Assembly: GCA_003153355.1 (NCBI GenBank)
Contig: PLYH01000001.1
Coordinates: forward strand, 100,565-164,564
Direction: 5' to 3'
Source of the DNA: Candidatus Peregrinibacteria bacterium
GTDB lineage: Bacteria; Patescibacteriota; Gracilibacteria; UBA1369
Length of the DNA: 64,000 nucleotides
The notes under the pieces are model-generated. The model was given only the letters and a program-made list of their open reading frames with translations. It searched no databases and was not told the DNA's origin. The stretch's first letter is position 1; each line of letters starts with the position of its first letter. The translations under genes and the position numbers were made by a program. Shown one piece after another: positions 1 through 64,000 of the stretch.

Positions 1-513
1 AAAACCCAATAAACCTAAAAAATTAACAATGGTTATAAATAAATAAAATGATGTTATTGAATTCGATAATATTAAGGGTGTAAATATCGATGTAACAGCA
101 AAAAGTCCAACTAAAATTACTGAGAATATATAAATTGTGGCTAGATTCTTAGTTGATTTAAATTTAACATTTGCAATGAATTTCGAAGGTTCATTTGTTT
201 TAACTTCTATATAGTTATTTGATTCTTTTTGGCTTGTTTGAGAAGAAATATTTCCTATAGATTGAGATTTCTTTTTCGGACTGAATTTACCTAAAACTAT
301 GTAATAAAATGATCCTCTTGTTATCCACGCAAGTAATCCCACAATTATTACTCCCCACAAAAAAGCACCTGTTTTACTTTCGCCATATGAAGCGTAAGTT
401 ATGAGAAGTACCAATCCTATAGCTAAAACTAGAGCTCCAATATAAACAACTTTTAAAAAACGAAACCATGGTTTTTGTTCAAGCTCACTAATTGTTTTGA
501 TTTTCTTAGACAT
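1..513 (-). CDS. AT-rich integral membrane protein, 3' end outside the window
   Basis: Reading back from an ATG at 511-513, the frame stays open for 171 codons to the window edge, so the C-terminus is missing. The N-terminus (MSKKIKTISELEQKPWFRF) is followed by two hydrophobic segments at about residues 20-42 and 50-68. A polar Ser/Gln/Lys-rich linker follows, then two more membrane segments from about residue 125 onward. The composition is clearly AT-richer than the genes that follow. I do not recognise the family. It appears to be a four-helix membrane protein of unknown role, possibly recently acquired. Confidence 0.6.
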   Translation of the reverse strand, partial: MSKKIKTISELEQKPWFRFLKVVYIGALVLAIGLVLLITYASYGESKTGAFLWGVIIVGLLAWITRGSFYYIVLGKFSPKKKSQSIGNISSQTSQKESNNYIEVKTNEPSKFIANVKFKSTKNLATIYIFSVILVGLFAVTSIFTPLILSNSITSFYLFITIVNFLGLLGF

Positions 514-615
514 ATATATGGAAGATTTATATATTTACCATTATTTTTATATTATAATATAATATAAAATCTTATTTTAGACAACTATTCTCCGCCTATA
601 TCAAATTAATTTATA

Positions 616-642
616 AAAAGCCCCATTATATGGGGCTTTTTA
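616..642. terminator. Rho-independent terminator (bidirectional)
   Basis: The stem AAAAAGCCCC / GGGGCTTTTT has a 7-nt loop. A T-run follows on the plus strand and an A-run precedes it, so it can work both ways. It lies just past the 3' end of the Yip1-like gene on the minus strand. Confidence 0.75.
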
Positions 643-672
643 TTCTTTATTACAAATCTCTAAGTCTCAATC

Positions 673-1338
673 TTAACTCAGTGAAAAGGAACTTATACCT
701 GGAGCACCAAGACCTAACATGGTCAAAATATAACCAATTACAATTGCCAAGACTGCTGCAACCAATAAAGTTAAAACTGCATTAGTTGAGCTCAATTTAT
801 GAATTTCAGTCAAAGTATTATAAAGTATCACAAGTAACCAAACACCAACAATCAAACTTAAAAAAGGAATTATTGTAAAAAATTCAACAACTCGAAGCAA
901 AGACGCATAACCAAGCACACGGAAAAATTGTGGAAATTTACCAGATCCTTTAAACATTGATTCAGCTACCCAGTTTGTAAGAAAAAGCCCAATTACTCCC
1001 AAAACAGCTGCAACAACTCCACCTATAAGAGAACTAACAAAACCAATACGTATAAGACCTACGATCGGAAGTGGAATGCCAAAAACTGCCGGTCCTAAAC
1101 TCGCCACAATCGTACCAACAGCAAAATATACTAAAGCTAAGCTGATACCTTCTGAATCGCGACCGGCCACTTTGGCCATAACCGCCTTGTTGAGTTTAAG
1201 AATTTCAATAATGTCTCCGAATCCACCCTTCAAGTTGCCTACATTAACGTTTTTCATATCAACCTTTGGGATTTCAGGCATACTGTTATGAGCAGGTTTG
1301 TGATCAGTCTGATGATCGGAATGATGTTCATCCATCAT
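673..1338 (-). CDS. Yip1-family-like membrane protein
   Basis: The protein has a His/Asp-rich cytoplasmic N-terminus (MMDEHHSDHQTDHKP), then about five hydrophobic segments from residue 65 to the end. The layout and the 'FFRVLGYASLLRVVEF' stretch resemble bacterial Yip1-domain proteins, whose role is poorly known. The frame is open upstream to 1395, but those extra residues are not conserved-looking. I chose the ATG pair at 1333-1338 because the acidic/His-rich head begins there. Neither start has a clear ribosome binding site. The gene is divergent from the pyrophosphatase and ends in a strong terminator. Confidence 0.6.
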   Translation of the reverse strand: MMDEHHSDHQTDHKPAHNSMPEIPKVDMKNVNVGNLKGGFGDIIEILKLNKAVMAKVAGRDSEGISLALVYFAVGTIVASLGPAVFGIPLPIVGLIRIGFVSSLIGGVVAAVLGVIGLFLTNWVAESMFKGSGKFPQFFRVLGYASLLRVVEFFTIIPFLSLIVGVWLLVILYNTLTEIHKLSSTNAVLTLLVAAVLAIVIGYILTMLGLGAPGISSFSLS

Positions 1339-1557
1339 ATGGAGGGAGAAAATTAAGGAGTAGAACAAGCCGTATTGTAAAGAAAAAACTTTCAAAATGC
1401 AACGTGGCTACAAATAAAAAGGAGCATGACCGTAAATCAAAACATAAAAACAACATTCTATCAAATCAAAGTGGCCGTAAAAAGTTCCGCAAGGCTCAGA
1501 ACTTCGCTACAATTCCACTCTGGATTTTTACTTATTTATTCTTATCTCTTTTCCTTT

Positions 1558-3627
1558 ATGCAGGTACCTCTTCTGGCGATTGGCATAAGCATTTTTGCCT
1601 TACTGTATGCCGTTATACTCATTGTGAGCATTCTTAAACGATCAAGCGGTGATGAAAAAATGCAGGGAATCGCCAAATCAATCCAGGAAGGAGCCATGGC
1701 ATATTTGAATCGCCAATCGTTGACCATCATCGTTATCGCGACGATTATTTTTGTGGCGATGGCGTTCATTCTTCCGCAAGGCCAGCATAATGACAATATA
1801 CTTACTGCTGTCGGTTTTGCTGTCGGCGCATTCTTTTCCGCTCTGGCAGGATATATTGGTATGAACGTATCCGTACGCGCAAACGTCCGCACGGCTGAAG
1901 CCGCTAAAAACTCTTTGCAGGATGCATTGTCCGTTGCTTTTAAGGGAGGCACTGTGACGGGTCTTGCCGTCGTAGGTTTAGCTTTGTTGGGCGTAAGCGG
2001 ATTCTATTATATTTTCACAAACACTTTAGGTATTCCCGTGAATGAAGTCCCGAAACTTTTGATCGGCTTCGGTTTTGGAGCATCGCTCGTTTCTTTGTTT
2101 GCACGTATCGGCGGAGGAATTTTCACAAAGGCAGCCGACGTAGGCGCTGACATCGTAGGAAAAGTTGAAAAAAATATTCCGGAAGACGATCCAAGAAATC
2201 CTGCGGTTATTGCCGATAACGTGGGTGATAACGTCGGCGACTGCGCAGGTATGGGCGCTGATCTTTTTGAAACCTACGCGGTCACGCTGATTGCGGCGAT
2301 GATTCTTGCTGCTTCAACCTTAATGGAAAAAATCGGCGCAAAAGGGGTCGAATATCCGCTGGCGCTCGGCTCTGCAGCGGTGATCACTTCTGTCATCGGT
2401 ACCTTCTTTGTTAAACTCGGAAAAAAGAAAAATATTATGGGCGCAATGTACAAAGGCATGTTGGTAACAGGTTTGCTTGCCGCAGTTGTATTTTACTTTA
2501 TCAATCAATCTTTCATCGGCGACATCAACATTTATTTCGCCGCACTGGTTGGTTTAGGCGTTACATTTTTCATCACTCTTATTACTGAATACTACACTTC
2601 CACCGCTTACAGTCCGGTGAAAAAAATTGCCGAATCTTCACAAACAGGCGCGGGCACGAATGTGATCACCGGCCTTGCAGTCGGATTACAAAGTACAGCA
2701 GCTCCTGTCGTATTGGTTGTCGTGGCGATTGGACTTGCGTATTACTTCGGTCAAAATTCAGTCTTACAAAACGGTGTATACGGGATAGCGATTGCAGCTG
2801 TTGCCATGCTTTCAACGACAGGAATGGTCATTGCAACTGACTCGTATGGTCCTATCACCGATAACGCCGGAGGAATTGCTGAAATGGCGGGACTCCCTGA
2901 GAAAGTCCGCAAAAATACCGATGCATTGGACGCTGTCGGCAACACCACCAAAGCGGTAACAAAAGGTTATGCGATTGCTTCAGCCGCTCTTGCCGCCCTT
3001 GTACTGTTCCAGGCTTACACTGAAGAACTTTCAGCACATGCACCAACCGTGAAATTTGATTTCACGATCACCGATCCGAAAGTATTGGTCGGTTTATTCA
3101 TCGGAGGACTCTTACCATTCCTGTTCGCGGCTTCATTAATGGAAGCTGTAGGAAAAACTGCTTATAAAGTTGTTGAAGAAGTACGCCGCCAGTTCAAAGA
3201 GATCAAAGGCATCATGAGCGGCAAAGAAAAACCAGACTACGCCCGCTGCGTGGACATTGTGACCAAAGCCGCCCTTGCCCAGATGGTTTTCCCGGCGGTC
3301 ATGGCAGTCGTTGTAACGATCCTCACCGGATATATTCTCGGGCCTTTGGCTCTTGGAGGTCTTCTTGGTGGAATTATCGTCTCCGGCTTCTTACTCGCAC
3401 TGATGATGTGCACGGGAGGCGGCGCATGGGATAACGGCAAAAAATATATCGAGTCCGGACATTTCGGAGGCAAAGGTTCGGATGCCCACAAAGCAGCCGT
3501 GGTGGGAGATACTGTCGGTGATCCGTTCAAGGACACAGCAGGTCCTGCTATTAACTCACTCATTAAAGTCGTCAACACCATAGCGCTTATCATGGCTCCG
3601 CTCCTGGCAGCCATGCTCATGAAATAA
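1558..3627 (+). CDS. hppA: Membrane-bound proton-translocating pyrophosphatase (K+-independent type)
   Basis: This enzyme hydrolyses pyrophosphate and uses the energy to pump protons across the cytoplasmic membrane. It is 689 aa with about 16 membrane segments, the normal size. The substrate-binding signature begins at D194 (DVGADIVGK) and continues with [20 protein letters not shown] second acidic motif near the C-terminus reads [15 protein letters not shown]. The motif GNTTKA has Lys at 465, where K+-dependent pumps have Ala, so family knowledge says K+-independent and H+-pumping. The frame is open upstream to 1426, but that part does not look like the family; the ATG at 1558 gives the typical membrane N-terminus. 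A terminator follows at once. Confidence 0.95.
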
Positions 3628-3635
3628 TAAAAATA

Positions 3636-3669
3636 AAAGGGCGGCTCTTTCTTACCAGGCCGCCCTTTT
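3636..3669 (+). terminator. Rho-independent terminator of hppA
   Basis: Stem AAAAGGGCGGC / GCCGCCCTTTT around a 13-nt loop, followed by a T-run, begins 9 bp after the hppA stop codon. Confidence 0.85.
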
Positions 3670-3708
3670 AAAACTCCTCATCGCATATCCTTCCCTCAAA
3701 AACTTCCA

Positions 3709-3990
3709 GTGGAAAACTTTACCAACAACCAGCCCCTCTCACGCGTGGAAGCCGTCGTCGCATCCATGAATGACAGCGTTGTTGAACTCCAGATCGCAGG
3801 CAGTTACGAAACTTTCCAGTGGCCGCGCAATCTGCTCAGCAATGCCATCGCGGTCGGCGAAAAAATCCTGCTTGAACTCAAAAACCATCCACTGACATCC
3901 ATTCAAAAAACCGTGGAAAAAGCAAAAAACTCCCAGGAAAATAAAAATACGGATCAACAGCGCAAACTGCTGGAAAGTCTGATTAATTAA
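3709..3990 (+). CDS. Small hypothetical protein
   Basis: A 93-aa soluble protein with a GTG start at 3709 (an ATG at 3766 is the alternative). The N-terminal half looks like a small beta domain (VEAVVASMNDSVVELQI, then a Trp-Pro turn). The C-terminal third is charged and helical, rich in Lys/Glu/Gln. It ends 12 bp before the DUF1697 gene and may be co-transcribed with it. I do not recognise the family; it weakly resembles small OB-like proteins. Confidence 0.55.
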   Translation: MENFTNNQPLSRVEAVVASMNDSVVELQIAGSYETFQWPRNLLSNAIAVGEKILLELKNHPLTSIQKTVEKAKNSQENKNTDQQRKLLESLIN

Positions 3991-4002
3991 CCCGAAAGGA
4001 AA

Positions 4003-4551
4003 ATGATTCAATACGCGGCTTTTTTGCGCGGGATTAATGTTGGAGGAAATGTGCTCATCAAAATGGAAGATCTCCGGAAAACTTTGGAATCCATCAAACT
4101 CAAAAACGTCAAAACCATTCTTGCAAGCGGGAATGTGGTCTTTGAAGCGACGGAAACAAATCCGGAAACTCTCACAAAAACCATCGAACAAAAACTGGCG
4201 AAAACTTTCGGGCGTCACATCGGGGTCATTCTCAGGACGATGGATGAAATCATCGCACTCATCGACGCAAACCCGTTCAAAAGCATTAACGTCACGAAGG
4301 ATACCAGACTCTACATAACTTTCTTGAAAGAAAAACCCTCAAAAAATGCCGGCCTGAAAATTCCTTACGAATCTCCCCAAAAAAATTTCCGGATTCTCGA
4401 GATGACGAATAACTCCCTGGTAAGCGTTCTGACACTTTTACCGAATATCGGTACGGTAGATGCCATGAACATCATCGAAAAAACCTACGGCAAAAAAGTC
4501 ACCACCAGAAACTGGAACACCATTCAAAAAATTGCGACCAAAAAGAATTAG
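4003..4551 (+). CDS. DUF1697 family protein
   Basis: A 182-aa cytoplasmic protein with the DUF1697 start pattern (YAAFLRGINVGG, then ILASGNVVFE). Length fits the family. The biochemical function of DUF1697 is not established. The 3' end overlaps the convergent gene's stop region by 4 bp. Confidence 0.85.
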   Translation: MIQYAAFLRGINVGGNVLIKMEDLRKTLESIKLKNVKTILASGNVVFEATETNPETLTKTIEQKLAKTFGRHIGVILRTMDEIIALIDANPFKSINVTKDTRLYITFLKEKPSKNAGLKIPYESPQKNFRILEMTNNSLVSVLTLLPNIGTVDAMNIIEKTYGKKVTTRNWNTIQKIATKKN

Positions 4552-5192
4552 CCGAGATTCATCTTTTTTCTGGTATCAGAAACAATTGCTTCGGAGTCTT
4601 GTTCTGGCTCAAAAACCCTTTTGCCTTTCTGGATTTTAAAATAACCTCCTTCTCCATAGAGAGATTGCCAGCGGGCTTGTTCCGCTCTTTTTTGTTCCAA
4701 TTGATCAGCGGTTGCTTTCGGATTATGCTCGAGTTCTTCAAGTTCTTCGAGATTTTCATTGTGAACGACCCACGTTATTTTTTGTTTGAGTCTGTTCGCA
4801 AACCACTGAAGGGTACCGACAAAAGCTTCGTCGGTAGGTTTTGCATAACCTTTCCCTTTTTCCTTCACGATAATTTTTGAACGCGCTTCAAGCCCGGTCA
4901 TCATTTTTGTTAACGGAACGGTTCTTAACGCCACCGTGTCACCCTTTTCATTGTTTACAAAAACGTAACAGTAAACGCCGTTTACAAACTCTTCTGTCGG
5001 CGAATACAGAAACCCCTCACTTCCAAATAAATTCTTAAAATAAAAAAACTTAGTTTCACAAATTATTTTCTCGCCCTGGTTTGTTAAAAACTCAAAACGG
5101 GGGCCGTCATGTAATAAATCGACGGGGATCTTTTCCAGTCTTTTTTCACTTTTTGTAAGGGCATCCTGCCATTCTTTGTCCTCACTGAGCAT
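4548..5192 (-). CDS. Hypothetical protein
   Basis: A 214-aa soluble charged protein with no signal peptide or membrane segment. The middle has a beta-rich part (GVYCYVFVNNEKGDTVALRTV). A Glu/Gln-rich helical stretch (EELEELEHNPKATADQLEQKR) follows, then a basic and acidic tail. I recognise no family. It converges on the DUF1697 gene and is separated from rplY upstream by a terminator, so it is probably a single transcript. Confidence 0.6.
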   Translation of the reverse strand: MLSEDKEWQDALTKSEKRLEKIPVDLLHDGPRFEFLTNQGEKIICETKFFYFKNLFGSEGFLYSPTEEFVNGVYCYVFVNNEKGDTVALRTVPLTKMMTGLEARSKIIVKEKGKGYAKPTDEAFVGTLQWFANRLKQKITWVVHNENLEELEELEHNPKATADQLEQKRAEQARWQSLYGEGGYFKIQKGKRVFEPEQDSEAIVSDTRKKMNLG

Positions 5193-5227
5193 AAATTTGC
5201 CATCAAATGTTTCTCAACATTATAACA

Positions 5228-5259
5228 AAAAAAGCCCTGACTTGGAAGCCAGGGCTTTT
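5228..5259 (-). terminator. Rho-independent terminator of rplY
   Basis: Stem AAAGCCCTG / CAGGGCTTT around a 10-nt loop, with A/T runs on both sides. It lies just beyond the rplY stop codon on the minus strand and ahead of the next minus-strand gene. Confidence 0.8.
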
Positions 5260-5281
5260 GATTTACGTTTAAAACATGAGC

Positions 5282-5950
5282 TTATTTCTTCTCTTCGGCT
5301 GCAGGAGCAGCGGCGCCTTCCGCAGGAGCGGCAGGAGTTCCGGAAGCAGCGGCACTTTCAGCAACAGCAGCTTCAACGGTCGTCGTAGATTCAACTTCTT
5401 CTTTCACAACTGAAATCGATACCACCGTATCATCAGGATTTCCGACAAATTTAACGCCCTTTGGAGGAACGATATCACTCAGATGAACAGAACTGTGGAG
5501 TTGTTCAAGACCGCTGACATCTACAGTAATTTCATGAGGCAAATCGGCCGGGAGACATTTCACTTCAAGTTCGTGACGGAGTGTGGTCAAAATACCGCCA
5601 AGGTTCTTCACAGCTGGAGCGATTCCGACGATGACCACCGGAATGTTGGCTTTCACTTCCTGTTTCATATCGACATGAACAAAATCAATATGGTCAAAAT
5701 GATCGGTCAAAGGGTTGTACTGAACATCTTGAACGAGCACCGGTTTCTTTGTACCATCAATACTTAATTCAATGACCTGGTTACTGCCGGCTTTATCAAA
5801 AACTTTGCGGAAAGCCTGGTAATCAACCTGAAGCGCCATACTTTTTTCTTTGTGGCCGTAGAAAACTGCAGGAATTTTGCGTTGTTTGCGGAGGTAACTT
5901 GGAGAAACCTTCACGTCGCGGACTTGCACGTCCAACATAATCTGGTCCAT
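5282..5950 (-). CDS. rplY: 50S ribosomal protein L25 / general stress protein Ctc
   Basis: This protein binds 5S rRNA in the large ribosomal subunit. It has the L25 N-terminal domain (RKQRKIPAVFYGH, with the ALQVDYQAF strand) and the C-terminal TL5/Ctc beta domain (HDIDFVHVDM-type, then VEVKCLPADLPHEITVDVS-like sequence). It ends in a long Ala/Glu/Pro-rich tail, seen in other CTC-type L25 proteins. The start is taken at the ATG at 5948-5950 (MDQIMLDVQ); an ATG at 5938 is equally possible. The open frame up to 6049 does not look like L25. Confidence 0.9.
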   Translation of the reverse strand: MDQIMLDVQVRDVKVSPSYLRKQRKIPAVFYGHKEKSMALQVDYQAFRKVFDKAGSNQVIELSIDGTKKPVLVQDVQYNPLTDHFDHIDFVHVDMKQEVKANIPVVIVGIAPAVKNLGGILTTLRHELEVKCLPADLPHEITVDVSGLEQLHSSVHLSDIVPPKGVKFVGNPDDTVVSISVVKEEVESTTTVEAAVAESAAASGTPAAPAEGAAAPAAEEKK

Positions 5951-6110
5951 AATATTAAAATTAAGCCTAAAGCAGGAGCAGTCTAGCCGAAAAGAATCGC
6001 AAACGCAACATTTTTTTGCCGGGAATAGGCCGAGTAGCAAAACCACCAAGATTGACGTTTGGAACGAGCTTCCGTAGAATCAAAAAGCATATTCATTTAA
6101 GAAAAACACC

Positions 6111-6410
6111 ATGGGAATGTTCGATCAGGCAAAAAACCTTTACCAGCTTCAAAGACAGGCCAAAGAGATCAAAAAAGAGCTCAGCAATATTCATATTGAA
6201 GCCGAAGTGGACGGCGTAATTGTGATCATTAACGGCGAGCAGGAGGTCATCTCCGTGACGATTTCTGAAGAAGCAAACGGCAATCCAAACAAACTGGGAG
6301 AAAATCTCGTGAAGGCTTTCAATAAAGCCATCAAAAAATCACAACAGATCGCCGCGGAAAAAATGAAAGGGGTCATGGGCGACCTGGGCCTTCCGGGAGC
6401 AAGTGCATAA
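6111..6410 (+). CDS. YbaB/EbfC family nucleoid-associated protein
   Basis: A 99-aa protein of the YbaB/EbfC family, small dimeric DNA-binding proteins associated with the nucleoid. The N-terminal helix (QAKNLYQLQRQAKEIKKEL) is followed by the family's beta hairpin with a conserved NGEQEV turn. A C-terminal helix carries the KAFNKAIKKSQQIAAEKM stretch. Unlike many genomes, it is not beside dnaX or recR here. It is followed 45 bp later by mltG. Confidence 0.85.
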   Translation: MGMFDQAKNLYQLQRQAKEIKKELSNIHIEAEVDGVIVIINGEQEVISVTISEEANGNPNKLGENLVKAFNKAIKKSQQIAAEKMKGVMGDLGLPGASA

Positions 6411-6455
6411 AAACCCGCGACCTCAACAAATAAATCTTAATTTGTCTTTTCTGTT

Positions 6456-7505
6456 ATGCATAAACGCGGGAACTCTCGACGAACCTTATTCATGATTGGC
6501 GGAGCCGTATTGATTGCTCTGATTGTGGGCTATTTTTGGTATGCCAACAGCCGCTACCAGTACTTTATAACCACGCCGGTCAATCCCAACAATCCAATCG
6601 ATGCTTCTTTTGTTATTGCTAAAGGCGACAGTGTCACCGACATCGCCCAAAACCTCAAAGACAAAGATTTCATTGTGGATGCCGGAGCCTTTAAAACCTA
6701 CGCAAAAGACAACGGCCTGGACCGCAAAGTGATCGTCGGAAGATTCATGATCAACCAGGCCATGACCATCCCGCAGATCGCCGAAAAAATCACGAACCCC
6801 AACGAAGGACAGCTGACATTAACCATTCCGGAAGGAACGACCATCCAGGGCATTGATGATAAATTGGTGACTTTGGGCGTGATCCAGGCCGGTGAATTTG
6901 TGCAGGCCACCAAAGATTTTAACGATTACGCTAAGTACTCTTTTCTGGATGAACAGAAAATAAAACAACTCCCCCATCCGCTTGAAGGCTACCTTTTCCC
7001 CGACACATACTACATTAATACAAACCACTACAGCAGCCAGGACATGATCGAACTCATGCTCAAAGATTTCCAGAAACGCCTGCCCGATAATGCAGCCGCA
7101 ACAGCACAGCAGAACAGCCGGAGTTTATATGACGTCATCACCATGGCTTCGATCGTGGAAAAAGAAGTCAGAACGGATGCAGACCGCCCCATTGTTGCGG
7201 GAATTTTATGGAAACGTTTAGACAGCCATTGGCAGCTTGGAGCAGACGCCACGCTCCTCTACCTCAAAAACGACAACACGCTGAACTACAACGACCTTCA
7301 GGCAAACTCTCCTTATAATACGCGCAAAAAACAGGGACTTCCGCCCGGCCCGATCTGCAATCCCGGCTTAAAAGCCATCGAAGCCGCCTTGAATCCACAA
7401 GCTTCATCCGACTTTTACTATTTGACCGATCCTGCGACCGGCGCGGTCATTTACGCAGCCACCAACGACGAACAGAACGCGAATAAAGCCAAGTATCTTC
7501 AATAA
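6456..7505 (+). CDS. mltG: Endolytic murein transglycosylase MltG
   Basis: Cleaves nascent glycan strands in peptidoglycan and is thought to set strand length. It has one N-terminal membrane anchor (about residues 11-29) after a basic tail, then a LysM-like region. The YceG/MltG catalytic domain has the pattern ITMASIVEKEV with Glu235 as the expected catalytic residue, followed by RKKQGLPPGPICNPG. Its 349 aa match the family. The next gene starts 12 bp downstream, so the two are likely co-transcribed. Confidence 0.93.
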   Translation: MHKRGNSRRTLFMIGGAVLIALIVGYFWYANSRYQYFITTPVNPNNPIDASFVIAKGDSVTDIAQNLKDKDFIVDAGAFKTYAKDNGLDRKVIVGRFMINQAMTIPQIAEKITNPNEGQLTLTIPEGTTIQGIDDKLVTLGVIQAGEFVQATKDFNDYAKYSFLDEQKIKQLPHPLEGYLFPDTYYINTNHYSSQDMIELMLKDFQKRLPDNAAATAQQNSRSLYDVITMASIVEKEVRTDADRPIVAGILWKRLDSHWQLGADATLLYLKNDNTLNYNDLQANSPYNTRKKQGLPPGPICNPGLKAIEAALNPQASSDFYYLTDPATGAVIYAATNDEQNANKAKYLQ

Positions 7506-7517
7506 TATCTTCCAGTT

Positions 7518-9077
7518 TTGAAGAAAAAATCTCAATCCAATATTCCGTTATGGCTTTGCGCAATCGTTTTGGGTATTGCCGCAATTTTTATCATCAAAAC
7601 AATGGTCTGGGACGATCCGGACAAACGTTGGATCATTCAGGATCTTTATTTTAAAGAAGATCCGAACACCAAACTGACCCTGGCTAGTCCGATCAGAACT
7701 TTTTCCCAGATTGTCGGTATTCCTCAACAGCCGCAATCCACGACGATTGACGATGCCAGCAAAATGAACCAGACCGCGGTTGCGGGTGTTTATCAGCCAC
7801 AAAGCACTGCGGAAATCCAACAGCTCATCCAACTGGCGAAAACAACGGACCATAAAATTTCGGTTTCCGGCGTGCGACACAGCATGGGCGGACAGGCATT
7901 CGCGGCAAATGCCATCCAGTTGGACATGACGAAATTCGACGGCGTCACCTATAATTCGGACGGAAGTGTAACTGCTCAAAGCGGAGCGACCTGGAAGCAG
8001 ATCCAGAACGTGCTTGATCCCAAAGGCCGCGCCGTTGTCGTGATGCAGGACTCAAACATCTTTACAGTCGGAGGATCGTTAAGCGTGAACGTGCACGGCA
8101 AAGATCCACGATTTTCTACGCTGATCTCCACGGTGAACTGGTTTAAAATCATGACTCCGGACGGCCATGAAATTCTTTGCAGCCGGCAAAGTAATCCCGA
8201 ACTGTTTTCAGCTGCAGTCGGAGGCTACGGTCTTTTTGGCGTGATTACCGAAGTAAACCTGCAGACCGTTCCGAACGACATTTATCTTTTCCAACTGCAG
8301 CCTGTAAGCACCGACAAATTGCTAAACACATTCGAACAATCAATGAAAGATCCGGACATCAACCTGATTGAAGCGCATTTATCCATCAGCAAAAACAATC
8401 TCCTTTCCCAGGCTCTGCTCTACACCTACAAAAAAGCCGGTAGCAATCCGCAATCACCGAGCGACACCAGCGGCGAAAATTCCATCTGGCTCCGTAAAGC
8501 CGTATTCCAGATCACGAAATCGAGCGACTTCGGCCAGCTCATTCGTTGGGAAATCGAAAAAGACATTGAACCTTTGATTGAAACGCCGGTCATCCTCAGA
8601 AACACGGCCATGGCCGCGCCCGTCCGCTTTCTGGAAAATCCCGATCCAACGACGAGCGACATTCTGCAGGAATATTTTATTCCCAAAAACCGGTTCGATG
8701 ATTTCGTCGGACAATATAAAAATCTTCTTCAAAAATATAACGTCCATCTTTTAAACGTCACCGTCCGTTACGTTCCAAAAAATACTGAAAATGTCCTTTC
8801 TTATGCCCAGGATGATATGTACGGATTCGTAGCCTATTACAAAGTCGACCATCAGGAGCAGGACCTCAGCGGCATCAAAAATTTCACTTCTGCCATGATG
8901 GATGACTTAAACCAAATCAAAGGGACGTATTATCTTTGCTACGGAAATTACTACACATTGCAGCAACTGACGACAATGTATCCGAACATCACAAAACTTT
9001 TCGCGCTCAAAACCAAATACGACCCGGCGGAACTTTTTTCCAACAGCTGGTATCAGACATTAAAGACTCAAAATTAA
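7518..9077 (+). CDS. Membrane-anchored FAD-linked oxidoreductase (PCMH-type)
   Basis: A 519-aa protein with a TTG start and an N-terminal membrane anchor (IPLWLCAIVLGIAAIFII). A PCMH-type FAD-binding domain of the FAD_binding_4 kind follows. GVRHSMGGQ contains the His that, in aldonolactone and alditol oxidases, carries covalent FAD. Further on are TVGGSLSVNVHG and GGYGLFGVITEV. The C-terminal half looks like a sugar-oxidase substrate domain. By family, it could be an oxidase or dehydrogenase of a sugar or polyprenyl-sugar; the substrate cannot be told. The 3' end overlaps the convergent FecR-domain gene by 4 bp. Confidence 0.8.
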   Translation: MKKKSQSNIPLWLCAIVLGIAAIFIIKTMVWDDPDKRWIIQDLYFKEDPNTKLTLASPIRTFSQIVGIPQQPQSTTIDDASKMNQTAVAGVYQPQSTAEIQQLIQLAKTTDHKISVSGVRHSMGGQAFAANAIQLDMTKFDGVTYNSDGSVTAQSGATWKQIQNVLDPKGRAVVVMQDSNIFTVGGSLSVNVHGKDPRFSTLISTVNWFKIMTPDGHEILCSRQSNPELFSAAVGGYGLFGVITEVNLQTVPNDIYLFQLQPVSTDKLLNTFEQSMKDPDINLIEAHLSISKNNLLSQALLYTYKKAGSNPQSPSDTSGENSIWLRKAVFQITKSSDFGQLIRWEIEKDIEPLIETPVILRNTAMAAPVRFLENPDPTTSDILQEYFIPKNRFDDFVGQYKNLLQKYNVHLLNVTVRYVPKNTENVLSYAQDDMYGFVAYYKVDHQEQDLSGIKNFTSAMMDDLNQIKGTYYLCYGNYYTLQQLTTMYPNITKLFALKTKYDPAELFSNSWYQTLKTQN

Positions 9078-10684
9078 AACCCGCTCGGAGGAACGGCCTG
9101 GGTTGTTCCGGTTGATGGCTTTGAAGTTGTCGTGGTTTTTTGCTGAGTCGATCCGGTCGAAGAAGAACCAGTTGTACTGGTTTGCGTCGAACCGCCCGCC
9201 GGTTTGTTGTAGGTGATTGTAAACGTCGTGATCGCACTCTTATTGCCCTGAGGATCAACGGCATAAACTTGATAAGTATTTAAACCCGGATTTAAATTGC
9301 CGCCGCCTACGTTGGCATAATAGGTCCAAGTTTTATCGCCAGGTTGGAATTTACTCAAAGTATATCCGTTCACGACCACGCTCTGCGCGCCCGCGACCGA
9401 ACCTTGCACCAACACCACGCCCGTTGTTACGGTGGAAGCCGAAGCTGACGTTGAACCGTTATAAGAAACAACCTGCGGCGCTGTTAACGCATCCGTGATC
9501 TGAACCGCGGCTTTGTTATAAGTAATCTGAACATCAGCTGAATCGCTCTGATTGCCGGAAGCATCGAGGGCGTAAAAACTATAATCGTTCAATCCAGCTT
9601 TATAGTTTCCAAGAGCTTCGGAAACGTTATAGCTGAAACTGGTGGCCCCTGTTTTAAATCTGCTCAAAGTATATTGATCGGTTGTTCCGCCAACGGTTTC
9701 GTGAACGACAACTTTAGCCGTTCCAGGACCAACAGTTCCGCTGATCGCCACTTTATTCTGGTCAGTGCTCATCACGGACGGATTCGGCTGCGTGATGACC
9801 GGTGCGGAAAGCTGGGTCGACGTTGTTGAAGTCGGTGAAGCTGTTTGCTGCGTTCCAGAAGGTGTTAATGTTGATTGTTGAGTATTGGAAGGTTCAATCG
9901 AAAGCTGCTGGGAAGTTGCATCTGTTGGCGGCACGAGAATCTTACTAAAATCCGTAGGATTCTGATCTTCACGGCTGTTCCACAAATACCAATCCGAAAG
10001 TTTAAATTGATCGCTTAACGCCATTAAAACCGAAGGAGTATCGTGATTCTGGAAAGCTTGTAAAATAGCCTGATCCAGAGTCATTTCCTGCCCTACTCCA
10101 ACTTGAACGGTATCCAAAACTGCATTCTTATCAGTAGCATTTCCCAAAATCTGAGCATTCACCTGTCCGGCAATAACACGGACGGTTTCAGTATCGTTGC
10201 TCTCAACTTCAAAAACCGTTCCAACATCGCTTACCATCATATGCGTCGTACGGACATTCATATCGGACTGATCAACGCCTTCGCTGTTCATTTTATTCAC
10301 CCACATGTTGCCGTGCGTAAGCGTCAGGCCGATTTTTTCAACATCGCTGCGTTTGGTGATGTCAGTAATCGTGACCTCGGTATCGCCGTCCAGGCGGACG
10401 ATCGTTCCGTTAAAAAACTGCAGAACGCCGCGGCTGTCCGGTTCAGTCTTGATGGAATCGCCAAGCAGCATTTTCGTTCCGCTGAAAGCGTTGGCCCATT
10501 CGTTCAAACCGTACTGAAGCATCTTGGCTTTTCCGCTCGCAATGTAAAAATATACGTCGCCTTTGGCTCCCTGAAGATTATTCCATAATTGAAAACCGAG
10601 CACGCCGATAACGCCTACTCCCACAAAAATCAGGAAAGGAAGCAAATACTCAAACGGACGTTTGCGGCGATAGACTCTACGCAT
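9074..10684 (-). CDS. FecR-domain, membrane-anchored surface protein
   Basis: A basic N-terminus (MRRVYRRKRP) precedes one membrane segment (LLPFLIFVGVGVIGVLGF). A FecR-like domain follows at about residues 60-190 (LLGDSIKTEPDSRGVLQF, GTVFEVE). After a Ser/Thr/Gln/Pro linker come two similar beta modules containing YTLSRFKTG / YTLSKFQPG and ending in ITYNKPA / ITYNKAA. A low-complexity Thr/Ser tail ends the protein. It probably projects outside the membrane. No sigma factor gene is next to it, so classical FecR signalling is not supported. The start at 10,684 is preferred over an upstream one at 10,714. Confidence 0.75.
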   Translation of the reverse strand: MRRVYRRKRPFEYLLPFLIFVGVGVIGVLGFQLWNNLQGAKGDVYFYIASGKAKMLQYGLNEWANAFSGTKMLLGDSIKTEPDSRGVLQFFNGTIVRLDGDTEVTITDITKRSDVEKIGLTLTHGNMWVNKMNSEGVDQSDMNVRTTHMMVSDVGTVFEVESNDTETVRVIAGQVNAQILGNATDKNAVLDTVQVGVGQEMTLDQAILQAFQNHDTPSVLMALSDQFKLSDWYLWNSREDQNPTDFSKILVPPTDATSQQLSIEPSNTQQSTLTPSGTQQTASPTSTTSTQLSAPVITQPNPSVMSTDQNKVAISGTVGPGTAKVVVHETVGGTTDQYTLSRFKTGATSFSYNVSEALGNYKAGLNDYSFYALDASGNQSDSADVQITYNKAAVQITDALTAPQVVSYNGSTSASASTVTTGVVLVQGSVAGAQSVVVNGYTLSKFQPGDKTWTYYANVGGGNLNPGLNTYQVYAVDPQGNKSAITTFTITYNKPAGGSTQTSTTGSSSTGSTQQKTTTTSKPSTGTTQAVPPSGF

Positions 10685-10754
10685 AGCAAAAAGAGCTAAA
10701 ACAAAACCGTACAAAGTATAACAAGATCCGCATTGCTGTAAAGGAAATTACGCT

Positions 10755-12179
10755 TTAAAAACCCATTTCACGCTTCAAGGCGTTAATATCTCTCATCAAA
10801 CGCTGGTCTTCTTTGATTTGAGCCAAAATTTTATTGCAGGAATGAAGCACGGTCGTGTGGTTCTTTCCGCCGAAATTTTCGCCGATGGTTTCGTAAGACT
10901 GGTTAAGAAGCTCGCGGATCAAATACATGCAGATCTGGCGCGGGATAATAATTTCGCGGCGGCGTTCCATCCCGGTAAGAATGGTGCGGTCAATTTTATA
11001 ATATGTTGATACCGCGTTAATGACATCATCCAAAGTTCTTGCGGCTTGCTGCTGCTGGACCTGCTGTGGAGACTGCATCGTCGCATTGCCGATGATCTGC
11101 TGGGCTTTGTTGAGCTTTTGCAAAACACGGGTCACGGAATTCATAGTCGGCGTGGCATTTTCCAGTTTGGCCTGAGCCAGTACGCTGACCAAAACACCGA
11201 TCATTTCACGGGTGCTGGTCGTTACGTTATTGGCGATGAGATGCAAAATATCCGGATCAAGAATCTCGCCCTGCTCCTGACATTTATACTGAAGGATGGC
11301 CACGCGGGTTTCAAATTCCGGAACGCACACTTCAATGACCATGCCCATGCCGAAACGGCTGCGCAGACGGTCATCAAGGCCGTTCAATTCACGTGGAGCC
11401 CGGTCGGCACTCATGATGATCTGTTTGCCTGCGTCGTAAAGTTCATTGAAGGTATGAAAAAATTCCTGTTCCGACGTGGCTTTGTTGGCAAAAAACTGAA
11501 TGTCATCAACGATCAGACAGTCAACGTTGCGGTACTTATCTTTAAAAGGTTTGGTGTGGCGTTTGCCGATGGCTTCAATGATCTCGTTGGCGAAAGTCTC
11601 CGAGGTCATATACACCACGCGCAGGTTCGGGTGATTTTTTTGGATCTGATTGCCGGTCGCCTGTAAAAGATGCGTTTTTCCAAGACCGACGCCGCCGTAA
11701 ATATACAGCGGATTGTAAATACTTCCAGGTTTGGCCGCAACGGCCAGACAAGCAGCATGCACCAGACGGTTTTCCATACCCGGAATATAACTGTCGAGGT
11801 TATATTTCATCATCTTGCTGCGCATCCCGTCCACAAGCACCTCCTGTTTGTTCGGCACTTTACGGATCTTTGGCGTTTCGTCGATCAAAATATTGTTGAG
11901 GTCGACTTTGTCTGGATGCTCTCCGCTCAGGAGCGTGGAAATAACTTCGTATTCGATGTGGTTAATGTTGGAATCCAAATCCTTGACGATCTCCAAAAGC
12001 TTTATGTGGTAGCGGTGGCGGATGTTATCGCGTGAGACCATTCCTGAAACTCCGATCGTCAAAACTCCGTCAACGTAATTGTCGATGATGGTGTCTTTGA
12101 AGAATGTGAGGAGGTGTGCCTTGCTAGCTGTGGGCGCCAGAGTCAGGAGCACTTTTTCCCAGAAAATTTTCTTATCCAT
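10755..12179 (-). CDS. dnaA: Chromosomal replication initiator DnaA
   Basis: Binds DnaA boxes, melts the origin and loads the helicase. It is 474 aa. Domain III has Walker A GGVGLGKTHLL, Walker B CLIVDDIQF and the sensor region LRSRFGMG. Domain IV ends with the box-recognition helix region (GGKNHTTVLHSCNKI). A Gln-rich stretch (MQSPQQVQQQQAA) links domains III and IV, which is unusual. There is no dnaN neighbour; upstream on the same strand are rseP, frr and pyrH. Confidence 0.97.
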   Translation of the reverse strand: MDKKIFWEKVLLTLAPTASKAHLLTFFKDTIIDNYVDGVLTIGVSGMVSRDNIRHRYHIKLLEIVKDLDSNINHIEYEVISTLLSGEHPDKVDLNNILIDETPKIRKVPNKQEVLVDGMRSKMMKYNLDSYIPGMENRLVHAACLAVAAKPGSIYNPLYIYGGVGLGKTHLLQATGNQIQKNHPNLRVVYMTSETFANEIIEAIGKRHTKPFKDKYRNVDCLIVDDIQFFANKATSEQEFFHTFNELYDAGKQIIMSADRAPRELNGLDDRLRSRFGMGMVIEVCVPEFETRVAILQYKCQEQGEILDPDILHLIANNVTTSTREMIGVLVSVLAQAKLENATPTMNSVTRVLQKLNKAQQIIGNATMQSPQQVQQQQAARTLDDVINAVSTYYKIDRTILTGMERRREIIIPRQICMYLIRELLNQSYETIGENFGGKNHTTVLHSCNKILAQIKEDQRLMRDINALKREMGF

Positions 12180-12417
12180 AGGAGAAAGTTTTTTAATAAA
12201 TTCGGAAAATCATTTCGGAAAACAGGGTGAATACTAATGACTTTTTTTGGCTTCTACAAGTCTAAAAATTCAAACCTCCAACCCACAATCCCTAGCGATC
12301 TTGACACTGCTTCATACTAGGTATGGATAAAAAACTCTACTAAAAAATATTATAAATTTCGATCAATAATCACCCCGAACTAAAAGAGTTTCGCGCGCAA
12401 GAAATTTTATATTTTTT
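12180..12417. promoter_or_regulatory. AT-rich dnaA upstream gap with one DnaA-box-like site
   Basis: The 238-bp gap between rseP and dnaA holds one near-consensus DnaA box on the minus strand at 12,322-12,330 (TTATCCATA, 8 of 9 to TTATCCACA). A very AT-rich run lies at about 12,340-12,425. A TTGACA hexamer at 12,301-12,306 lies on the plus strand, pointing away from dnaA. This may be the autoregulated dnaA promoter, or part of an origin. One box alone does not prove an origin. Confidence 0.35.
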
Positions 12418-14040
12418 TTAAAATAATTTCACAATGTCGCTATAGGTGATGGCGACAATGAGAATCATCAAGAGTACAAAACCGATCGTGTGAATGAGTG
12501 CTTCCCATTTGGCGTTGATTCTTCTTCCAATCAGAAGTTCCACCAGGATAAAGAACAGTCTGCCTCCGTCCAGTGCGGGAATCGGCAGTACGTTAATGAT
12601 CGCGAGACTCAGCGAAAGCAAAGCCATAAAACGAAGCAACGAAAGCACGCCCTGCTGCACGAACGTATACGTAAGCTGGGCAATACCGACCGGGCCGGCA
12701 ACTCCTTCCGGAATCGTAAATTGCGTAAAGAACGTATGCAAAACATTCACGAACATCTGAACGGTCAATCCGGCCAGGCGGTATGACTCTTCCACAGCTT
12801 TGACCGGAGCAACCCACAGCGGATAATGCACGTCATTGATTTTTAAAACCGTGGTCGGTTCGTCTTTATCATAAAATGTCAGAAATTGATTTTCATGCGG
12901 ATAAAGAATTGAAAGACCCACACCGATCAGACCATTTTTATCAGGCTGAACCTGAATGGTTTTCGGCTGGCCGTCGCGGACAATATTGTAGGTCAGAAGT
13001 TGGCCCGGGCTTTTTTTAGTGATGGCAATAACATCATCAGGCAAGGAAATGCTCTGGCCGTTGACCTGCATCACGACATCGCCGTTCTGGAAAGCGGCTT
13101 TTTCCGCCGGACTGTCCGGAAACACATCTGAAATAATGACGCGCTGCTGGACTGGAAGATCCACGACCGTATTCACGGCCTGATCGCCTCGCCAAAGCAT
13201 AAGCGTGGCCTGTTTGGATTGAGTGATCCCGGTTACATAATCGTCGTAACTGTAGATATCTTTGCCGTCGAGCTGCAGCAGAACATCCCCGGCTTGAATA
13301 GTGCCGTTTTCAAACTTCAGACTCTGGTCGGCTTCCTGAACCACCAGCCGCGGCAAAAATATCAATTGGTATGGAGTGAACCCCAGCCCCCCGCTGTCCC
13401 CTGCCGCAAGATTTAAAAACACGTGGCTATTGTTGCCGCGGTCAACTTCAACTACAACCGTTGAATTCTTCGCAGTATTAATAGTAGCCTGAAGATCATC
13501 TCCTGAAAAAACTGTTTTGCCGTTCACCTGCAAAATCTGGTCACCTGGTTTCATGCCTGCTTTATCGGCCGGGCCTCCGGCCCGGACATCCTGCACCGCA
13601 ATCCCCGGCTGAATCTGAATCGTTCCGTCCTGAATCGCGCCCAGTACGTCATCACCGCTCAAAATAAGGGGCTGAATGCCAAAAATAAACCCGATCGTCA
13701 GCAAAACCCAGGCCAGTAAAAAATTCATGATCACTCCCGCAATGATGACCATAATACGCACACGGGCAGGCTTGCTCGCAAAACTTCTCGGATTCTTCAT
13801 CACCTTTTCATCACGGTTGTCTTCGCCCAAAAGCCGGACAAATCCTCCGAAAGGAATGGCATTAATGGAATAAATCGTTTCACCTTTTTTCACGCCCCAA
13901 ATGCGTGGGGGCAATCCGAACCCGAACTCCTCGACTTTAATACCGCTTTTCCTGGCAACGATAAAATGTCCCCACTCGTGCACGAGAACGAGTACGGAAA
14001 AAATCAGGACAAAAACGATCGCGGTGATGACAAAGCTCAT
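12418..14040 (-). CDS. rseP: Site-2 intramembrane metalloprotease (RseP/RIP family)
   Basis: An intramembrane zinc protease that releases membrane-bound regulators. The first helix carries HEWGH (HExxH zinc site), and the late motif NVLPIPALDGGRL supplies the third ligand, Asp. Between them lie PDZ-type modules (AGGPADKAGMKPGDQILQVNG; PDSPAEKAAFQNGDVVMQVNG, with a possible third in between). That is more PDZ sequence than in short S2P proteins, and explains the 540-aa length. The ATG at 14,040 is chosen; a TTG at 14,070 would add ten residues. It is the third gene of a pyrH-frr-rseP run. Confidence 0.92.
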   Translation of the reverse strand: MSFVITAIVFVLIFSVLVLVHEWGHFIVARKSGIKVEEFGFGLPPRIWGVKKGETIYSINAIPFGGFVRLLGEDNRDEKVMKNPRSFASKPARVRIMVIIAGVIMNFLLAWVLLTIGFIFGIQPLILSGDDVLGAIQDGTIQIQPGIAVQDVRAGGPADKAGMKPGDQILQVNGKTVFSGDDLQATINTAKNSTVVVEVDRGNNSHVFLNLAAGDSGGLGFTPYQLIFLPRLVVQEADQSLKFENGTIQAGDVLLQLDGKDIYSYDDYVTGITQSKQATLMLWRGDQAVNTVVDLPVQQRVIISDVFPDSPAEKAAFQNGDVVMQVNGQSISLPDDVIAITKKSPGQLLTYNIVRDGQPKTIQVQPDKNGLIGVGLSILYPHENQFLTFYDKDEPTTVLKINDVHYPLWVAPVKAVEESYRLAGLTVQMFVNVLHTFFTQFTIPEGVAGPVGIAQLTYTFVQQGVLSLLRFMALLSLSLAIINVLPIPALDGGRLFFILVELLIGRRINAKWEALIHTIGFVLLMILIVAITYSDIVKLF

Positions 14041-14075
14041 GGAAAAATCAAATATCGTAAACTTCGGCAATCGCC

Positions 14076-14630
14076 CTACACTTTCATTACGTCGGCTTCT
14101 TTGGTTTTGGAAAGCATTTCAATATCCTGATTCATGGCGTCAACTTTGTCCTGGAGTTTTTTTTCAAGACCTTTCCCGATGTCTTCGCTGATCTCTTTAG
14201 CCTTTTCCTGAGCCCTGATTTTATCCATGACAGTCTGCCGCGCATGACGGATGCTGATGCGCGCATCTTCTGCCAGTTTGTTGACGACTTTGGTCAGATC
14301 GCGGCGGCGTTCTTCAGTGAGCGGCGGAATATTAATGCGGATGACGATGCCGTCATTGTTTGGAGTAAGACCCATGTTCGAAATCATGATACCTTTTTCA
14401 ATGGCCTGAAGCGTACCTTTATCCCAAGGCTGGATCTGGATCGTTTTGGCGTCGGGAACGGAAATATGCGCCAAAGCCTTTAAAGGCTGATTTGAGCCGT
14501 AAGCTTCAACCATCACCCCTTCAACCAAAGAAGCGGACGCCCGTCCGATCTGCAGATGAGAATATTCAGTCTTCAAATGATCAATGACCTTTTTCATTTC
14601 AGCTTCGCCGAGGACAATAAAATCGGACAT
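14076..14630 (-). CDS. frr: Ribosome recycling factor
   Basis: With EF-G, splits the post-termination ribosome. The 184-aa length is standard. Recognisable parts are the N-terminal helix with RASASLVEGVMVEAYG, the PWDKGTLQAIEKGI stretch, and the helical RRRDLTKVVNKLAEDARISIRHAR region. It follows pyrH by 12 bp, the common bacterial pyrH-frr pairing. Confidence 0.97.
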   Translation of the reverse strand: MSDFIVLGEAEMKKVIDHLKTEYSHLQIGRASASLVEGVMVEAYGSNQPLKALAHISVPDAKTIQIQPWDKGTLQAIEKGIMISNMGLTPNNDGIVIRINIPPLTEERRRDLTKVVNKLAEDARISIRHARQTVMDKIRAQEKAKEISEDIGKGLEKKLQDKVDAMNQDIEMLSKTKEADVMKV

Positions 14631-14642
14631 AATTTAAAAAAA

Positions 14643-15356
14643 TTAACTGATAAGCGTACCGACCTGTTCCCCTTTCACCACGCGGGCGATATTCCCCTTT
14701 TTGTGGAGATTAAAGACCATGATCGGCAACTTTTTTTCCAGACATAAAGAAACGGCTGTCAGATCCATCACGCCAAGTTCCTTTTCCAAAATCTCTTTAT
14801 AACTTATATGAGTGTATTTCTTGGCATTCTTGAATTTCATCGGATCTTTGTCGTAAATATAGTCCACCTTCGTAGCTTTGAGCATGATGTCGCAATTCAG
14901 TTCCATCGCGCGCAGCGCTCCCGCAGTGTCGGTGGTGAAGTACGGATTTCCCGTGCCGCCCGCGCAGATAAGAATTTTCCCTTTCTTTAAATAGTCCAAA
15001 GCTTTCGGACGCAAGTACGTTCCGACAACAATCGGCATGCTGATGGCCGAACCGATCGGCGCTCCGATGCCCATCTTTTCAAACTGGTCCTGCAAAGCCA
15101 TCGAGTTCATGACCGTAGCCAGCATTCCCATATAATCCGACGTCACGCGGTCCACGCCGGAATCTTTCGAATCACGGTAGCGCCAGATGTTGCCCCCGCC
15201 GATCACAATCGCGATCTCCACTCCCATTTTTTTCACTTCAATGATCTCCTTACAGAGTTCACGGACGATCTTAAAATCAATACCGCCGTCTCTGCTGCCT
15301 TGAAGAACTTCTCCGGACAGCTTGAGCAGAATGCGTTTATACTTAAGTTTAGGCAT
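14643..15356 (-). CDS. pyrH: Uridylate kinase
   Basis: Phosphorylates UMP to UDP in pyrimidine nucleotide synthesis. It is 237 aa of the amino-acid-kinase fold: KLSGEVLQG at the N-terminus, VIGGGNIWRY, VTSDYMGMLATVMNSMALQ, and the ATP-site part CAGGTGNPYFTTDTAGALRA. It starts directly after the stop codon of the upstream 160-aa gene, so the two are very likely translationally coupled, and frr follows. Confidence 0.96.
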   Translation of the reverse strand: MPKLKYKRILLKLSGEVLQGSRDGGIDFKIVRELCKEIIEVKKMGVEIAIVIGGGNIWRYRDSKDSGVDRVTSDYMGMLATVMNSMALQDQFEKMGIGAPIGSAISMPIVVGTYLRPKALDYLKKGKILICAGGTGNPYFTTDTAGALRAMELNCDIMLKATKVDYIYDKDPMKFKNAKKYTHISYKEILEKELGVMDLTAVSLCLEKKLPIMVFNLHKKGNIARVVKGEQVGTLIS

Positions 15357-15839
15357 TTATTTCGTTAACAAAATATATGTAAGAACCACGCCGATGGCGA
15401 GGCCGACCAAAAAAACCAGAGGAATCTTTTTCTCTTCGCGCTCGTCGTGCGCACCCGCAAGTTCTGTCAGCAGATTTGAACTGATGACCACGTCTTCATC
15501 CGGATTGTCATTAACCACATCGGCGCAATCACGGCTCGTGACGAGCTGCACAAATTTGCCGAACTTCACTTTCACCACATCTCCGGGTTCAGACTCAAAC
15601 TGTTCTTTTTCCTGATTCTTCGCCACGCTGGCCAACACGGACTCAACTTCATCTTCAATCATGTTCGCGTCATCATTCATGGAGTGATTTTCAATCAATG
15701 GTTCAACCGAAGCCGAATCTTCCTGTTCATCGTCGATGCGGTGAACATGGAACGCTTCATCCTGCTTTACCCTTTTAATGGTGATGTCTCGGACAGCGCC
15801 GGACCTTTTCGACGAAGCTTTCTTTTGGGAAATTGGCAT
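15357..15839 (-). CDS. Tail-anchored acidic hypothetical protein
   Basis: A 160-aa protein with a basic N-terminus, a long acidic and presumably disordered middle (EDSASVEPLIENHSMND), and a single C-terminal membrane helix (IPLVFLVGLAIGVVLTYILL) followed by TK. The tail-anchor layout suggests a cytoplasmic domain held at the membrane. I recognise no family. The stop codon abuts the pyrH start, so it leads the pyrH-frr-rseP transcript. Confidence 0.65.
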   Translation of the reverse strand: MPISQKKASSKRSGAVRDITIKRVKQDEAFHVHRIDDEQEDSASVEPLIENHSMNDDANMIEDEVESVLASVAKNQEKEQFESEPGDVVKVKFGKFVQLVTSRDCADVVNDNPDEDVVISSNLLTELAGAHDEREEKKIPLVFLVGLAIGVVLTYILLTK

Positions 15840-15906
15840 AGAAAATGTTCAAGGGCTAGCTGCCCTAAAATATATCACAAAAAGTTCGTGAACAAAATGG
15901 AAACAA

Positions 15907-15933
15907 AAAGGAGGCCATGAAGACCTCCTTTTG
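15907..15933 (-). terminator. Rho-independent terminator of groEL
   Basis: Stem AAAGGAGG / CCTCCTTT with a 9-nt loop and A/T flanks, placed about 25 bp beyond the groEL stop codon on the minus strand. Confidence 0.8.
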
Positions 15934-15958
15934 AAATTTCTAAATTTTCGCGAGCTGA

Positions 15959-17650
<1,692 letters not shown>

Positions 17651-17694
17651 TTATACAACACTGTCGCATTTCCTTTTTAATAAGGCTGGCGCGG

Positions 17695-18000
17695 TTACTC
17701 TAAAATTGCCAAAATACGACCGGCATCGATCACATAAAGTTCCTTGCCGTCGATCTTCACTTCCGTTGCTCCCCAGTCTTCAAGAAGGACAACATCCCCT
17801 ACTTTTATATCCATCGGAATGCGTTTGCCGTTGGTGTCATACTTCCCTTCTCCGACAGCAACAACTTTACCTTTTTTAGGTTTCCCCTTAGAAACCGAGT
17901 CAGGAATAATAATCCCGGAAACAGAGGTCTCCATTTCACTCATGGGTTCAACCACGATACGATCCTCAAGCGGACGAAGTTTAGACTTTTTGTCTGACAT
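17695..18000 (-). CDS. groES: Co-chaperonin GroES (Hsp10)
   Basis: The lid of the GroEL ring. It is 101 aa from the ATG at 18,000 (MSDKKSKLRPLEDRIVV). The frame is open for 16 more codons upstream, but those do not resemble GroES. The mobile-loop region reads MSEMETSVSGIIIPDS, and KVGDVVLLEDWGATEVKIDG is near the end. It sits between the KTSC-like gene and groEL. Confidence 0.96.
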   Translation of the reverse strand: MSDKKSKLRPLEDRIVVEPMSEMETSVSGIIIPDSVSKGKPKKGKVVAVGEGKYDTNGKRIPMDIKVGDVVLLEDWGATEVKIDGKELYVIDAGRILAILE

Positions 18001-18028
18001 ACTTTGATATTGGTTAAAGATATAAAAA

Positions 18029-18256
18029 TTATTTAATTTTAGATTCATACAACTTCCTTACATGCGTATTTATATATGTATTTAAACCATAACCACGAAG
18101 AGCTAAATTCTTCATATTCTCAATATGCAAAACACCTGCAGAATTATATGTATAAAGGTATTCTGCATGATCATGAAAAGCGACTTTCAGATGCTGCGGA
18201 CCAATTTCAAAGGCCGAAACACCGGAATCTCCATTTAAATTAAGGTAACGTTGCAT
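18029..18256 (-). CDS. Small KTSC-domain-like protein, first gene of the heat-shock operon
   Basis: A 75-aa protein with the order of a KTSC domain: VSAFEIGPQHLKVAFHDHAEY is a hairpin of the 'x-I-G-Y-D-x-x-x-x-L-x-V-x-F' type, followed by YTYNSAGVLHIENMK and a C-terminal Gly-x-x-x-N stretch (GYGLNTYINTHVRKLY). The match is by eye only. KTSC domains are small, poorly characterised domains. It lies between the two CIRCE operators and groES with a 28-bp gap, so it should be co-induced with the chaperonins. Confidence 0.6.
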   Translation of the reverse strand: MQRYLNLNGDSGVSAFEIGPQHLKVAFHDHAEYLYTYNSAGVLHIENMKNLALRGYGLNTYINTHVRKLYESKIK

Positions 18257-18277
18257 AGTTAATAAAATATATTCTAA

Positions 18278-18304
18278 TTAGCACTCAATAAAAATGACTG
18301 CTAA
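18278..18304. promoter_or_regulatory. CIRCE element 1 (HrcA operator)
   Basis: TTAGCACTC, nine spacer bases, then GACTGCTAA. This matches the CIRCE consensus (TTAGCACTC-N9-GAGTGCTAA) at 17 of 18 positions. It lies 21 bp upstream of the first gene of the groES-groEL operon. In known systems the HrcA repressor binds here and is released on heat shock; no hrcA gene is in this window. Confidence 0.93.
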
Positions 18305-18318
18305 TTACATGATACCGT

Positions 18319-18345
18319 TTAGCAGCCTCAAGGGTCAAGTGCTAA
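18319..18345. promoter_or_regulatory. CIRCE element 2, degenerate copy
   Basis: TTAGCAGCC, nine spacer bases, then AAGTGCTAA: 15 of 18 positions match CIRCE. It begins 14 bp after the first element ends. Two tandem operators suggest cooperative HrcA binding over the promoter. Confidence 0.75.
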
Positions 18346-18437
18346 TAAGGCTTCGTTTGTGATTTATCAATTAACAAAAAGGATTTGTTGTTAGATAATA
18401 AGCAAAAATATTGAATTACTAGCTCAGAATAATCATC

Positions 18438-18821
18438 ATGCCATTAGAAATTGATAAAAATCGGAAACAAAAATGGTGGCTAAGCATGGGTTTATTAATT
18501 TTTGGTTTCATAGCCATATATGGAACGATGTTTTGGACGATCCAAAACTCACAAAATACCTATTTAATTTTTAGTGGTGTTCTATCAGGAATACTATGTT
18601 GGATACTAGCGATAATAATATATTTAATTCCAACAAAAAAAGAAAAAGAAACAAAAAAATTATATGAAAAATTAATGCCAAAAAATATTGCAGGTTCTGG
18701 AATTCTCGCAATACTGGCTTCAATATGCTTATTTTGCTTATTCATTTTGACAGCAATAGGGCTATGGAGCGTTCACCCAATTCTAAGTATAGTATTTATT
18801 ATTTTTTGTTTTCTTTCATAA
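18438..18821 (+). CDS. Small AT-rich membrane protein
   Basis: A 127-aa protein with four hydrophobic segments (about residues 15-33, 42-63, 84-105 and 108-126) and a charged Lys/Glu loop (PTKKEKETKKLYEKLMP) between the second and third. No family is recognised. Its base composition is AT-richer than the flanking housekeeping genes. Its stop codon overlaps the start of the DUF1801 gene (TAATG), implying translational coupling. Confidence 0.55.
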   Translation: MPLEIDKNRKQKWWLSMGLLIFGFIAIYGTMFWTIQNSQNTYLIFSGVLSGILCWILAIIIYLIPTKKEKETKKLYEKLMPKNIAGSGILAILASICLFCLFILTAIGLWSVHPILSIVFIIFCFLS

Positions 18822-19183
18822 TGAAAAAAACAGCAAACGTTGATGAATACATCTCAGGCTTTCCAAAGGAAACGCAAAAACTCTTAAAGCAAATGCGGGC
18901 AACTATCAAAAAAGCCGCTCCAAAAGCGGAAGAAAAAATAAGTTACGGGATGCCCGGATATGATTTGAACGGCATGCTCGTATGGTTTGGAGGTTACGGC
19001 AAGCATATCGGCTTTTATCCCAAACCTTCAGGAATCAAAAATTTTCAAAAGGAACTTTCTGTCTATAAACAGTCCAAAGGCGCTGTTCAGTTTCCATTAG
19101 ACAAACCGCTGCCAACTGGACTGATAACCAAAATCGTAAAATTCAGAATGAAAGAAAATTCGCAAAAGACCAAAAAAAACTAA
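18821..19183 (+). CDS. DUF1801 / YdhG-like protein
   Basis: A 120-aa cytoplasmic protein with the family pattern: VDEYISGFPKETQKLLKQMR, then KISYGMPGYDLNG and HIGFYPKPSGIKNF. The DUF1801 fold is related to the CyaY/YdhG group; its role is uncertain. The start at 18,821 overlaps the previous stop codon. The 3' end overlaps the next gene (opposite strand) by 4 bp. Confidence 0.85.
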   Translation: MKKTANVDEYISGFPKETQKLLKQMRATIKKAAPKAEEKISYGMPGYDLNGMLVWFGGYGKHIGFYPKPSGIKNFQKELSVYKQSKGAVQFPLDKPLPTGLITKIVKFRMKENSQKTKKN

Positions 19184-20052
19184 TCCTTCTTCGTCGCCAT
19201 CTGGATCGCCTTTTTGCCGGCCATCATCGCCAGCGCACCACCCGGTACAAAATTCGCGACCTCTTTGGCGAAATCGAACAGCTCGTCGTTCGTGAACGCG
19301 TGGCGCAGCTGATCACTGATTTTGCGGCCTTTGCGGATTTCACCGGTCACGCCGTCAAACTCCACGATGGATTTTTTGTTCTTGGCTTCCCAGAAAAATT
19401 CAAAGGTATAAATCGGATAAAAATAGAGACTCAGCTCTTCGATCCCGATTTTTTCATCCAAAATTTCATCGGCCTTAATGGGTTTCACTAAACTGTTCAA
19501 AATCTTCCGCACCAAAAACGAAGCTTTAGTTTCCAGATTGACCACAGGGGTGCCGTCGGAAGTCAGTTCGTCCGTACTCTGCAAAATTTTCGTCGGAAAC
19601 TGAAAATACTTTTTGAAGTCAGCTGGCTGATCCGTCTGGGCATCAACCATGATCTCTTCTTTATAACTTTCACGGCAGTGTTCAACGCCTTCAATTTCGA
19701 AGGTATGGGATTTTGGATCGACCTTATATTCTTTCTCCTGATACTCGACATCTTCAACCACGGTTTCCACCGGAACTTTATAACGGGCTCGGCGTTTATA
19801 TTCAAACGCTGAAGTTCCCACAATGTGCCAGAACGCCTGATAACGCTTTTCTTCGTAACTGATGGCAATATCCTTTGACTGTGGCTGGAACAAAAAAGAC
19901 TGGAGCATACCCATGGCCTTCACTTTATACTCCTCGGCCTGGGCACGGACTTTTTCCCAACCGAGCGAATCCTGAATGAGCAGAAGTTTTTCGCCCTGGA
20001 TTTGAATATTGCCGATACCGCCGCCGGATTTTTTTGAATCTTTGTCAGCCAT
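19180..20052 (-). CDS. Hypothetical protein
   Basis: A 290-aa protein without a signal peptide. It is mixed alpha/beta with an early helical part (LGWEKVRAQAEEYKVKAMGML) and two beta-rich modules. The second contains YPIYTFEFFWEAKNKKSIVE, followed by FDGVTGEIRKG, a pattern often seen where a protein meets a membrane or lipid. A Gly/Ala C-terminus (PGGALAMMAGKKA) ends it. No cysteine-based zinc site is visible and I recognise no family. It is directly downstream of rny (11 bp), so probably in its operon. Confidence 0.6.
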   Translation of the reverse strand: MADKDSKKSGGGIGNIQIQGEKLLLIQDSLGWEKVRAQAEEYKVKAMGMLQSFLFQPQSKDIAISYEEKRYQAFWHIVGTSAFEYKRRARYKVPVETVVEDVEYQEKEYKVDPKSHTFEIEGVEHCRESYKEEIMVDAQTDQPADFKKYFQFPTKILQSTDELTSDGTPVVNLETKASFLVRKILNSLVKPIKADEILDEKIGIEELSLYFYPIYTFEFFWEAKNKKSIVEFDGVTGEIRKGRKISDQLRHAFTNDELFDFAKEVANFVPGGALAMMAGKKAIQMATKKD

Positions 20053-20063
20053 AATGTTGAAAA

Positions 20064-21587
20064 TTAAACTGCAAAGGCTTCCTGGCGGGTCTCACGGATC
20101 ACAGTAACTTTAATCTGGCCGGGATACTGAAGATCACGCTCAATCTTGCGGGAAATGTCGTGGCTCAATTTGATCGCGCCAAGATCATCAACTTCGGAAG
20201 AGACAAAAATTCTTACTTCAGCACCGGCCTGGATTGCATACGCTTTCACCACTCCATCAAACGAGGTTGCGGTATTTTCAAGTTCATCCAAACGCTTGAT
20301 GAATGAATCCAGATTTTCGCGGTTCGCGCCCGGACGTGATTCGGAAATCGCGTTCGCGGCCTGAACGACCATTGATTCAAGCGTAGCGGTATTCGGATCG
20401 CCCATCTCGCCTTCAATCGCGCGGGTCACGGAATCCGGAAGACCGAATTTCTTGGCGATGTCGCGGCCGATCACTGCAGGATTTCCCTGGATTTCATGAT
20501 CAACGGCTTTACCGATATCATGAAGCAGACCTGCTTTGCGGCAAATATTAATGTCAGCGCCAAGTTCAGACGCCAGATTTGCAGCCAGGAAAGAAACTTC
20601 CATGGAATGCTTCAAAACGTTCTGGCCGTAGCTGGTACGGAACTTAAGGCGGCCCAATAATTTAATAAGGTTCGGGTGAAGACCGGCGACACCTGTTTCA
20701 TACGCTGCCTTTTCACCGAGTTCTTTAATCATATTGTTCACTTCTTCTTTCGTCTTTTCTACGGCTTCCTCAATGCGGGCCGGATGAATGCGTCCGTCGG
20801 CGATCAATTTCTCAAGCGCCATCTTGGCAATATAACGGCGGACGAGATCAAAACCGGAAATCACGATTGAACCCGGGGTATCGTCAACGATGACATCAAT
20901 GCCCGTCGCTTCTTCAAAGGAGTTAATGTTTCTTCCTTCACGACCGATAATGCGGCCTTTGAGGTCATCACTTGGAAGGTTGATGACGGTAACCGTGGAT
21001 TCCGTCGCGGTTTCAGCGGCGTACTTCTGGATCGCGTCAGCCAAAATAAATTTAGCTTTTTCTTTGGCGCGGTCCATGAGTTCCTTTTCCGAACGTTTAA
21101 TATGTTCAACGATTTCGGCTTTGGAATCTTCCTCAACCTGTTTCAGCAAAATCGCTTTTGCTTCCTCGCGTGAAAGTTTCGCGACTTTTTCAAGTTCTAT
21201 GGACTGCAGATCGTGAATCTTCTGAACCTCTTCACGCAGCTGTTTGACCGAAAGAACTTTGGCATCAAGATCTGTCTTCAGCTGATCTGAAGCCTGGATC
21301 TTTTTGTCGAGCGTTTCCTCTTTCTCCACTAAACGTTCTTCCACTTTATCCAGTTGTCCGCGCTTTTTTTCTTCTTCCGATTTTACCTTTTCAAGTTCTT
21401 TGAGCGCGTCGTTTTTGGCCTCGTAAAGAATTTCTTTGGCTTTGGCCTGAGCCTGCTGAAGCAGCTTATCTCCCTGGTCGACGGTATCTTTATTTTTGGC
21501 TTCAATCTGTTTTTTCTGATAAAAATATCCGCCAACCGCACCAAGGATGAGAGCTACCAGCGCAATAAGTAATGCACCGGCTGACAT
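20064..21587 (-). CDS. rny: Ribonuclease Y
   Basis: A membrane-anchored endoribonuclease that starts mRNA decay. From the ATG at 21,587 it is 507 aa. It has an N-terminal membrane helix (LLIALVALILGAVGGYFY), a long coiled coil (about residues 20-190), and a KH domain (INLPSDDLKGRIIGREGRN). The HD domain has LLHDIGKAVDHEIQG and the preceding HSMEVS. A frame extension to 21,632 is possible but unnecessary. Confidence 0.95.
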   Translation of the reverse strand: MSAGALLIALVALILGAVGGYFYQKKQIEAKNKDTVDQGDKLLQQAQAKAKEILYEAKNDALKELEKVKSEEEKKRGQLDKVEERLVEKEETLDKKIQASDQLKTDLDAKVLSVKQLREEVQKIHDLQSIELEKVAKLSREEAKAILLKQVEEDSKAEIVEHIKRSEKELMDRAKEKAKFILADAIQKYAAETATESTVTVINLPSDDLKGRIIGREGRNINSFEEATGIDVIVDDTPGSIVISGFDLVRRYIAKMALEKLIADGRIHPARIEEAVEKTKEEVNNMIKELGEKAAYETGVAGLHPNLIKLLGRLKFRTSYGQNVLKHSMEVSFLAANLASELGADINICRKAGLLHDIGKAVDHEIQGNPAVIGRDIAKKFGLPDSVTRAIEGEMGDPNTATLESMVVQAANAISESRPGANRENLDSFIKRLDELENTATSFDGVVKAYAIQAGAEVRIFVSSEVDDLGAIKLSHDISRKIERDLQYPGQIKVTVIRETRQEAFAV

Positions 21588-22002
21588 ATCGTAAAAGTAA
21601 GGGAATAGGATCATCCCAAGAAGTTCATTCAAATTCCATGTTCAAAGAGTCCTGCTATTCTAGCAGTTTTAAACGCTCAAAACCTTGTTGGTATGCGCTT
21701 GGAGAAATCATTGGGAAACTATTCTGATCGGATTTCTGGTGACTCTGTGAAGGGGAAATTTTGTAAGAAATGACCTCTTGTGATTTTTACTATCAACAGC
21801 ATAAAACACCGCACCCTGGCAAGTCAAACAGGGCATAAATGGTGTTGGCTTCTTTAGAGCCAAATCAGGATTTTGAAGTTCAAAAAGGCATTGACGTAAA
21901 AAGATAAATGTTTCAAAAACACCAGCTCTTCAATTTAAGAAAAATTTAAGAGCCGTTCATGTGCGGAGAGTAGGTTGAAGAAAAATCCTAACTCCAAAAA
22001 TT
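21588..22002. other. Gene-free gap with four hairpins
   Basis: No credible gene is found in 415 bp. It holds several inverted repeats: CTGCTA/TAGCAG (21,651-21,665); AACACC/GGTGTT enclosing CCCTG/CAGGG (21,805-21,846); TTGGCT/AGCCAA (21,845-21,863); and GCTCTT/AAGAGC enclosing AATTT/AAATT (21,925-21,953). It separates the divergent rny and lamin-tail genes and must hold both promoters. I could not place either with confidence. Confidence 0.4.
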
Positions 22003-23784
22003 ATGAAAAACAAAATTGTCATTCTCCAAATTACCTTGCTGGCTTCTTTGTTTCTGAACGGCGTCGCACACGCCCAGCCTTCAACCGAAAACTCCGCGAC
22101 TCCCGAAGTGTTGAGCGAACCCGGAGCAAAATTGCTCATCACCGAGGTAAATTTCAAAAACAAACAGAACGACTGGGTGGAACTGTATTATGAATCCCCT
22201 GCCCGCCAATCATTCAATATCAAAGGGTTTCAGTTCCAGGACGACAATGTTTTCAAAAAAATCGACGGAGATTATGTACTCAATTCCGGACAATATTATA
22301 CGCTGACGTTCAAAAGCGCAGACGCCGATAACGCGCAAACCCGCACCCTCGCAACGACCCGCAGCGGACTCACAGGCACCACGGAACAAATGATCATAAA
22401 AGATCCAGGTGGAAAAATTATCGACGCGGTCTGTTGGGCCAGCGCCACACCGACGAACGACGAAGTCAAAGACATGCAAAAACTTTTCCAGGCAGGCGGC
22501 TGGACATCCCCGGACCCGGCGAGCTGTTTTCCCAGTGCCAACGTAGGCACGAACCAAAGTATTGCCCGCAATAACTTCAACGACACGAATTCCGTGGACG
22601 ACTGGAGTCTGGCTCAAAACACCACGGCGGGTGCTGCCAATAATACGGACACAGGAAGTTCAAACGATTCAAACAGTTCAACAGCAAACGCAAATGATAA
22701 TTCAAGCAGCCAAAGCAGCGACTCCGGTGACACAACCAACGACAATTCCATGACGCCGATTTTTCAGACCGGCCCAGCAGATAACACCACTTCAAACGAC
22801 GCAAGTGACACCACAACCTCAACATCATCTTCTCCAAAATCCTCTTCAGCAAAAAAAGCTTCAAAATCTAAAAAGTCCTCGAGTGCCGCTCCAAAAACCG
22901 TCAAAAAATCTTCAACGAAAAACAAAAAATACAAAACCGGCGATGTAAGTTCAGATATTATTATTTCAGAAATTCTTCCTCATCCATCAAAAGACCAGCG
23001 CAACAACGAATGGATCGAACTCACCAACACCGGCGACACAACGGTAAATCTGGGCAACTGGCAGCTTGACGACAGCGATGGGGGCAGTAAACCCTACACC
23101 CTCCCCGACACGCTAAAAATTCAGCCGGGAAATGCCGTCATTATAGGTTCACACGATTCCAAACTTTCGCTTGGAGACAGCAAAGACCAGGTTAGACTCT
23201 TTGATCCCACGGGAAAACTGCTGCAAACCGTAGATTATGACGAAGCTCCCAAAGACCAATCCTATGCCTGGATTACGGTTGATAAAGAAGACGGTTCAAT
23301 GGAACAGCAATGGCTCTGGGAAAATACCCCGACTCCCGGCGTACCGAACCCGCCCTATAAAGAAATGACCGGAACGATTGTCCAGGATCCCGAATTTGCC
23401 GACACCTACCATTTTATTTTGCAAACATCGGGCGGTGCACAGCATACTGTTCTCTTCAGCGAATCGCTCATTGCCGGACCTTTGGCCAAAGCAACATTCA
23501 CCAAGGGCACGCAGATAAAAATCCTCGGCATCTCACTGCCCTCAACCAACGCAACGGAAAATGAAACACAGCAAATCAGCACGGAACAGTTTGCCTCAAA
23601 CTCTGAACAAGATCTGCCAAACGCTTTCCAACTCAAAAAATTTGAAGTCATTCAAGCCGCTTCGCCACCAAATCCGAATGCAGATCCGTCTTCACCCTGG
23701 ATGTTCTTCGGCCTTCTGCCACCCGGAGGCGCAGGATTTTGGTACGGGGTAAAGAAAATAAGAAAAATTTATGGTAAAATATAA
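22003..23784 (+). CDS. Secreted surface protein with two lamin-tail domains
   Basis: A 593-aa protein. The signal peptide (ITLLASLFLNGVAHAQP) is followed by a lamin-tail domain (LLITEVNFKNKQNDWVELYY). Then comes a long Ser/Asn/Thr/Lys-rich linker (about residues 205-310), and a second lamin-tail domain (IIISEILPHPSKDQRNNEWI) ending in WENTPTPGVPN. An OB-like beta part and a hydrophobic, basic C-terminus (FGLLPPGGAGFWYGVKKIRK) could anchor it. Lamin-tail domains in bacteria occur on extracellular nucleases and surface proteins; no nuclease motif is seen here. Confidence 0.85.
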   Translation: MKNKIVILQITLLASLFLNGVAHAQPSTENSATPEVLSEPGAKLLITEVNFKNKQNDWVELYYESPARQSFNIKGFQFQDDNVFKKIDGDYVLNSGQYYTLTFKSADADNAQTRTLATTRSGLTGTTEQMIIKDPGGKIIDAVCWASATPTNDEVKDMQKLFQAGGWTSPDPASCFPSANVGTNQSIARNNFNDTNSVDDWSLAQNTTAGAANNTDTGSSNDSNSSTANANDNSSSQSSDSGDTTNDNSMTPIFQTGPADNTTSNDASDTTTSTSSSPKSSSAKKASKSKKSSSAAPKTVKKSSTKNKKYKTGDVSSDIIISEILPHPSKDQRNNEWIELTNTGDTTVNLGNWQLDDSDGGSKPYTLPDTLKIQPGNAVIIGSHDSKLSLGDSKDQVRLFDPTGKLLQTVDYDEAPKDQSYAWITVDKEDGSMEQQWLWENTPTPGVPNPPYKEMTGTIVQDPEFADTYHFILQTSGGAQHTVLFSESLIAGPLAKATFTKGTQIKILGISLPSTNATENETQQISTEQFASNSEQDLPNAFQLKKFEVIQAASPPNPNADPSSPWMFFGLLPPGGAGFWYGVKKIRKIYGKI

Positions 23785-23802
23785 AGAGCTCAACAATGAA
23801 GT

Positions 23803-24546
23803 ATGCAATCACCTGGAATTATCATCGCATTTTTGGCCGGAGTTCTTTCCGTGGCGTCACCGTGCATTCTTGCCGTCATGCCCTCTTTTGTCGGTTATAT
23901 AACAGGCGTATCGCTTTCCAAAGGCTACAGAAATCTTGAAAAAAAAGAGGCGAAAAGAAAACTGTTCCTGAACACGCTCTTATTCGGCATTGGATTTTCT
24001 CTGGTCTTTCTTATACTCGGAGCAGTCATTGGGGCACTCGGTGAAGCTTTGATTCTCAACCGTCCGATCTTCCAGGTTATCGGGGGCGCGCTCATGGTCA
24101 TCTTTGGATTACAGCTTACCGGGTTGATCCAGCTGAACATGTTCATGAAAGAAAAAAAGTTCGAACTTAGTCCTAAACTCAAAAAAATCGAATACCTCCG
24201 TTCATTCATGGCCGGAATGGTTTTTGCTTTCGGCTGGGCGCCATGCTACGGACCGATTCTTGGAGCGATTTTTACATTGGCCGCAACGCAGGCCAATTTT
24301 GGACAAGCAATTCTCCTCTTCGCTTTTTATTCTCTGGGATTTTTGCTTCCGCTCTTCATTTTTACTTTTTTCATCGCCTACGCATCGGAAAAATTGAAAA
24401 AATTCCAGAAAGCCGCTCGCTACTCTTCAGTGATCGCCGGATCGTTTGTCATGATCCTCGGATTCCTGTTAATGACGAATAATTTAAGCTCTCTGGTGAA
24501 CTGGATAAATATGTCGTATAATGTGAATAACATTTCACTCCTTTAA
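23803..24546 (+). CDS. ccdA: CcdA/DsbD-type transmembrane thiol electron carrier
   Basis: Moves reducing electrons from cytoplasmic thioredoxin to the outside of the membrane. It is 247 aa with six membrane segments. The two expected cysteines are C21 (SVASPCILAVMPSF) and C148 (FGWAPCYGPILGA), matching CcdA. It lies 18 bp after the lamin-tail gene and 8 bp before a DsbA-like gene, so the three are likely one operon that handles disulfides in secreted proteins. Confidence 0.92.
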   Translation: MQSPGIIIAFLAGVLSVASPCILAVMPSFVGYITGVSLSKGYRNLEKKEAKRKLFLNTLLFGIGFSLVFLILGAVIGALGEALILNRPIFQVIGGALMVIFGLQLTGLIQLNMFMKEKKFELSPKLKKIEYLRSFMAGMVFAFGWAPCYGPILGAIFTLAATQANFGQAILLFAFYSLGFLLPLFIFTFFIAYASEKLKKFQKAARYSSVIAGSFVMILGFLLMTNNLSSLVNWINMSYNVNNISLL

Positions 24547-24554
24547 TCGCAGTT

Positions 24555-25355
24555 ATGAAAAACACAAACCCATGGATGCTCGCGACGATTTTCTTACTCG
24601 GTCTGATTATCGGCTTTCTTATTGGAAGATTAACGCTCGGTTCAACGATCCTTCCTGCCAATCCGGCGATGGGAACAAACAACGTCATGAATCAGGGATC
24701 AACCGGCTCCACCGCGGGAACAATCGCTGACAACTCCGGAACCGCAATAAACCCAACCGCGGCTCAGCAGCCAACGATGCAAACAAATCCGGTCAACGAC
24801 TACACCAACATCGACAAATCAGTAGACAGCGACGGCCATTTTTCACTCGGCAACAAAAACGCCAAAGTAAAAATCGTTGAATTCGGAGATTTCCAGTGTC
24901 CGTTCTGCTACCGCTATTTCATGACAGCTTTCCCTCAAATCCTGACGGACTATGTTGCCACAGGAAAAGTTTATTACACTTTCCATAACTATCCGCTCAA
25001 CATTCACCCTCAGGCTCCAAAAGCCGCTGAAGCGTCTCTTTGCGCAGCGGACCAAAATAAATACTGGGAATATCACGACCTGCTTTTTGCCAACCAGAAC
25101 TTATGGTCAGGCAATGACAACGACGTTCAGGTCTTTGAAAATCTTGCCCAAAGTGCGGGAATGGACAGCGGCAAATTCAGCCAGTGTTTAAGCAGCGGCA
25201 AGTATACAGCAACCGTAAACGCGGACATTGCCAGCGGCGACAAAAAAGGCATTTCCGGAACACCGACCATTTTCATCGATGACCAAAAAGTCGTCGGCGC
25301 ACAGGACTATTCCGTCTTCAAACAAACCATCGATCAGGAACTGAACAAAAAATAA
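24555..25355 (+). CDS. Membrane-anchored DsbA-family thiol-disulfide oxidoreductase
   Basis: A 266-aa protein with an N-terminal membrane anchor (ATIFLLGLIIGFLIGRL), then a Ser/Thr/Asn/Ala-rich linker. The thioredoxin-fold DsbA domain has the active site C115-P-F-C118 (GDFQCPFCYRYF) and the cis-Pro loop GTPTIFIDD. This resembles DsbA/BdbD proteins of Gram-positive bacteria that oxidise or isomerise cysteines outside the membrane. Its partner CcdA is directly upstream. Confidence 0.9.
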   Translation: MKNTNPWMLATIFLLGLIIGFLIGRLTLGSTILPANPAMGTNNVMNQGSTGSTAGTIADNSGTAINPTAAQQPTMQTNPVNDYTNIDKSVDSDGHFSLGNKNAKVKIVEFGDFQCPFCYRYFMTAFPQILTDYVATGKVYYTFHNYPLNIHPQAPKAAEASLCAADQNKYWEYHDLLFANQNLWSGNDNDVQVFENLAQSAGMDSGKFSQCLSSGKYTATVNADIASGDKKGISGTPTIFIDDQKVVGAQDYSVFKQTIDQELNKK

Positions 25356-25375
25356 TATCGTCAGACTGAACAACA

Positions 25376-25406
25376 AAACCCCGATCGAAATGGTCGGGGT
25401 TTTTTA
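25376..25406 (+). terminator. Rho-independent terminator of the ccdA-dsbA operon
   Basis: Stem AAACCCCGA / TCGGGGTTT with a 9-nt loop and a following run of six T, 20 bp after the stop codon. The next gene is convergent. Confidence 0.85.
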
Positions 25407-25434
25407 ATTTCTGAAAAAACTCTGATGAGCTGAT

Positions 25435-26205
25435 CTACTTCATCAAACGGTAAAGAATTTCCGCAAACTGCGAGCGCTTTAAAAAGGCGTTGGCCGCCGC
25501 AGAGTCTGTAAGGTTCGGAACCTGAACCGGAGTCACCTCGGTATTCCAGGTGATCAAATTTTTACTGAGCGCCGTCCATATATAAGGAGTAAACCAGGCT
25601 TTTGGATCAAGATTCATACCCGGAACAGAAGAGCTTTGAAGAAGTTTTACGCGATATTCCGTCAAAAGAATTTTCAATGCCTCCGCAACGGTCACGCTGT
25701 CGCCCGGGTGGAACGTTTTATCCTTATAACCCTGAACCAGCCCTTCGGCTTCGGCGTAACAAACATAGGTCGCAAACCATTCATCTTTTACATCCCTGAA
25801 ACAGGTATGGTAAATAACCGCTGTCGGAGAAATTTTCTGCGCATCGAACAAAAGTTTTAAAAGTTCCCCGCGGCTGACAAAACTATCGGGTTTAAAAGTT
25901 CCGTCAGGATATCCGTTCAAAATATGATGGTCTTTTAAATATTTAATGGCCGCGGCGTTGGGATGATTGGAAGAAACGTCTTTAAAAATCATGGTAGCCG
26001 GTAAAGGTTCTGCTGTTATGGCCTTTCCGGGAAAAAGCCCCGTGGCCAAAGCGGAGTCATTCAAAATGGTACGCACCGATGGAAAAAATAAAAGGCCGAT
26101 GATCAGGCCTACTGATGTTCCGACAAAGACCGTACCGAAAGCCGCCACTCTATGTTGGAAGAATTTTGTGAAAAAAGATGCGGATTGTTTTTTATCTTGT
26201 GCCAT
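25435..26205 (-). CDS. Membrane-anchored SLH-domain protein
   Basis: A 256-aa protein with an N-terminal membrane segment (VAAFGTVFVGTSVGLIIGLLF). It has two S-layer-homology modules: one with ILNGYPDGTFKPDSFVSRGE, and one with LVQGYKDKTFHPGDSVTVAE. A third, degenerate one follows. SLH modules usually bind cell-wall polymers; here the anchor would keep the domains outside the membrane. Confidence 0.88.
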   Translation of the reverse strand: MAQDKKQSASFFTKFFQHRVAAFGTVFVGTSVGLIIGLLFFPSVRTILNDSALATGLFPGKAITAEPLPATMIFKDVSSNHPNAAAIKYLKDHHILNGYPDGTFKPDSFVSRGELLKLLFDAQKISPTAVIYHTCFRDVKDEWFATYVCYAEAEGLVQGYKDKTFHPGDSVTVAEALKILLTEYRVKLLQSSSVPGMNLDPKAWFTPYIWTALSKNLITWNTEVTPVQVPNLTDSAAANAFLKRSQFAEILYRLMK

Positions 26206-26305
26206 AATTTCCTGAAACTCTAAGTATCAAGAAATTATAACATAAATAAAACATTTAGCAAAGAAGCTGGAAGAAAATTTCCAAGTAAAAAGCTTCAATC
26301 AAAAA

Positions 26306-27052
26306 TTAATGTGCCTGGGGTGTAAACAAAAGACCTACTCCGTAACCCGCAAGGGCTGAAACCATACCGATGATTGCCATCTGAAGACCGGTCTTTCCCC
26401 AGCTGCCCACAGTAAGTTTGGCTTTCACCATTCCAACCAGAAAAAGCGCAATCGCCGAAACCACCATCGACGTATAAATGCCTGCCTGAACCGGCAGAAA
26501 AAAGAAAGGCCATAACGGAATAAGTGAGCCCAATAAAGCCGAAAAACCGACGATGCCAGCAGCTGATAATGGACGCTTTTCTTCAACCTTGGTAAGATCC
26601 AGCTCTTCGCGCATCATTGTTTCCAGCCAGATCTTTTCATCGGAAACAATAACTTTTACGATATCTTCCAGAAGTTTTCCTTTAAAACCCTTTTGGCGGT
26701 AAATTTGGCGGATCTCTTCGGTTTCAAGTTCCGGGACCTCTTTAATTTCGCGTTTTTCACGCGCCAGTTCACTGAAATAAAAATCACGTTCGGCCAGTTT
26801 GGAAGTGTAAGCCACCGCGGCCATGGAAATGGATTCGGCAAATGTGGCCGCAAGACCTCCGGCAAGGACAATGCGCGTGTCCTGCGAAGCCGCTGCTACG
26901 CCCAAAATAACTCCCAATACATTCACCAGGCCGTCCTGACCGCCCAAAATAACCTCGCTTAAACGGTTGGTGCGGTGCTGTTCACCGACAAACGGAAGAG
27001 CCGGATCAATTTTTATAATTTTCCTGGAAAGACTTGAGCGCTTTTTTTTCAT
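26306..27052 (-). CDS. VIT1/CCC1 family metal transporter
   Basis: A 248-aa protein with five membrane segments. The pattern HRTNRLSEVILGGQDGLVNV, followed by LGVAAASQDTRIVLAGG and the amphipathic FAESISMAAVAYTS, is typical of VIT1/CCC1 iron/manganese transporters. The Glu-rich loop (EKREIKEVPELETEEIRQIY) corresponds to the metal-binding domain found in this group. It is the last gene of a tightly packed minus-strand run. Confidence 0.9.
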   Translation of the reverse strand: MKKKRSSLSRKIIKIDPALPFVGEQHRTNRLSEVILGGQDGLVNVLGVILGVAAASQDTRIVLAGGLAATFAESISMAAVAYTSKLAERDFYFSELAREKREIKEVPELETEEIRQIYRQKGFKGKLLEDIVKVIVSDEKIWLETMMREELDLTKVEEKRPLSAAGIVGFSALLGSLIPLWPFFFLPVQAGIYTSMVVSAIALFLVGMVKAKLTVGSWGKTGLQMAIIGMVSALAGYGVGLLFTPQAH

Positions 27053-27085
27053 AATCTTTCAAATGAAAAACTCATGGGCATTATA

Positions 27086-27556
27086 TCACACCAGCTTGAG
27101 AATATAAAAAATTCCCGCGCGCCTGTAATGCCACAATGGTTTGAGTGAACGCTGAAACCCCGCATGTTCGTAAAAACGGATTGCGTCTTCAAATTGCCGG
27201 GCCGTAGAAAGCCAAATTTCGTTATAGCCCGCAGCTCGGATAAATCCGACGGCTTTTTCATAAAGCTGCTTGCCGAATCCCCGCTTCCGGTACTCGTTCA
27301 AAATATAAAAATGACGGAGCTTGCAAACCTTATTGCTGATTTTACTCACGGCAATTGAACCAACGATCAGTTCGCCTCCCTGCGAATCATCAACCAAAAC
27401 AAAATACTGGCCGTTTCTTTTGGTGTAATATTGAGGAATGTCCAAAATATCGCGATCCAGGATCTTATCAAACGCCATGCCGAACTCCTTGAGCACCGTA
27501 TCGTTCAAAGCAATAATGTTTGCTTCATCGCCCGGTTGATAAGGTCTGATCGCCAT
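27086..27556 (-). CDS. GNAT-family N-acetyltransferase
   Basis: A 156-aa acetyl-CoA-dependent transferase. The acetyl-CoA-binding stretch reads LRHFYILNEYRKRGFGKQLY, with the later WLSTARQFEDAIRFYEHAGF, typical of GNAT enzymes. The substrate is unknown. It starts 2 bp after the pterin dehydratase stop codon. Confidence 0.88.
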   Translation of the reverse strand: MAIRPYQPGDEANIIALNDTVLKEFGMAFDKILDRDILDIPQYYTKRNGQYFVLVDDSQGGELIVGSIAVSKISNKVCKLRHFYILNEYRKRGFGKQLYEKAVGFIRAAGYNEIWLSTARQFEDAIRFYEHAGFQRSLKPLWHYRRAGIFYILKLV

Positions 27557-27558
27557 AT

Positions 27559-27888
27559 TTATTTTTCAAGCAAAGCATCAATCTTGGCCGCCAGAATAAA
27601 ATCGTTCTCGGTAAGTCCGCCTACTTTATGCGTACTCATCTGCAAACGGACCCGGTTATAAAAAACAAACATGTCGGGATGATGGCCTTCCTGCTCGGCA
27701 AGATCGCCCACTTTGCGGATAAAACCCATGGACTCCTTGAAATTCTTAAAACGGAACTCCCGTTCAATGGATTTTTGATGAAGCGTCCATTGGGAAATCT
27801 CCTTGTGATAAGCCTGAGCCTCAATTTTAGGAAGCACCTGCATATCGCCCGTTTCGGGGGGAACGCAATGTTTTTTGAGTAAATTCAT
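27559..27888 (-). CDS. Pterin-4a-carbinolamine dehydratase family protein
   Basis: A 109-aa protein. The family signature is near the C-terminus: AEQEGHHPDMFVFYNRVRLQ followed by STHKVGGLTENDFILAAKID. In other organisms it dehydrates 4a-hydroxy-tetrahydropterins or acts in molybdopterin-linked or regulatory roles. No aromatic amino acid hydroxylase is near, so its role here is open. Confidence 0.9.
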   Translation of the reverse strand: MNLLKKHCVPPETGDMQVLPKIEAQAYHKEISQWTLHQKSIEREFRFKNFKESMGFIRKVGDLAEQEGHHPDMFVFYNRVRLQMSTHKVGGLTENDFILAAKIDALLEK

Positions 27889-27920
27889 GGCAAAAAAAAT
27901 AAAACGCCTATACCTTACTC

Positions 27921-28598
27921 TTATTTAATGAAAGATGGAATCTTCGGCAGTTTAATCTTTTTAAGAGGAGGATCGGGAGGCGGCCTCAAACTAAAATGCA
28001 AATAAATAATAACGCTTAATAATGCAGAGAAAAAGCACCAGACCGAAAAACAGCTCACCGTATAAAATTGAAAGGCAATGAAGAAAGAAATAAAAAGCGC
28101 CAATCCGAAAATTTTCACGTAGCGATGACTCGAAAAAGCACAACAGAGACATACTGTCATCAAATACAGAATCATCAAAATATTCGCGAAAGATTCAGGA
28201 ACAATGTAAACGATACTGTTGCCGGCGATAAGAGAATAAACCGGCACGGTACAAATAATATAAAGCTGCGAAAATCCGACCGCCACGCCGATGCCAAAAA
28301 AGAACACCAGAATCTTTCTCCGGATCTGGTCATGCTCCAAAGTCATAATTGCAAAAGGGAGCCAGATCGGCCAAAAAACGTGAGGAAAAAGCACAAACGC
28401 ATAACTCATGGCCGTGTTGAACCATACCGAACCGAAAGAGACCCAGACAAATCCTTCAATAATCTGCTGGATACCGAAGATTAAGGGAAAGAGCGCAAAA
28501 GGAAGCTCGGTCTTATCACGAACTTTTTTGAGCGTCATCACGCCACCGGCAGTTAACACACCACCGGCGACAAAACTCACCGGCGCGGAAAAACACAT
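27921..28598 (-). CDS. DUF6629-like integral membrane protein
   Basis: A 225-aa protein with about seven hydrophobic segments. The start MCFSAPVSFVAGGVLTAGGV followed by a PLIFGIQQIIEGFVW stretch is characteristic of a widespread group of bacterial membrane proteins of unknown function (DUF6629). It begins 9 bp after the FMN reductase gene. Confidence 0.75.
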   Translation of the reverse strand: MCFSAPVSFVAGGVLTAGGVMTLKKVRDKTELPFALFPLIFGIQQIIEGFVWVSFGSVWFNTAMSYAFVLFPHVFWPIWLPFAIMTLEHDQIRRKILVFFFGIGVAVGFSQLYIICTVPVYSLIAGNSIVYIVPESFANILMILYLMTVCLCCAFSSHRYVKIFGLALFISFFIAFQFYTVSCFSVWCFFSALLSVIIYLHFSLRPPPDPPLKKIKLPKIPSFIK

Positions 28599-28607
28599 AA
28601 AGAAAAA

Positions 28608-29153
28608 TTATTTTTGTAAACGGTCATGCCAAACAACAAGGGCTTCAAGCATCTCTTTAATTTTATCGCGGGTTTTCTGATCCGTTAATTTTCCGTTCTG
28701 GTCAAACTTATCGGCCGCCGTTGGAACCATAACTTCCGGCCTGTTGAGAGCGTGAACGTTCAAAAACACAAAAGTCTGGCGGAGGTGATACTGCGCACGC
28801 GCGGTCGCGGTCATGCCGCCCGATGCACCCATGATGGCCGCCGGCTTATCTTCAAAACTGTTGGTGCCGTAGGGACGTGATCCCCAGTCAAGAGCGTTCT
28901 TTAAAACACCCGGAATGGAATAATTGAATTCAGGCGTAGCGATCAGAATGGCATCAGCTGCTTTAACTTTCGCCTTAAAATCCACGACTGCAGCAGGAAG
29001 ATTCATCTCCAGGTCCTGATTAAAAAGCGGCAGCTGGCCGATATCAAGAATCTCAATTTCCATGCCTTGTGGCGCAAGCTCCTGGGCGGCGATTAAAAGC
29101 CCGTGGTTGAAAGAACCTTTGCGAAGACTCCCGGTAAATGCAGCAATTTTCAT
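28608..29153 (-). CDS. NADPH-dependent FMN reductase-like flavoprotein
   Basis: A 181-aa protein of the FMN_red family that reduces flavins, quinones or chromate-like acceptors. It has the FMN phosphate loop GSLRKGSFNHGLL, then TPEFNYSIPGVLKNALDW and MGASGG. The start ATG is set at 29,153 (MKIAAFTG) rather than the frame start at 29,162. Confidence 0.92.
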   Translation of the reverse strand: MKIAAFTGSLRKGSFNHGLLIAAQELAPQGMEIEILDIGQLPLFNQDLEMNLPAAVVDFKAKVKAADAILIATPEFNYSIPGVLKNALDWGSRPYGTNSFEDKPAAIMGASGGMTATARAQYHLRQTFVFLNVHALNRPEVMVPTAADKFDQNGKLTDQKTRDKIKEMLEALVVWHDRLQK

Positions 29154-29339
29154 GAAAAACAAAATAAAAAATAAAAATCCGGGAATACTTTCTTTACAAA
29201 ATCAAGTATAAGCGAAATCTAATTTTATTGCAAATGTCAGCCATTTAAGGAGCATTCAACCTTTCTGGATGCACCCAAAAAAAATCCCCTGACGTATTAA
29301 AAACTGCAATTGCAAATTTTATTCATTCACCACGGCAAT

Positions 29340-30050
29340 ATGAAAAAACTATCGAACGCGCAAAAAATAGCGATTGGAGCGGCTGCAATCAGCACGCTGG
29401 CGGGAGCTTCGCTCATACCGACCACGCTGGCGGCAGCGAACACTCAGCAGCCCCACGGTCACCATATGCAGGGCGGAAAAATGGGAATGAGGCATGCAGG
29501 CATGAATTTCGGACAGATCACAACAATCAGCGGGAATACACTGACCGTTCAATCCAAAAACGGAACGACTTTCACCGTTGATGCCACCAGCGCAAAGGTT
29601 ATGGTCAACGGACAGGCTTCATCGGTAAGCGGACTCGCAGTCAATGATCAAATTTTAGTTCAAGGACAACCGGCTTCAGCAGGTTCAACCCAAATTACCG
29701 CGCAGGCCATCTTTAAAGGAATCATGAATTTCGGACCGAAAGACATCACGTTCGGAGAGATCACCCTGGTAAACGGCAACACAATCACCGTTCAATCCAA
29801 AAACGGAACGGCCTTCACCGTTGATGCCACCAGCGCCAAAATCATGGTCAACGGACAAGTTTCTTCGTTAAGCGCACTCGCGGTAAACGATCAGATTGTA
29901 GTAAAAGGCCAGCCGGTTGCACAGGGTTCGACACAAATCACTGCCCAGGCCATTTTCAAAGGACCCATGAAAAAAGGTCCACAAATGGGGATGAGAGGAC
30001 ATCACGGAAAAATGAAACCTGTAACCCAGCCTCCACTACAAAACCAGTAA
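29340..30050 (+). CDS. Secreted protein with two DUF5666 repeats; possible 3' frameshift
   Basis: A 236-aa protein with a signal peptide (IAIGAAAISTLAGASLIPTT, Ala-rich cleavage region). Two near-identical modules follow: residues ~54-130 (FGQITTISGNTLTVQSKNG) and ~135-213 (FGEITLVNGNTITVQSKNG). The nucleotide identity of the two is high, so the duplication is recent or kept homogeneous. A His/Met-rich segment (HGHHMQGGKMGMRHAGMN) could bind metal. The frame stops at 30,050, but the next frame carries a low-complexity Thr/Ser/Pro tail that ends at 30,121 just before a terminator, suggesting a one-base frameshift. Confidence 0.8.
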   Translation: MKKLSNAQKIAIGAAAISTLAGASLIPTTLAAANTQQPHGHHMQGGKMGMRHAGMNFGQITTISGNTLTVQSKNGTTFTVDATSAKVMVNGQASSVSGLAVNDQILVQGQPASAGSTQITAQAIFKGIMNFGPKDITFGEITLVNGNTITVQSKNGTAFTVDATSAKIMVNGQVSSLSALAVNDQIVVKGQPVAQGSTQITAQAIFKGPMKKGPQMGMRGHHGKMKPVTQPPLQNQ

Positions 30051-30127
30051 CCCATTCTTCTCAGGACAACACGACACCGACGAGCGCCAATCAGACGCCG
30101 CCGAGCAGTTCAAGTTCATAAATATGT

Positions 30128-30157
30128 GAAAGGCCCTCAAAATAACGAGGGCCTTTT
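30128..30157 (+). terminator. Rho-independent terminator
   Basis: Stem AAAGGCCCTC / GAGGGCCTTT with an 8-nt loop and a T-run. It follows the DUF5666 gene. Its location just after the shifted stop at 30,121 supports that stop as the original gene end. Confidence 0.85.
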
Positions 30158-30197
30158 TCTTGTTGAAAAAAATCTCCGGAAACGTAAGAATAAACCT

Positions 30198-30848
30198 ATG
30201 AAAAACAAACAAACTCAACATCATGAAAAGGGCTGGGAACGTGGGCGCATTACCTCATTGAGTGACGGCGTTTTCTCATTTTCCATCACACTGCTGGTCA
30301 TCAATCTTTTAAGCATTTCATTTCCGTCGGGAAATCAGCCGCTCTTTCCTACTCTTGCGGCGAACTGGCCGATTTTCTTAAGTTATTTCATCAGTTTTAT
30401 CGTTGTGGGAAGATACTGGATGGCACACGCCCGGCTTTTTCAGAACATCCAGGATTTTGACGGAACATTATTCAACCTCAATTTACTGCTACTGTTTTTC
30501 ATCGCCGTACTCCCCTTTCCCACGGAAATTTTGGGCACGCACATCAACGACCGCGATGCCATTATCTTCTACGCTTTTATGCTCGCCTGCACGGGTTTTG
30601 CGGAATATGCGATCGGTTTCCATGCCTATCATCATCACAAACTGATGCGCCAAAACCAGTCGGAAAAATTCCTGAAAGTGTTTAATTTTATCTATCTGGG
30701 CACACCGATTATTTTTCTGGTTTCAATAGCGGTGGCTTTATGGTCGCCCTCAGCAGCGGAAATTTTATGGATTCTGATTGTTTTCATCAAAATCATGAGC
30801 CGCGGCGCCATCGGCAAAAAAAACTCCGCCGAAATGGCAAAACTTTAA
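30198..30848 (+). CDS. TMEM175-like potassium channel family protein
   Basis: A 216-aa protein with six membrane segments. The first helix has the family signature R-x-x-S-x-SDGVFSFSITLL. Bacterial TMEM175 proteins are K+ channels. The start at 30,198 is chosen because sequence upstream of it overlaps the terminator. The stop overlaps the end of the convergent membrane gene by 4 bp. Confidence 0.8.
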   Translation: MKNKQTQHHEKGWERGRITSLSDGVFSFSITLLVINLLSISFPSGNQPLFPTLAANWPIFLSYFISFIVVGRYWMAHARLFQNIQDFDGTLFNLNLLLLFFIAVLPFPTEILGTHINDRDAIIFYAFMLACTGFAEYAIGFHAYHHHKLMRQNQSEKFLKVFNFIYLGTPIIFLVSIAVALWSPSAAEILWILIVFIKIMSRGAIGKKNSAEMAKL

Positions 30849-31417
30849 GCCCGCTTTTTACGGACGATAAAAAAGGTCAAAAGCCCGTTCATCAAAAAAA
30901 TGTAGAGAGGAAAAGCGAAATACTGGAACGCCCATTGCTGAATGGTCAGGAGAGTTATGACAGCGCTCAAGGAACCGCACAAATAAATGATATAATTCTC
31001 AGTTTGAGGATACCGGTAAGATTTCACCACGGTCGGCACGGCAGCAAGCCCGTCGGCAAGAACACTGAACAGAATGGCCACATTGGCGTCATTGGTCAGT
31101 TGCCAGCAGACTAAAGCCAAAAGCGCCACCGCTCCGCAAACGTAATCCAGAGTCCCAAGTTTCCACACGGCTTTTTTACTGAAAAAAGAAGCGATCAGAA
31201 TGAGCGCGGGATTAAAACCCACCATGAACGTCAAAAGTGATTGGATACCGACGCCCTTCTGAATTTCCGCCAAAAAACCGATTGTCGGAAAAAGCATCCA
31301 CAGAAACCAGGTCACGCGGTTTGGCTGAGCTTTTCCCTGAAGCGTGTCCTTTAAATACGTCGTACCTCCCAAAAAACTGAGGATAACCGCAAGATAGACA
31401 AAATTCTGATTGATCAT
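30845..31417 (-). CDS. Polytopic membrane protein, PQ-loop-like
   Basis: A 190-aa protein from the ATG at 31,417 with about six or seven hydrophobic segments. Short motifs (NRVTWFLWMLFPTIGF early; VPTVVKSYRYPQTENYIIYL late) look like two halves related to PQ-loop/SWEET repeats, though no exact family is clear. The frame is open to 31,516, but that overlaps the divergent tag gene and does not look like the same protein. Confidence 0.6.
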   Translation of the reverse strand: MINQNFVYLAVILSFLGGTTYLKDTLQGKAQPNRVTWFLWMLFPTIGFLAEIQKGVGIQSLLTFMVGFNPALILIASFFSKKAVWKLGTLDYVCGAVALLALVCWQLTNDANVAILFSVLADGLAAVPTVVKSYRYPQTENYIIYLCGSLSAVITLLTIQQWAFQYFAFPLYIFLMNGLLTFFIVRKKRA

Positions 31418-31457
31418 GGACTGATGTATGATATTAACCGTAGAGTATACTGTGATC

Positions 31458-31976
31458 ATGAAACTCGCCACCAAAAAACGATGCGCCTGGGCCGAAAAGG
31501 GCAGTGAACTCGACATGCTTTACCATGACAAGGAGTGGGGTGTTCCTTTGCACGACGACCGCCTGCTTTTTGAATTTTTGATTCTGGAAGGAGCGCAGGC
31601 CGGGTTAAGCTGGTCAACGATTCTTAAAAAAAGAAACAACTACCGCAAAGCTTTTGATAATTTTAATGCCGAAAAAGTTGCCCGCTATGACGCAAAAAAG
31701 ATCGCCCAGCTTTTAAAGAATGAAGGCCTGATCCGCAACCGTCTCAAAATTGCGGGCACGGTTCAAAACGCCAAAGCTTTCCTCAAAATCCAGAAAGAGT
31801 TCGGCAGTTTTGACCAATACATCTGGCAATTCGCAAAAAAGAAAGCCTTCGAAACGATGAGCAAAGAGCTCAAAAAACGCGGATTTACCTTTGTGGGTCC
31901 GACGATCTGCTATGCTTTTATGCAGGCAACGGGTATGGTGAACGACCATGCCGCTGATTGTTTCCGGCATAAATAA
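31458..31976 (+). CDS. tag: DNA-3-methyladenine glycosylase I
   Basis: Removes 3-methyladenine from alkylated DNA (base excision repair). It is 172 aa from the ATG at 31,458 (MKLATKKRCAW). Family features: YHDKEWGVPLHDDRLLFEFL, LEGAQAGLSWSTILKKR, and the C-terminal FVGPTICYAFMQATGMVNDH with the zinc-binding Cys/His set (C near the N-terminus, His near MVNDHAADCFRH). Confidence 0.94.
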   Translation: MKLATKKRCAWAEKGSELDMLYHDKEWGVPLHDDRLLFEFLILEGAQAGLSWSTILKKRNNYRKAFDNFNAEKVARYDAKKIAQLLKNEGLIRNRLKIAGTVQNAKAFLKIQKEFGSFDQYIWQFAKKKAFETMSKELKKRGFTFVGPTICYAFMQATGMVNDHAADCFRHK

Positions 31977-31999
31977 CGCTTAACTGCTATGATGCACGT

Positions 32000-32566
32000 A
32001 TGAATATAAAAACTGCAAAGTTTATCAAGGGCGCGGTGGGACCCGATGAAATTTTTGAAAACGGCAAACCTCAGGTTGCTTTTATCGGCCGGTCCAACGT
32101 GGGAAAATCCAGCGTCATCAACTCTTTGACCGGACAGAAAGGTTTGGCAAAGACCAGTTCTTTTCCGGGGCGTACCCAGGAAATAAATATCTTCCTGATC
32201 AATAAATCTTTTTATCTCATCGATTTGCCGGGATACGGATTCGCCAGGATGTCGGGAAGAGGACGGAAGCAGCTCGGTGAATTGATCAACTGGTACCTGT
32301 TTGAATCAGGCTATGAACAGAAAGCAATCGTGTTTATTATCGATGCGGAGGTCGGCCCGACCGATAAAGATTTAGGCATGCTTGAGTGTCTTGAAGAAGC
32401 GCAAAAAAATATTGTCATTATCGCCAATAAAATCGACAAAATAAAAAAATCGGAATACAAAAAACGGCTTCAAAAAATTCAGACGCTGGTCGGCGCCCAT
32501 AAAGTTATCCCCTATTCCTCGGAAAAGAAAATCGGCATCAACGTCTTACTTCAAGAAATTTTCTGA
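32000..32566 (+). CDS. engB: Ribosome biogenesis GTPase EngB (YsxC/YihA)
   Basis: A 188-aa GTPase needed for large-subunit assembly. G1 is GRSNVGKSS, G3 DLPGYGFA, and G4 is NKID. It ends in a TGA stop, evidence for the normal code here. It lies 23 bp after tag. Confidence 0.95.
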   Translation: MNIKTAKFIKGAVGPDEIFENGKPQVAFIGRSNVGKSSVINSLTGQKGLAKTSSFPGRTQEINIFLINKSFYLIDLPGYGFARMSGRGRKQLGELINWYLFESGYEQKAIVFIIDAEVGPTDKDLGMLECLEEAQKNIVIIANKIDKIKKSEYKKRLQKIQTLVGAHKVIPYSSEKKIGINVLLQEIF

Positions 32567-32569
32567 TTC

Positions 32570-33037
32570 CTAGAATTTTCCAGCCGGATTCCGATAGTTG
32601 ATCAACCATTCCGCCGGAGTGATATAGGTATGAGTTTTAGTGTCCAAAACATCAAGCTGGGTTTCCTGCCTGTCCACTCTGAACTTAACGATCTGGTTGC
32701 CGCCGTCGCAGCCGACGCTGAACCAGACCACTCCATGATAATAGGTATCAACCGGGGCAGCATCGTCTGACATATAATAAAACCCGCTTCCGCAGCGGCT
32801 GAACATATCCTTTTGGATTTTGTTGTATGTACTCAAAGGATCAAGCAGTTCGGTTTGAACGAGTGCGGATCCTTTATCGGTGAGGTCCCACTGAGCAGTA
32901 ACGACAGGAGGAGCGGGCGGTACGTCCTGAACAACCGGAGCAGGCATCGGCGCAACCGGGGTAGTATTCATCATCGATCCACTCTGCGGCATAGCAACAA
33001 GCAAGAGCGAAAGAAAACCTAAAAAGAAACTGTTCAT
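32570..33037 (-). CDS. Secreted hypothetical protein
   Basis: A 155-aa protein. Signal peptide MNSFFLGFLSLLLVAMPQSG, then a Pro/Val-rich spacer. The rest is a small beta-rich domain with two Cys residues (SRCGSGFYYMSDD, SVGCDGGNQIVKF) that could form a disulfide, which would suit the extracellular DsbA system. I recognise no family. It is downstream of the DUF2306 gene by 12 bp. Confidence 0.65.
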   Translation of the reverse strand: MNSFFLGFLSLLLVAMPQSGSMMNTTPVAPMPAPVVQDVPPAPPVVTAQWDLTDKGSALVQTELLDPLSTYNKIQKDMFSRCGSGFYYMSDDAAPVDTYYHGVVWFSVGCDGGNQIVKFRVDRQETQLDVLDTKTHTYITPAEWLINYRNPAGKF

Positions 33038-33049
33038 GGGAGAAAAAAA

Positions 33050-33712
33050 TTAGTGATTGAGAAGATTGAGCAATGTATCCTTAAGCGTTTTTTTCTTGGG
33101 ATATTTCCAGACAATGATGAGCTGTGCGACGGCAAGATTGATCATCCAGCTTAACCAGGCCACCAGAATCAGGATCAATGCCAATTTTATATGAAAAACC
33201 AGCGAAAGCATAGGTGTGAGTATCCGCAAGGTAACGGCCGCAAAACAAAGAGCATAACTGCGGATCATCCAGCGGATGTGCGACTTTAAATCTTTCTTCA
33301 TGATGGCGCGGAGTGCAAGCCAGGTCGTGCCGACCCATAAAAAAGCCATAATCATAAAACCAAGGTCCGCCCACGGGCCGCCGTTTGCAAAAAACGCCAT
33401 GAAAAAACCGGCCGGGCCTCCCAAAAATAAAATAGCCGCAACGTATATTTTTCCGAGCTGACGGTGCAGTTTTAAATGTTTCGCCCTAAACTTTTCCAGA
33501 AACTGGAACGGACCGACCGCCAAAGCGATCAAGCCGCCGGTGATATGAGTATAGAACGCCAGGCGCCAAGGTATAAAGTTCACAACCTCCTTCTTGGCCA
33601 GAAGAAAATAAATATCGGGCCTGAACGAAAAATAAACAAGCGTGGCCGCGCTCAGATAAAGCGCCATCAACATCATCAGAATCCAGCCGAACCATACAAG
33701 AAATTTTTGCAT
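33050..33712 (-). CDS. DUF2306 membrane protein
   Basis: A 220-aa protein with about six or seven membrane segments. The order THITGGLIALAVGPFQFLEK, LHRQLGKIYVAAILFLGGPA, and HIRWMIRSYALCFAAVTLRI is typical of DUF2306. The conserved His residues could bind heme or metal; the function is unknown. It is 17 bp after the ABC-F gene on the same strand. Confidence 0.85.
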   Translation of the reverse strand: MQKFLVWFGWILMMLMALYLSAATLVYFSFRPDIYFLLAKKEVVNFIPWRLAFYTHITGGLIALAVGPFQFLEKFRAKHLKLHRQLGKIYVAAILFLGGPAGFFMAFFANGGPWADLGFMIMAFLWVGTTWLALRAIMKKDLKSHIRWMIRSYALCFAAVTLRILTPMLSLVFHIKLALILILVAWLSWMINLAVAQLIIVWKYPKKKTLKDTLLNLLNH

Positions 33713-33729
33713 ACAAGCGGGATCAACAT

Positions 33730-35193
33730 TTATTTATCCAGATCGAGAATTTCATCGATGCGGATCTGGGAAACAAATTCCGGAACGTGCGAAACAAGGA
33801 TCATCGCGCCTTCGTATTCGTTGAGCGCGGCGGCGATAACGGGCAGATGACGGAAATTAATGTGGTTGGTCGGCTCATCCAGAATGAGCAGGCCGGGTTT
33901 CTGCAAAACCAGGCGGGCAAAGGCAACCAGGCCTTTCTGCCCTTCCGAAAGATTTCCGATTTTGCTGTGAATCACCTCTTTGTTCAAAAGAAACCCGGCC
34001 GCGACCGAACGGAGATTTTCTTCAAGCACTTCGTCGCCGGATGATTTCAGCGCGGCATGAAGAGACTGATGAACGGTATCTTCAAAATTCAGCGTGGAAA
34101 AATCCTGACGGTAGTACCCTACGCGGATATCGCTGCCAATCGTGGCGTTTTTTGACTTTTCCGTAGCTAACGATTCAAGCAGGGTGCTCTTGCCGATGCC
34201 GTTCGGCCCGGTAAGGAGCAGATGCTGATTTTTTCTCAAAACAATATTCCCCTTTTTCAAAGTCGGCTTGTGGTTTTTAATGACGTTATAGGCCGTAATT
34301 TTAATGATCTCGCCCACGATGTCTTCCTGCGCGGGAATGGTAAACTGCCTGATCGTCTTGTCTTCGCGGCGCACGTCCACTTTATTTTCTTCAAACTCCT
34401 CGGCCTTTTCGCGCATGCGCTTGGCCACGAGCCTGAGCTTGCCTCCTTTATTGGCGAAAAAATTCGCTTTCTCTTTATTCTCCTGGATTCCTTTGGCGAG
34501 CTGGGCATTCTTTCGATTTTCCTTCTCAATACGGGCGGCAATTTCAGCCACCGCATCAAAATAATTTCCCACATACTGCTCAACAGTTCGCGTAAAAACA
34601 TCCAGATACAAAACTCCTTCCGTAAAAGCGTTCAAAAAGTCCTCATCATGCGAAATAACGATGCAGGTTTTCGGATAGTTGATAATAAAATCGGTCAGAT
34701 GTTCAATGCCGGCCCTGTCCAGATTGTTGGTGGGCTCGTCGAGCAGCAGCAGATCCGGATCCTGAATCAGCGCCGAAGCAAGCAAAAGTCTGGCCTGCTG
34801 TCCGCCGGAAAAAGAACTGATGATCCGGTCATGCGGAGCGTGAAGATTCACGATTTCAAGGACGTCATCAATCAAACGGTCGATATCGTATTTTTTCTCT
34901 TTAAAATTTTTCTGGAAAAATTCCTGAACGGACAGCCCTCTGTCTTGCTGGCGGATGACCTGGTGCGCGGTGGCAATCGTAAGGCGCGGGACCACGTTGA
35001 CTGAACCGGATTCCGGCCTCAGCGCACCGCTGATGAGTTTAAAAATGGTACTTTTTCCCGCGCCGTTCTGGCCCATGAAGGTAATCTTCGTTCCGCGGCG
35101 GACGGAAAAACTGGCTTCTTTCAAAAGAGGCTTGTCGTGTTCGAACTCAAACGACACGGCATCAAAACTGACAATGGTTTCATTATTAGACAT
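33730..35193 (-). CDS. ABC-F family ATPase
   Basis: A 487-aa soluble protein with two ABC ATPase domains and no membrane part. First domain: Walker A GQNGAGKST, signature FSGGQQARLL, Walker B LLLLDEPTNNLD. Second domain: GPNGIGKST, LSEGQKGLVAFARL, LLILDEPTNHIN. A charged, coiled linker (EKENRKNAQLAKGIQENKEK) lies between them. ABC-F proteins act on the ribosome (rescue or antibiotic protection); the exact subgroup cannot be read here. An ATG at 35,193 is preferred over a TTG at 35,211. Confidence 0.92.
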   Translation of the reverse strand: MSNNETIVSFDAVSFEFEHDKPLLKEASFSVRRGTKITFMGQNGAGKSTIFKLISGALRPESGSVNVVPRLTIATAHQVIRQQDRGLSVQEFFQKNFKEKKYDIDRLIDDVLEIVNLHAPHDRIISSFSGGQQARLLLASALIQDPDLLLLDEPTNNLDRAGIEHLTDFIINYPKTCIVISHDEDFLNAFTEGVLYLDVFTRTVEQYVGNYFDAVAEIAARIEKENRKNAQLAKGIQENKEKANFFANKGGKLRLVAKRMREKAEEFEENKVDVRREDKTIRQFTIPAQEDIVGEIIKITAYNVIKNHKPTLKKGNIVLRKNQHLLLTGPNGIGKSTLLESLATEKSKNATIGSDIRVGYYRQDFSTLNFEDTVHQSLHAALKSSGDEVLEENLRSVAAGFLLNKEVIHSKIGNLSEGQKGLVAFARLVLQKPGLLILDEPTNHINFRHLPVIAAALNEYEGAMILVSHVPEFVSQIRIDEILDLDK

Positions 35194-35276
35194 AGTGTTG
35201 GTATGCGGCAAAAATAAGATCAGGCCAGAGAGTAGCGCATTTGGCTGAAATTAGAAAGTCGTAGTATATTGCCCCC

Positions 35277-36116
35277 ATGAATCCGATCTACAAATGCCCG
35301 GTTTGCGCGAACCCTCTCAATAAAACTGAAAACGTTTTTAGCTGTGTCCTAAAACACAGTTTTGATATTTCAAAAGAAGGTTACGTGAACCTCCTGCTTG
35401 CGAACCAAAAAAGAACAAAAGAGCCCGGAGACAATAAAGAAATGATCAAAAACCGGGAATATTTTCTGGAACAGGGCTATTACGATAAATTATCCGACAA
35501 ACTCAATGAAATAATTTCAGGATGTATTGATAAATCCCGCACACTCAATAAAAACACTGCGGATATTTTAGATTTAGGCTGCGGCGAAGGATTTTACAGC
35601 GCCAAACTGCAGACAAAACTCAAGGATCGCATCAATTTATACGGAATCGACATTTCCAAAGCCGCAATTCAAAAGGCAGCAAAGAAAAATCCCGACATTC
35701 AGTTTTGCATCGGGAGCAATTTCAAACTCCCTTACCTCAATGAATCTTTAGATCTCATTTTTTCCATTTTCGCGCCGTTCGACGTTCAGGAACTCCTGCG
35801 GGTTTTGAAACCAGGAGGAAAAATCATCGTTGTCCGCCCCGGCGCAAACCATTTAAAAGAACTGGCATCCCTGCTCTATGAAAAATTCGAACTGCAGGGA
35901 AACACTTCAAATTTAGCTGAAAATCTCAAAATGGAGCCTCAGCAAACATTTGAAGTAAAATATGAAATTCACCTCAAAAACACCCGCGACATTGAAAGCC
36001 TGATCGGAATGACTCCCTATTTCTGGTCTTTAAATGAAGAAAAAAAACTGCTCCTGGCTCAGCAAAAAGAATTTATAACAACTTTAGATTTCCGGCTGTT
36101 ATTATTCCAAAAATAA
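35277..36116 (+). CDS. rlmA: RlmA-type 23S rRNA guanine-N1 methyltransferase
   Basis: Methylates a guanosine in 23S rRNA using S-adenosylmethionine. It is 279 aa. The N-terminal zinc finger uses C7, C10, C23 and H27, then comes the family pattern FDISKEGYVNLL. The SAM motif is ILDLGCGEGFYS (residues ~96-107). These are the RlmA/RrmA hallmarks. It lies 17 bp before recQ. Confidence 0.9.
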   Translation: MNPIYKCPVCANPLNKTENVFSCVLKHSFDISKEGYVNLLLANQKRTKEPGDNKEMIKNREYFLEQGYYDKLSDKLNEIISGCIDKSRTLNKNTADILDLGCGEGFYSAKLQTKLKDRINLYGIDISKAAIQKAAKKNPDIQFCIGSNFKLPYLNESLDLIFSIFAPFDVQELLRVLKPGGKIIVVRPGANHLKELASLLYEKFELQGNTSNLAENLKMEPQQTFEVKYEIHLKNTRDIESLIGMTPYFWSLNEEKKLLLAQQKEFITTLDFRLLLFQK

Positions 36117-36132
36117 GAGGTACAATCCACCT

Positions 36133-37986
36133 ATGCAAAAGTTACTGAAAACTTATTTTGGATATGATTCTTTTCGGCCGCTCCAGGAAGAGATTATTTC
36201 GCATATTCTTGACAAAAAAGAAGCGCTCGTGATTATGGCGACCGGGGGCGGAAAATCACTCTGTTATCAATTGCCCGCGCTCAAATTCAAGGGCCTGACC
36301 TTAGTCATTTCCCCTCTGATCGCATTGATGAAAGACCAGGTCGACGGTTTAAATGCCAACGGCATAGCGGCTGAATTCATTAACAGCACCCTGTCGTATG
36401 ATCAAATCCGCGAAATACAAACCCGTTTAAAAAGAGAACAGATTAAAATTCTGTACGTGGCTCCGGAAAGACTGGCCATCGGCGATTTTCTGGATTTCCT
36501 GGGCACGCTGAACGTTGATCTGATCGCGATTGATGAAGCTCACTGTATTTCGGAATGGGGCCACGATTTCCGGCCTGAGTACCGCAATCTCAAATCTTTA
36601 CGGAAAAATTTTCCGGGTGTCCCGTTGATTGCCCTGACCGCTACAGCTACAAACCAGGTGCGTTCGGACATTATCGAACAGCTCAACTTGCAGGAAGCCC
36701 GCGTATTTCTCTCAAGTTTTAACCGGAGTAACCTCAGTTATCAGGTCAGACCGAAAAAAAACGCTCTGAATGAATTGAAAACTTTATTAAAAAAATATGC
36801 GGGAGAATCAGCCATCATTTACTGTTTTTCCCGCAAAAGCACTGAGGAACTGGCAGCGGCTTTACAGGATGAAAACTTAAGAGCACTGCCCTATCACGCG
36901 GGACTGGATGTTGAAAAAAGAAGAAAAACGCAGGAACAATTTATCCGTGATGAAGTTTCAATCATCGTAGCGACCGTTGCTTTTGGAATGGGCATAGACA
37001 AACCGAATGTCCGTCTGGTGGTCCACTATGATTTACCAAAAAGTGTGGAAGGTTATTATCAAGAAACCGGCCGCGCCGGGCGTGACGGCCTGCCAAGTGA
37101 TTGCGTTTTGTTTTATTCCTACGGTGACAAAATCAAACATAATTTCTTCATCAACCAGATTGACGATTCTGACCAGCGCGAAGCAGTTGCGGAAAAACTG
37201 GCGCGGATTATTGAGTATGCCGAAATGCAGTCCTGCCGCCGGGCCTATCTCCTGGAATATTTCGGAGAAAACCCGGACATAATACTAGGCGGACAGAGCT
37301 GTCAAAGCTGCGATTTTTGCCTGACTCCCAAAGAAAACTTTGATGCCACGGAAATAACCTGGAAAATTCTCTCAACCGTCATCCGGATTGAGGAACGTTT
37401 CGGACTCAACTACGTTATTGATATCTTGCGCGGGCATGAAACACCCAAAGTCAGGGAACGGCAGCATGCCGGGCTCCCGGTTTTCGGCATTGCAAAGGAA
37501 CAAAAACAAACGGACCTCCTCGAGATCATTGAGCTACTGATCGCTCAAAAAATTCTTATAAAAACTTCAGGAGAATATCCGCTTCTCAAAGTAACGGACG
37601 AAGGAAAAACACTGCTGAAGACGCGTCAAAAAATCACCCTGACAAAATCTACTATTCCGAAAGACGATTTACAAGCCGCCACAACCACCAGAGCCAAAAT
37701 CAAAAAAGAGGCCGGCCATGTCGTTTCCGACTACCATCAGGACCTCTTCGAAGAATTACGTGTACTGCGAAAATCCATCGCGGATAAAAAACGCGTCCCG
37801 CCTTTCATCATTTTTGGAGATGTTTCGCTCCGCGAAATGGCTTTTTATTTACCGCAAAGCAATGAAAGCTTTTCATTCATCACGGGAGTAGGACGCGTTA
37901 AGCTCGCTGAATACGGCGAAGATTTCCTAAGCGTCATCCGCAATTACGCCCAAAGTGAAAACCTGGCAGACCGTCTGGCAAAATAA
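36133..37986 (+). CDS. recQ: ATP-dependent DNA helicase RecQ
   Basis: A 3'-5' DNA helicase for recombination and repair. It is 617 aa. Walker A is MATGGGKSLCYQLP, DEAH box DEAHCISEWGHDFRPEY, motif VI GYYQETGRAGRDG. The RecQ zinc site lies in CRRAYLLEYFGE... CQSCDFC. A C-terminal HRDC domain is seen (LFEELRVLRKSIADKKRVPP). The stop codon is 11 bp before the left repeat of the mobile island. Confidence 0.96.
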   Translation: MQKLLKTYFGYDSFRPLQEEIISHILDKKEALVIMATGGGKSLCYQLPALKFKGLTLVISPLIALMKDQVDGLNANGIAAEFINSTLSYDQIREIQTRLKREQIKILYVAPERLAIGDFLDFLGTLNVDLIAIDEAHCISEWGHDFRPEYRNLKSLRKNFPGVPLIALTATATNQVRSDIIEQLNLQEARVFLSSFNRSNLSYQVRPKKNALNELKTLLKKYAGESAIIYCFSRKSTEELAAALQDENLRALPYHAGLDVEKRRKTQEQFIRDEVSIIVATVAFGMGIDKPNVRLVVHYDLPKSVEGYYQETGRAGRDGLPSDCVLFYSYGDKIKHNFFINQIDDSDQREAVAEKLARIIEYAEMQSCRRAYLLEYFGENPDIILGGQSCQSCDFCLTPKENFDATEITWKILSTVIRIEERFGLNYVIDILRGHETPKVRERQHAGLPVFGIAKEQKQTDLLEIIELLIAQKILIKTSGEYPLLKVTDEGKTLLKTRQKITLTKSTIPKDDLQAATTTRAKIKKEAGHVVSDYHQDLFEELRVLRKSIADKKRVPPFIIFGDVSLREMAFYLPQSNESFSFITGVGRVKLAEYGEDFLSVIRNYAQSENLADRLAK

Positions 37987-37997
37987 TTGGTTGACCA

Positions 37998-38012
37998 CAC
38001 GGGTCTAGTACC
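37998..38012 (+). repeat. Left 15-bp direct repeat, proposed attL core
   Basis: The 15-mer CACGGGTCTAGTACC is found again in the same orientation at 51,559-51,573. It starts 12 bp after the recQ stop codon. Flanking bases differ at both ends, as expected for recombined att sites. Confidence 0.7.
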
Positions 38013-38167
38013 CTTTGCTGGACTTCCTGGACTATTGTAGCAGTTTCAAAAAATGAGACAAATGAGACACTATAAAAAGGGTTTTAGGTCTTATTTGAGA
38101 TAACTTGATATTTTTGCAATTATATTGCAAAATACGCTTATTTTAAGCACGGAGGATGAAATTAAAA

Positions 38168-39505
38168 TTATTTTTTGCTGATCAAGTCAGCGCAGGCTTT
38201 ACGAACCTCAGGTTCAGAGTAAAAATTTGAAGGCCGTCCATTAGATGATCTCCCTCTTTTAGCTACGGCTCCTATTTTTTTTAGTCGCAAATTAACCGTG
38301 ATCTTAACCAGATTAAAAAATTTTGCCCATGCTCTATGAGTTCCGTAACGGATATTATCTTCCATAAAAAACCCATCTTGATCGGCTTGAGGTAAATCCT
38401 TGAGAAGTTCTCCACAAGCTTTACGTACATCTGCTTCAGTGTAAAAAGCAACTACCTGACCATCTTGCAGTCTCCCATTGATGGAATTAGCTCCCATCTT
38501 TTCAACGCGATTGATAAGCGTAGCCAACTGAAGATTGAGTGATCTGGCCCAAGCACTGCAATTACCATAGTTGATACTGTTTTTTATAAAAAATCCATCC
38601 TCATCAGCTTGAGGTAAATCTTTGAGAAGTTCAGCGCAGGCTTCGCGGACATCCGCTTCGGAGTAAAAATTGAATTTATGGCCACTGGATAATATTCCTT
38701 CGACGGGTTTACATCCGATTCTTTCAACATATTTTTGAATCGTTGTTCCTGCAATCCCTAATAATCTTGCCAAAGCGCTCACACAACCAAAACGAACACC
38801 CTTTTTTATAAAAAATCCATCCTCATCAGCTTGAGGTAAACCTTCCAGAAGATTAGCACAGGCTTCTCGGACATCGGCTTCGGAGTAAAAAAATTTACTT
38901 ACGCGACCAACGGATAATCGCCCATCCACTGGTTGTGCGCGAATTTTATCAAGCCGCGTTTGAACAGTCTGACCATCTAAATTCAATAATCTCCCCCATG
39001 CATCAGGAACACCAAACCGTTCACCTTTTTTGACAAAAAAACCATCTTCGTCTGCTTGAGGTAAATTAATGAGATCATCACAGGTTCTACGGACTTCTGT
39101 TTCAGAATAAAAATCGTGAAGCTTCCCATTATGAAATATTTTTCCTTTCTTTGGCTGAATTTTATTTTTTTCCAAGCGATCACCAATTGCTTTATTATCT
39201 AAGTTAAAAATTTTTGCCCAAGCATAACAGGTTCCAAACCGTATACCGCCTTCAATGAAAAAACCATTTTCATCAGCTTGAGGTAAATGCTTGATGAGAA
39301 GATCAGCACATACCCTGCGAACACCAGCTTCAGCAAAAACAATATCAACTTTATTGCGGACAGTATCATGGATCTTTTTAAACTTTACATTACCATCACT
39401 ATTTATTCTTTCACGTATGGTGGTCTCTGAAATCGAAATACCTTCTTTATCACGGAAGTATTTTTCCCATCTCGATGGATTACCATAACGGAATTCTCCT
39501 TCCAT
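38168..39505 (-). CDS. Tandem-repeat protein with HTH-like modules
   Basis: A 445-aa protein made of five clear repeats of about 70-75 residues plus a degenerate first copy. Each repeat has the pattern FYSEADVREACAELL, a turn LPQADEDGFF, a strand GVRFG, then a helix-turn-helix-like stretch (AWARLLNLDGQTVQTRL) and a short beta part (VDGRLS). At the DNA level the turn is repeated near 38,381, 38,602, 38,824, 39,050 and 39,272. The repeated HTH suggests modular nucleic-acid binding; this is inference. It starts right after, or overlapping, the helicase stop (a TTG at 39,517 overlaps it; ATG at 39,505 chosen), so the two are coupled. Confidence 0.75.
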   Translation of the reverse strand: MEGEFRYGNPSRWEKYFRDKEGISISETTIRERINSDGNVKFKKIHDTVRNKVDIVFAEAGVRRVCADLLIKHLPQADENGFFIEGGIRFGTCYAWAKIFNLDNKAIGDRLEKNKIQPKKGKIFHNGKLHDFYSETEVRRTCDDLINLPQADEDGFFVKKGERFGVPDAWGRLLNLDGQTVQTRLDKIRAQPVDGRLSVGRVSKFFYSEADVREACANLLEGLPQADEDGFFIKKGVRFGCVSALARLLGIAGTTIQKYVERIGCKPVEGILSSGHKFNFYSEADVREACAELLKDLPQADEDGFFIKNSINYGNCSAWARSLNLQLATLINRVEKMGANSINGRLQDGQVVAFYTEADVRKACGELLKDLPQADQDGFFMEDNIRYGTHRAWAKFFNLVKITVNLRLKKIGAVAKRGRSSNGRPSNFYSEPEVRKACADLISKK

Positions 39506-39513
39506 AAAATAAA

Positions 39514-40989
39514 TCAATCATCAAAATATGCAAAACCATCATCAGCCAATTTAGGAAGATCATCTAGGGTCAGAATATCGCTAAGATCAGACGTTTCCAT
39601 AAGTTCTACCGAGGATGTTAATGCTTTGGATTTAAACCTTTTTAAAATTCGTTTTACCTCATCAAGATCACCGTGACCTCCTTCTCCTGAGCCATCCGCT
39701 CTACCGAGAAGCTTGCCAGGCTCATAATCTTTTGGGGGGATTTTTAAAACATCAAGTAACGTTACCGGACGAAATTTAGTTGAACGGGGCAGTATTTGAA
39801 CAATCAGCGAAGAGTTTTTTCTAAACCCAGATTCCGCTTCAATGGAACCTTGACGAATCGTACGCAAAACACGTCCATGCCTCTGCTCGAGCTTATTGAG
39901 TGAAAGGGTGGGAGAAGCATCGATAAGAAAACGCGCACGTGGCAGATCCAAACTTCGTCCGCCCATTTCGCAGAGAACAAGAATATCTATTTGGCCTTCC
40001 CTAAATTCCCGTTTTTCATCTTCAAGTCGTCCACCAGAAGTATCACCGTCCCACGATTTAACAACTAGGCCATTATGGCCGAATTCTCGCTGCATTCTTT
40101 TCGTCACCTCTCCAAGGATTTGGAGGGTTGGAACATAAATAAGAGTGGGGAAATTTTTTCGCTCCCTTCTATCCAGTTTTGCATAAATACGAGATATCGC
40201 ATTTTCTATTTGCGCCGATTTCATAGCTTTCCCAAGAGCTCTTTTATTGTAATCTTGGCCTTCTCGACGGATTTCATCACCATCTACGTCAGCCTTATAC
40301 ATATAAAAACGAGACCGAACATTTACACCCTTTTCCATTCCTTGCTTCAGTGTCATTTTATGGATAATTTCACCCCAGACTGTACTTATATGTCTGCCAT
40401 CCGGCCATTGGGGAGTCGCTGTACATCCGACCCTTTGAGCTCTACGAAACTGTTCTATAACCTCAACACGGTTTTCGGTGAGATATTTATCAGCTTCATC
40501 GCCGATCACAAGTGAAACCTTTGCAGGATCAAATTCCTTGCCAATATTATCTTTATGGTACTGGAGTGCTTGAATGCTTGCAACGATGACATTTGGTTTC
40601 AATTCCTTCTGTCCATCTCCCCATATTCCTACATCTCTGCCGATGATTTTTTCAATCTGATCTCTAATTCCATCCATCATGGAACGCTCAACAGTCAAAA
40701 TGATATCTTTTCTTTCTGAACGTTCTGTCGGTGATAAATTTGCTTTGGCTTCCTGTGAAGCCTTCACCAGGGCGGCTTCCAATATAGTCTTACCGGCACC
40801 GCAGGGATGAACGATGGAAAAACTCTTTTTACCGCTTTTCAGGGCACCTGCTGCGTTTGCCATCGCACGCTGTTGGTGCTCATCAAGGGTAATTTCGTCA
40901 CCATCCGAAGTTTCTAGAGTTTCAGAATTCCTTTCACATTGAGCTGCAAGTGAGCGCTGGTATTCAGGAAAAGAGAATCTTTGAGCCAT
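39514..40989 (-). CDS. SF2 DEAD/DEAH-type helicase
   Basis: A 491-aa protein. Motif I is HPCGAGKT (residues ~62-69), motif II is IGDEAD, motif III CTATP, and motif VI QRHGRVLR. The N-terminus has a short stretch (LDEHQQRAMANAAGAL) of Q-motif type. No nuclease domain or zinc site is visible. A Gly/Glu/Asp-rich acidic tail follows. The gene ends with TGA next to the start of the modular repeat gene. Functionally it could unwind or translocate on DNA for its partner; no known defence system with exactly these two parts is recognised. Confidence 0.85.
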   Translation of the reverse strand: MAQRFSFPEYQRSLAAQCERNSETLETSDGDEITLDEHQQRAMANAAGALKSGKKSFSIVHPCGAGKTILEAALVKASQEAKANLSPTERSERKDIILTVERSMMDGIRDQIEKIIGRDVGIWGDGQKELKPNVIVASIQALQYHKDNIGKEFDPAKVSLVIGDEADKYLTENRVEVIEQFRRAQRVGCTATPQWPDGRHISTVWGEIIHKMTLKQGMEKGVNVRSRFYMYKADVDGDEIRREGQDYNKRALGKAMKSAQIENAISRIYAKLDRRERKNFPTLIYVPTLQILGEVTKRMQREFGHNGLVVKSWDGDTSGGRLEDEKREFREGQIDILVLCEMGGRSLDLPRARFLIDASPTLSLNKLEQRHGRVLRTIRQGSIEAESGFRKNSSLIVQILPRSTKFRPVTLLDVLKIPPKDYEPGKLLGRADGSGEGGHGDLDEVKRILKRFKSKALTSSVELMETSDLSDILTLDDLPKLADDGFAYFDD

Positions 40990-41126
40990 GGTTTGGTAAG
41001 TTAGAGGGCAATTTATACCATAATTTACGCAAAAACGTCAAGGAGCAGCCCTCAATCTCATTTTAGTTCCCTCAAAATGCTGTTAACTTTGGGGCAGAGA
41101 TCTAAAGATATGTAGAACAAGCCATA

Positions 41127-41154
41127 TTTACTTTTCTTGATTTTATGCTACAGT
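41127..41154 (+). promoter_or_regulatory. Probable sigma-70 promoter of the Cys/His protein-SIR2 operon
   Basis: -35 TTTACT at 41,127-41,132, 16-bp spacer, and an extended -10 (TGC then TACAGT at 41,149-41,154), 43 bp before the ATG of the first gene. The divergent helicase gene starts at 40,989. Confidence 0.45.
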
Positions 41155-41197
41155 AAGCTCCTTTTTAAATTTATCGATTCTGAATCCTCCCAAACAT

Positions 41198-42124
41198 ATG
41201 GCTGAAAACGAGCACAACTATAATAAGTTCAACAATTATCTCAACAGCATCCCCTTAGAAGAGCTTCATGCTAAGAATCAAAAAGATCTTGATAAGGCTC
41301 AAAAAAATTTTCAAGAACTTAAGAAAGCGCTTGCTCAAGGGAAATGCAGTTTTTGCGGCAATGAGCTTTCTTATTTTTCAGAAAAGAAACCTTGCTTTCA
41401 TTGGCTTTTAAAACCAAATGGCTTTAAGAAAAGACATTTTCCACTTTTATATACGCAGGAAAATTTTCATCAGCTTGAGGCTTATCTTCGTTGGGTAGCC
41501 AATTGTGAGGCTCCGATGGTCAATATAAATGATCTGGTGGAAGAAAAATCTTCCTCAAAAATTATCGAAGAAACGATATGCTACAAAAATCTTGAATGGT
41601 CATTCTCGTGTACAGAAAACTGCATGCGCGGAGACAGTCACAAAAGTAAAGATGGAGAGAAAATACCACATTACCATTTTCAAATGAGAGTCGATGGAAA
41701 TGTGATTATTAATTATAACGGATTTCATGTTCCATTTCACGACTATGACCATTTCTGTTTTGCTGTAAAAAGAGGAGAATTTGATCGACTGAGAGGTCAC
41801 CATGTTGAGGGTGCAGGTATGCAAGCACTGCTCGACAATTTTACTCCTGAGGAATTGATTGATCACATGCAAAAACCACCAGACGATGCTGGACGTAAGC
41901 AACAATTTCACCTGGGAACTTTAGTCGTCGCTGACGAAGGAACAACCATGTCTGGAGATGATATTGCTGACATTATTGAGGAGCACAATAGGACAGGTGT
42001 TCCAATGGCAAAACTTATAAGAAAACTCAAAAATGTGAACGTTGAAACTATCATTTCTCCAGGCCCCGACGTCCCTAAGATTGCTGCTAGAAAACCAAAC
42101 AGGGGAAAACCTCCTAAATCATAG
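41198..42124 (+). CDS. Unknown Cys/His-rich protein upstream of SIR2
   Basis: A 308-aa soluble protein I do not recognise. Residues 1-48 are helical and charged. A possible zinc site follows (C50, C53, C66, H68, with H80 nearby). A second metal-like cluster includes C138, C142, H148, H158, H160, H177, H181 and H185 in a beta-rich region (HYHFQMRVDG, FHVPFHDYDHF). The tail has DEGTTMSGDDIADIIEEHNR and ends basic. The neighbouring SIR2 gene begins 70 bp downstream on the same strand, so the two may form a toxin/sensor pair. This is inference; no sensor function is proven. Confidence 0.65.
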   Translation: MAENEHNYNKFNNYLNSIPLEELHAKNQKDLDKAQKNFQELKKALAQGKCSFCGNELSYFSEKKPCFHWLLKPNGFKKRHFPLLYTQENFHQLEAYLRWVANCEAPMVNINDLVEEKSSSKIIEETICYKNLEWSFSCTENCMRGDSHKSKDGEKIPHYHFQMRVDGNVIINYNGFHVPFHDYDHFCFAVKRGEFDRLRGHHVEGAGMQALLDNFTPEELIDHMQKPPDDAGRKQQFHLGTLVVADEGTTMSGDDIADIIEEHNRTGVPMAKLIRKLKNVNVETIISPGPDVPKIAARKPNRGKPPKS

Positions 42125-42194
42125 TAGACTGCTCTTATTTTAGAAAATTTAGTAAAAGAAACTAAAAAAATTCCTATATCTTTTATAAAATATT

Positions 42195-43223
42195 ATGGAA
42201 TATTCAAAAAATATCTTGCTTACAGGTGCTGGTTACACTGCCAATTTTGGTGGATTTGTGGCTAGCGACATGTATGAAAAGATTTTTAATAATTCAAGGA
42301 TAAATTCTTTATCAGACACAGCTGGCGGAATTATCCGTAACTCTGACGATCTTGATTATGAAGGCATCTATTCTGAAATAGACGCATCGAGTAGTGTAAA
42401 TCCCGAAGATAAAATCCTCGCGAGAGAGTTAGTCGTTGATGCTTACAAAGCTTTAGATAAAGAATTAAAACGAGGTCCTACGAAAGCAAATGGAACATAT
42501 AGTAAATTCGGACGTACCTTGATCCAACGAATTATAGGAAGGGGCACACAGAAAGGGTTTTTCTTTACAACAAATCAAGATCTATTACAAGAAAGCCGTA
42601 GTGGGATGAAAGCCTATGGAATACCTATCTCAGATGCAGAGAAGTTAAACAAAAAACAGATTTTGGAAAGAAAGGATTTCATACAATTGCCCAATTTGAA
42701 AGATATTGAAAAACTTAAAGCTCGCATTCAGGGAACTGAAAGACATGTTGGGGATTATCGTGATTTGAATGATTTAAATTATATAAAATTGCATGGTTCA
42801 TATGGATGGTTATCTGCTGACGGTTCTGATGGAATGATTTTTGGAAAAAATAAACCTAGAGATTTGGAAAAAGAACCCCTACTAGCTTTCTACTTACGGC
42901 TATTTAGAGAGGTATTATGCAAAGACGGAGCAACATTAATAGTTATAGGTTATAGTTTTAGAGACAAGCATATTAATGATGTTATTTTGGAGGCAGTAAA
43001 AAATCATGATTTACATTTGGTTATAGTTGGTAATATCCAGAAAATCAAAAATCAATTATGTTATTCACAAGATGATGCTGGAGTAAAAAAAGAATTGGAG
43101 ACCAAGGCAATATGGGACGCTAGAGTTGGGCAATTTGATAAAAAATTAATCGATATTTTTGATGATACAAATGATACAAATTTGAATACTTCCGCTGAAG
43201 ATTTATTAAAAAAACTGTCTTAA
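42195..43223 (+). CDS. SIR2-domain protein, probable defence NADase
   Basis: A 342-aa protein of the SIR2_2 type found in antiphage systems. Motifs: LLTGAGYTANFGG (NAD-binding GAG at 11-13), FFTTNQDLL (T-T-N-x-D at 125-129), KLHGSYGW (candidate catalytic His200), and GYSFRDKHIND (252-262). It has no zinc-finger cysteines of protein deacetylase sirtuins. In related systems such proteins deplete NAD+ on infection. It appears intact. Confidence 0.85.
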   Translation: MEYSKNILLTGAGYTANFGGFVASDMYEKIFNNSRINSLSDTAGGIIRNSDDLDYEGIYSEIDASSSVNPEDKILARELVVDAYKALDKELKRGPTKANGTYSKFGRTLIQRIIGRGTQKGFFFTTNQDLLQESRSGMKAYGIPISDAEKLNKKQILERKDFIQLPNLKDIEKLKARIQGTERHVGDYRDLNDLNYIKLHGSYGWLSADGSDGMIFGKNKPRDLEKEPLLAFYLRLFREVLCKDGATLIVIGYSFRDKHINDVILEAVKNHDLHLVIVGNIQKIKNQLCYSQDDAGVKKELETKAIWDARVGQFDKKLIDIFDDTNDTNLNTSAEDLLKKLS

Positions 43224-43482
43224 AGAAGGATTTTACGCCCATACCGATCAAGAATAAACTGTGGCCGCTAGCGTTACTGTCTGGCTTATCAACGACTTCG
43301 TTTAGCTTTTTCATATTCGTGGGTAAAATTCCTTCAAAAACCCCGCAACGTTCTAAAACATTATAAACATCCTCCCAAAAACCATCAGGAGTTTTTTTAG
43401 CATAATGACAGGTAATGTGAAGAATGTGACCTCGATTTGATCTGAACGTAACAGATTTTTTTGTCTCTTTGATTTTTTTCAT
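43120..43482 (-). pseudogene. Likely broken small gene whose end runs into the SIR2 gene
   Basis: The open frame of 120 aa starts at an ATG at 43,482 (MKKIKETKKSVTFRSNRGHI). Its first ~85 residues look like a small alpha/beta protein (HITCHYAKKTPDGFWEDVYN). The last third lies antisense to the SIR2 3' end and reads as non-protein-like sequence. The simplest reading is a truncated gene that now ends by chance within its neighbour. No family recognised. Confidence 0.45.
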
Positions 43483-43504
43483 AGGTAAAAATTAAAAAAT
43501 AGGC

Positions 43505-43650
43505 TTAGTTTTTAGCGCTATTATCTTTTTCATCTGGAGCGGGTGCTTTCTTTTCGATATGATTAACTTTCATTATGGACTTTGCTCCTTTGGGAATCTC
43601 GAAACTTAGTTCAGGAAAAGACTTAATTGTTTCCTTTTCTTTCAGGGTTT
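43505..43650 (-). pseudogene. Remnant of a small gene
   Basis: An open stretch on the minus strand encodes QTLKEKETIKSFPELSFEI and continues to PAPDEKDNSAKN before a TAA at 43,505-43,507. It has no good start codon except an internal ATG at 43,573. Its 5' end merges, in a different frame, with the 3' end of the DUF2779 fragment, so a deletion or frameshift probably joined two genes here. Confidence 0.35.
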
Positions 43651-43899
43651 GAGGGTGGCCTGATAAATAATTGAAGTACCATTTTTCAGGAGCTTCGTGG
43701 TTTCTTCAAAAGCATTTTCCCAAGGGACTTCGATCCCTTTCGGAAAAAGGCCGTGAGCAAGGTCTTCCACCTGTCCGCCTTGGATTGCAATCCGGCTCTG
43801 AGTTTGATCAAGAAGGTCTTTCCTGTTTTTACAAAGCCATCCGTAGCGGGGACATTCCAGGAATCGAAGGAAATCGGTTTTGCTTATGGTGTGATTCAC
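43642..43899 (-). pseudogene. N-terminal fragment of a DUF2779-type nuclease-like protein
   Basis: The 85 aa read ISKTDFLRFLECPRYGWLC, then a Leu-rich part, QGGQVEDLAHGLFPKGIEVP, and TSIIYQATLKP. This matches the start of DUF2779 proteins, which are normally several hundred residues long with a PD-(D/E)XK-like nuclease part. Here the protein stops before the nuclease core. The fragment is 3 bp after AIPR on the same strand, so it was probably a second gene of that operon, now lost. Confidence 0.65.
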
Positions 43900-43902
43900 A
43901 CG

Positions 43903-45660
43903 CTAATCTAAATTGATTTTTTCGATTTGTTTTATAAATAAAGCAATGTTTTTATTAAACATTTTCTTTTTCGCTGAATTTTGTTTTGACCAAAATTTAT
44001 TAAATTCTATCTCTAAGTTCGGTTGTCTGAAAAAACTTGAAATATCTGTAATTTTCCCGTTTTTTTCTTTATTTATTCGGTAAAATTTCATGGCTGCTAC
44101 ATATCCTTTTTCACTAATTTGGAAAAGATGTTTGATAATGTTTTTATACTTTGGCTGTTTATGTCTTTCAGCAGCATAAATAAAATTTTTCTGAATGATA
44201 TTATTTTTAAAATATACTTCTAAATTTCCCCACATAAAATTTAATATTAACCAATGTGCGTAATATCTTCTTGTATCTTTTTGCGTTAAAGAAGCGATAA
44301 GTTTGTCCATCCAATGAAACACCAAATATTCCTTTATCGGTCTTTGATTAAATATTTTTTTGTAAATTTCATCTGCGAACAGTTTATTTTTACCTTCTCT
44401 AACGATAAATGGATCTAATATACAAGCTCCGATTATTTTCGCTAATCTATCTTTTCTTACTTTCCACTGATATTTATTTATATTAATCTCGGCTATTTCT
44501 TCAGAACTGGAACGTTTTCTTAAATAGAGATAACTTAATTTTCTCAATTCCTTCTCAATTCGTATTTGTTCTATGTCGTTTGATTTTAAATCTGCAGCAG
44601 TTATTTGATTTTGGTAATTGGTAGCTTTAACTATCTGTCTAACCATTTTATCTAATTGAGTATCTTCAGGTTTATTAGGTATTTCTATGATTCTTATAAG
44701 TACTTTTGCGTTATTTTTTCTATGCTTACCTAGTACTCGTGTTGTTTGTTGTCCATTGATTATTTGTGCATTTGATAAACTTATATATGTTTCTCCTTTA
44801 GAGCTTTCGAGTTTAACTTTATTTCCTATAATAGTTATTCCATTATTGTAGTACCAAAATAAATGCGGTTCTTTTTCTAATGTTTTTTCGATGCTTTTAT
44901 TTATTTCGTTGTTACCAAGAAAACCACGAATATTTCTTGCAAATAGCCTTCTCCCAATTTCGTTGTATATGTTTCCAATATCTGTGCCATTCATAGTAAA
45001 TATCCAAGACGTGTTTCCTGTTTTTTCATCATGTTTTTCTATATGTTGTTCATTATCAATAGGGAGTTTTATAGTAGGTGGGGGTGGGGCGATACCATCA
45101 ATATACTGTTGGCAAAGCAATAAAATATCCTCACCATTAAATATGTCATAGTTTGCAGTTTCCCAATCTTCGATCATTGTTTCTGCTTGTTCAGTTATTG
45201 ATTTACTAACTTTACCCGTGGTTATGAACTGTAAATGAAGATTATAGTTTCGATTTTGAATTATATTTCTGGCTTCTTCTAGTTTTATTCTTGTTATGTT
45301 CTCAGCTGTTGATGTTATTTGCTTAAAAAGTCCATCTTCTTCTAAAAGTAATGATCTACCTATGTTCGCGAGCGCGGTTACATCATTACTTTTTTCACTT
45401 TTTTTGTTTATTGAATGATTGTATTTGCCTTGTATAACGAATACTATTTTTGTTTTATGGTCTATATATATTGCATCAATGCCTTTATCATTGGAACCGC
45501 CAGTTAATGATTCAATAGCTTTGTTTTCATCATCGCTTATATAAGCTTTAATAAACCAGGTCAAAAAAGCATTATCTGGAGATAACGTGGGATTTCTATC
45601 GTTGATTTCTAAAATTTCCTTTTGGAGCTCTTTATAAAGTTTATTTTCGTTTTCCGTCAT
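43903..45660 (-). CDS. AIPR-family (abortive infection) protein
   Basis: A 585-aa protein with the AIPR pattern in the middle (LFARNIRGFLGNNEINKSIE, FWYYNNGITIIGNK, NAQIINGQQTTRVL). The N-terminus has GGSNDKGIDAIYID followed by VFVIQGKYN, which fits a restriction-endonuclease-like D-x(n)-Q-x-K active site. AIPR proteins are linked to phage abortive infection. The C-terminal part is mostly helical and unassigned. It appears full length. Divergent from the type IIG gene across a 151-bp gap. Confidence 0.85.
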   Translation of the reverse strand: MTENENKLYKELQKEILEINDRNPTLSPDNAFLTWFIKAYISDDENKAIESLTGGSNDKGIDAIYIDHKTKIVFVIQGKYNHSINKKSEKSNDVTALANIGRSLLLEEDGLFKQITSTAENITRIKLEEARNIIQNRNYNLHLQFITTGKVSKSITEQAETMIEDWETANYDIFNGEDILLLCQQYIDGIAPPPPTIKLPIDNEQHIEKHDEKTGNTSWIFTMNGTDIGNIYNEIGRRLFARNIRGFLGNNEINKSIEKTLEKEPHLFWYYNNGITIIGNKVKLESSKGETYISLSNAQIINGQQTTRVLGKHRKNNAKVLIRIIEIPNKPEDTQLDKMVRQIVKATNYQNQITAADLKSNDIEQIRIEKELRKLSYLYLRKRSSSEEIAEININKYQWKVRKDRLAKIIGACILDPFIVREGKNKLFADEIYKKIFNQRPIKEYLVFHWMDKLIASLTQKDTRRYYAHWLILNFMWGNLEVYFKNNIIQKNFIYAAERHKQPKYKNIIKHLFQISEKGYVAAMKFYRINKEKNGKITDISSFFRQPNLEIEFNKFWSKQNSAKKKMFNKNIALFIKQIEKINLD

Positions 45661-45779
45661 AAGATATTTTTAATTATCATGTTATATTACCACAATTTAA
45701 CTGTTTTGGCAACGCGGTGATTTATACTAACAAGAATTGTATTCACGCACTCCATTTGTCTTTATTTAAAGCCGATTTT

Positions 45780-45795
45780 CTGGTATACTAACCAG
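45780..45795. promoter_or_regulatory. Palindrome over the -10 box of the type IIG gene
   Basis: CTGGTATACTAACCAG: the arms CTGGT and ACCAG flank a TATACT -10 box (45,784-45,789), preceded by the TGG of an extended -10. It lies 16 bp before the ATG at 45,812. Overlap of an inverted repeat and the promoter suggests repressor control, as often seen for restriction enzymes. Confidence 0.45.
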
Positions 45796-45811
45796 ATATT
45801 TTGAAATCAAA

Positions 45812-48800
45812 ATGTTAGACAAAAAAACAAAACAAAAAATCGAAAAAATCGTTAAAGATTTCTTAGATGATGGTGCAAGTGTAAGAGGTGAGGAGAATAT
45901 CCAAACTCATTATACGATTCCTCTTCTAAAGGCTTTAGGATGGAGCTCTTCTAGTATTAGAGTAAATGAAGCTCAGTTAGTGCAGACGGGGAAATTTCCT
46001 GATGTGCTTCTGTTGAACCAATCTGGTGCAACTTTATTTGTTATTGAATCCAAGGCTACATCTCTAAGTGATGGTTTGGATGGGGCTTACACAAAAGCCG
46101 GACAAAAATTATCTTTTGTGGATCAGTTGTGTGGCTATTGCAATGCTGAAGGCGTCTATTGGGGCGCTTTAACTAATTTTGTTGAATGGAGGGTTTATGC
46201 TGCCTATCCAAAGTGCATCTACGGTAAGAAAATGAATATTTGTGATTTGGATAAAGGTATTTCTACTCTTACTGACGACGTGTGGGATTTTTTTGAACTT
46301 TTATCATCAAGTTTTCTTCAACAGAAAAATGGAAAAATCAGTAGTGAACAAGTTTATTACCCGCCTAAGGAAGTAATTCGAAAGGATTTTTTCGAAAAGC
46401 TCAAGGAATGGAGGAAGCAGCTCAGAGATTATTTGATGAAGAAAACAAATATTCAGGATGTTTTTGAAGCGAATTTTGAAACACAGAAAGTATTGGATCG
46501 ACTCATTTTTATGAAGGTTTGTTTTGATTGGAGTATATTACCGCAGAATTTTTTATCAGCAATTCTTTACTCAAAAAAAAGAGCGAAATACGAAGAATTG
46601 AAGGATAAATTTAAACTACTCAATGAAAAATTTGATTCAAGTCTCTTTCTGCACGATGTATGCGATGAAACCACTGTCAGTGATGAGATCGTTGAAAATA
46701 TTGTGAGGGGGTTAAATGGGATTGATTTTTCAGAGTTAAGCGTACATGTGATCGGTGAAGTTTATGAAGATTATTTAGGAGAGCTTCTGAAATCCGAGAG
46801 CAGTACAGCATCTGAAAATGCGCAGAAAAAAAGCCAAGGAATCTACTATACTCCGGAGTATATCGTGGATTTCATCATAAAAAGCACGGTTGGAGAACTG
46901 CTTTCGAAAGTGAGTTCTATCGATGAATTAAGAAAAGTTCGTGTGCTCGATCCTGCTTGTGGCAGCGGAAGCTTCTTGATCCGTGCATTTGATGAATTTT
47001 ATAATAAATACAATGAGCTCTATAAAAATGTACACAATAGACCTTCAGATTTTGAAATTAAAAAAGAGATCCTCTTGAATAATTTGTATGGAGTAGATCT
47101 TGATGAGAGAGCACTTCAGATTGCTCAATTAAATCTTTTGCTTAAGGCGCTAAAAAATACAAAAGAAATTTCAGGAAGAAAGCTGCTTCCAGATCTTAGC
47201 CTCAATATTCGTTGTGGAAATTCGTTGATCTTTGGTGATACACAGAATTTAAATAAAAAATTTGCAAATGAACTCAAAGAATTACGAAATCTTAAAAAAG
47301 GATTTAAAAATGAAATAGAAGATAGGAGCAAAGCCTATTATTGGAAGAAAATTGCGAATCTTGAAGCTAAAATTGAGAAGGATGTGAATAGTTCTTTAGG
47401 AGAAGAATCGGATGAACTTAAAAAAAAGAAACCTTTTAATTATGAATTAAAATTCTGTGAAGTATTTGAAGATGGTGGTTTTGATCTAGTAGTAGGCAAT
47501 CCACCATATGTTCAGCTCCAGAAACTTGCAAGAACACAGATGCAAAAGGATTTAGCATCTCAAAATTTCAAAACTTTTACACTAAATGGTGACCTGTATT
47601 GTCTTTTTTATGAGCGTGGCATTCAGTTACTGAAAGAGAAAGGGCTGCTTTCTTACATTACAAGTAACAAATGGATACGTTCAGGTTATGGTGAGAAACT
47701 ACGTGCCTACTTTTTAGAGCATACCAATCCACGTAAACTTCTTGATTTTGGTGGGTTTAAAATATTTGATGGCGCCACAGTTGATACTAATATTTTGATA
47801 ACACAAAAGTCCGTAAATGTTCACGAGCTTTGGGCAGTACATTTCAAGAATGATTATAAAATAGGTGATGATTTGGGAAATTATGTAGCCAAAAATGGCA
47901 CCATATTTGCGCATTTTAATAGTTCACCGTGGTTTATTGGCAGTCCTGCTGAGATTGCTCTTAAGAAGAAGATAGAGAAAATGGGTAAACCTCTGAAGGA
48001 TTGGGATATGTTGATGCACAGAGGCGTGACCACCGGATGTAATGAAGCATTTATCATTGATGAAAAAATGAGAAATGAACTAATAAAAAAAGACCCAGGA
48101 AGCGTGGATATTATTAAACCAGTTTTGAGAGGAAGAGATATAAATCGATATGGATATGAGTGGAATGGTTTGTATTTGATTACAACGTTTCCAAGTTTAC
48201 ATATCAACATCAATAGTTACCCAGCGGTGAGGGAATATTTGAAATCATTTGGGAAAAAACTCGAACAGACTGGGGAAAAAGGATGCCGAAAAAAAACTGA
48301 CCACAAATGGTTTGAAATACAAGATAATATTGCTTACTGGAAGGAGTTTGAAGAAGAGAAAGTCGTATGGCTGGAGCTGGTTGATGATGGGAGATTTTGT
48401 GTTGTTCCCGCAGGATATTATATAAATAATAGCAGTTACATGATGGTTACGCAGCGCAATAAGTACTTCTGTGCCGTTCTTAATTCTCGCCTTATAAATA
48501 TGTATTTTGATAATATTTGTGCTGAATCAGGAGCGGGGACAAACCGATGGATACAACAATATACAGAGCTTCTTCCAATTCCTATGCTATATACTCCGGT
48601 ACGTAAAATCATTGCGGATAAGATCGAATTCCTAGTTGATCAAATCATTAAAACTGGATCGGAAACCAAAAATTTAGAAAACCAAATAGATGAATTGGTA
48701 TATGAACTTTATGGTCTTTCTCAGAAGGAAATTGAAATTGTAGAAGGTAAAAAAGATGCTGAATCCGAATATCTTAAATTCATGACAGAATTTAAGAAAC

Positions 48801-48991
48801 TTGATTCACAAAAAGCAAAAATAAAATTCATCAAATCTAAGTCCGATGAGGAACTAGACTTGATTTTTGAAGGTTTAGACAAATACCGAAATAGTCACAC
48901 CCTTTCTAAAGCGGAACAAGATCTCTTAAGTGAATTTAATACTTCCATTAAATTAAGACCACCTTCACTACAAGATAAGCACTCAGCGTAG
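45812..48991 (+). CDS. Type IIG restriction-modification enzyme (fused nuclease-methyltransferase)
   Basis: A 1,059-aa single-chain enzyme. The N-terminal nuclease has a PD-(D/E)XK core (D64, E79, K81 in FPDVLLLNQ...FVIESKA). The adenine methyltransferase has motif I D380-PACGSGSFLIRAF, then GVDLDERALQIAQLNLL, and motif IV N563-PPY. The C-terminal ~450 residues contain TaqI/Eco57I-like recognition sequence (WIQQYTELLPIPM). No separate specificity gene is seen. It would modify and cut DNA by itself. Present uninterrupted, so presumably active. Confidence 0.92.
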   Translation: MLDKKTKQKIEKIVKDFLDDGASVRGEENIQTHYTIPLLKALGWSSSSIRVNEAQLVQTGKFPDVLLLNQSGATLFVIESKATSLSDGLDGAYTKAGQKLSFVDQLCGYCNAEGVYWGALTNFVEWRVYAAYPKCIYGKKMNICDLDKGISTLTDDVWDFFELLSSSFLQQKNGKISSEQVYYPPKEVIRKDFFEKLKEWRKQLRDYLMKKTNIQDVFEANFETQKVLDRLIFMKVCFDWSILPQNFLSAILYSKKRAKYEELKDKFKLLNEKFDSSLFLHDVCDETTVSDEIVENIVRGLNGIDFSELSVHVIGEVYEDYLGELLKSESSTASENAQKKSQGIYYTPEYIVDFIIKSTVGELLSKVSSIDELRKVRVLDPACGSGSFLIRAFDEFYNKYNELYKNVHNRPSDFEIKKEILLNNLYGVDLDERALQIAQLNLLLKALKNTKEISGRKLLPDLSLNIRCGNSLIFGDTQNLNKKFANELKELRNLKKGFKNEIEDRSKAYYWKKIANLEAKIEKDVNSSLGEESDELKKKKPFNYELKFCEVFEDGGFDLVVGNPPYVQLQKLARTQMQKDLASQNFKTFTLNGDLYCLFYERGIQLLKEKGLLSYITSNKWIRSGYGEKLRAYFLEHTNPRKLLDFGGFKIFDGATVDTNILITQKSVNVHELWAVHFKNDYKIGDDLGNYVAKNGTIFAHFNSSPWFIGSPAEIALKKKIEKMGKPLKDWDMLMHRGVTTGCNEAFIIDEKMRNELIKKDPGSVDIIKPVLRGRDINRYGYEWNGLYLITTFPSLHININSYPAVREYLKSFGKKLEQTGEKGCRKKTDHKWFEIQDNIAYWKEFEEEKVVWLELVDDGRFCVVPAGYYINNSSYMMVTQRNKYFCAVLNSRLINMYFDNICAESGAGTNRWIQQYTELLPIPMLYTPVRKIIADKIEFLVDQIIKTGSETKNLENQIDELVYELYGLSQKEIEIVEGKKDAESEYLKFMTEFKKLDSQKAKIKFIKSKSDEELDLIFEGLDKYRNSHTLSKAEQDLLSEFNTSIKLRPPSLQDKHSA

Positions 48992-49164
48992 TTTCTGTTA
49001 ATGTTTATTCGAAAAATTCGAGGCATTTTGCAGAATGGACAATCTCCTCGATAGTTTAGATCACCTCTGTCGTTCAGTTTTAGAAATTGAGCCACTAGTT
49101 TCCAAAGTTCTATTTCTTGTTGTCTGGTGATTTGCATTGGGGGCCTTTGATGGGTACTCAACAT
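48895..49164 (-). CDS. Small primase-type (CHC2) zinc-finger protein or remnant
   Basis: An 89-aa frame with YRGDCPFCKMPRIFRINI followed by YAECLSCSEGGLNLMEVL, matching the DnaG/CHC2 zinc-finger layout (CPFC...CLSC, then GG-x-x-x-x-x-x). No primase or helicase follows, so it is either a stand-alone finger or what is left of a phage/plasmid primase. About 97 bp overlap the 3' end of the type IIG gene on the opposite strand, which argues for caution. The last ~30 residues may not be natural. Confidence 0.5.
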   Translation of the reverse strand: MLSTHQRPPMQITRQQEIELWKLVAQFLKLNDRGDLNYRGDCPFCKMPRIFRININRNYAECLSCSEGGLNLMEVLNSLKRSCSALERV

Positions 49165-49328
49165 AATTTAACTATAAATTAGCGTCAAATATTATAAGAA
49201 TGACATCGGGGTATGTTTGTTGTGTAACAGAATATCGGATGGCGTGGAAGAGTAAATTCATATTATAAAGCCTAGACTTAGCCAACCGTTGCGGCATGTA
49301 TGTTGGTACACCTTAACCAATATATCGT

Positions 49329-50651
49329 ATGCCAAAGGCACTTTTAGAGAGGATTCAGGGAGATATGACCATTTCACGGTCTTTGCCAACCTTGACTGCA
49401 AGCGCCAGATATTGCCTGTATGCTCGTAAAAGCTCAGAATCGGACGAAAAACAGACAATGAGCATCGATGCTCAGCTCAAAGAAATGTTGGCAATCGCCG
49501 AAAGGGATCATTTGAATGTGGTGGAGATAAAGCAAGAAAGTAAGAGCGCAAAGGCGACAGGGGTAAGAACAGAGTATAACCAGCTAATAAATGAAATCGC
49601 GGAAGGAAAGATCAATGCAATCTTGACCTGGGCACCAGACCGCCTAAGTCGCAACGCCGGGGATCTGGGTTCTTTGGTGGATCTTATGGATCAGGGTAAA
49701 CTTCTACAAATCAGAACACATGGGCAGAATTTTACCAACAATCCCAATGAAAAATTCTTGCTCATGATCCTTTGTAGTCAGGCCAAACTCGAAAACGATA
49801 ACAGAGGAAAAAATGTAAAACGGGGCCTAAAATTTATGTGTGAAATGGGAAAAAGGCCGGGGTTACCTCCGCTGGGATATAAACTGTACCGAGACCCTAT
49901 CGATCTTTCGAAAAAAAGCCAAATCGTGATTGATCCCGAAAGAGCACCATTCGTTAAAAAGATGTTTGAATATGTTATCGACGGGTGCAGCGGAAGGCAG
50001 GTGAACGAATACCTTCAGGATGAGGGCTTAAGAACAAGAAAAGGAAAAAGGGTTCCGTTGAGCATGATGTACCGGATATTTAAAGACCAGTTCTACTATG
50101 GAGAATTTGAATATCCCGAAGGCAGCGGAAATTGGTACAAAGGCACCTACGAGCCGATCATCACGAAAGAACAATGGCAACAAGCCAATAATCAACTAAA
50201 AACCTATGCAAAATCCAAATGGGGCAGCAAGGTCTTCTACTACAGCAAACTCTTCAAATGTGGGACGTGCGGATCAGGTGTCTGCGGGGAAGAAAGAACA
50301 AACCGGTATGGCTCAAAATATATTTACTATAAATGCACCAAATATGGCGGCAAAAAGCGCTGCAATGAGAAATATATTCGGGAAGAGAAGCTCATCGAAT
50401 CGATTGCCAGAATGATTGAGGAGAATAAGGAGAAAGACACCTTGGTCAGCAAAAAAATCGACAGAGAGGTAAGCAAAATCAATCAGATCCAAAAGCTCAC
50501 GGTTGGACCTAACGCGAAAGAGATCAGCGACATCGATTACATCCAGTACATCCTCAACGGAGGAACGAATTTTGAAAGGAAGCAGTTTCTGGAGTGCATT
50601 GAAGGACAGTTATATTTACAGAGAGGTGAGGTCTTACTGAAACGAAATTAA
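49329..50651 (+). CDS. Large serine recombinase (resolvase/integrase family)
   Basis: A 440-aa recombinase that joins and excises DNA at att sites. The catalytic domain has YARKSSESDEKQTMSID (likely catalytic Ser35), then LTWAPDRLSRNAGDL. The recombinase domain has GYKLYRDP, and a zinc ribbon of CGTCGSGVCGEE...YYKCTKYGG...C is followed by a helical tail. The start may be 49,329 or the ATG at 49,365. It is the likely mover of the island. It lies about 0.9 kb from the right repeat. Confidence 0.92.
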   Translation: MPKALLERIQGDMTISRSLPTLTASARYCLYARKSSESDEKQTMSIDAQLKEMLAIAERDHLNVVEIKQESKSAKATGVRTEYNQLINEIAEGKINAILTWAPDRLSRNAGDLGSLVDLMDQGKLLQIRTHGQNFTNNPNEKFLLMILCSQAKLENDNRGKNVKRGLKFMCEMGKRPGLPPLGYKLYRDPIDLSKKSQIVIDPERAPFVKKMFEYVIDGCSGRQVNEYLQDEGLRTRKGKRVPLSMMYRIFKDQFYYGEFEYPEGSGNWYKGTYEPIITKEQWQQANNQLKTYAKSKWGSKVFYYSKLFKCGTCGSGVCGEERTNRYGSKYIYYKCTKYGGKKRCNEKYIREEKLIESIARMIEENKEKDTLVSKKIDREVSKINQIQKLTVGPNAKEISDIDYIQYILNGGTNFERKQFLECIEGQLYLQRGEVLLKRN

Positions 50652-50708
50652 CATACTCGTCAATCAAGTCTATACTTGATACCATAAGGATTATTAATAA
50701 AAGTGACT

Positions 50709-51527
50709 ATGGCTTCAAGCGTAATTAAAGATGTGGATAATCTAACAAGGGACAATATCGATCAAGCCGTTGAATTACTCTACCGGCTCCTATTTTGGAC
50801 ACATGAAAAACAAACAGAAAGAGAAGGGAAATTTAAAACTGATGACGTAAGAGGATCAACTTTTGGAAAATTTACCAAACGCTTGTCGCATGGTTACATC
50901 AACTTCAAAAGAATAGAATTTTACTTTAATGATTCTGACCAACTTGCGGATGAATTTAAAATTAGCAAAAACGATGATCATTCATTGAACCAAATTGTAA
51001 TTGGATATTTTATTTGTAGTCGTTTTGACTTATTCATAGGTATATTTTCACTTTTTGAGGATGCTTTAAAAATCATCTGTAAAGCAATATTACCACCCGA
51101 AGAGTATGAATCATTATTTTTCAATGTTGCTAAAATTTTAGAAAACCAAGATATCGCTAAACTGATAAAAGATAATTATCCAAAACAATTTGATGAAATT
51201 AAAAATAAAGATAAATTGATACCTTTAATCAGAATAATCAATAAATTTATTGCATTAAAAATAATGACAAAAGATGAAGGAAACTTTTGTGAATTCTATG
51301 CGTGCATTAGGAATACAATACACAACAATGGGTTTTACTTCGGGAAACCTAGAGATTTCACTATTCTAGGCAAGAAATATAAGTTTGAAGATGGTAAGCC
51401 CATATTATACTCATTGTTAGACGAGATAGCCTTCATTAAGGAAATTCTAAGAATTTTTGAGGAATTCACATTACGCATTAACCACGACCACATAAAAGAC
51501 AATGCTTATGTTGCTGGAGGGCAATAA
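50709..51527 (+). CDS. Hypothetical helical protein beside the recombinase
   Basis: A 272-aa all-helical soluble protein, AT-rich, from the ATG at 50,709 (a GTG at 50,703 is the alternative). Near residue 195 it has YACIRNTIHNNG, an R-N-x-x-H-N motif reminiscent of HEPN RNases, though the R-to-H spacing (three residues) is one shorter than the canonical Rx4-6H. I recognise no family. It is the last gene before the right end of the island, 57 bp after the recombinase. Confidence 0.6.
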   Translation: MASSVIKDVDNLTRDNIDQAVELLYRLLFWTHEKQTEREGKFKTDDVRGSTFGKFTKRLSHGYINFKRIEFYFNDSDQLADEFKISKNDDHSLNQIVIGYFICSRFDLFIGIFSLFEDALKIICKAILPPEEYESLFFNVAKILENQDIAKLIKDNYPKQFDEIKNKDKLIPLIRIINKFIALKIMTKDEGNFCEFYACIRNTIHNNGFYFGKPRDFTILGKKYKFEDGKPILYSLLDEIAFIKEILRIFEEFTLRINHDHIKDNAYVAGGQ

Positions 51528-51558
51528 AAATTTCAGTCATACCACTCCCCCTAGAGTG

Positions 51559-51573
51559 CACGGGTCTAGTACC
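51559..51573 (+). repeat. Right 15-bp direct repeat, proposed attR core
   Basis: CACGGGTCTAGTACC, identical to 37,998-38,012 and in the same orientation. It lies 31 bp after the stop codon of the last island gene and about 100 bp before tRNA-Gln. Confidence 0.7.
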
Positions 51574-51630
51574 ATCAGCAAGGCAACAAGAGCTTTTTCA
51601 AATCAAACACAGCCCCACCTACATAACAAC

Positions 51631-51649
51631 TCCGCCCTAGGGAGGCGGA
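51631..51649. other. Short GC-rich hairpin past tRNA-Gln
   Basis: TCCGCC / GGCGGA with a 7-nt loop, located after the tRNA-Gln 3' end. It has no clear T-run, so terminator function is weakly supported. Confidence 0.3.
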
Positions 51650-51674
51650 TCATAGCTGAACAAACTGAATCACT

Positions 51675-51749
51675 TGGCTGGGGAGGAGGGATTCGAACCC
51701 CCGCATGGTGCCTCCAGAGGGCACTGCCTTACCGCTTGGCCACTCCCCA
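51675..51749 (-). tRNA. tRNA-Gln (anticodon CTG)
   Basis: On the minus strand: acceptor TGGGGAG paired with CTCCCCA, D arm GCC-AAGCGGTAA-GGC, anticodon stem GTGCC/GGCAC with loop CTCTGGA (anticodon CTG, reads CAG), T loop TTCGAAT, discriminator G, and an encoded CCA. It is co-directional with gmk, which ends 33 bp upstream. Confidence 0.95.
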
Positions 51750-51782
51750 GCATAAACGCAACGGGATTGTACCGAAACCGAA

Positions 51783-52397
51783 TTAAACCTTCAAGTCCGC
51801 TTTTGAGGCAATTGTTAATCCTGCCTTTGCCGCCTGGTCGGCAATAATCTTCTCCACGTCGGCAACACACTTGGGAATCTGGTCTTCCAGACTCCAGACC
51901 TGGTAATCAAAAAGATCGGCGTCAGCCATTTCGCGCTTAGCGCTTTCCATGCGGCGGTCAATCTCTTCCTGGGGAAGCTTGCCGCGCTTGGCGATTCTTT
52001 CCAAAAGTTTTTCCGGACTTTCAGCTTTCAAAAAAATCGTCGTCAAATTTTCCTTGGGCACCACTTTACGGATGGAATGAAATCCCTGCACATCAACTTC
52101 GCGGATCACGATCTTTCCGGCCTCAAGCGCATCCATGATCGGTTTCTTTAAGGTACCGTAGTAATCCTTCTGATGGACCTGGGCCCATTCCAAAAAATTT
52201 CCTTTGTCGATTTCGGACTTAAAACGTTCTGCACTGATAAAATGGTAGGTTTCACCATCTTTTTCGCCGGGGCGGATAGCCCGGGTGGTATGCGAAATCG
52301 GAAAAACGAATTGCGGATATTTTGCCTTGAGCGCGCGGATGACCGTGCCTTTACCCACGCCCGAGGGACCTGAAATGATGAATAAAATTCCTTTCAT
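51783..52397 (-). CDS. gmk: Guanylate kinase
   Basis: Converts GMP to GDP. It is 204 aa. The P-loop GPSGVGKGTVIR, then HTTRAIRPGEKDGETYHFIS and VIREVDVQGFHSIRK match the family. A C-terminal helical tail follows. The gene runs into tRNA-Gln. Confidence 0.97.
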   Translation of the reverse strand: MKGILFIISGPSGVGKGTVIRALKAKYPQFVFPISHTTRAIRPGEKDGETYHFISAERFKSEIDKGNFLEWAQVHQKDYYGTLKKPIMDALEAGKIVIREVDVQGFHSIRKVVPKENLTTIFLKAESPEKLLERIAKRGKLPQEEIDRRMESAKREMADADLFDYQVWSLEDQIPKCVADVEKIIADQAAKAGLTIASKADLKV

Positions 52398-52439
52398 ACA
52401 AAAAGATTATAGCAAAAAAGGAAACCAGGCCTAAGAGCA

Positions 52440-52468
52440 TTGTAAAAACCCGTCAAAAATGCTAGAAT
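52440..52468 (+). promoter_or_regulatory. Sigma-70 promoter with extended -10 for the structured RNA
   Basis: -35 TTGTAA (52,440-52,445), exact 17-bp spacer, -10 TAGAAT (52,463-52,468) preceded by TGC, i.e. an extended -10. It points right, away from gmk, into a region without a gene. A start near 52,475 is expected. Confidence 0.6.
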
Positions 52469-52474
52469 ATTAGG

Positions 52475-52989
52475 ATAACTTCAATTCAAGAAGCTGCTCC
52501 TTAAAAACACAAACCGAATCGAAAAGTAGTTAGACACTAGAGAAATTCGTCTTACGGCAAATGACTCTGCTGCCTCCCTACTTTTCGATGCAGCCAGCGC
52601 GACAACCGGCTCCAACCTAAAGTAGCCTCCACCGGACTTCCGCAGAAATCTTTCTTGCGGTCACGTGGAGGTTCCTACAAAAAACAAAAACACACTCAAC
52701 CAAAAAGTTTACTTCTCCTCGCCTACGGCCGGGAGAGAAACGCAAAAAACAAAAATACAAATGGACGGCGGTGTAGCTAGCGTCCTAAAACAAAGCACCA
52801 AAGAACGGTAGGGAGAATGTTTTTCAGATTTAATTATCTGAAAGACGGTAACAGGAAACCTTGTTCGCAATCCTGTTGCCAACCGCTCCTTGATCTTCTT
52901 TATCCTCAGCGCATATAAACTTTGCAGCTGATAGGGTAAGGTCAGAGAGTATTAAAAGGACCAGCATCTTTACGAAGCTGGTCCTTTTT
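52475..52989 (+). ncRNA. Unidentified structured RNA of about 515 nt
   Basis: There is no reading frame, but strong structure. Stem A: 52,518-52,529 with 52,578-52,589, 12 perfect pairs (ATCGAAAAGTAG/CTACTTTTCGAT). Stem B: CCTCCAC/GTGGAGG (52,626-52,671) enclosing CCGCA/TGCGG. Stem C: GGACG/CGTCC (52,763-52,785). Stem D: TTTCAGAT/ATCTGAAA (52,822-52,843). Stem E: 52,847-52,856 with 52,871-52,880, ten pairs. Closing stem: AGGATA with TATCCT and AAGAAG with CTTCTT (52,472-52,493 with 52,895-52,906). Promoter and terminator bracket it. No RNase P, tmRNA, SRP or 6S core was found. Confidence 0.55.
52954..52989. terminator. Strong bidirectional terminator
   Basis: Stem AAAAGGACCAGC / GCTGGTCCTTTT with an 11-nt loop and T-runs in both directions. 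It can end the plus-strand RNA and, on the minus strand, ssb, whose stop codon is 16 bp away. Confidence 0.88.
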
Positions 52990-53004
52990 CCTTTGCATTT
53001 AAAT

Positions 53005-53499
53005 TTAAAATGGCAAATCTTCAATCGCAACCTCTTCCTGAGGAGCAGGCGCGTTCACGTCGCCGCCTTCTGCAGGTTGGTTTTGCTGAATGCCGGCTGC
53101 TTTGCGCGGAGCCATATTTGCTGACGGAGTGTATCCGCCCATTTCGCCGTCTCCGCTGGAAGCACCTTTGCGGTCGAGCATGATGACGTTGTCCGCAACG
53201 ATTTCCGTCCGGTAGCGTTTGACGCCGTCTTCACCTTCCCAATCGCGGGTCTGGATGCGACCTTCCACATAAACTTTGCTGCCCTTCTTCATATACTGGC
53301 CGATGATTTCCGCCAATTTTCTCCAGGCCACGATGTTGTGGAATTCAACTCTTTCCTGTTTCTGGCCGGAAGAATCCGTCCAGGTAAAATTGGTCGCAAC
53401 GCTGAACGATGCAACAGTCTGCCCTCCTGGAATCTGTTTCAATTCGGGATCGCGCGTGATGTTGCCGATGATCTGGGCTCGGTTCAATGACATTGCCAT
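53005..53499 (-). CDS. ssb: Single-stranded DNA-binding protein
   Basis: Coats single-stranded DNA in replication and repair. It is 164 aa. OB fold: LNRAQIIGNITRDPELK, then VASFSVATNFTW and KGSKVYVEGRIQTRDW. A Gly/Pro/Gln-rich linker ends in the acidic protein-interaction tip IEDLPF. Confidence 0.97.
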   Translation of the reverse strand: MAMSLNRAQIIGNITRDPELKQIPGGQTVASFSVATNFTWTDSSGQKQERVEFHNIVAWRKLAEIIGQYMKKGSKVYVEGRIQTRDWEGEDGVKRYRTEIVADNVIMLDRKGASSGDGEMGGYTPSANMAPRKAAGIQQNQPAEGGDVNAPAPQEEVAIEDLPF

Positions 53500-53596
53500 A
53501 GTGTTCTTGAATTAAAAAATGAGATACGCAAAACGTACAAACACTATAATAAAGTAGAGCGTCAGAAAACAAGCAAGTTACACTTGCCAAGATTGT

Positions 53597-53785
53597 TCAA
53601 TGGGCTTGTTGTGAACAATTCACGTCAGGAATCGGCCGGAGCACGGATTTATTGATTTGAATCTGTTCATAGCGGCCGAAAAAATATCCGTATCCGAACA
53701 TGAGGGCGGATAAAGCCAGTCCTGCAAACAAAAACAGACGTAAATCCCGTTTTGGCAGACTCAAGGTTTGCTGTTGCATTTTCAT
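53597..53785 (-). CDS. Small single-pass membrane protein
   Basis: A 62-aa protein. A basic N-terminus (SLPKRDLRLF) leads into one hydrophobic helix (LFAGLALSALMFGYGYFFGR), then a short polar tail with one Cys. No family recognised. It is divergent from the methyltransferase gene and separated from ssb by about 100 bp. Confidence 0.45.
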   Translation of the reverse strand: MKMQQQTLSLPKRDLRLFLFAGLALSALMFGYGYFFGRYEQIQINKSVLRPIPDVNCSQQAH

Positions 53786-53809
53786 AGAAACATGGAATGA
53801 TACCTGGGT

Positions 53810-55057
53810 ATGAATACTTACGCATTTATCCTGGGCCGGAAACAGCTACTCTCCATTGCGGAACTCTGCAGCATGCTCGGACCGAAGGCCAAAATCATTG
53901 ATATCGTTCCTGAAGCGCTCATCGCCGAACTTCCTGAACCTCTTGCTCATCCGCAAGAGAGCTTGGACCGTCTGGGCGGAACCATCAGCATTGCCGAAAT
54001 TTTTCACCAGTCAAAAAAAGAAAAGTCTGCCATCGTCCCGGCAGTCGGTGAATTTCTGACAACAAAGTTTCAGGGCAGACCGAACAAGCTCAATTACGGA
54101 GTAAGTATCTCCAGTTTTACAGAAAGACATGAAGAAATTTTAAAAAAAACCTTAATTTCTCTGAAAAAAGACCTCGTCGAAGCCGGACTCAAATCAAGAT
54201 TCATCAATAAAAATTTCAAAAACGTTGAGACCGCAGCCATCCACGGTGAAAAACTCCTCAAGGACGGAGCACACATCACGATCATCCAGGGCAACCACCA
54301 CTATTTTTACGGCAACACCGTTGCTTTGCAGAATCTTGAAAAATATACCCAGCGCGATTACGAACGGCCGGGCCGCGACCCGCACCTTGGCATGCTTCCG
54401 CCAAAACTCGCCCAGATGATGATCAACATGGCCGGTAAAACACCGCCCGAAGAAAAAATTCCCGAACACACACTTCTCTATGATCCGTTCACCGGCATCG
54501 GCACCGTGCTGACTGAAGGTTTGCTTCTGGGCTTTGACGTTCTTGGATCTGACCTCAACCAGATTGCTTTGGATAAAGCGAAAAAAAACATCGACTGGAC
54601 CACGCAAAAATACAATCTCCTCCGCCCCCAGCCCAGGCTCTTTCTTAAGGACGCCACCCATCTGACCAAAAAAGACCTGCCCGAATCCCCTGCCCTCATT
54701 GTCACTGAATCTTATCTCGGGCCGCCGGTCAGCCAATTTCCGCTTCCGGAAAATATGAGAAAAACTTTCGGAAACATTCGCGAAACTTTATTCAGATTTT
54801 TCCAGTCGATCAGGCCGCTAATCAAAAAAGGGACGCCGATCGTCATCAGCTTTCTCGCATACAAACGCAAAGACCGATTTTTCTTCGTAGAAAATCTCAT
54901 TGAAGACGTCATCAACCTCGGATTCCGCGCTGAACCTCTGATCCCCCACGAAATCAGCAAAAAATACGGACTCAAAGTCTACCAGCGCCTCGGCCTGATT
55001 TACGACCGTCCGGACCAGATTGTCTGCCGTGAAATCTGGAAATTCACCGTACTCTAA
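53810..55057 (+). CDS. TRM11-like SAM-dependent RNA methyltransferase
   Basis: A 415-aa protein. The N-terminal ~180 residues resemble the THUMP-like part of TRM11-type tRNA methyltransferases. The Rossmann domain has LYDPFTGIGTVLTEGLLLG followed by GSDLNQIALDKAKKNI. Motif IV, normally D/N-PPY, reads VTESYLGPPVSQF, a variant in which the usual D/N-P-P-Y is replaced. Its substrate is therefore uncertain. Ends 15 bp before the SemiSWEET gene. Confidence 0.75.
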   Translation: MNTYAFILGRKQLLSIAELCSMLGPKAKIIDIVPEALIAELPEPLAHPQESLDRLGGTISIAEIFHQSKKEKSAIVPAVGEFLTTKFQGRPNKLNYGVSISSFTERHEEILKKTLISLKKDLVEAGLKSRFINKNFKNVETAAIHGEKLLKDGAHITIIQGNHHYFYGNTVALQNLEKYTQRDYERPGRDPHLGMLPPKLAQMMINMAGKTPPEEKIPEHTLLYDPFTGIGTVLTEGLLLGFDVLGSDLNQIALDKAKKNIDWTTQKYNLLRPQPRLFLKDATHLTKKDLPESPALIVTESYLGPPVSQFPLPENMRKTFGNIRETLFRFFQSIRPLIKKGTPIVISFLAYKRKDRFFFVENLIEDVINLGFRAEPLIPHEISKKYGLKVYQRLGLIYDRPDQIVCREIWKFTVL

Positions 55058-55072
55058 ACTGCCACACTCGTT

Positions 55073-55327
55073 ATGAACTTCATTACATTGGTCGGCGTCG
55101 GCGGAGCGGTCTGCACCACCGTCTGCCTCATCCCCCAGGTCATCCAAATCCACAAAACCAAACAAACCCGCGACCTCTCTTTGGGTATGTATGTCATTTT
55201 TCTGATCGGCATTGCCCTGTGGCTCATCTACGGAGTCGCGATCCAAGATCTGCCCCTGATGTTAGCAAACGGCGTCACTCTGCCGCTTGCGGTCTATATT
55301 CTCATCATGAAAATAAAACACCGTTAA
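55073..55327 (+). CDS. SemiSWEET sugar transporter
   Basis: An 84-aa protein with three membrane segments. The PQ-loop pattern VCLIPQVIQIHKTKQTRDLS fits SemiSWEET, which works as a homodimer to move sugars. It follows the methyltransferase gene by 15 bp. Confidence 0.88.
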   Translation: MNFITLVGVGGAVCTTVCLIPQVIQIHKTKQTRDLSLGMYVIFLIGIALWLIYGVAIQDLPLMLANGVTLPLAVYILIMKIKHR

Positions 55328-55354
55328 AAAAAGCGACGTAAGACAAAAATCTCG

Positions 55355-55383
55355 TTGAAAATTGCCGGAACCTTGGCTATAGT
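55355..55383 (+). promoter_or_regulatory. Promoter of tRNA-Asn
   Basis: -35 TTGAAA (55,355-55,360), 17-bp spacer, -10 TATAGT (55,378-55,383): five of six positions match the consensus in each box. Transcription would start about 55 bp before the tRNA. Confidence 0.75.
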
Positions 55384-55445
55384 ATCCCTGCTCCAGTTCA
55401 GGAGCACTTTTCATTCTGGTTATCAGAAACAACAAAACTCAATAT

Positions 55446-55520
55446 TCCCCTGTAGCTCAGTGGTAGAGCAACCGGCTGTTAACCGGTAGGTCACTGGTTC
55501 GAGCCCAGTCGGGGGAGCCA
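55446..55520 (+). tRNA. tRNA-Asn (anticodon GTT)
   Basis: Acceptor TCCCCTG with CGGGGGA, D arm AGCTCAGTGGTAGAGC, anticodon stem ACCGG/CCGGT with loop CTGTTAA (anticodon GTT), T loop TTCGAGC, discriminator G, encoded CCA. A T-run follows at once. Degenerate copies of its 3' end occur at 56.2, 56.9 and 58.2 kb. Confidence 0.96.
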
Positions 55521-55540
55521 TTTTTTTAATTGCTTATTTA
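55496..55540 (+). repeat. tRNA-Asn 3' end and downstream flank, founding repeat copy
   Basis: The T arm, acceptor, CCA and following T-run plus GCTTATTTA are the parent of three later copies. Shared blocks are CCAGTC, GGGAGCCAT, TTTTTTTAA and GCTTA. Confidence 0.65.
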
Positions 55541-55615
55541 AAACCTTTAAGTAAGATTGACTAAACTTTAAAATAATTGATAAGCTCAAACACTAATTTT
55601 TGCTAAAAATACTAT

Positions 55616-56131
55616 ATGGAAATACAACCAATATATGTTGACTACAATAGCGATTGTAATGACGCACAAACTGAACACGAGATTAATTTAGAAATGGGTG
55701 TAAAAGTCATTGGGTTTATGGATGCCAACGGAAACGCCGATGAATTTATTGCACAAAAAGAGTTAATTAGAAGTAAAATTTTCGCTATTCTAACGGAGAA
55801 AATCGTACCTGAAATGATCAATGACATCATCAAAGACCTTCATGAAAATATTCAACCTCCTAATAATCCATTGGGGATACGTTCCACAATCGTTCCAGGT
55901 GTGGGAGGCGAAATCTACAAAGATGAAAATGTATGGTCTACCAGACAAAAAATAAATTTAGGCGCACGTCTCACAACAGAACAACCGATAAATACAGTGA
56001 GCGCGCTAAAAGGAAATCAGGATGTTCTGGCACGATATACTGCTGATATGATTGTTTGGCTTATAGAAAGAGAATTTACTGGTGAAACCTCGCATTCATC
56101 TGAAAGACCAACGCTAAAAATTGTCCGATAA
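55616..56131 (+). CDS. Hypothetical protein (cassette 1)
   Basis: A 171-aa soluble acidic protein, AT-rich, with no signal or membrane segment. It has mixed alpha/beta content with the stretch LEMGVKVIGFMDANGNADEF and a C-terminal GETSHSSERPTLKIVR. Family not recognised. It is the only gene between tRNA-Asn and the second tRNA-end copy. Confidence 0.55.
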   Translation: MEIQPIYVDYNSDCNDAQTEHEINLEMGVKVIGFMDANGNADEFIAQKELIRSKIFAILTEKIVPEMINDIIKDLHENIQPPNNPLGIRSTIVPGVGGEIYKDENVWSTRQKINLGARLTTEQPINTVSALKGNQDVLARYTADMIVWLIEREFTGETSHSSERPTLKIVR

Positions 56132-56157
56132 TCAAATCATTAAACTCCGTAAAATAA

Positions 56158-56209
56158 GTTCGAATATTCTCCAGTCACGGGAGCCATCGAGTTTTTATGG
56201 CTTATTTAT
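56158..56209 (+). repeat. Degenerate tRNA-Asn 3' end, copy 2
   Basis: GTTCGA, then CCAGTC-AC-GGGAGCCAT (15 of 17 match the tRNA), a T-run and GGCTTATTTA. A T-run follows CCA much as in the original. Confidence 0.7.
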
Positions 56210-56253
56210 TGAATAAAACTATCTAATCACCTTAATAAGGGTATACTTACCTT

Positions 56254-56466
56254 ATGAAAAACGAAAATAAAGAAAGCACCGATTCCCGCAAGAATGGAAA
56301 TCGTGACTATTACGGCAGAATATATCCTGGTATTACGCTTATCATCGTAGGTAGCATTTTTCTCTTAAATAATTTCGGATACCTGCAAGGAGAAGCCTGG
56401 GGAAAGCTCTGGCCCCTCTTCATAATAATTCCTGGCTTATTTATGGTTTTCAGATCTAGACGCTGA
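56254..56466 (+). CDS. LiaF-type membrane segment protein (cassette 2)
   Basis: A 70-aa protein with a charged N-terminus, then two membrane helices. The pattern YPGITLIIVGSIFLLNNFG followed by WPLFIIIPGLFMVF matches the LiaI/LiaF-like (DUF5668) membrane domain used in cell-envelope stress systems. No regulatory partner is nearby. Confidence 0.75.
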   Translation: MKNENKESTDSRKNGNRDYYGRIYPGITLIIVGSIFLLNNFGYLQGEAWGKLWPLFIIIPGLFMVFRSRR

Positions 56467-56513
56467 TAGCAGGGACACAAACCCCGCTCGACACTAAATA
56501 ACCATCATAAAAT

Positions 56514-56873
56514 ATGAATATCATCGTCATCATTCTTCAAATTCTTTTAGGCTTATGGAATATCGTTGGTGGTATTTATATGACCACGCACTATCAAGAT
56601 CTCATCAGTGCATGGGCTAGTGGTTTTTTCCCTTCCTTTTTCTGGATCATCTTTGGCGTTATTCAGATTTTATTCTCACTCGCGTTAATATTGTCTGTAG
56701 GAAAGGGTAAGTTAAGAAAAATGTCCCCCATTGCGGCAATTGGTTTGGGCATTATAGATCTATTAGGAATTGCATTTTACGCAGCTTACGCTGGATTCCC
56801 AGGTATACTTTGGGGAATAATTCCTGCATTGTTGCTGGCATTCGTTGCTTATTGGAGAAGATCAAAACAATAA
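56514..56873 (+). CDS. Small membrane protein (cassette 2)
   Basis: A 119-aa protein with four hydrophobic segments (residues ~2-22, 40-63, 72-92, 94-113) and a basic loop (GKGKLRKMSP). No family recognised. It ends immediately before the third tRNA-end copy. Confidence 0.55.
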   Translation: MNIIVIILQILLGLWNIVGGIYMTTHYQDLISAWASGFFPSFFWIIFGVIQILFSLALILSVGKGKLRKMSPIAAIGLGIIDLLGIAFYAAYAGFPGILWGIIPALLLAFVAYWRRSKQ

Positions 56874-56876
56874 ACA

Positions 56877-56915
56877 GTTCTCATCGCCTCCAACCTGCTG
56901 AGCCATTTTTTTAAA
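56877..56915 (+). repeat. Degenerate tRNA-Asn 3' end, copy 3
   Basis: GAGCCATTTTTTTAA at 56,900-56,914 is identical to 55,515-55,529 across 15 bases. Upstream of it the GTTC and CTCC elements are only loosely kept. It begins 4 bp after the stop codon of the preceding gene. Confidence 0.65.
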
Positions 56916-56927
56916 GAGCAAAAAAAT

Positions 56928-57482
56928 ATGACAACAATCAATTTTAAAACTCAACTGGTTACAATCGGCTCATGGACCATTCTCCTGCTGCCGAAAAGCG
57001 AAAGCGCCAAACTTCCATCACGAGGTTTGGTATTGGTTGAAGGAACCATCAACGGTTTTCATTTTCAAGCTCCTGCCGAGCCGGACGGTAAAGGAAGCCA
57101 CTGGGTCAAGGTGGAAAAAACCATGCTCAAAGGCGCTAAAACTGACGTTGGCGACATGGTGACGCTGGCAATTGAGCCATCGAAAGAGTGGCCGGAACCC
57201 GAGGTGCCGGTTGATCTGAAAAAAGCACTCGCGGGCGACTCACTTGCACAAGAACTATGGTTAGATGTCACGACAAAAGCGCGCTGGGACTGGATACGAT
57301 GGATACGGTCAACCAAAAATCCGGAAACTCGTAAAATACGGATCGAGAAAACATTCTCCAAGCTTAAATCCGGAACACGATCACCATGTTGTTTTAACCG
57401 CAGCGCATGCACCGAACCCTCTGTATCGCATAATGGGGTGCTCCTCGATCCAACGCAAACGAAGGGGAAAAAGCGGATGTAA
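56928..57482 (+). CDS. DUF1905 / YdeI-OmpD-associated protein (cassette 3)
   Basis: A 184-aa protein. The N-terminal half is a beta domain (FKTQLVTIGSWTILLLPK, GFHFQAPAEPDGKGSHWVKV) of DUF1905 type. The C-terminal half has RWIRSTKNPETRKIRIEKTF and SGTRSPCCFNRSACTEP, typical of the YdeI/OmpD-associated family. Its cellular role is not settled. It begins 13 bp after the tRNA-end copy. Confidence 0.85.
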   Translation: MTTINFKTQLVTIGSWTILLLPKSESAKLPSRGLVLVEGTINGFHFQAPAEPDGKGSHWVKVEKTMLKGAKTDVGDMVTLAIEPSKEWPEPEVPVDLKKALAGDSLAQELWLDVTTKARWDWIRWIRSTKNPETRKIRIEKTFSKLKSGTRSPCCFNRSACTEPSVSHNGVLLDPTQTKGKKRM

Positions 57483-57550
57483 AGTTGGCGGAAATGCTAA
57501 CTTTTTGCAGAAATGAAACAGCGACGCCCCCATAATAAACCTTGAAAATT

Positions 57551-58141
57551 TCAAGATTTATTTCCTACCATCTTAGCCAAAGAAAAAGAGACCGTAAAAG
57601 TTATAAACAAAATCAAAAGAAGTATGAAATCATAAGGTTTGAGCATCGGGATAACATTCCCAATATTGATGATGAGTAAAATAAAATCAGCAATTGCTAA
57701 GATCATAAAAAAATTTGCGAAAAATTTGATATTGAATTTTTTGAACTTTTCCAAAATATAAAAAATACAAAACAGGACTACGAGAATTACGCCGATAACT
57801 GCAAAAAAACCAGAAATGCCTTGAATAAAATTAACAAATTGATCTTGTGGAATAATACCGAATAATCCAGTTTTTCCGTTCGTAGAAAGAACAAAAATGA
57901 CCAAAAAAGTTATAAATGCTGCTCCTTCTAGAAAACTCTTAAAAATATTATAAACAAATTCATTTTTAATATAGTTCTTCAAATCCTTCGCGAAATAGGT
58001 AAAAAGTACAACAAGCCAAGCAATCAACGGCTGCTGCAAAAAATAGTTGGAAAAGAAGCCCACAAAAACTATACCAAGTGAAAAAACAAAAATTGACAAT
58101 ATTTGCGTTATTAAATCAGATTGTATGGATTTAATTTTCAT
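57551..58141 (-). CDS. AT-rich polytopic membrane protein (cassette 3)
   Basis: A 196-aa protein with about six hydrophobic segments and short basic loops (FTYFAKDLKNYIKNEF; EKFKKFNIKFF). No family recognised. It is minus-strand, unlike its cassette neighbour, and very AT-rich. Confidence 0.6.
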   Translation of the reverse strand: MKIKSIQSDLITQILSIFVFSLGIVFVGFFSNYFLQQPLIAWLVVLFTYFAKDLKNYIKNEFVYNIFKSFLEGAAFITFLVIFVLSTNGKTGLFGIIPQDQFVNFIQGISGFFAVIGVILVVLFCIFYILEKFKKFNIKFFANFFMILAIADFILLIINIGNVIPMLKPYDFILLLILFITFTVSFSLAKMVGNKS

Positions 58142-58235
58142 ATTGATAAAAATTATTTATAGTGGATACCGATGCAATAATAGCAAAATAAGTCAAAAAT
58201 AAACATTTATTGAAAATTGCCCCTGCTGCCAAAAC

Positions 58236-58280
58236 GTTCGGACTCCGTCCAGTCTGGAGAACCATTTTTTTAATGGCTTA
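58236..58280 (+). repeat. Degenerate tRNA-Asn 3' end, copy 4
   Basis: GTTCGG, then CCAGTC-TGGAGAACCATTTTTTTAAT: 23 of 26 bases match the tRNA and its flank from CCAGTC on, followed by GGCTTA. It lies just before the alpha/beta hydrolase gene. Confidence 0.75.
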
Positions 58281-58318
58281 TGGTAAGATAGATTTAAAAC
58301 AGCCGCCAAATTGATTTC

Positions 58319-59101
58319 ATGAAAAATTCAAAAGACACATCCTCTCCAGAGCTCCTCTACTTCACCGAACACGGATCCGGGCCGCCACTCTTGCTCATAC
58401 ACGGATTGATGGTTACCGGGGAAATGTTCGAACCAGTGATTAAACATCTCGCAACCAAACATCGCGTGATCGTTCCCGACCTGCGCGGCCACGGACGAAG
58501 TCGAAAACTTCCACCGCCATATACGACGGCTCAGCTTGCATCTGACCTGGTGCGCCTGCTCGACCATCTGGGCATAAAATCTACCGCAGTGCTCGGCTAT
58601 TCACAGGGCGGTGCCATTGCGCAGCAATTGGTCCTGGACCATCCCAAGCGATGCAACCGCCTCGTACTCGCCTGCACATACGCCTTTAACATGGCGACCT
58701 TTCGTGAAAAAATCGAAGGTCACATTGTGCCGCTTCTTATTCGCGTTCTTGGGATGAGGAGATTCGCAAAATTTGTTATCTCACAAGGCCTGAAGCAGGT
58801 CAGCAAAGAACGTGCCGACTGGGTCGTTGGCCTCATCGCGGATCAGGACCGCAAGTTGATGGTGTCCGCGTGGAGGGAGACCATGGCATTCGACAGCAGA
58901 AAACGCCTGTCGGAAATCAAATGTCCGACACTCATTGTCGCCGGATCGAACGATGAAGCAGTCCCGATCCACCACGCCAAAATGCTGCACAACGGTATAA
59001 GTGGTTCTCAGCTCGTCATTATCAAGGGGGCTGATCACGCGCTCATCTGGTCCCGCCCCGACGAATTGGTGCGAGTGACCGAAGAATTCCTCATGACCTG
59101 A
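58319..59101 (+). CDS. Alpha/beta hydrolase
   Basis: A 260-aa serine hydrolase. Oxyanion-hole region LLIHGLMVTGEMFEP, nucleophile elbow GYSQGG (Ser95), likely acid in AGSNDEAVP, and His in KGADHALIW. Substrate unknown. GC content returns to the level of the core genes here, unlike the cassettes before it. Confidence 0.9.
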   Translation: MKNSKDTSSPELLYFTEHGSGPPLLLIHGLMVTGEMFEPVIKHLATKHRVIVPDLRGHGRSRKLPPPYTTAQLASDLVRLLDHLGIKSTAVLGYSQGGAIAQQLVLDHPKRCNRLVLACTYAFNMATFREKIEGHIVPLLIRVLGMRRFAKFVISQGLKQVSKERADWVVGLIADQDRKLMVSAWRETMAFDSRKRLSEIKCPTLIVAGSNDEAVPIHHAKMLHNGISGSQLVIIKGADHALIWSRPDELVRVTEEFLMT

Positions 59102-59127
59102 TGAGGGAGAGCAATTTTGTAAAATCA

Positions 59128-60039
59128 TCAGAATTCCATATGGCCCACCAGGTCATCTCTCAATTTCCATAAAACCCCGCCGCGTCTGCTTTCAGCCGTT
59201 CCCTTTCTTATGCATTCCTCAATGGCCCACGGAGTATTATTCAAACCTCTCGTCGGCAGCGGAGACGATGGAGAAAAATAAACGATATTCTTTTTATGTG
59301 CCTTTAAGGCCGCTTCATCGGTTTTTGTCTTTTCCCAACGCTTTTTAAGTGCGTTCCGGAAATTTGAATCCATAACCATTGAACCGACATCTATTAAAGT
59401 GTTGGAATTGAAGAGTTCCCGTTGGCTTCGGTTATTAATAACAATCAGCCAATCGATGTCATATGAAAATGCTTTCACGATGAGACTTGAAAGAGAAATA
59501 CCCACATCACCGTCCATATATTCCGTTCCATTGATTTGAACATGAGGATGATGACCCGGAATCGCTGAACTCGCGGTCATGCAGGTCAGCCAGTCTTCAC
59601 GTTCCCAGGTATGAAAACTATGACTGTCAAAAAAATGAGGGTCTCCGCTTTTACATTCGGTAGCGGCAACAATGGTATTTGTCGGCGACGCGACAAGACG
59701 GTCAAAATCTAAAATTTTCCTCACTTCTTCAATAATCTGATTGATTTTGACTCTTTTCACGAATTCGCCTTCACGCAGAACCGGCGTGGAAACAAGAGAT
59801 GGATGAGAAAATTTATCTTTTAACATTTCAAGACCTTCGGCATGCTGAGACGCCGAAGCAAGGCTTTCATTGATGACACCTCCCGAGGAAGCCAATCTTA
59901 TCTTTGGAGGAGGAAAACGAAAATGATGAGCGAGCTCATATTCAATCGAGACTCCAAAAGCACAGCCGAACGCCCCGCCGGAATGAACAATCCCGTAATT
60001 TTTTTCATAACAATCCTCGTTGTGTTTCTCATTCAGCAT
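59128..60039 (-). CDS. Patatin-like phospholipase family protein
   Basis: A 303-aa protein from the ATG at 60,039. The N-terminal YGIVHSGGAFGCAFGVSIEY supplies the Gly-rich oxyanion loop. LASSGGVINES corresponds to the GxSxG elbow with the first Gly changed to Ala. YMDGDVGIS fits the catalytic D-G motif. No signal or membrane segment is visible, so it is cytoplasmic. The altered elbow makes activity uncertain. Confidence 0.7.
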   Translation of the reverse strand: MLNEKHNEDCYEKNYGIVHSGGAFGCAFGVSIEYELAHHFRFPPPKIRLASSGGVINESLASASQHAEGLEMLKDKFSHPSLVSTPVLREGEFVKRVKINQIIEEVRKILDFDRLVASPTNTIVAATECKSGDPHFFDSHSFHTWEREDWLTCMTASSAIPGHHPHVQINGTEYMDGDVGISLSSLIVKAFSYDIDWLIVINNRSQRELFNSNTLIDVGSMVMDSNFRNALKKRWEKTKTDEAALKAHKKNIVYFSPSSPLPTRGLNNTPWAIEECIRKGTAESRRGGVLWKLRDDLVGHMEF

Positions 60040-60159
60040 AATCAAAAGGCCTGATCTCAATAAGGTTTTATTGTAATTACAATGTTTAAAATGTCAATTA
60101 TGAAGAATCTTGGTATAGAGTCTTTTTTGTTATAAAATAAGGAAAAGTAAGCAATAAAT

Positions 60160-60951
60160 ATGATTATCCTGCTTCACTCATCGAAAACCATGAGCATCTC
60201 GCCCCACGGGAATGTTCAGCTGCGACAGCCGCAACTGCTGGAAAAAAGCCTGAACCTTGATACGTATCTTAAAACACTCTCCGAGGCACAACTGGGAAAA
60301 ATCATGAAACTTTCGTCGGCGCTCGCAAAAAAAACGCACGCCCTCATTGCATCCTGGACCGCAGAACCAAAAAGCCAATCATTAGCTTTAGATAGCTTTA
60401 TTGGCGATATTTATAGCGGCCTGCGCGCGCCCAGTTTTTCCGCTGCCGATCGAGACTATGCCGATGAAACCCTGCGGATTTTATCGGGACTGTATGGAAT
60501 CATTCGTCCGTATGACGGAATCTGCGCGTATCGTTTGGAGATGGGCTATAAATTTCCGGATCCTAAGTTTACCAATTTATACGAGTTTTGGGGCAAATCC
60601 ATTGCTGAGTGTCTTCCAAAACAAGGCCCGGTTATAAATCTTGCTTCCGACGAATTTGCTGACGTTGTCACCCCTTTTATCGATAAATCCCGCATTATTG
60701 CGCCAAAATTTTTAACGGTCAGTCCTAAAACCGGAGAACCTGCGTTTGTTGTTATTCACGCCAAAATTGCCAGAGGGGCCTTCGCCCACTGGCTTATCAC
60801 CAGCCGCACGAAGGACGCAGCGGACCTCAATCAATTTCATGAACTTGGCTATCGCTACGATCAAAAATTAAGCACTTCAAACATACCGGTTTTTGTATGT
60901 AAGAACTTCGGCGGCAAAGGCCTGAGTATGAAAACCCGGAAGAGTTTTTAA
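60160..60951 (+). CDS. yaaA: YaaA-family peroxide-stress protein
   Basis: A 263-aa protein of the YaaA/DUF328 family, which in E. coli limits iron and oxidative damage. Features: LLHSSKTMS near the start; IGDIYSGLRAPSFSAADRDY; RILSGLYGIIRPYDGICAYR; and INLASDEFADVV. The length is normal. Confidence 0.92.
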   Translation: MIILLHSSKTMSISPHGNVQLRQPQLLEKSLNLDTYLKTLSEAQLGKIMKLSSALAKKTHALIASWTAEPKSQSLALDSFIGDIYSGLRAPSFSAADRDYADETLRILSGLYGIIRPYDGICAYRLEMGYKFPDPKFTNLYEFWGKSIAECLPKQGPVINLASDEFADVVTPFIDKSRIIAPKFLTVSPKTGEPAFVVIHAKIARGAFAHWLITSRTKDAADLNQFHELGYRYDQKLSTSNIPVFVCKNFGGKGLSMKTRKSF

Positions 60952-60982
60952 TATAAGGCCGGCGATCCCACACAAATATTTT

Positions 60983-63076
60983 TCAGTCCTGAGCAAGTAC
61001 TGACAATTTTGCCATTTCTGCTCGAGTTACCGGTTGATTTGGTCCGAAATATTTATATGTCGCGGGTTTCAAATATTGATGCAGGATGACGCTTCTGGTA
61101 ATAGTCCCCATTTGTCCTGTAACTTTCATACCTTTTGCACTCTGATATGCACTCATGGCATTCTCAAGTTCAGAATCATAGATCATATTGATTCCACCTT
61201 TATAGTAACCAAACTGTGCCATAATTTCCTTAAGGTTTTGAACATCTTTTCCGACATTAGAAAAACCAAGAAGACGAGGGAAGGAATAAAAATTGCTGAC
61301 AGGGCCCGACTTATTGAATACAAAACTGTAGCCTTCGACGATGCCGTGATTTTGAGCATAAGCCACAAGGCTGTAGAACCAATCGCCCTTTGTTACATCC
61401 GCAAAATCTGTCTGATAATTACCGAAGTCGGTTATTCCTTTTGATTTCAATAAAATTTCCAGCGCTTCAGCGCGGGTGGGTGCGGCATCAGGTTGAAAGA
61501 AAGGCAGTCCGTTTCCGATTTGATATCCCGTTACTACACCGAGCTTCGCCGCAGATATGACATATTGAGCAAACCATTGGGTAGGAAATACATCCGCAAA
61601 AAGTTTTTCAAAGGGAGACGCTTCAAAACCAAAAATATCAAAAGCTATTTTTACCAATTCTGCTCTTGTTGCCGTAGCATCGGGCATAAATAACGTCTCG
61701 GTTCTGCCGTCAATGGCGCATTTACGATAGAGAGCTTCAATATAATTTTTAGCCCAGTGATTTGAAATGTCGGTAAAAGGAATGGGGGTCTCTGACGTAC
61801 GCTCACAGTTAGCGGGAATTAACGGTGCCGGAGTCGGCGAAGGCGCTGGAACTGGAGTTGGTGACGGCGAAGGCGAGGGCGCTAACGCGGAACCTCCACC
61901 ACCGGTTCCGCCATTAGAGGGAGGTGCCGCTGGCACCGGAATATAAGTATTAATGATCGTACAAGTCTTGTCGTCACCCGATGAAAGCGTCACGCTGCCG
62001 GTCAAATCACAATCGCCGCTAAAACTTTGTCCATAAGAAGCATTTGTATCTTCGCTTACGGAGTACGTACCCGGAGAGAGCGAATAAAGAGTCCCTGGCG
62101 CTGAAGTTCCGACCGCCGGACTTCCTGCAACATCAGTACCGGAAAGCTCTACATGCAGATTAAAACTCGAAGCCGTTGCAATACCGCCACCAGTATTCAC
62201 CACTTGCTTAATGACATGAAAGGTAGCGGGTGGAACAGGCACAAGACCGCTGAATTCACTAAAATTATCAATAACAAACCCATGCCCTAAAGTCGCCGGG
62301 GCAGCCGTTCCGGCAGTGCGGAACATAAGTGAATCGACCGAACGCGGCAGCTGAGCAATACTGCGGTAATAATCTTCCCATGTCGTTCCCGTATAACCCA
62401 GTACCCCATCCACATAGACCTTCACGATATCATTGGAGGCTCCATCAACGAACTGCACGGTCACCTTGATCGTGTGCGGAACGGTCCGGGAGAGATTTGA
62501 AGCGACAGGAGTAATAACAAAATTCGCAATCGCTTGCTGATAGTCCTCAAAATTAACCTGAAGACCAGTTGGGGTATCCTGCATCTGTACCCAACTCATT
62601 CGTCCGGGATCACCGCGATCAGGGCTTGCCACAACCGAAAGGCCGGGCTGTTCGCCCCCTGGCACCGTTGAGGCAAAATCCCATTGGGCTTCAAAATATG
62701 GCTGGCGCGTACCACCTGAATGGTATGAAGGATTGTTATCCGTATTCGCGACAGATTCTCCTGCATCATTCACAAGCGATGGCGAAAAAGTCATATCATT
62801 GTAACTGCCATTCGTAACGGCATTCGAGATTCGCAAACTCTGGGCTCCAAAACTCGGATAAACATAATCCGGAACAGGAGGAGTATTCGAAACCACAGCC
62901 ACGTCGTAGGTAAAGCTTCCGCAACAACGCACCCATCCTTCTTGGCTGTCGACGCTCCCAAGTGTGAAACTTTCGAAGTTCGTCCCATAGGCATCAGCAA
63001 AAACCTGGACACTTCCGCCCAGAACCAGGCCGATCACCATAAAACTCAAAAAAATATTTTTAAATGTTTTTTTCAT
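60983..63076 (-). CDS. Large secreted SLH-domain surface protein
   Basis: A 697-aa protein. Signal peptide (IFLSFMVIGLVLGGSVQVFA); a lectin-like beta domain (about residues 30-280, ending FVIDNFSEFSGL); a SpaA/prealbumin-like module (YSLSPGTYSVSEDTNASYG); a Pro/Ser/Thr linker; two SLH modules (DISNHWAKNYIEALYRKCAI; GVVTGYQIGNGLPFFQPDAA); and a peptidoglycan-binding-like part (YQSAKGMKVTGQMG) before a last SLH. It is probably an S-layer or attachment protein. Confidence 0.85.
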   Translation of the reverse strand: MKKTFKNIFLSFMVIGLVLGGSVQVFADAYGTNFESFTLGSVDSQEGWVRCCGSFTYDVAVVSNTPPVPDYVYPSFGAQSLRISNAVTNGSYNDMTFSPSLVNDAGESVANTDNNPSYHSGGTRQPYFEAQWDFASTVPGGEQPGLSVVASPDRGDPGRMSWVQMQDTPTGLQVNFEDYQQAIANFVITPVASNLSRTVPHTIKVTVQFVDGASNDIVKVYVDGVLGYTGTTWEDYYRSIAQLPRSVDSLMFRTAGTAAPATLGHGFVIDNFSEFSGLVPVPPATFHVIKQVVNTGGGIATASSFNLHVELSGTDVAGSPAVGTSAPGTLYSLSPGTYSVSEDTNASYGQSFSGDCDLTGSVTLSSGDDKTCTIINTYIPVPAAPPSNGGTGGGGSALAPSPSPSPTPVPAPSPTPAPLIPANCERTSETPIPFTDISNHWAKNYIEALYRKCAIDGRTETLFMPDATATRAELVKIAFDIFGFEASPFEKLFADVFPTQWFAQYVISAAKLGVVTGYQIGNGLPFFQPDAAPTRAEALEILLKSKGITDFGNYQTDFADVTKGDWFYSLVAYAQNHGIVEGYSFVFNKSGPVSNFYSFPRLLGFSNVGKDVQNLKEIMAQFGYYKGGINMIYDSELENAMSAYQSAKGMKVTGQMGTITRSVILHQYLKPATYKYFGPNQPVTRAEMAKLSVLAQD

Positions 63077-63260
63077 AATAAATTTGTTTTATGAGAAATC
63101 ATTTAATTATAACACAAAGTCATTATTTTGTCACCAATTCACTGCCGGAAAACGACGGGTTAGCATTTGCATGATAGAAACAAAACATTCCAAGGAACAT
63201 TGACGAATCAATAAAAAATAGTATTATTCATCACCATAGCTTCATGTTTATATTTAATTT

Positions 63261-63917
63261 ATGAACAGCGAAAAAACGAATCAACCTGAAGAACAAGCGA
63301 AGCCAAAGGCCGGATGGAGAAAATTTACTCTCCCGATCCTCTTAATTCTGGGTGTCATTATCGTCGGCGTTGGGAGCTGGTATTTCATCGATCAAAGCAA
63401 ATATATTTATACGGATAACGCAGCGGTGAGCGCGCCGCTTATCCAGCTGACTCCTTCGGACGCCGGTGTCTTAAAAATGGTTTTTGTGAAAGAAGGAGAC
63501 ACCTTAAGAGCCCACGAGCCTGTTGCCAGGGTCGGTTCCGAAATGATCTCAACAGAAGTTGCCGGAACAGCCGTTACCGTAAATCAGGACGTCGGCGCAA
63601 ATTATAATCCGGGACAGCCCGTGGTCACGATGATCCAGCCTGACCAGCTCCGCATAGTAGCTCAAATTGCAGAAGACAAAGGATTCAACGATATTCATGT
63701 GGGACAGAACGTCCATTTTACCGTTGATGCTTACGGTTCACAGCAGTTCAACGGCACGGTGGAAGCAGTCGCTCAGACCAATCACGCCGGCGACGTCGTA
63801 TTCAACATTTCCGATAAACGCCAGGAGCAGGATTACGAAATCAAAATCGCTTACGACCCTACTTCAACACCCCGATTCGAAAACGGCATGTCGGCCAGAG
63901 TCTGGATCATAAAGTAA
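63261..63917 (+). CDS. HlyD/EmrA-type membrane fusion protein
   Basis: A 218-aa protein. One N-terminal membrane helix (LPILLILGVIIVGVGSWYF) and a biotinyl/lipoyl-like domain (YTDNAAVSAPLIQLTPSDAG, VFVKEGDTLRAHEPVARVG). It lacks the usual long coiled-coil hairpin, so it is shorter than EmrA. A transporter gene starts 15 bp after its stop, so the two probably form an efflux system. Confidence 0.85.
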   Translation: MNSEKTNQPEEQAKPKAGWRKFTLPILLILGVIIVGVGSWYFIDQSKYIYTDNAAVSAPLIQLTPSDAGVLKMVFVKEGDTLRAHEPVARVGSEMISTEVAGTAVTVNQDVGANYNPGQPVVTMIQPDQLRIVAQIAEDKGFNDIHVGQNVHFTVDAYGSQQFNGTVEAVAQTNHAGDVVFNISDKRQEQDYEIKIAYDPTSTPRFENGMSARVWIIK

Positions 63918-63932
63918 CAACATCCGAATCCG

Positions 63933-64000
63933 ATGGCTGAAACTTCCGTCAAATCCGGCCCACCAAAAGGACTGATCTTATTAACGGTTATCATCGGTAC
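63933..64000 (+). CDS. Start of a transporter gene, cut by the window edge
   Basis: Only 22 codons are present (MAETSVKSGPPKGLILLTVI). The position after an EmrA-like gene and the start of a membrane helix fit an EmrB-type DHA2 major facilitator transporter. This is inference from context. Confidence 0.55.
   Translation, partial: MAETSVKSGPPKGLILLTVIIG

Follow-up and report, generated by a model that had tools for sequence, protein, structure and literature searches.

A conserved, covarying structure marks a candidate large non-coding RNA gene between gmk and ssb in Peregrinibacteria

Results and discussion

Comparative sequence analysis of the gap between gmk and ssb in a Candidatus Peregrinibacteria genome demonstrated a conserved, covarying RNA structure that lies on the plus strand and keeps a fixed genomic place. 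The gap is part of a 64,000-nt window (the whole stretch of DNA that was analysed), for which a preliminary description had suggested that a structured RNA some 515 nt long, possibly of a new kind, is encoded there; this proposal was borne out by the negative Rfam result together with the compensatory changes detailed below. It is reasonably probable, in our judgement, that the element is the gene, present in single copy, of a large structural RNA that is non-coding and acts in trans, and that this RNA would function as an RNP or as an RNA-only scaffold. This explanation is preferred because of the conservation of the element, its synteny with gmk and ssb, covariation, wobble pairs valid on the plus strand, the extended -10, the negative Rfam result and the lack of a conserved reading frame, and also because of the close energies of two alternative folds (P0 and P1) and the retention of P0 in 40 of 54 loci. 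Comparison of the relatives shows that helix P1 closes the core, inside which lie P2, a pair of variable hairpins (P3 and P4), A-rich linkers J3/4 and J4/5 and the pseudoknot P5/P6; the 3' domain that follows includes hairpin P8, whose loop pairs with that of P2. The linkers, the pseudoknot and this kissing loop would compact the RNA into a scaffold that would work together with proteins or with further copies of the RNA. From the features below we infer transcription, action in trans, the scaffold role and an order of folding.

51783-52397, minus strand: gmk (guanylate kinase), the divergent neighbour of the RNA gene (PF00625; synteny)
52440-52468, plus strand: promoter (-35 TTGTAA, 17-nt spacer, extended -10 TGCTAGAAT)
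52475-52992, plus strand: transcript of about 515 nt, predicted from promoter and terminator
52519-52588, plus strand: P0, optional 5' hairpin, 52519-52529 with 52578-52588 (fold, comparison of loci)
52575-52814, plus strand: core, closed by P1, 52575-52582 with 52807-52814 (alignment, covariation)
52592-52611, plus strand: hairpin P2, whose loop 52599-52605 (GCGACAA) is the 5' kissing partner (covariation)
52626-52671, plus strand: P3, variable hairpin (family alignment, fold)
52679-52706, plus strand: A-rich linker J3/4, conserved in sequence (family alignment)
52712-52737, plus strand: P4, variable hairpin (family alignment, fold)
52744-52761, plus strand: A-rich linker J4/5, conserved in sequence (family alignment)
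52763-52799, plus strand: H-type pseudoknot of P5 (52763-52767/52781-52785) and P6 (52770-52774/52795-52799) (covariation)
52800-52806, plus strand: conserved AAAGAAC adjoining P1 (alignment)
52820-52845, plus strand: hairpin P7 (fold)
52847-52880, plus strand: hairpin P8, whose loop segment 52861-52868 is the 3' kissing partner (kissing test, fold)
52885-52949, plus strand: 3' domain with helices P9 and P10 (fold, relatives)
52954-52989, plus strand: terminator hairpin and T-run, replaced in many relatives by a larger conserved terminal hairpin
53005-53499, minus strand: ssb, the convergent neighbour of the RNA gene (PF00436; synteny)

The gap between gmk and ssb contains no reading frame above 66 aa. 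The element had been described as lacking a reading frame, in agreement with a longest frame within it of at most 66 aa, and a conserved frame was not found among the window copy and the compared relatives.

Core architecture and covariation

Perfect stems of the kind listed in the preliminary description do exist (P0 with 11 bp, P8 with 10 bp and P7 with 8 bp); the outer closing stem that it placed near both ends of the RNA is not conserved, the actual closing helix being P1. In three loci (L005-L007) the promoter is situated directly before the core, so that the 5' part of the RNA is nonexistent there, and among the other relatives the sequence of this part varies. The two copies of GCTCCTT, for which a contact with 16S-like or ribosome-binding sequences had been suggested, can be read at 52496-52502 and 52885-52891, but such a role found no support, the 5' part being absent from L005-L007 and the sequence variable in the other relatives.

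Many compensatory base-pair changes (in P1, P5/P6 and the kissing loop) are present in the relatives, and these place the element among structured non-coding RNA genes. Each of the 8 pairs of P1 is standard in 48 to 52 of 52 loci, a count that omits L058 and L066 (P1 was misplaced in both). In alignment A4, 97.3% of 894 cells are paired. Changes on both sides were found in 15 of the 18 pairs of A4 (153 such cells vs 38.7 in shuffled data), and sliding the partners abolished the covariation signal. All of these A4 figures are biased towards the structure, since the alignment was fitted to it, which weighs against the preferred explanation. Two loci with large insertions (L055 and L057) are omitted from A4; its predecessor, A3, already omitted L068-L070 and L072. 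The pair types of P6 include GGCGA/TCGCC, GACGA/TCGTC, GGTAG/CTACC and GCGT/ACGC. This helix has at least 4 pairs in 43 of 52 loci; five of the remaining loci (L029, L031, L033, L035 and L038) pair, as judged by eye, in a shifted register (GATGG/CCATC).

Kissing loop between P2 and P8

The loops of P2 and P8, which in the window are separated by about 260 nt, are complementary to each other. Within the 110 nt that follow P1, an uninterrupted match of 5 or more Watson-Crick pairs was found in 46 of 53 loci, which is an upper figure for the P2-P8 contact, as a few matches lie outside the P8 loop (e.g. in L050 and L069). The summed match length was 299, compared with 220 (sd 6.8) after permuting the 3' regions among loci, and was reached by none of 5000 permutations, the sequences being treated without correction for relatedness. 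Among the pair types are CGACTA/TAGTCG, CCCAACT/AGTTGGG, AGGCTA/TAGCCT, CCAATCA/TGATTGG and CGACGA/TCGTCG.

Fewer than 5 contiguous Watson-Crick pairs were seen in 7 of the 53 loci (L019, L024, L031, L033, L038, L053 and L057), and the window copy is among these. Once G.U pairs are allowed, L031, L033 and L057 reach 6 or 7 pairs, and L024 reaches 6, solely at a site other than the P8 loop; for L038 and L053, the script probably picked the wrong hairpin. The window copy has a weak P2 stem (only 4 bp) and its kissing interaction is readable only as GCGA/UCGC, which counts against the preferred explanation. Both the kissing test and the P0 test omit L068 (a partial match) as well as L047 and L072 (anchor motif not found), and L044, having no called P2, is outside the kissing test.

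Alternative pairing of P0 and P1

P0 occupies the 5' strand of P1 and the two helices are thus mutually exclusive. Upstream pairing of at least 8 pairs was found in 40 of 54 loci and of at least 9 pairs in 34 of 54 (mean 9.7 vs 6.6 in shuffles). In L005-L007, a distance of 16 nt between the start of the extended -10 and the core means that P0 is absent while P1 is retained; P1 is therefore regarded as the constant element and P0 as an addition. The nested energies of the P0 and P1 folds in the window are close (-167.1 and -161.5 kcal/mol, respectively, with pseudoknots uncounted). During transcription P0 would form first and would be displaced when the 3' strand of P1 appears; alternatively, P0 may serve as a switch between two states of the RNA.

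Distribution and genomic context

A DNA search recovered the core from all but one of the 13 family genomes (the exception is 53% complete), and all 12 matches are situated between gmk and ssb. The covariance model of the core built from the family alignment A1, designated R1, matched, at E <= 0.01, 61 of the 89 order genomes; the 28 order genomes without a match count against the preferred explanation. At the class level, R1 matched 67 of 353 genomes at E <= 1e-4, ten of which fall outside the order. A refined model, R2 (51 sequences), matched 97 of the 353 at E <= 0.001, the weakest of these matches being doubtful, and scored at least 30 bits in 75; the weaker or partial R2 matches, often covering the A-rich middle alone, are probably due to chance.

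The 62 loci searched with R1 were reduced to 57 accepted order loci, L071 and L073-L076 being dropped as chance matches because they scored below 30 bits and were without gmk and ssb. All of the accepted loci have gmk and/or ssb nearby. A divergent gmk upstream was found in 51 of the 57, a convergent ssb downstream in 42, and at least one of these in 56; in the remaining locus (L051) the RNA is flanked by the two genes but has the reverse orientation, which fits action in trans. The distance to gmk is 0.8-2.1 kb in L039, L057, L062 and L067. Out of 20 class-level or weak matches that were fetched, 15 have gmk upstream. L113 is a member-like sequence in a fetched piece without gmk, and the membership of L123, L125, L126 and L127 is unproven.

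The prevalence of this gene order (51 and 42 of the 57 loci for gmk and ssb, respectively) speaks for a different explanation, namely cis-acting or antisense control of gmk or ssb, e.g. by transcription interference or by an RNA overlapping the end of ssb. We find this distinctly unlikely, as the predicted transcript is directed away from gmk and stops short of ssb, while in 15 of the 57 loci no downstream ssb was detected (contig ends truncate some of the pieces), and neither the four loci with a distant gmk nor the reversed RNA of L051 agrees with it; moreover, control of this kind would not require that a pseudoknot and a kissing loop be conserved.

An exact-pattern scan covering 84,980 species, each represented by a single genome, produced 28 matches, 25 of which were confirmed by R1. 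The confirmed matches carry the names Candidatus Peregrinibacteria, Peribacteria, Gracilibacteria or Patescibacteria (one is named only 'bacterium'), and the matches that R1 did not confirm, L086 (Blastochloris), L100 (Actinomyces) and L104 (Thermodesulfobacteriota), were taken as chance. Viral contigs yielded no match with one exact pattern, of a kind that misses over half of the known members. As near-identical exact patterns recover only 23 and 26 of 54 known members, i.e. less than half, absence elsewhere (including viral contigs) is weakly tested.

The 3' end of the RNA

The terminator described earlier, a hairpin followed by a T-run, is present at 52954-52989; it was missed by a simple scan, probably because its loop is longer than 8. 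A larger hairpin takes the place of this terminator in many relatives; within it CACCUCU is invariant, and the stretch around CAUGUG that partners it is nearly so. A motif scan, which includes a few spurious matches, located this terminal hairpin in 41 of 82 loci, and CACCUCU did not vary across 15 hand-picked terminal hairpins that were aligned. According to the scan, the window copy and the other family members are without the CACCUCU hairpin, except for L015.

We take the UCACCUCUG of the terminal hairpin to resemble the 3' end of 16S rRNA, and an RNA acting at the level of translation could use this segment to bind ribosome-binding sites or ribosomal proteins. The invariance of CACCUCU in the 15 chosen hairpins and the detection of such a hairpin in 41 of the 82 scanned loci (including some spurious ones) are in favour of such a function, which nevertheless appears quite improbable given that the hairpin is absent from the window and from the family (L015 excepted) and that its loop may be a mere structural motif. 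As a separate observation, the CACCUCU/CAUGUG hairpin found 3' of the core (in L015, L029, L030, L114-L119 and others) persists even with a diverged core.

Comparison with known RNAs

Scanning of the window and of relatives (20 and 10 loci) against the Rfam library, at gathering and lax thresholds, revealed no family match for the element; the matches were only tRNAs and chance ones, such as eukaryotic microRNAs and snoRNAs. The preliminary description had recognized no core of RNase P, tmRNA, SRP or 6S RNA, and indeed none of those models matches the window. Bacterial RNase P RNA of class A is also a large, structured housekeeping RNA; RF00010 is without a window match and the genome's own copy is located at C2:205853-206212. 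tmRNA shares pseudoknots, single-stranded linkers and a similar length with the RNA described here, but RF00023 does not match the window and the genome has a separate tmRNA gene (C5:110329-110751).

To our knowledge, large single-copy RNAs kept at one place across much of a bacterial class are rare; RNase P RNA, tmRNA and SRP RNA are such large RNAs and have proved to be central machines. Carried further, the preferred reading of the element as a structural RNA would make it a new housekeeping RNA comparable in rank to tmRNA or SRP RNA. It would then be the central component of a particle that most Peregrinibacteria possess and that might work at the ribosome or the membrane of cells devoid of SRP, its assembly being governed by a P0/P1 switch; this extension is speculative and, on balance, unlikely. 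What matters is that a covarying pseudoknot and kissing loop, unrecognised by Rfam, occur in uncultured bacteria with small genomes, in an order without detected SRP RNA, and that metatranscriptomics, probing and cryo-EM gain a defined target in this RNA.

SRP RNA and 6S RNA were considered because neither turns up elsewhere in the genome. Matches to RF00169 and RF01854 are absent from the source genome, as are matches to RF00013 at E <= 1. Small SRP RNA was detected in none of the 89 order genomes and large SRP RNA is likewise absent from the source genome, in which an SRP54 GTPase was not found either, the sole PF00448 match being a DEAH helicase. These absences agree with the SRP loss published for Parcubacteria, which are reported to be without ffh and ffs (PMC4508563). 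They also form the basis for regarding the element as a stand-in for the missing SRP RNA or 6S RNA that takes over part of the SRP work, an idea that is very improbable, since no SRP or 6S model matches the element, and since SRP was lost in Parcubacteria too and yet none of them was named by the exact-pattern scan (84,980 species).

OLE, GOLLD and ROOL, as portrayed in PMC12286853, are like the present RNA in size class, number of helices, pseudoknots, kissing loops and poorly understood functions. They gave no match in the Rfam scan, these families being assumed to be included in the library. Unlike GOLLD, which PMC12286853 assigns to phages and prophages, the RNA described here is located in the core genome, beside gmk. 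No report of it was found in the non-subscription literature covered, which comprised, among others, PMC4508563, PMC8321541, PMC4736985 and PMC12286853. The RNA is called new because neither an Rfam family nor the literature found describes it.

Promoter, transcript and strand

The promoter proposed in the preliminary description (TTGTAA-17-TAGAAT with TG in front) is present at 52440-52468. A scan for the promoter consensus found 3 sites vs 2.4 expected and taken alone provides no evidence; every one of the 12 family members, however, has exactly one TGNTANAAT ahead of its core. With its own promoter and terminator, the RNA would be produced constitutively.

The fold of the 518-nt sequence has an energy of -167.1 kcal/mol (z -8.2), and none of 100 shuffles was equally good. 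The opposite strand also folds well (z -6.4), and therefore the folding energy does not decide the strand. The plus strand was assigned because G.U pairs, in the closing helix and in the kissing loop, hold only there: the innermost pair of P1 is U.G in 40 of 52 loci, compatible with the plus strand only, and the kissing pair of L031, L033 and L057 relies on G.U. Hardly any credence can be given to the view that there is no functional plus-strand RNA, i.e. that the element is conserved DNA, a minus-strand gmk leader or a chance fold, for although the minus strand likewise surpasses shuffles in folding, the covariation includes wobble pairs valid on the plus strand only and the extended -10 is on the plus strand in 12 of 12 family members.

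Other observations

On the far side of ssb, L048 (3864-4031) and L105 (2463-2630), which appear to be one genome, each carry an additional low-scoring R1 match (18.3 bits); it is probably due to chance, and the match in L048 was ignored. In the window, a large serine recombinase (49329-50651, plus strand) with Resolvase, Recombinase and zinc ribbon domains (Pfam) is about 1 kb from a tRNA gene (51678-51749, minus strand), an arrangement as in an integrated mobile element. A 415-aa frame at 53810-55057 (plus strand) has a DNA methylase match at the sub-threshold level only.

Follow-up and report, generated by a model that had tools for sequence, protein, structure and literature searches.

The segment 55446-58264 of the window (by which we mean the whole 64-kb stretch of DNA analyzed here) probably represents a composite island that grew as cassettes were inserted one after another, site-specifically, at the 3' end of a tRNA-Asn gene, with a large serine recombinase (LSR) acting in trans, as judged from comparison of sequences. 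The window belongs to a genome of 1.46 Mb that is 99% complete in 7 contigs (G000). A family of related sites, a 5-bp shift between these sites and the tRNA, arrays devoid of recombinase genes and LSR islands bearing the same site at tRNA-Asn are all directly visible in the genomes compared. The first-pass annotation of this DNA had proposed the serial insertion of minimal cassettes at the tRNA by an enzyme supplied from elsewhere, and this part of the proposal stands; the tyrosine recombinase that it expected as the enzyme is not supported. Insertion at tRNA-Asn by an enzyme encoded elsewhere is sustained by the arrays in related and distant genomes, by recombinase-bearing islands that share the site and by two relatives that carry no such site at this position.

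The tRNA-Asn Locus and Its Displaced 3' Ends

Downstream of tRNA-Asn, the 64-kb window contains three copies of the tRNA-Asn 3' end, all lying on the strand of the tRNA:

55446..55520, + strand: tRNA-Asn (gtt), identified by ARAGORN; GTTC 20 nt before the CCA end; proposed attB
56156..56186, + strand: copy 2, site AAGTTCGAATATTCTCCAGTCACGGGAGCCA; matrix score 36.0; GTTC 25 nt before the end
56875..56905, + strand: copy 3, site CAGTTCTCATCGCCTCCAACCTGCTGAGCCA; matrix score 13.8; the most degenerate; GTTC 25 nt before the end
58234..58264, + strand: copy 4, site ACGTTCGGACTCCGTCCAGTCTGGAGAACCA; matrix score 29.5; outermost in the array; GTTC 25 nt before the end

A tRNA followed by a displaced fragment of its 3' end is a trait of tRNA islands, and it is present at this locus, where the tRNA-Asn gene is the conserved neighbour of a methylase gene in relatives, with YaaA further on. 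The matches quoted in the first-pass annotation are reproduced, namely CCAGTCNNGGGAGCCAT at 56171 with zero mismatches for copy 2, GAGCCATTTTTTTAA for copy 3 and 88% over 33 nt for copy 4. The actual site, of 31 bp, extends beyond the stretch marked there, for it includes a left arm with the consensus GTTCGNA. This left arm is common to all three copies in the form GTTC-N9-CCA, whereas its counterpart in the tRNA is GTTC-N4-CCA; the offset of GTTC to the CCA end is thus 25 nt in the copies versus 20 nt in the tRNA, a difference hereafter called the +5 offset.

Measured against a random-sequence control, which had been suggested together with the repeats, simple patterns occur more often than expected by chance, with 4 matches versus 0.8 and 7 versus 2.25. 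As a stronger control we trained a matrix of 30 columns solely on sites of other genomes (40 distinct ones), the maximum of which was -1.3 elsewhere in the window (both strands) and 8.1 in 10 shuffles. The copies score well above these controls, confirming the claimed repetition of the tRNA-Asn 3' end, with copy 3 the weakest of the three by matrix score. It could be argued that the copies are unrelated sequences resembling a tRNA end plus a T run, by chance or by likeness to terminators, and part of the copy 3 match is indeed a T run that is also present after the tRNA. This explanation is very improbable, since the matrix trained on outside sites lies far above its controls, refuting chance for copies 2 and 4, and since the sites recur across genomes.

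The training sites came from a search of public contigs with a pattern in which the spacing of the left arm was fixed; constant spacing among those matches is imposed by the pattern and does not constitute independent evidence, so that evidence on spacing is taken only from copies that were located by matching the tRNA end. Copies located by that match alone have the +5 left arm in the window, G003, G009 and G097, and one G010 copy has GTTA in place of GTTC.

Cassette Genes and Chromosomal Flanks

The intervals between the copies contain five plausible ORFs of at least 70 aa, none of which is recombinase-like, in agreement with the earlier statement that they carry no integrase. These genes and the chromosomal flanks are as follows:

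53810..55057, + strand: methylase-like gene, left chromosomal flank; homologues precede tRNA-Asn in many relatives
55616..56131, + strand: cassette 1, 171-aa orphan without Pfam, PADLOC or PHROG match
56254..56466, + strand: cassette 2, gene a, 70-aa LiaI-LiaF-like membrane protein (PF18917, 43.2 bits)
56514..56873, + strand: cassette 2, gene b, 119-aa weakly DoxX-like membrane protein (PF13564, 20.9 bits, below cut-off)
56928..57482, + strand: interval 3, gene a, 184-aa OmdA/YdeI-type protein (PF13376, PF08922)
57551..58141, - strand: interval 3, gene b, 196-aa hydrophobic protein without Pfam match; weak PHROG 28734
60160..60951, + strand: YaaA, right chromosomal anchor (PF03883); downstream of tRNA-Asn in G007, G009 and G011

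When the cassette proteins of the window were sought among the compared loci, only the OmdA-type protein recurred, in G009, where the product of the gene directly after the site is 68% identical to it. Relatives of cassette 1, of the G009 LSR or of the window LSR were not found in the viral contigs searched. The search for free cassettes advocated in the first-pass annotation was run on viral contigs and did return one pattern match, but with a site of the acidobacterial type.

Arrays of the Site in Other Genomes

Arrays of the 31-bp site, each confined to one strand, also follow tRNA-Asn in further Peregrinibacteria as well as in Saccharibacteria. A pattern search recovered it in 10 of the 89 genomes of the order, with three matches per genome at most, and a matrix scan of single contigs gave up to five sites on one contig; the named site-carrying genomes of the order are mostly labelled Candidatus Peregrinibacteria, with one labelled Gracilibacteria. 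Every site found within one contig stretch shares one strand. Among public contigs, the Saccharibacteria array L111 has tRNA-Asn followed by six sites and mostly one gene per cassette, in the same direction, whereas cassette genes lie in either orientation in Peregrinibacteria. The sites of the L111 array resemble one another more than they resemble the local tRNA-Asn end.

The 30 intervals measured in these arrays are mostly 0.4-1.9 kb long; one is shorter, at 0.24 kb, and three are longer, at 2.6, 5.7 and 13.9 kb. Their cargo includes toxin-antitoxin pairs and small membrane proteins, and the Pfam matches comprise ParE above the cut-off, YafQ-like and Phd/YefM-like proteins below it, AbiEii-like proteins and a DUF2177 membrane protein. 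Several cassettes of L089, L091 and L093 correspond to whole toxin-antitoxin pairs (ParE, YafQ-like). No ORFs for LSRs or tyrosine recombinases are present inside the Peregrinibacteria arrays examined.

Two relatives belonging to one genus, G007 and G011, have no site after tRNA-Asn, and YaaA follows after 3.1 kb of shared genes. This absence, seen in a comparison of different genera, is consistent with insertion having occurred in the window and in G009.

Tyrosine versus Large Serine Recombinases

The search of G000 for a tyrosine recombinase, the enzyme class named in the first-pass annotation, yields only a 313-aa Xer-type protein (PF00589) encoded on another contig. The array enzyme is for this reason probably not a tyrosine recombinase, and both the spacing of the site and the enzymes linked to it point to LSRs. 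No tyrosine integrases were found at the array loci except for pseudogene fragments in L132 and L137. Such fragments might be taken as traces of a phage or plasmid tyrosine integrase, since lost, that carried out ordinary tRNA-island insertion, tyrosine integrases being the usual enzyme class at tRNA ends (Islander). We consider this quite unlikely, because G000 has only Xer, the arrays of the window's family contain no such integrase, and neither the +5 arm nor the occurrence of this site in LSR islands would be accounted for.

Another candidate is the host Xer system itself, which could insert cassettes in the manner of Xer-exploiting elements and pdif modules, given that the left arm GTTCGNA looks like the XerC arm of dif and that neither G000 nor the LSR-free Saccharibacteria that bear arrays have any tyrosine recombinase other than Xer. 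This we judge unlikely: the right arm of the site is a tRNA end, unlike dif, the spacing in the copies exceeds that in the tRNA by 5 bp, which would be unexpected for the core of a tyrosine recombinase, and LSR islands bear the same site. Moreover, GC skew does not flip at the site and a search with the dif pattern found nothing above control, on which grounds the reading of the site as a replication terminus or dif was also disfavoured.

The window itself encodes an LSR:

49329..50651, + strand: LSR of 440 aa, candidate in-trans enzyme (PF00239, PF07508, PF13408)

This protein is the sole PF07508 match in G000, and its gene lies 4.8 kb before tRNA-Asn, inside a defence-type island. The clade that contains this LSR is the sister group of the LSRs found at tRNA-Asn in G002, G008 and G009 (support 0.95). 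The island in question (window positions 39514-51527) is AT-rich, lies between other genes and tRNA-Gln and contains SIR2-like, AbiU-like and type IIG restriction-methylase proteins together with the LSR. We also considered tRNA-Gln as the target of the window LSR and rejected it, the search for a displaced copy having given nothing convincing.

LSRs are present in 44 of the 89 genomes of the order. As evidence against the LSR reading, no LSR is found in the assemblies of the array-bearing genomes G003, G010, G048 and G056, which are 83-96% complete, and the array-bearing Saccharibacteria G089, G102 and G107 (arrays L111/L220, L128 and L134) have one tyrosine recombinase and no PF07508 match for an LSR. 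A transient enzyme, its loss or the action of another enzyme are all possible in the LSR-free genomes.

LSR Islands at tRNA Genes

In G009, a 586-aa LSR, encoded at positions 12304-14064 of L038, lies directly downstream of tRNA-Asn, reads into the tRNA and belongs to a 9.3-kb island that ends in an array site; beyond this island come an OmdA-type gene and then YaaA. A second LSR, which is placed differently in the tree, is encoded in G085, at positions 16187-17725 of L269, within a 10.2-kb island that carries restriction genes and again ends in an array site (score 36.8). The G085 LSR sits at an intron-bearing tRNA, called Thr by ARAGORN, with the methylase gene that flanks tRNA-Asn beside it; the interrupted tRNA-Asn genes of G003, G008, G009 and G010 are likewise called Thr by this program. 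Inserts of about 200-510 nt interrupt the tRNA-Asn anticodon in the loci L037, L038, L039, L040 and likely L269, that of L040 matching a group I intron with 49.7 bits (gathering score, 50) and those of L038 and L039 containing a 114-aa ORF that looks by eye like an HNH endonuclease. The other tRNA-Asn LSRs (G002, G008, G063 and G084) have no clearly scoring site in the stretches scanned by matrix.

That islands of 9-10 kb exist which encode a recombinase and end in this site lends some credit to the idea that the arrays are remnants, in which successive complete LSR islands at tRNA-Asn were later stripped of their recombinase and most of their genes; the sites would still be LSR sites, but cassettes would not need to move in trans. 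The window copies are degenerate, copy 3 most of all, and genome reduction is typical of these bacteria, as such a history would have it. We regard it as a possible but doubtful account, for in many arrays most intervals are short (0.4-1.9 kb) and hold a single intact gene or two of them, toxin-antitoxin pairs among these, and fragments of LSRs were not found in the Peregrinibacteria arrays. Insertion of small cassettes by an LSR acting in trans is the reading that we follow below.

LSRs are often found at tRNA genes: of 64 that were examined, 37 terminate no more than 120 nt from the 3' end of a convergent tRNA. LSR genes (L184-L280) often run antisense into the 3' ends of tRNA genes for Gly, Met, His, Leu, Ala, Cys, Trp, Ser and others; where they overrun the antisense tRNA 3' end, their C-termini are therefore encoded by the tRNA. 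Among 28 LSR-tRNA pairs with 339 kb of downstream sequence, GTTC lies 25 nt before the end of the tRNA-end copy in six cases on the forward strand, of which one (L261) is a poor match, and in none on the reverse strand, these being counts with a strand control only for an offset that was examined after it had been noticed in the window. Other GTTC offsets in these pairs occur at most twice on either strand. Also against the LSR reading, the +5 GTTC is lacking in some LSR islands, the Tyr copy and one Leu copy having no GTTC, and the His and Trp copies look like +6, not +5. A symmetric motif in the right-hand half-site was sought by eye, and the matching motif was not consistent.

Biochemical work provides a precedent for the +5 offset. 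For the A118-type serine integrase, the zinc-ribbon motif of attP is 5 bp farther from the centre than that of attB, and similar attP/attB shifts apply to most other LSRs examined by the same authors (PMC3783163). If the tRNA is the attB and its copies are half-sites of the P type, the difference observed here would agree with the published shift.

Proposed Mechanism of Array Formation

The host attB would be the end of tRNA-Asn, and each circular cassette would carry an attP. Upon insertion, the P' half of the cassette would complete the tRNA and the displaced end would become an attR, composed of the P half and the B' half. New insertions at the restored tRNA would then shift older ones outward, producing a ladder of attR copies on the same strand. 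The zinc-ribbon motif of the enzyme would correspond to GTTCG(A/G) of the T-loop, which has the attB spacing in the tRNA and the attP spacing in the copies. We infer that an LSR made the window array, that cassettes moved in trans and that they were inserted in this order. As the copies in the window are degenerate, the array may now be inactive.

The tiny genomes of CPR bacteria are usually described as streamlined, and a cassette platform at a tRNA gene, if true, would be one route for them to acquire genes and reshuffle them. The 5-bp shift, familiar from biochemical work on a few phage integrases, becomes visible in genome sequence as the difference between a tRNA and its copies, and could aid the prediction of LSR sites and targets on a large scale. 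LSRs that recognize the T-loop of tRNA, if this is what they do, would be new material for genome-insertion tools. The islands of G009 and G085 supply defined pairs of enzyme and site.

Relationship to Known Systems

The nearest analogue of the array is SCC/ECC, the staphylococcal and enterococcal cassette chromosomes, with which the likeness consists of the probable use of an LSR, the 3' end of a conserved gene, att sites in direct repeat and variable cargo; tandem and recombinase-free SCC elements occur. The array differs in its tRNA target, in cassettes of about 0.4-1.9 kb as opposed to tens of kb in rlmH, in the absence of ccr genes or any recombinase and in an unrelated att sequence. SCC/ECC elements use LSRs (CcrAB) at the 3' end of rlmH, with direct-repeat att sites and very variable cargo (PMC6222049).

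Islander-type tRNA islands resemble the array in that the inserted element regenerates the tRNA while a fragment of the original 3' end is displaced, and tandem islands are known; however, they use tyrosine integrases and require one integrase gene per island. According to the Islander paper (2014), targeting of tRNA genes was not known for serine integrases, a statement that later work on serine integrases at tRNA genes might have altered. Small units of cargo are also found beside tRNA genes in tycheposons, which depend upon tyrosine recombinases, and between short recombination sites in pdif modules, which depend upon XerC/D. The array shares the first of these features with tycheposons and the second with pdif modules, but neither type of enzyme suits its +5 spacing. 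Our literature search, covering sources other than preprints and most subscription journals, found no paper describing such arrays.

With integrons the array has in common a row of small cassettes, one recombination site for each, toxin-antitoxin cargo and an enzyme that would act in trans, yet its insertion point is a tRNA and its probable enzyme comes from an unrelated family. No integron integrase was found in G000, the only PF00589 protein being of the Xer type, and the attC core GTTRRRY is not matched by the array site, which reads GTTCGNA. An attC-like fold was considered for the acidobacterial and dormibacterial sites and rejected, folding of their alignment being weak.

We tentatively suggest, as a conjecture that could well prove wrong, a serine-recombinase counterpart of the integron, in which LSRs of CPR bacteria recognizing the T-loop would build recombinase-free arrays of one or two genes per cassette, in some cases toxin-antitoxin genes, at tRNA ends with enzyme supplied by other elements, and the sites of Saccharibacteria, Acidobacteria and Dormibacterota would belong to the same system. 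Because the T-loop is nearly universal, its use as the zinc-ribbon motif would then allow LSRs to move between tRNA genes. None of the related acidobacterial and dormibacterial sites lies behind tRNA-Asn in the stretches examined. Sites of the Bryobacterales type (L096, L116, L125, L132, L139, L143, L144 and L153) have a conserved stretch upstream, in which part of the site recurs at a distance of about 118-128 bp and which includes an inverted repeat.
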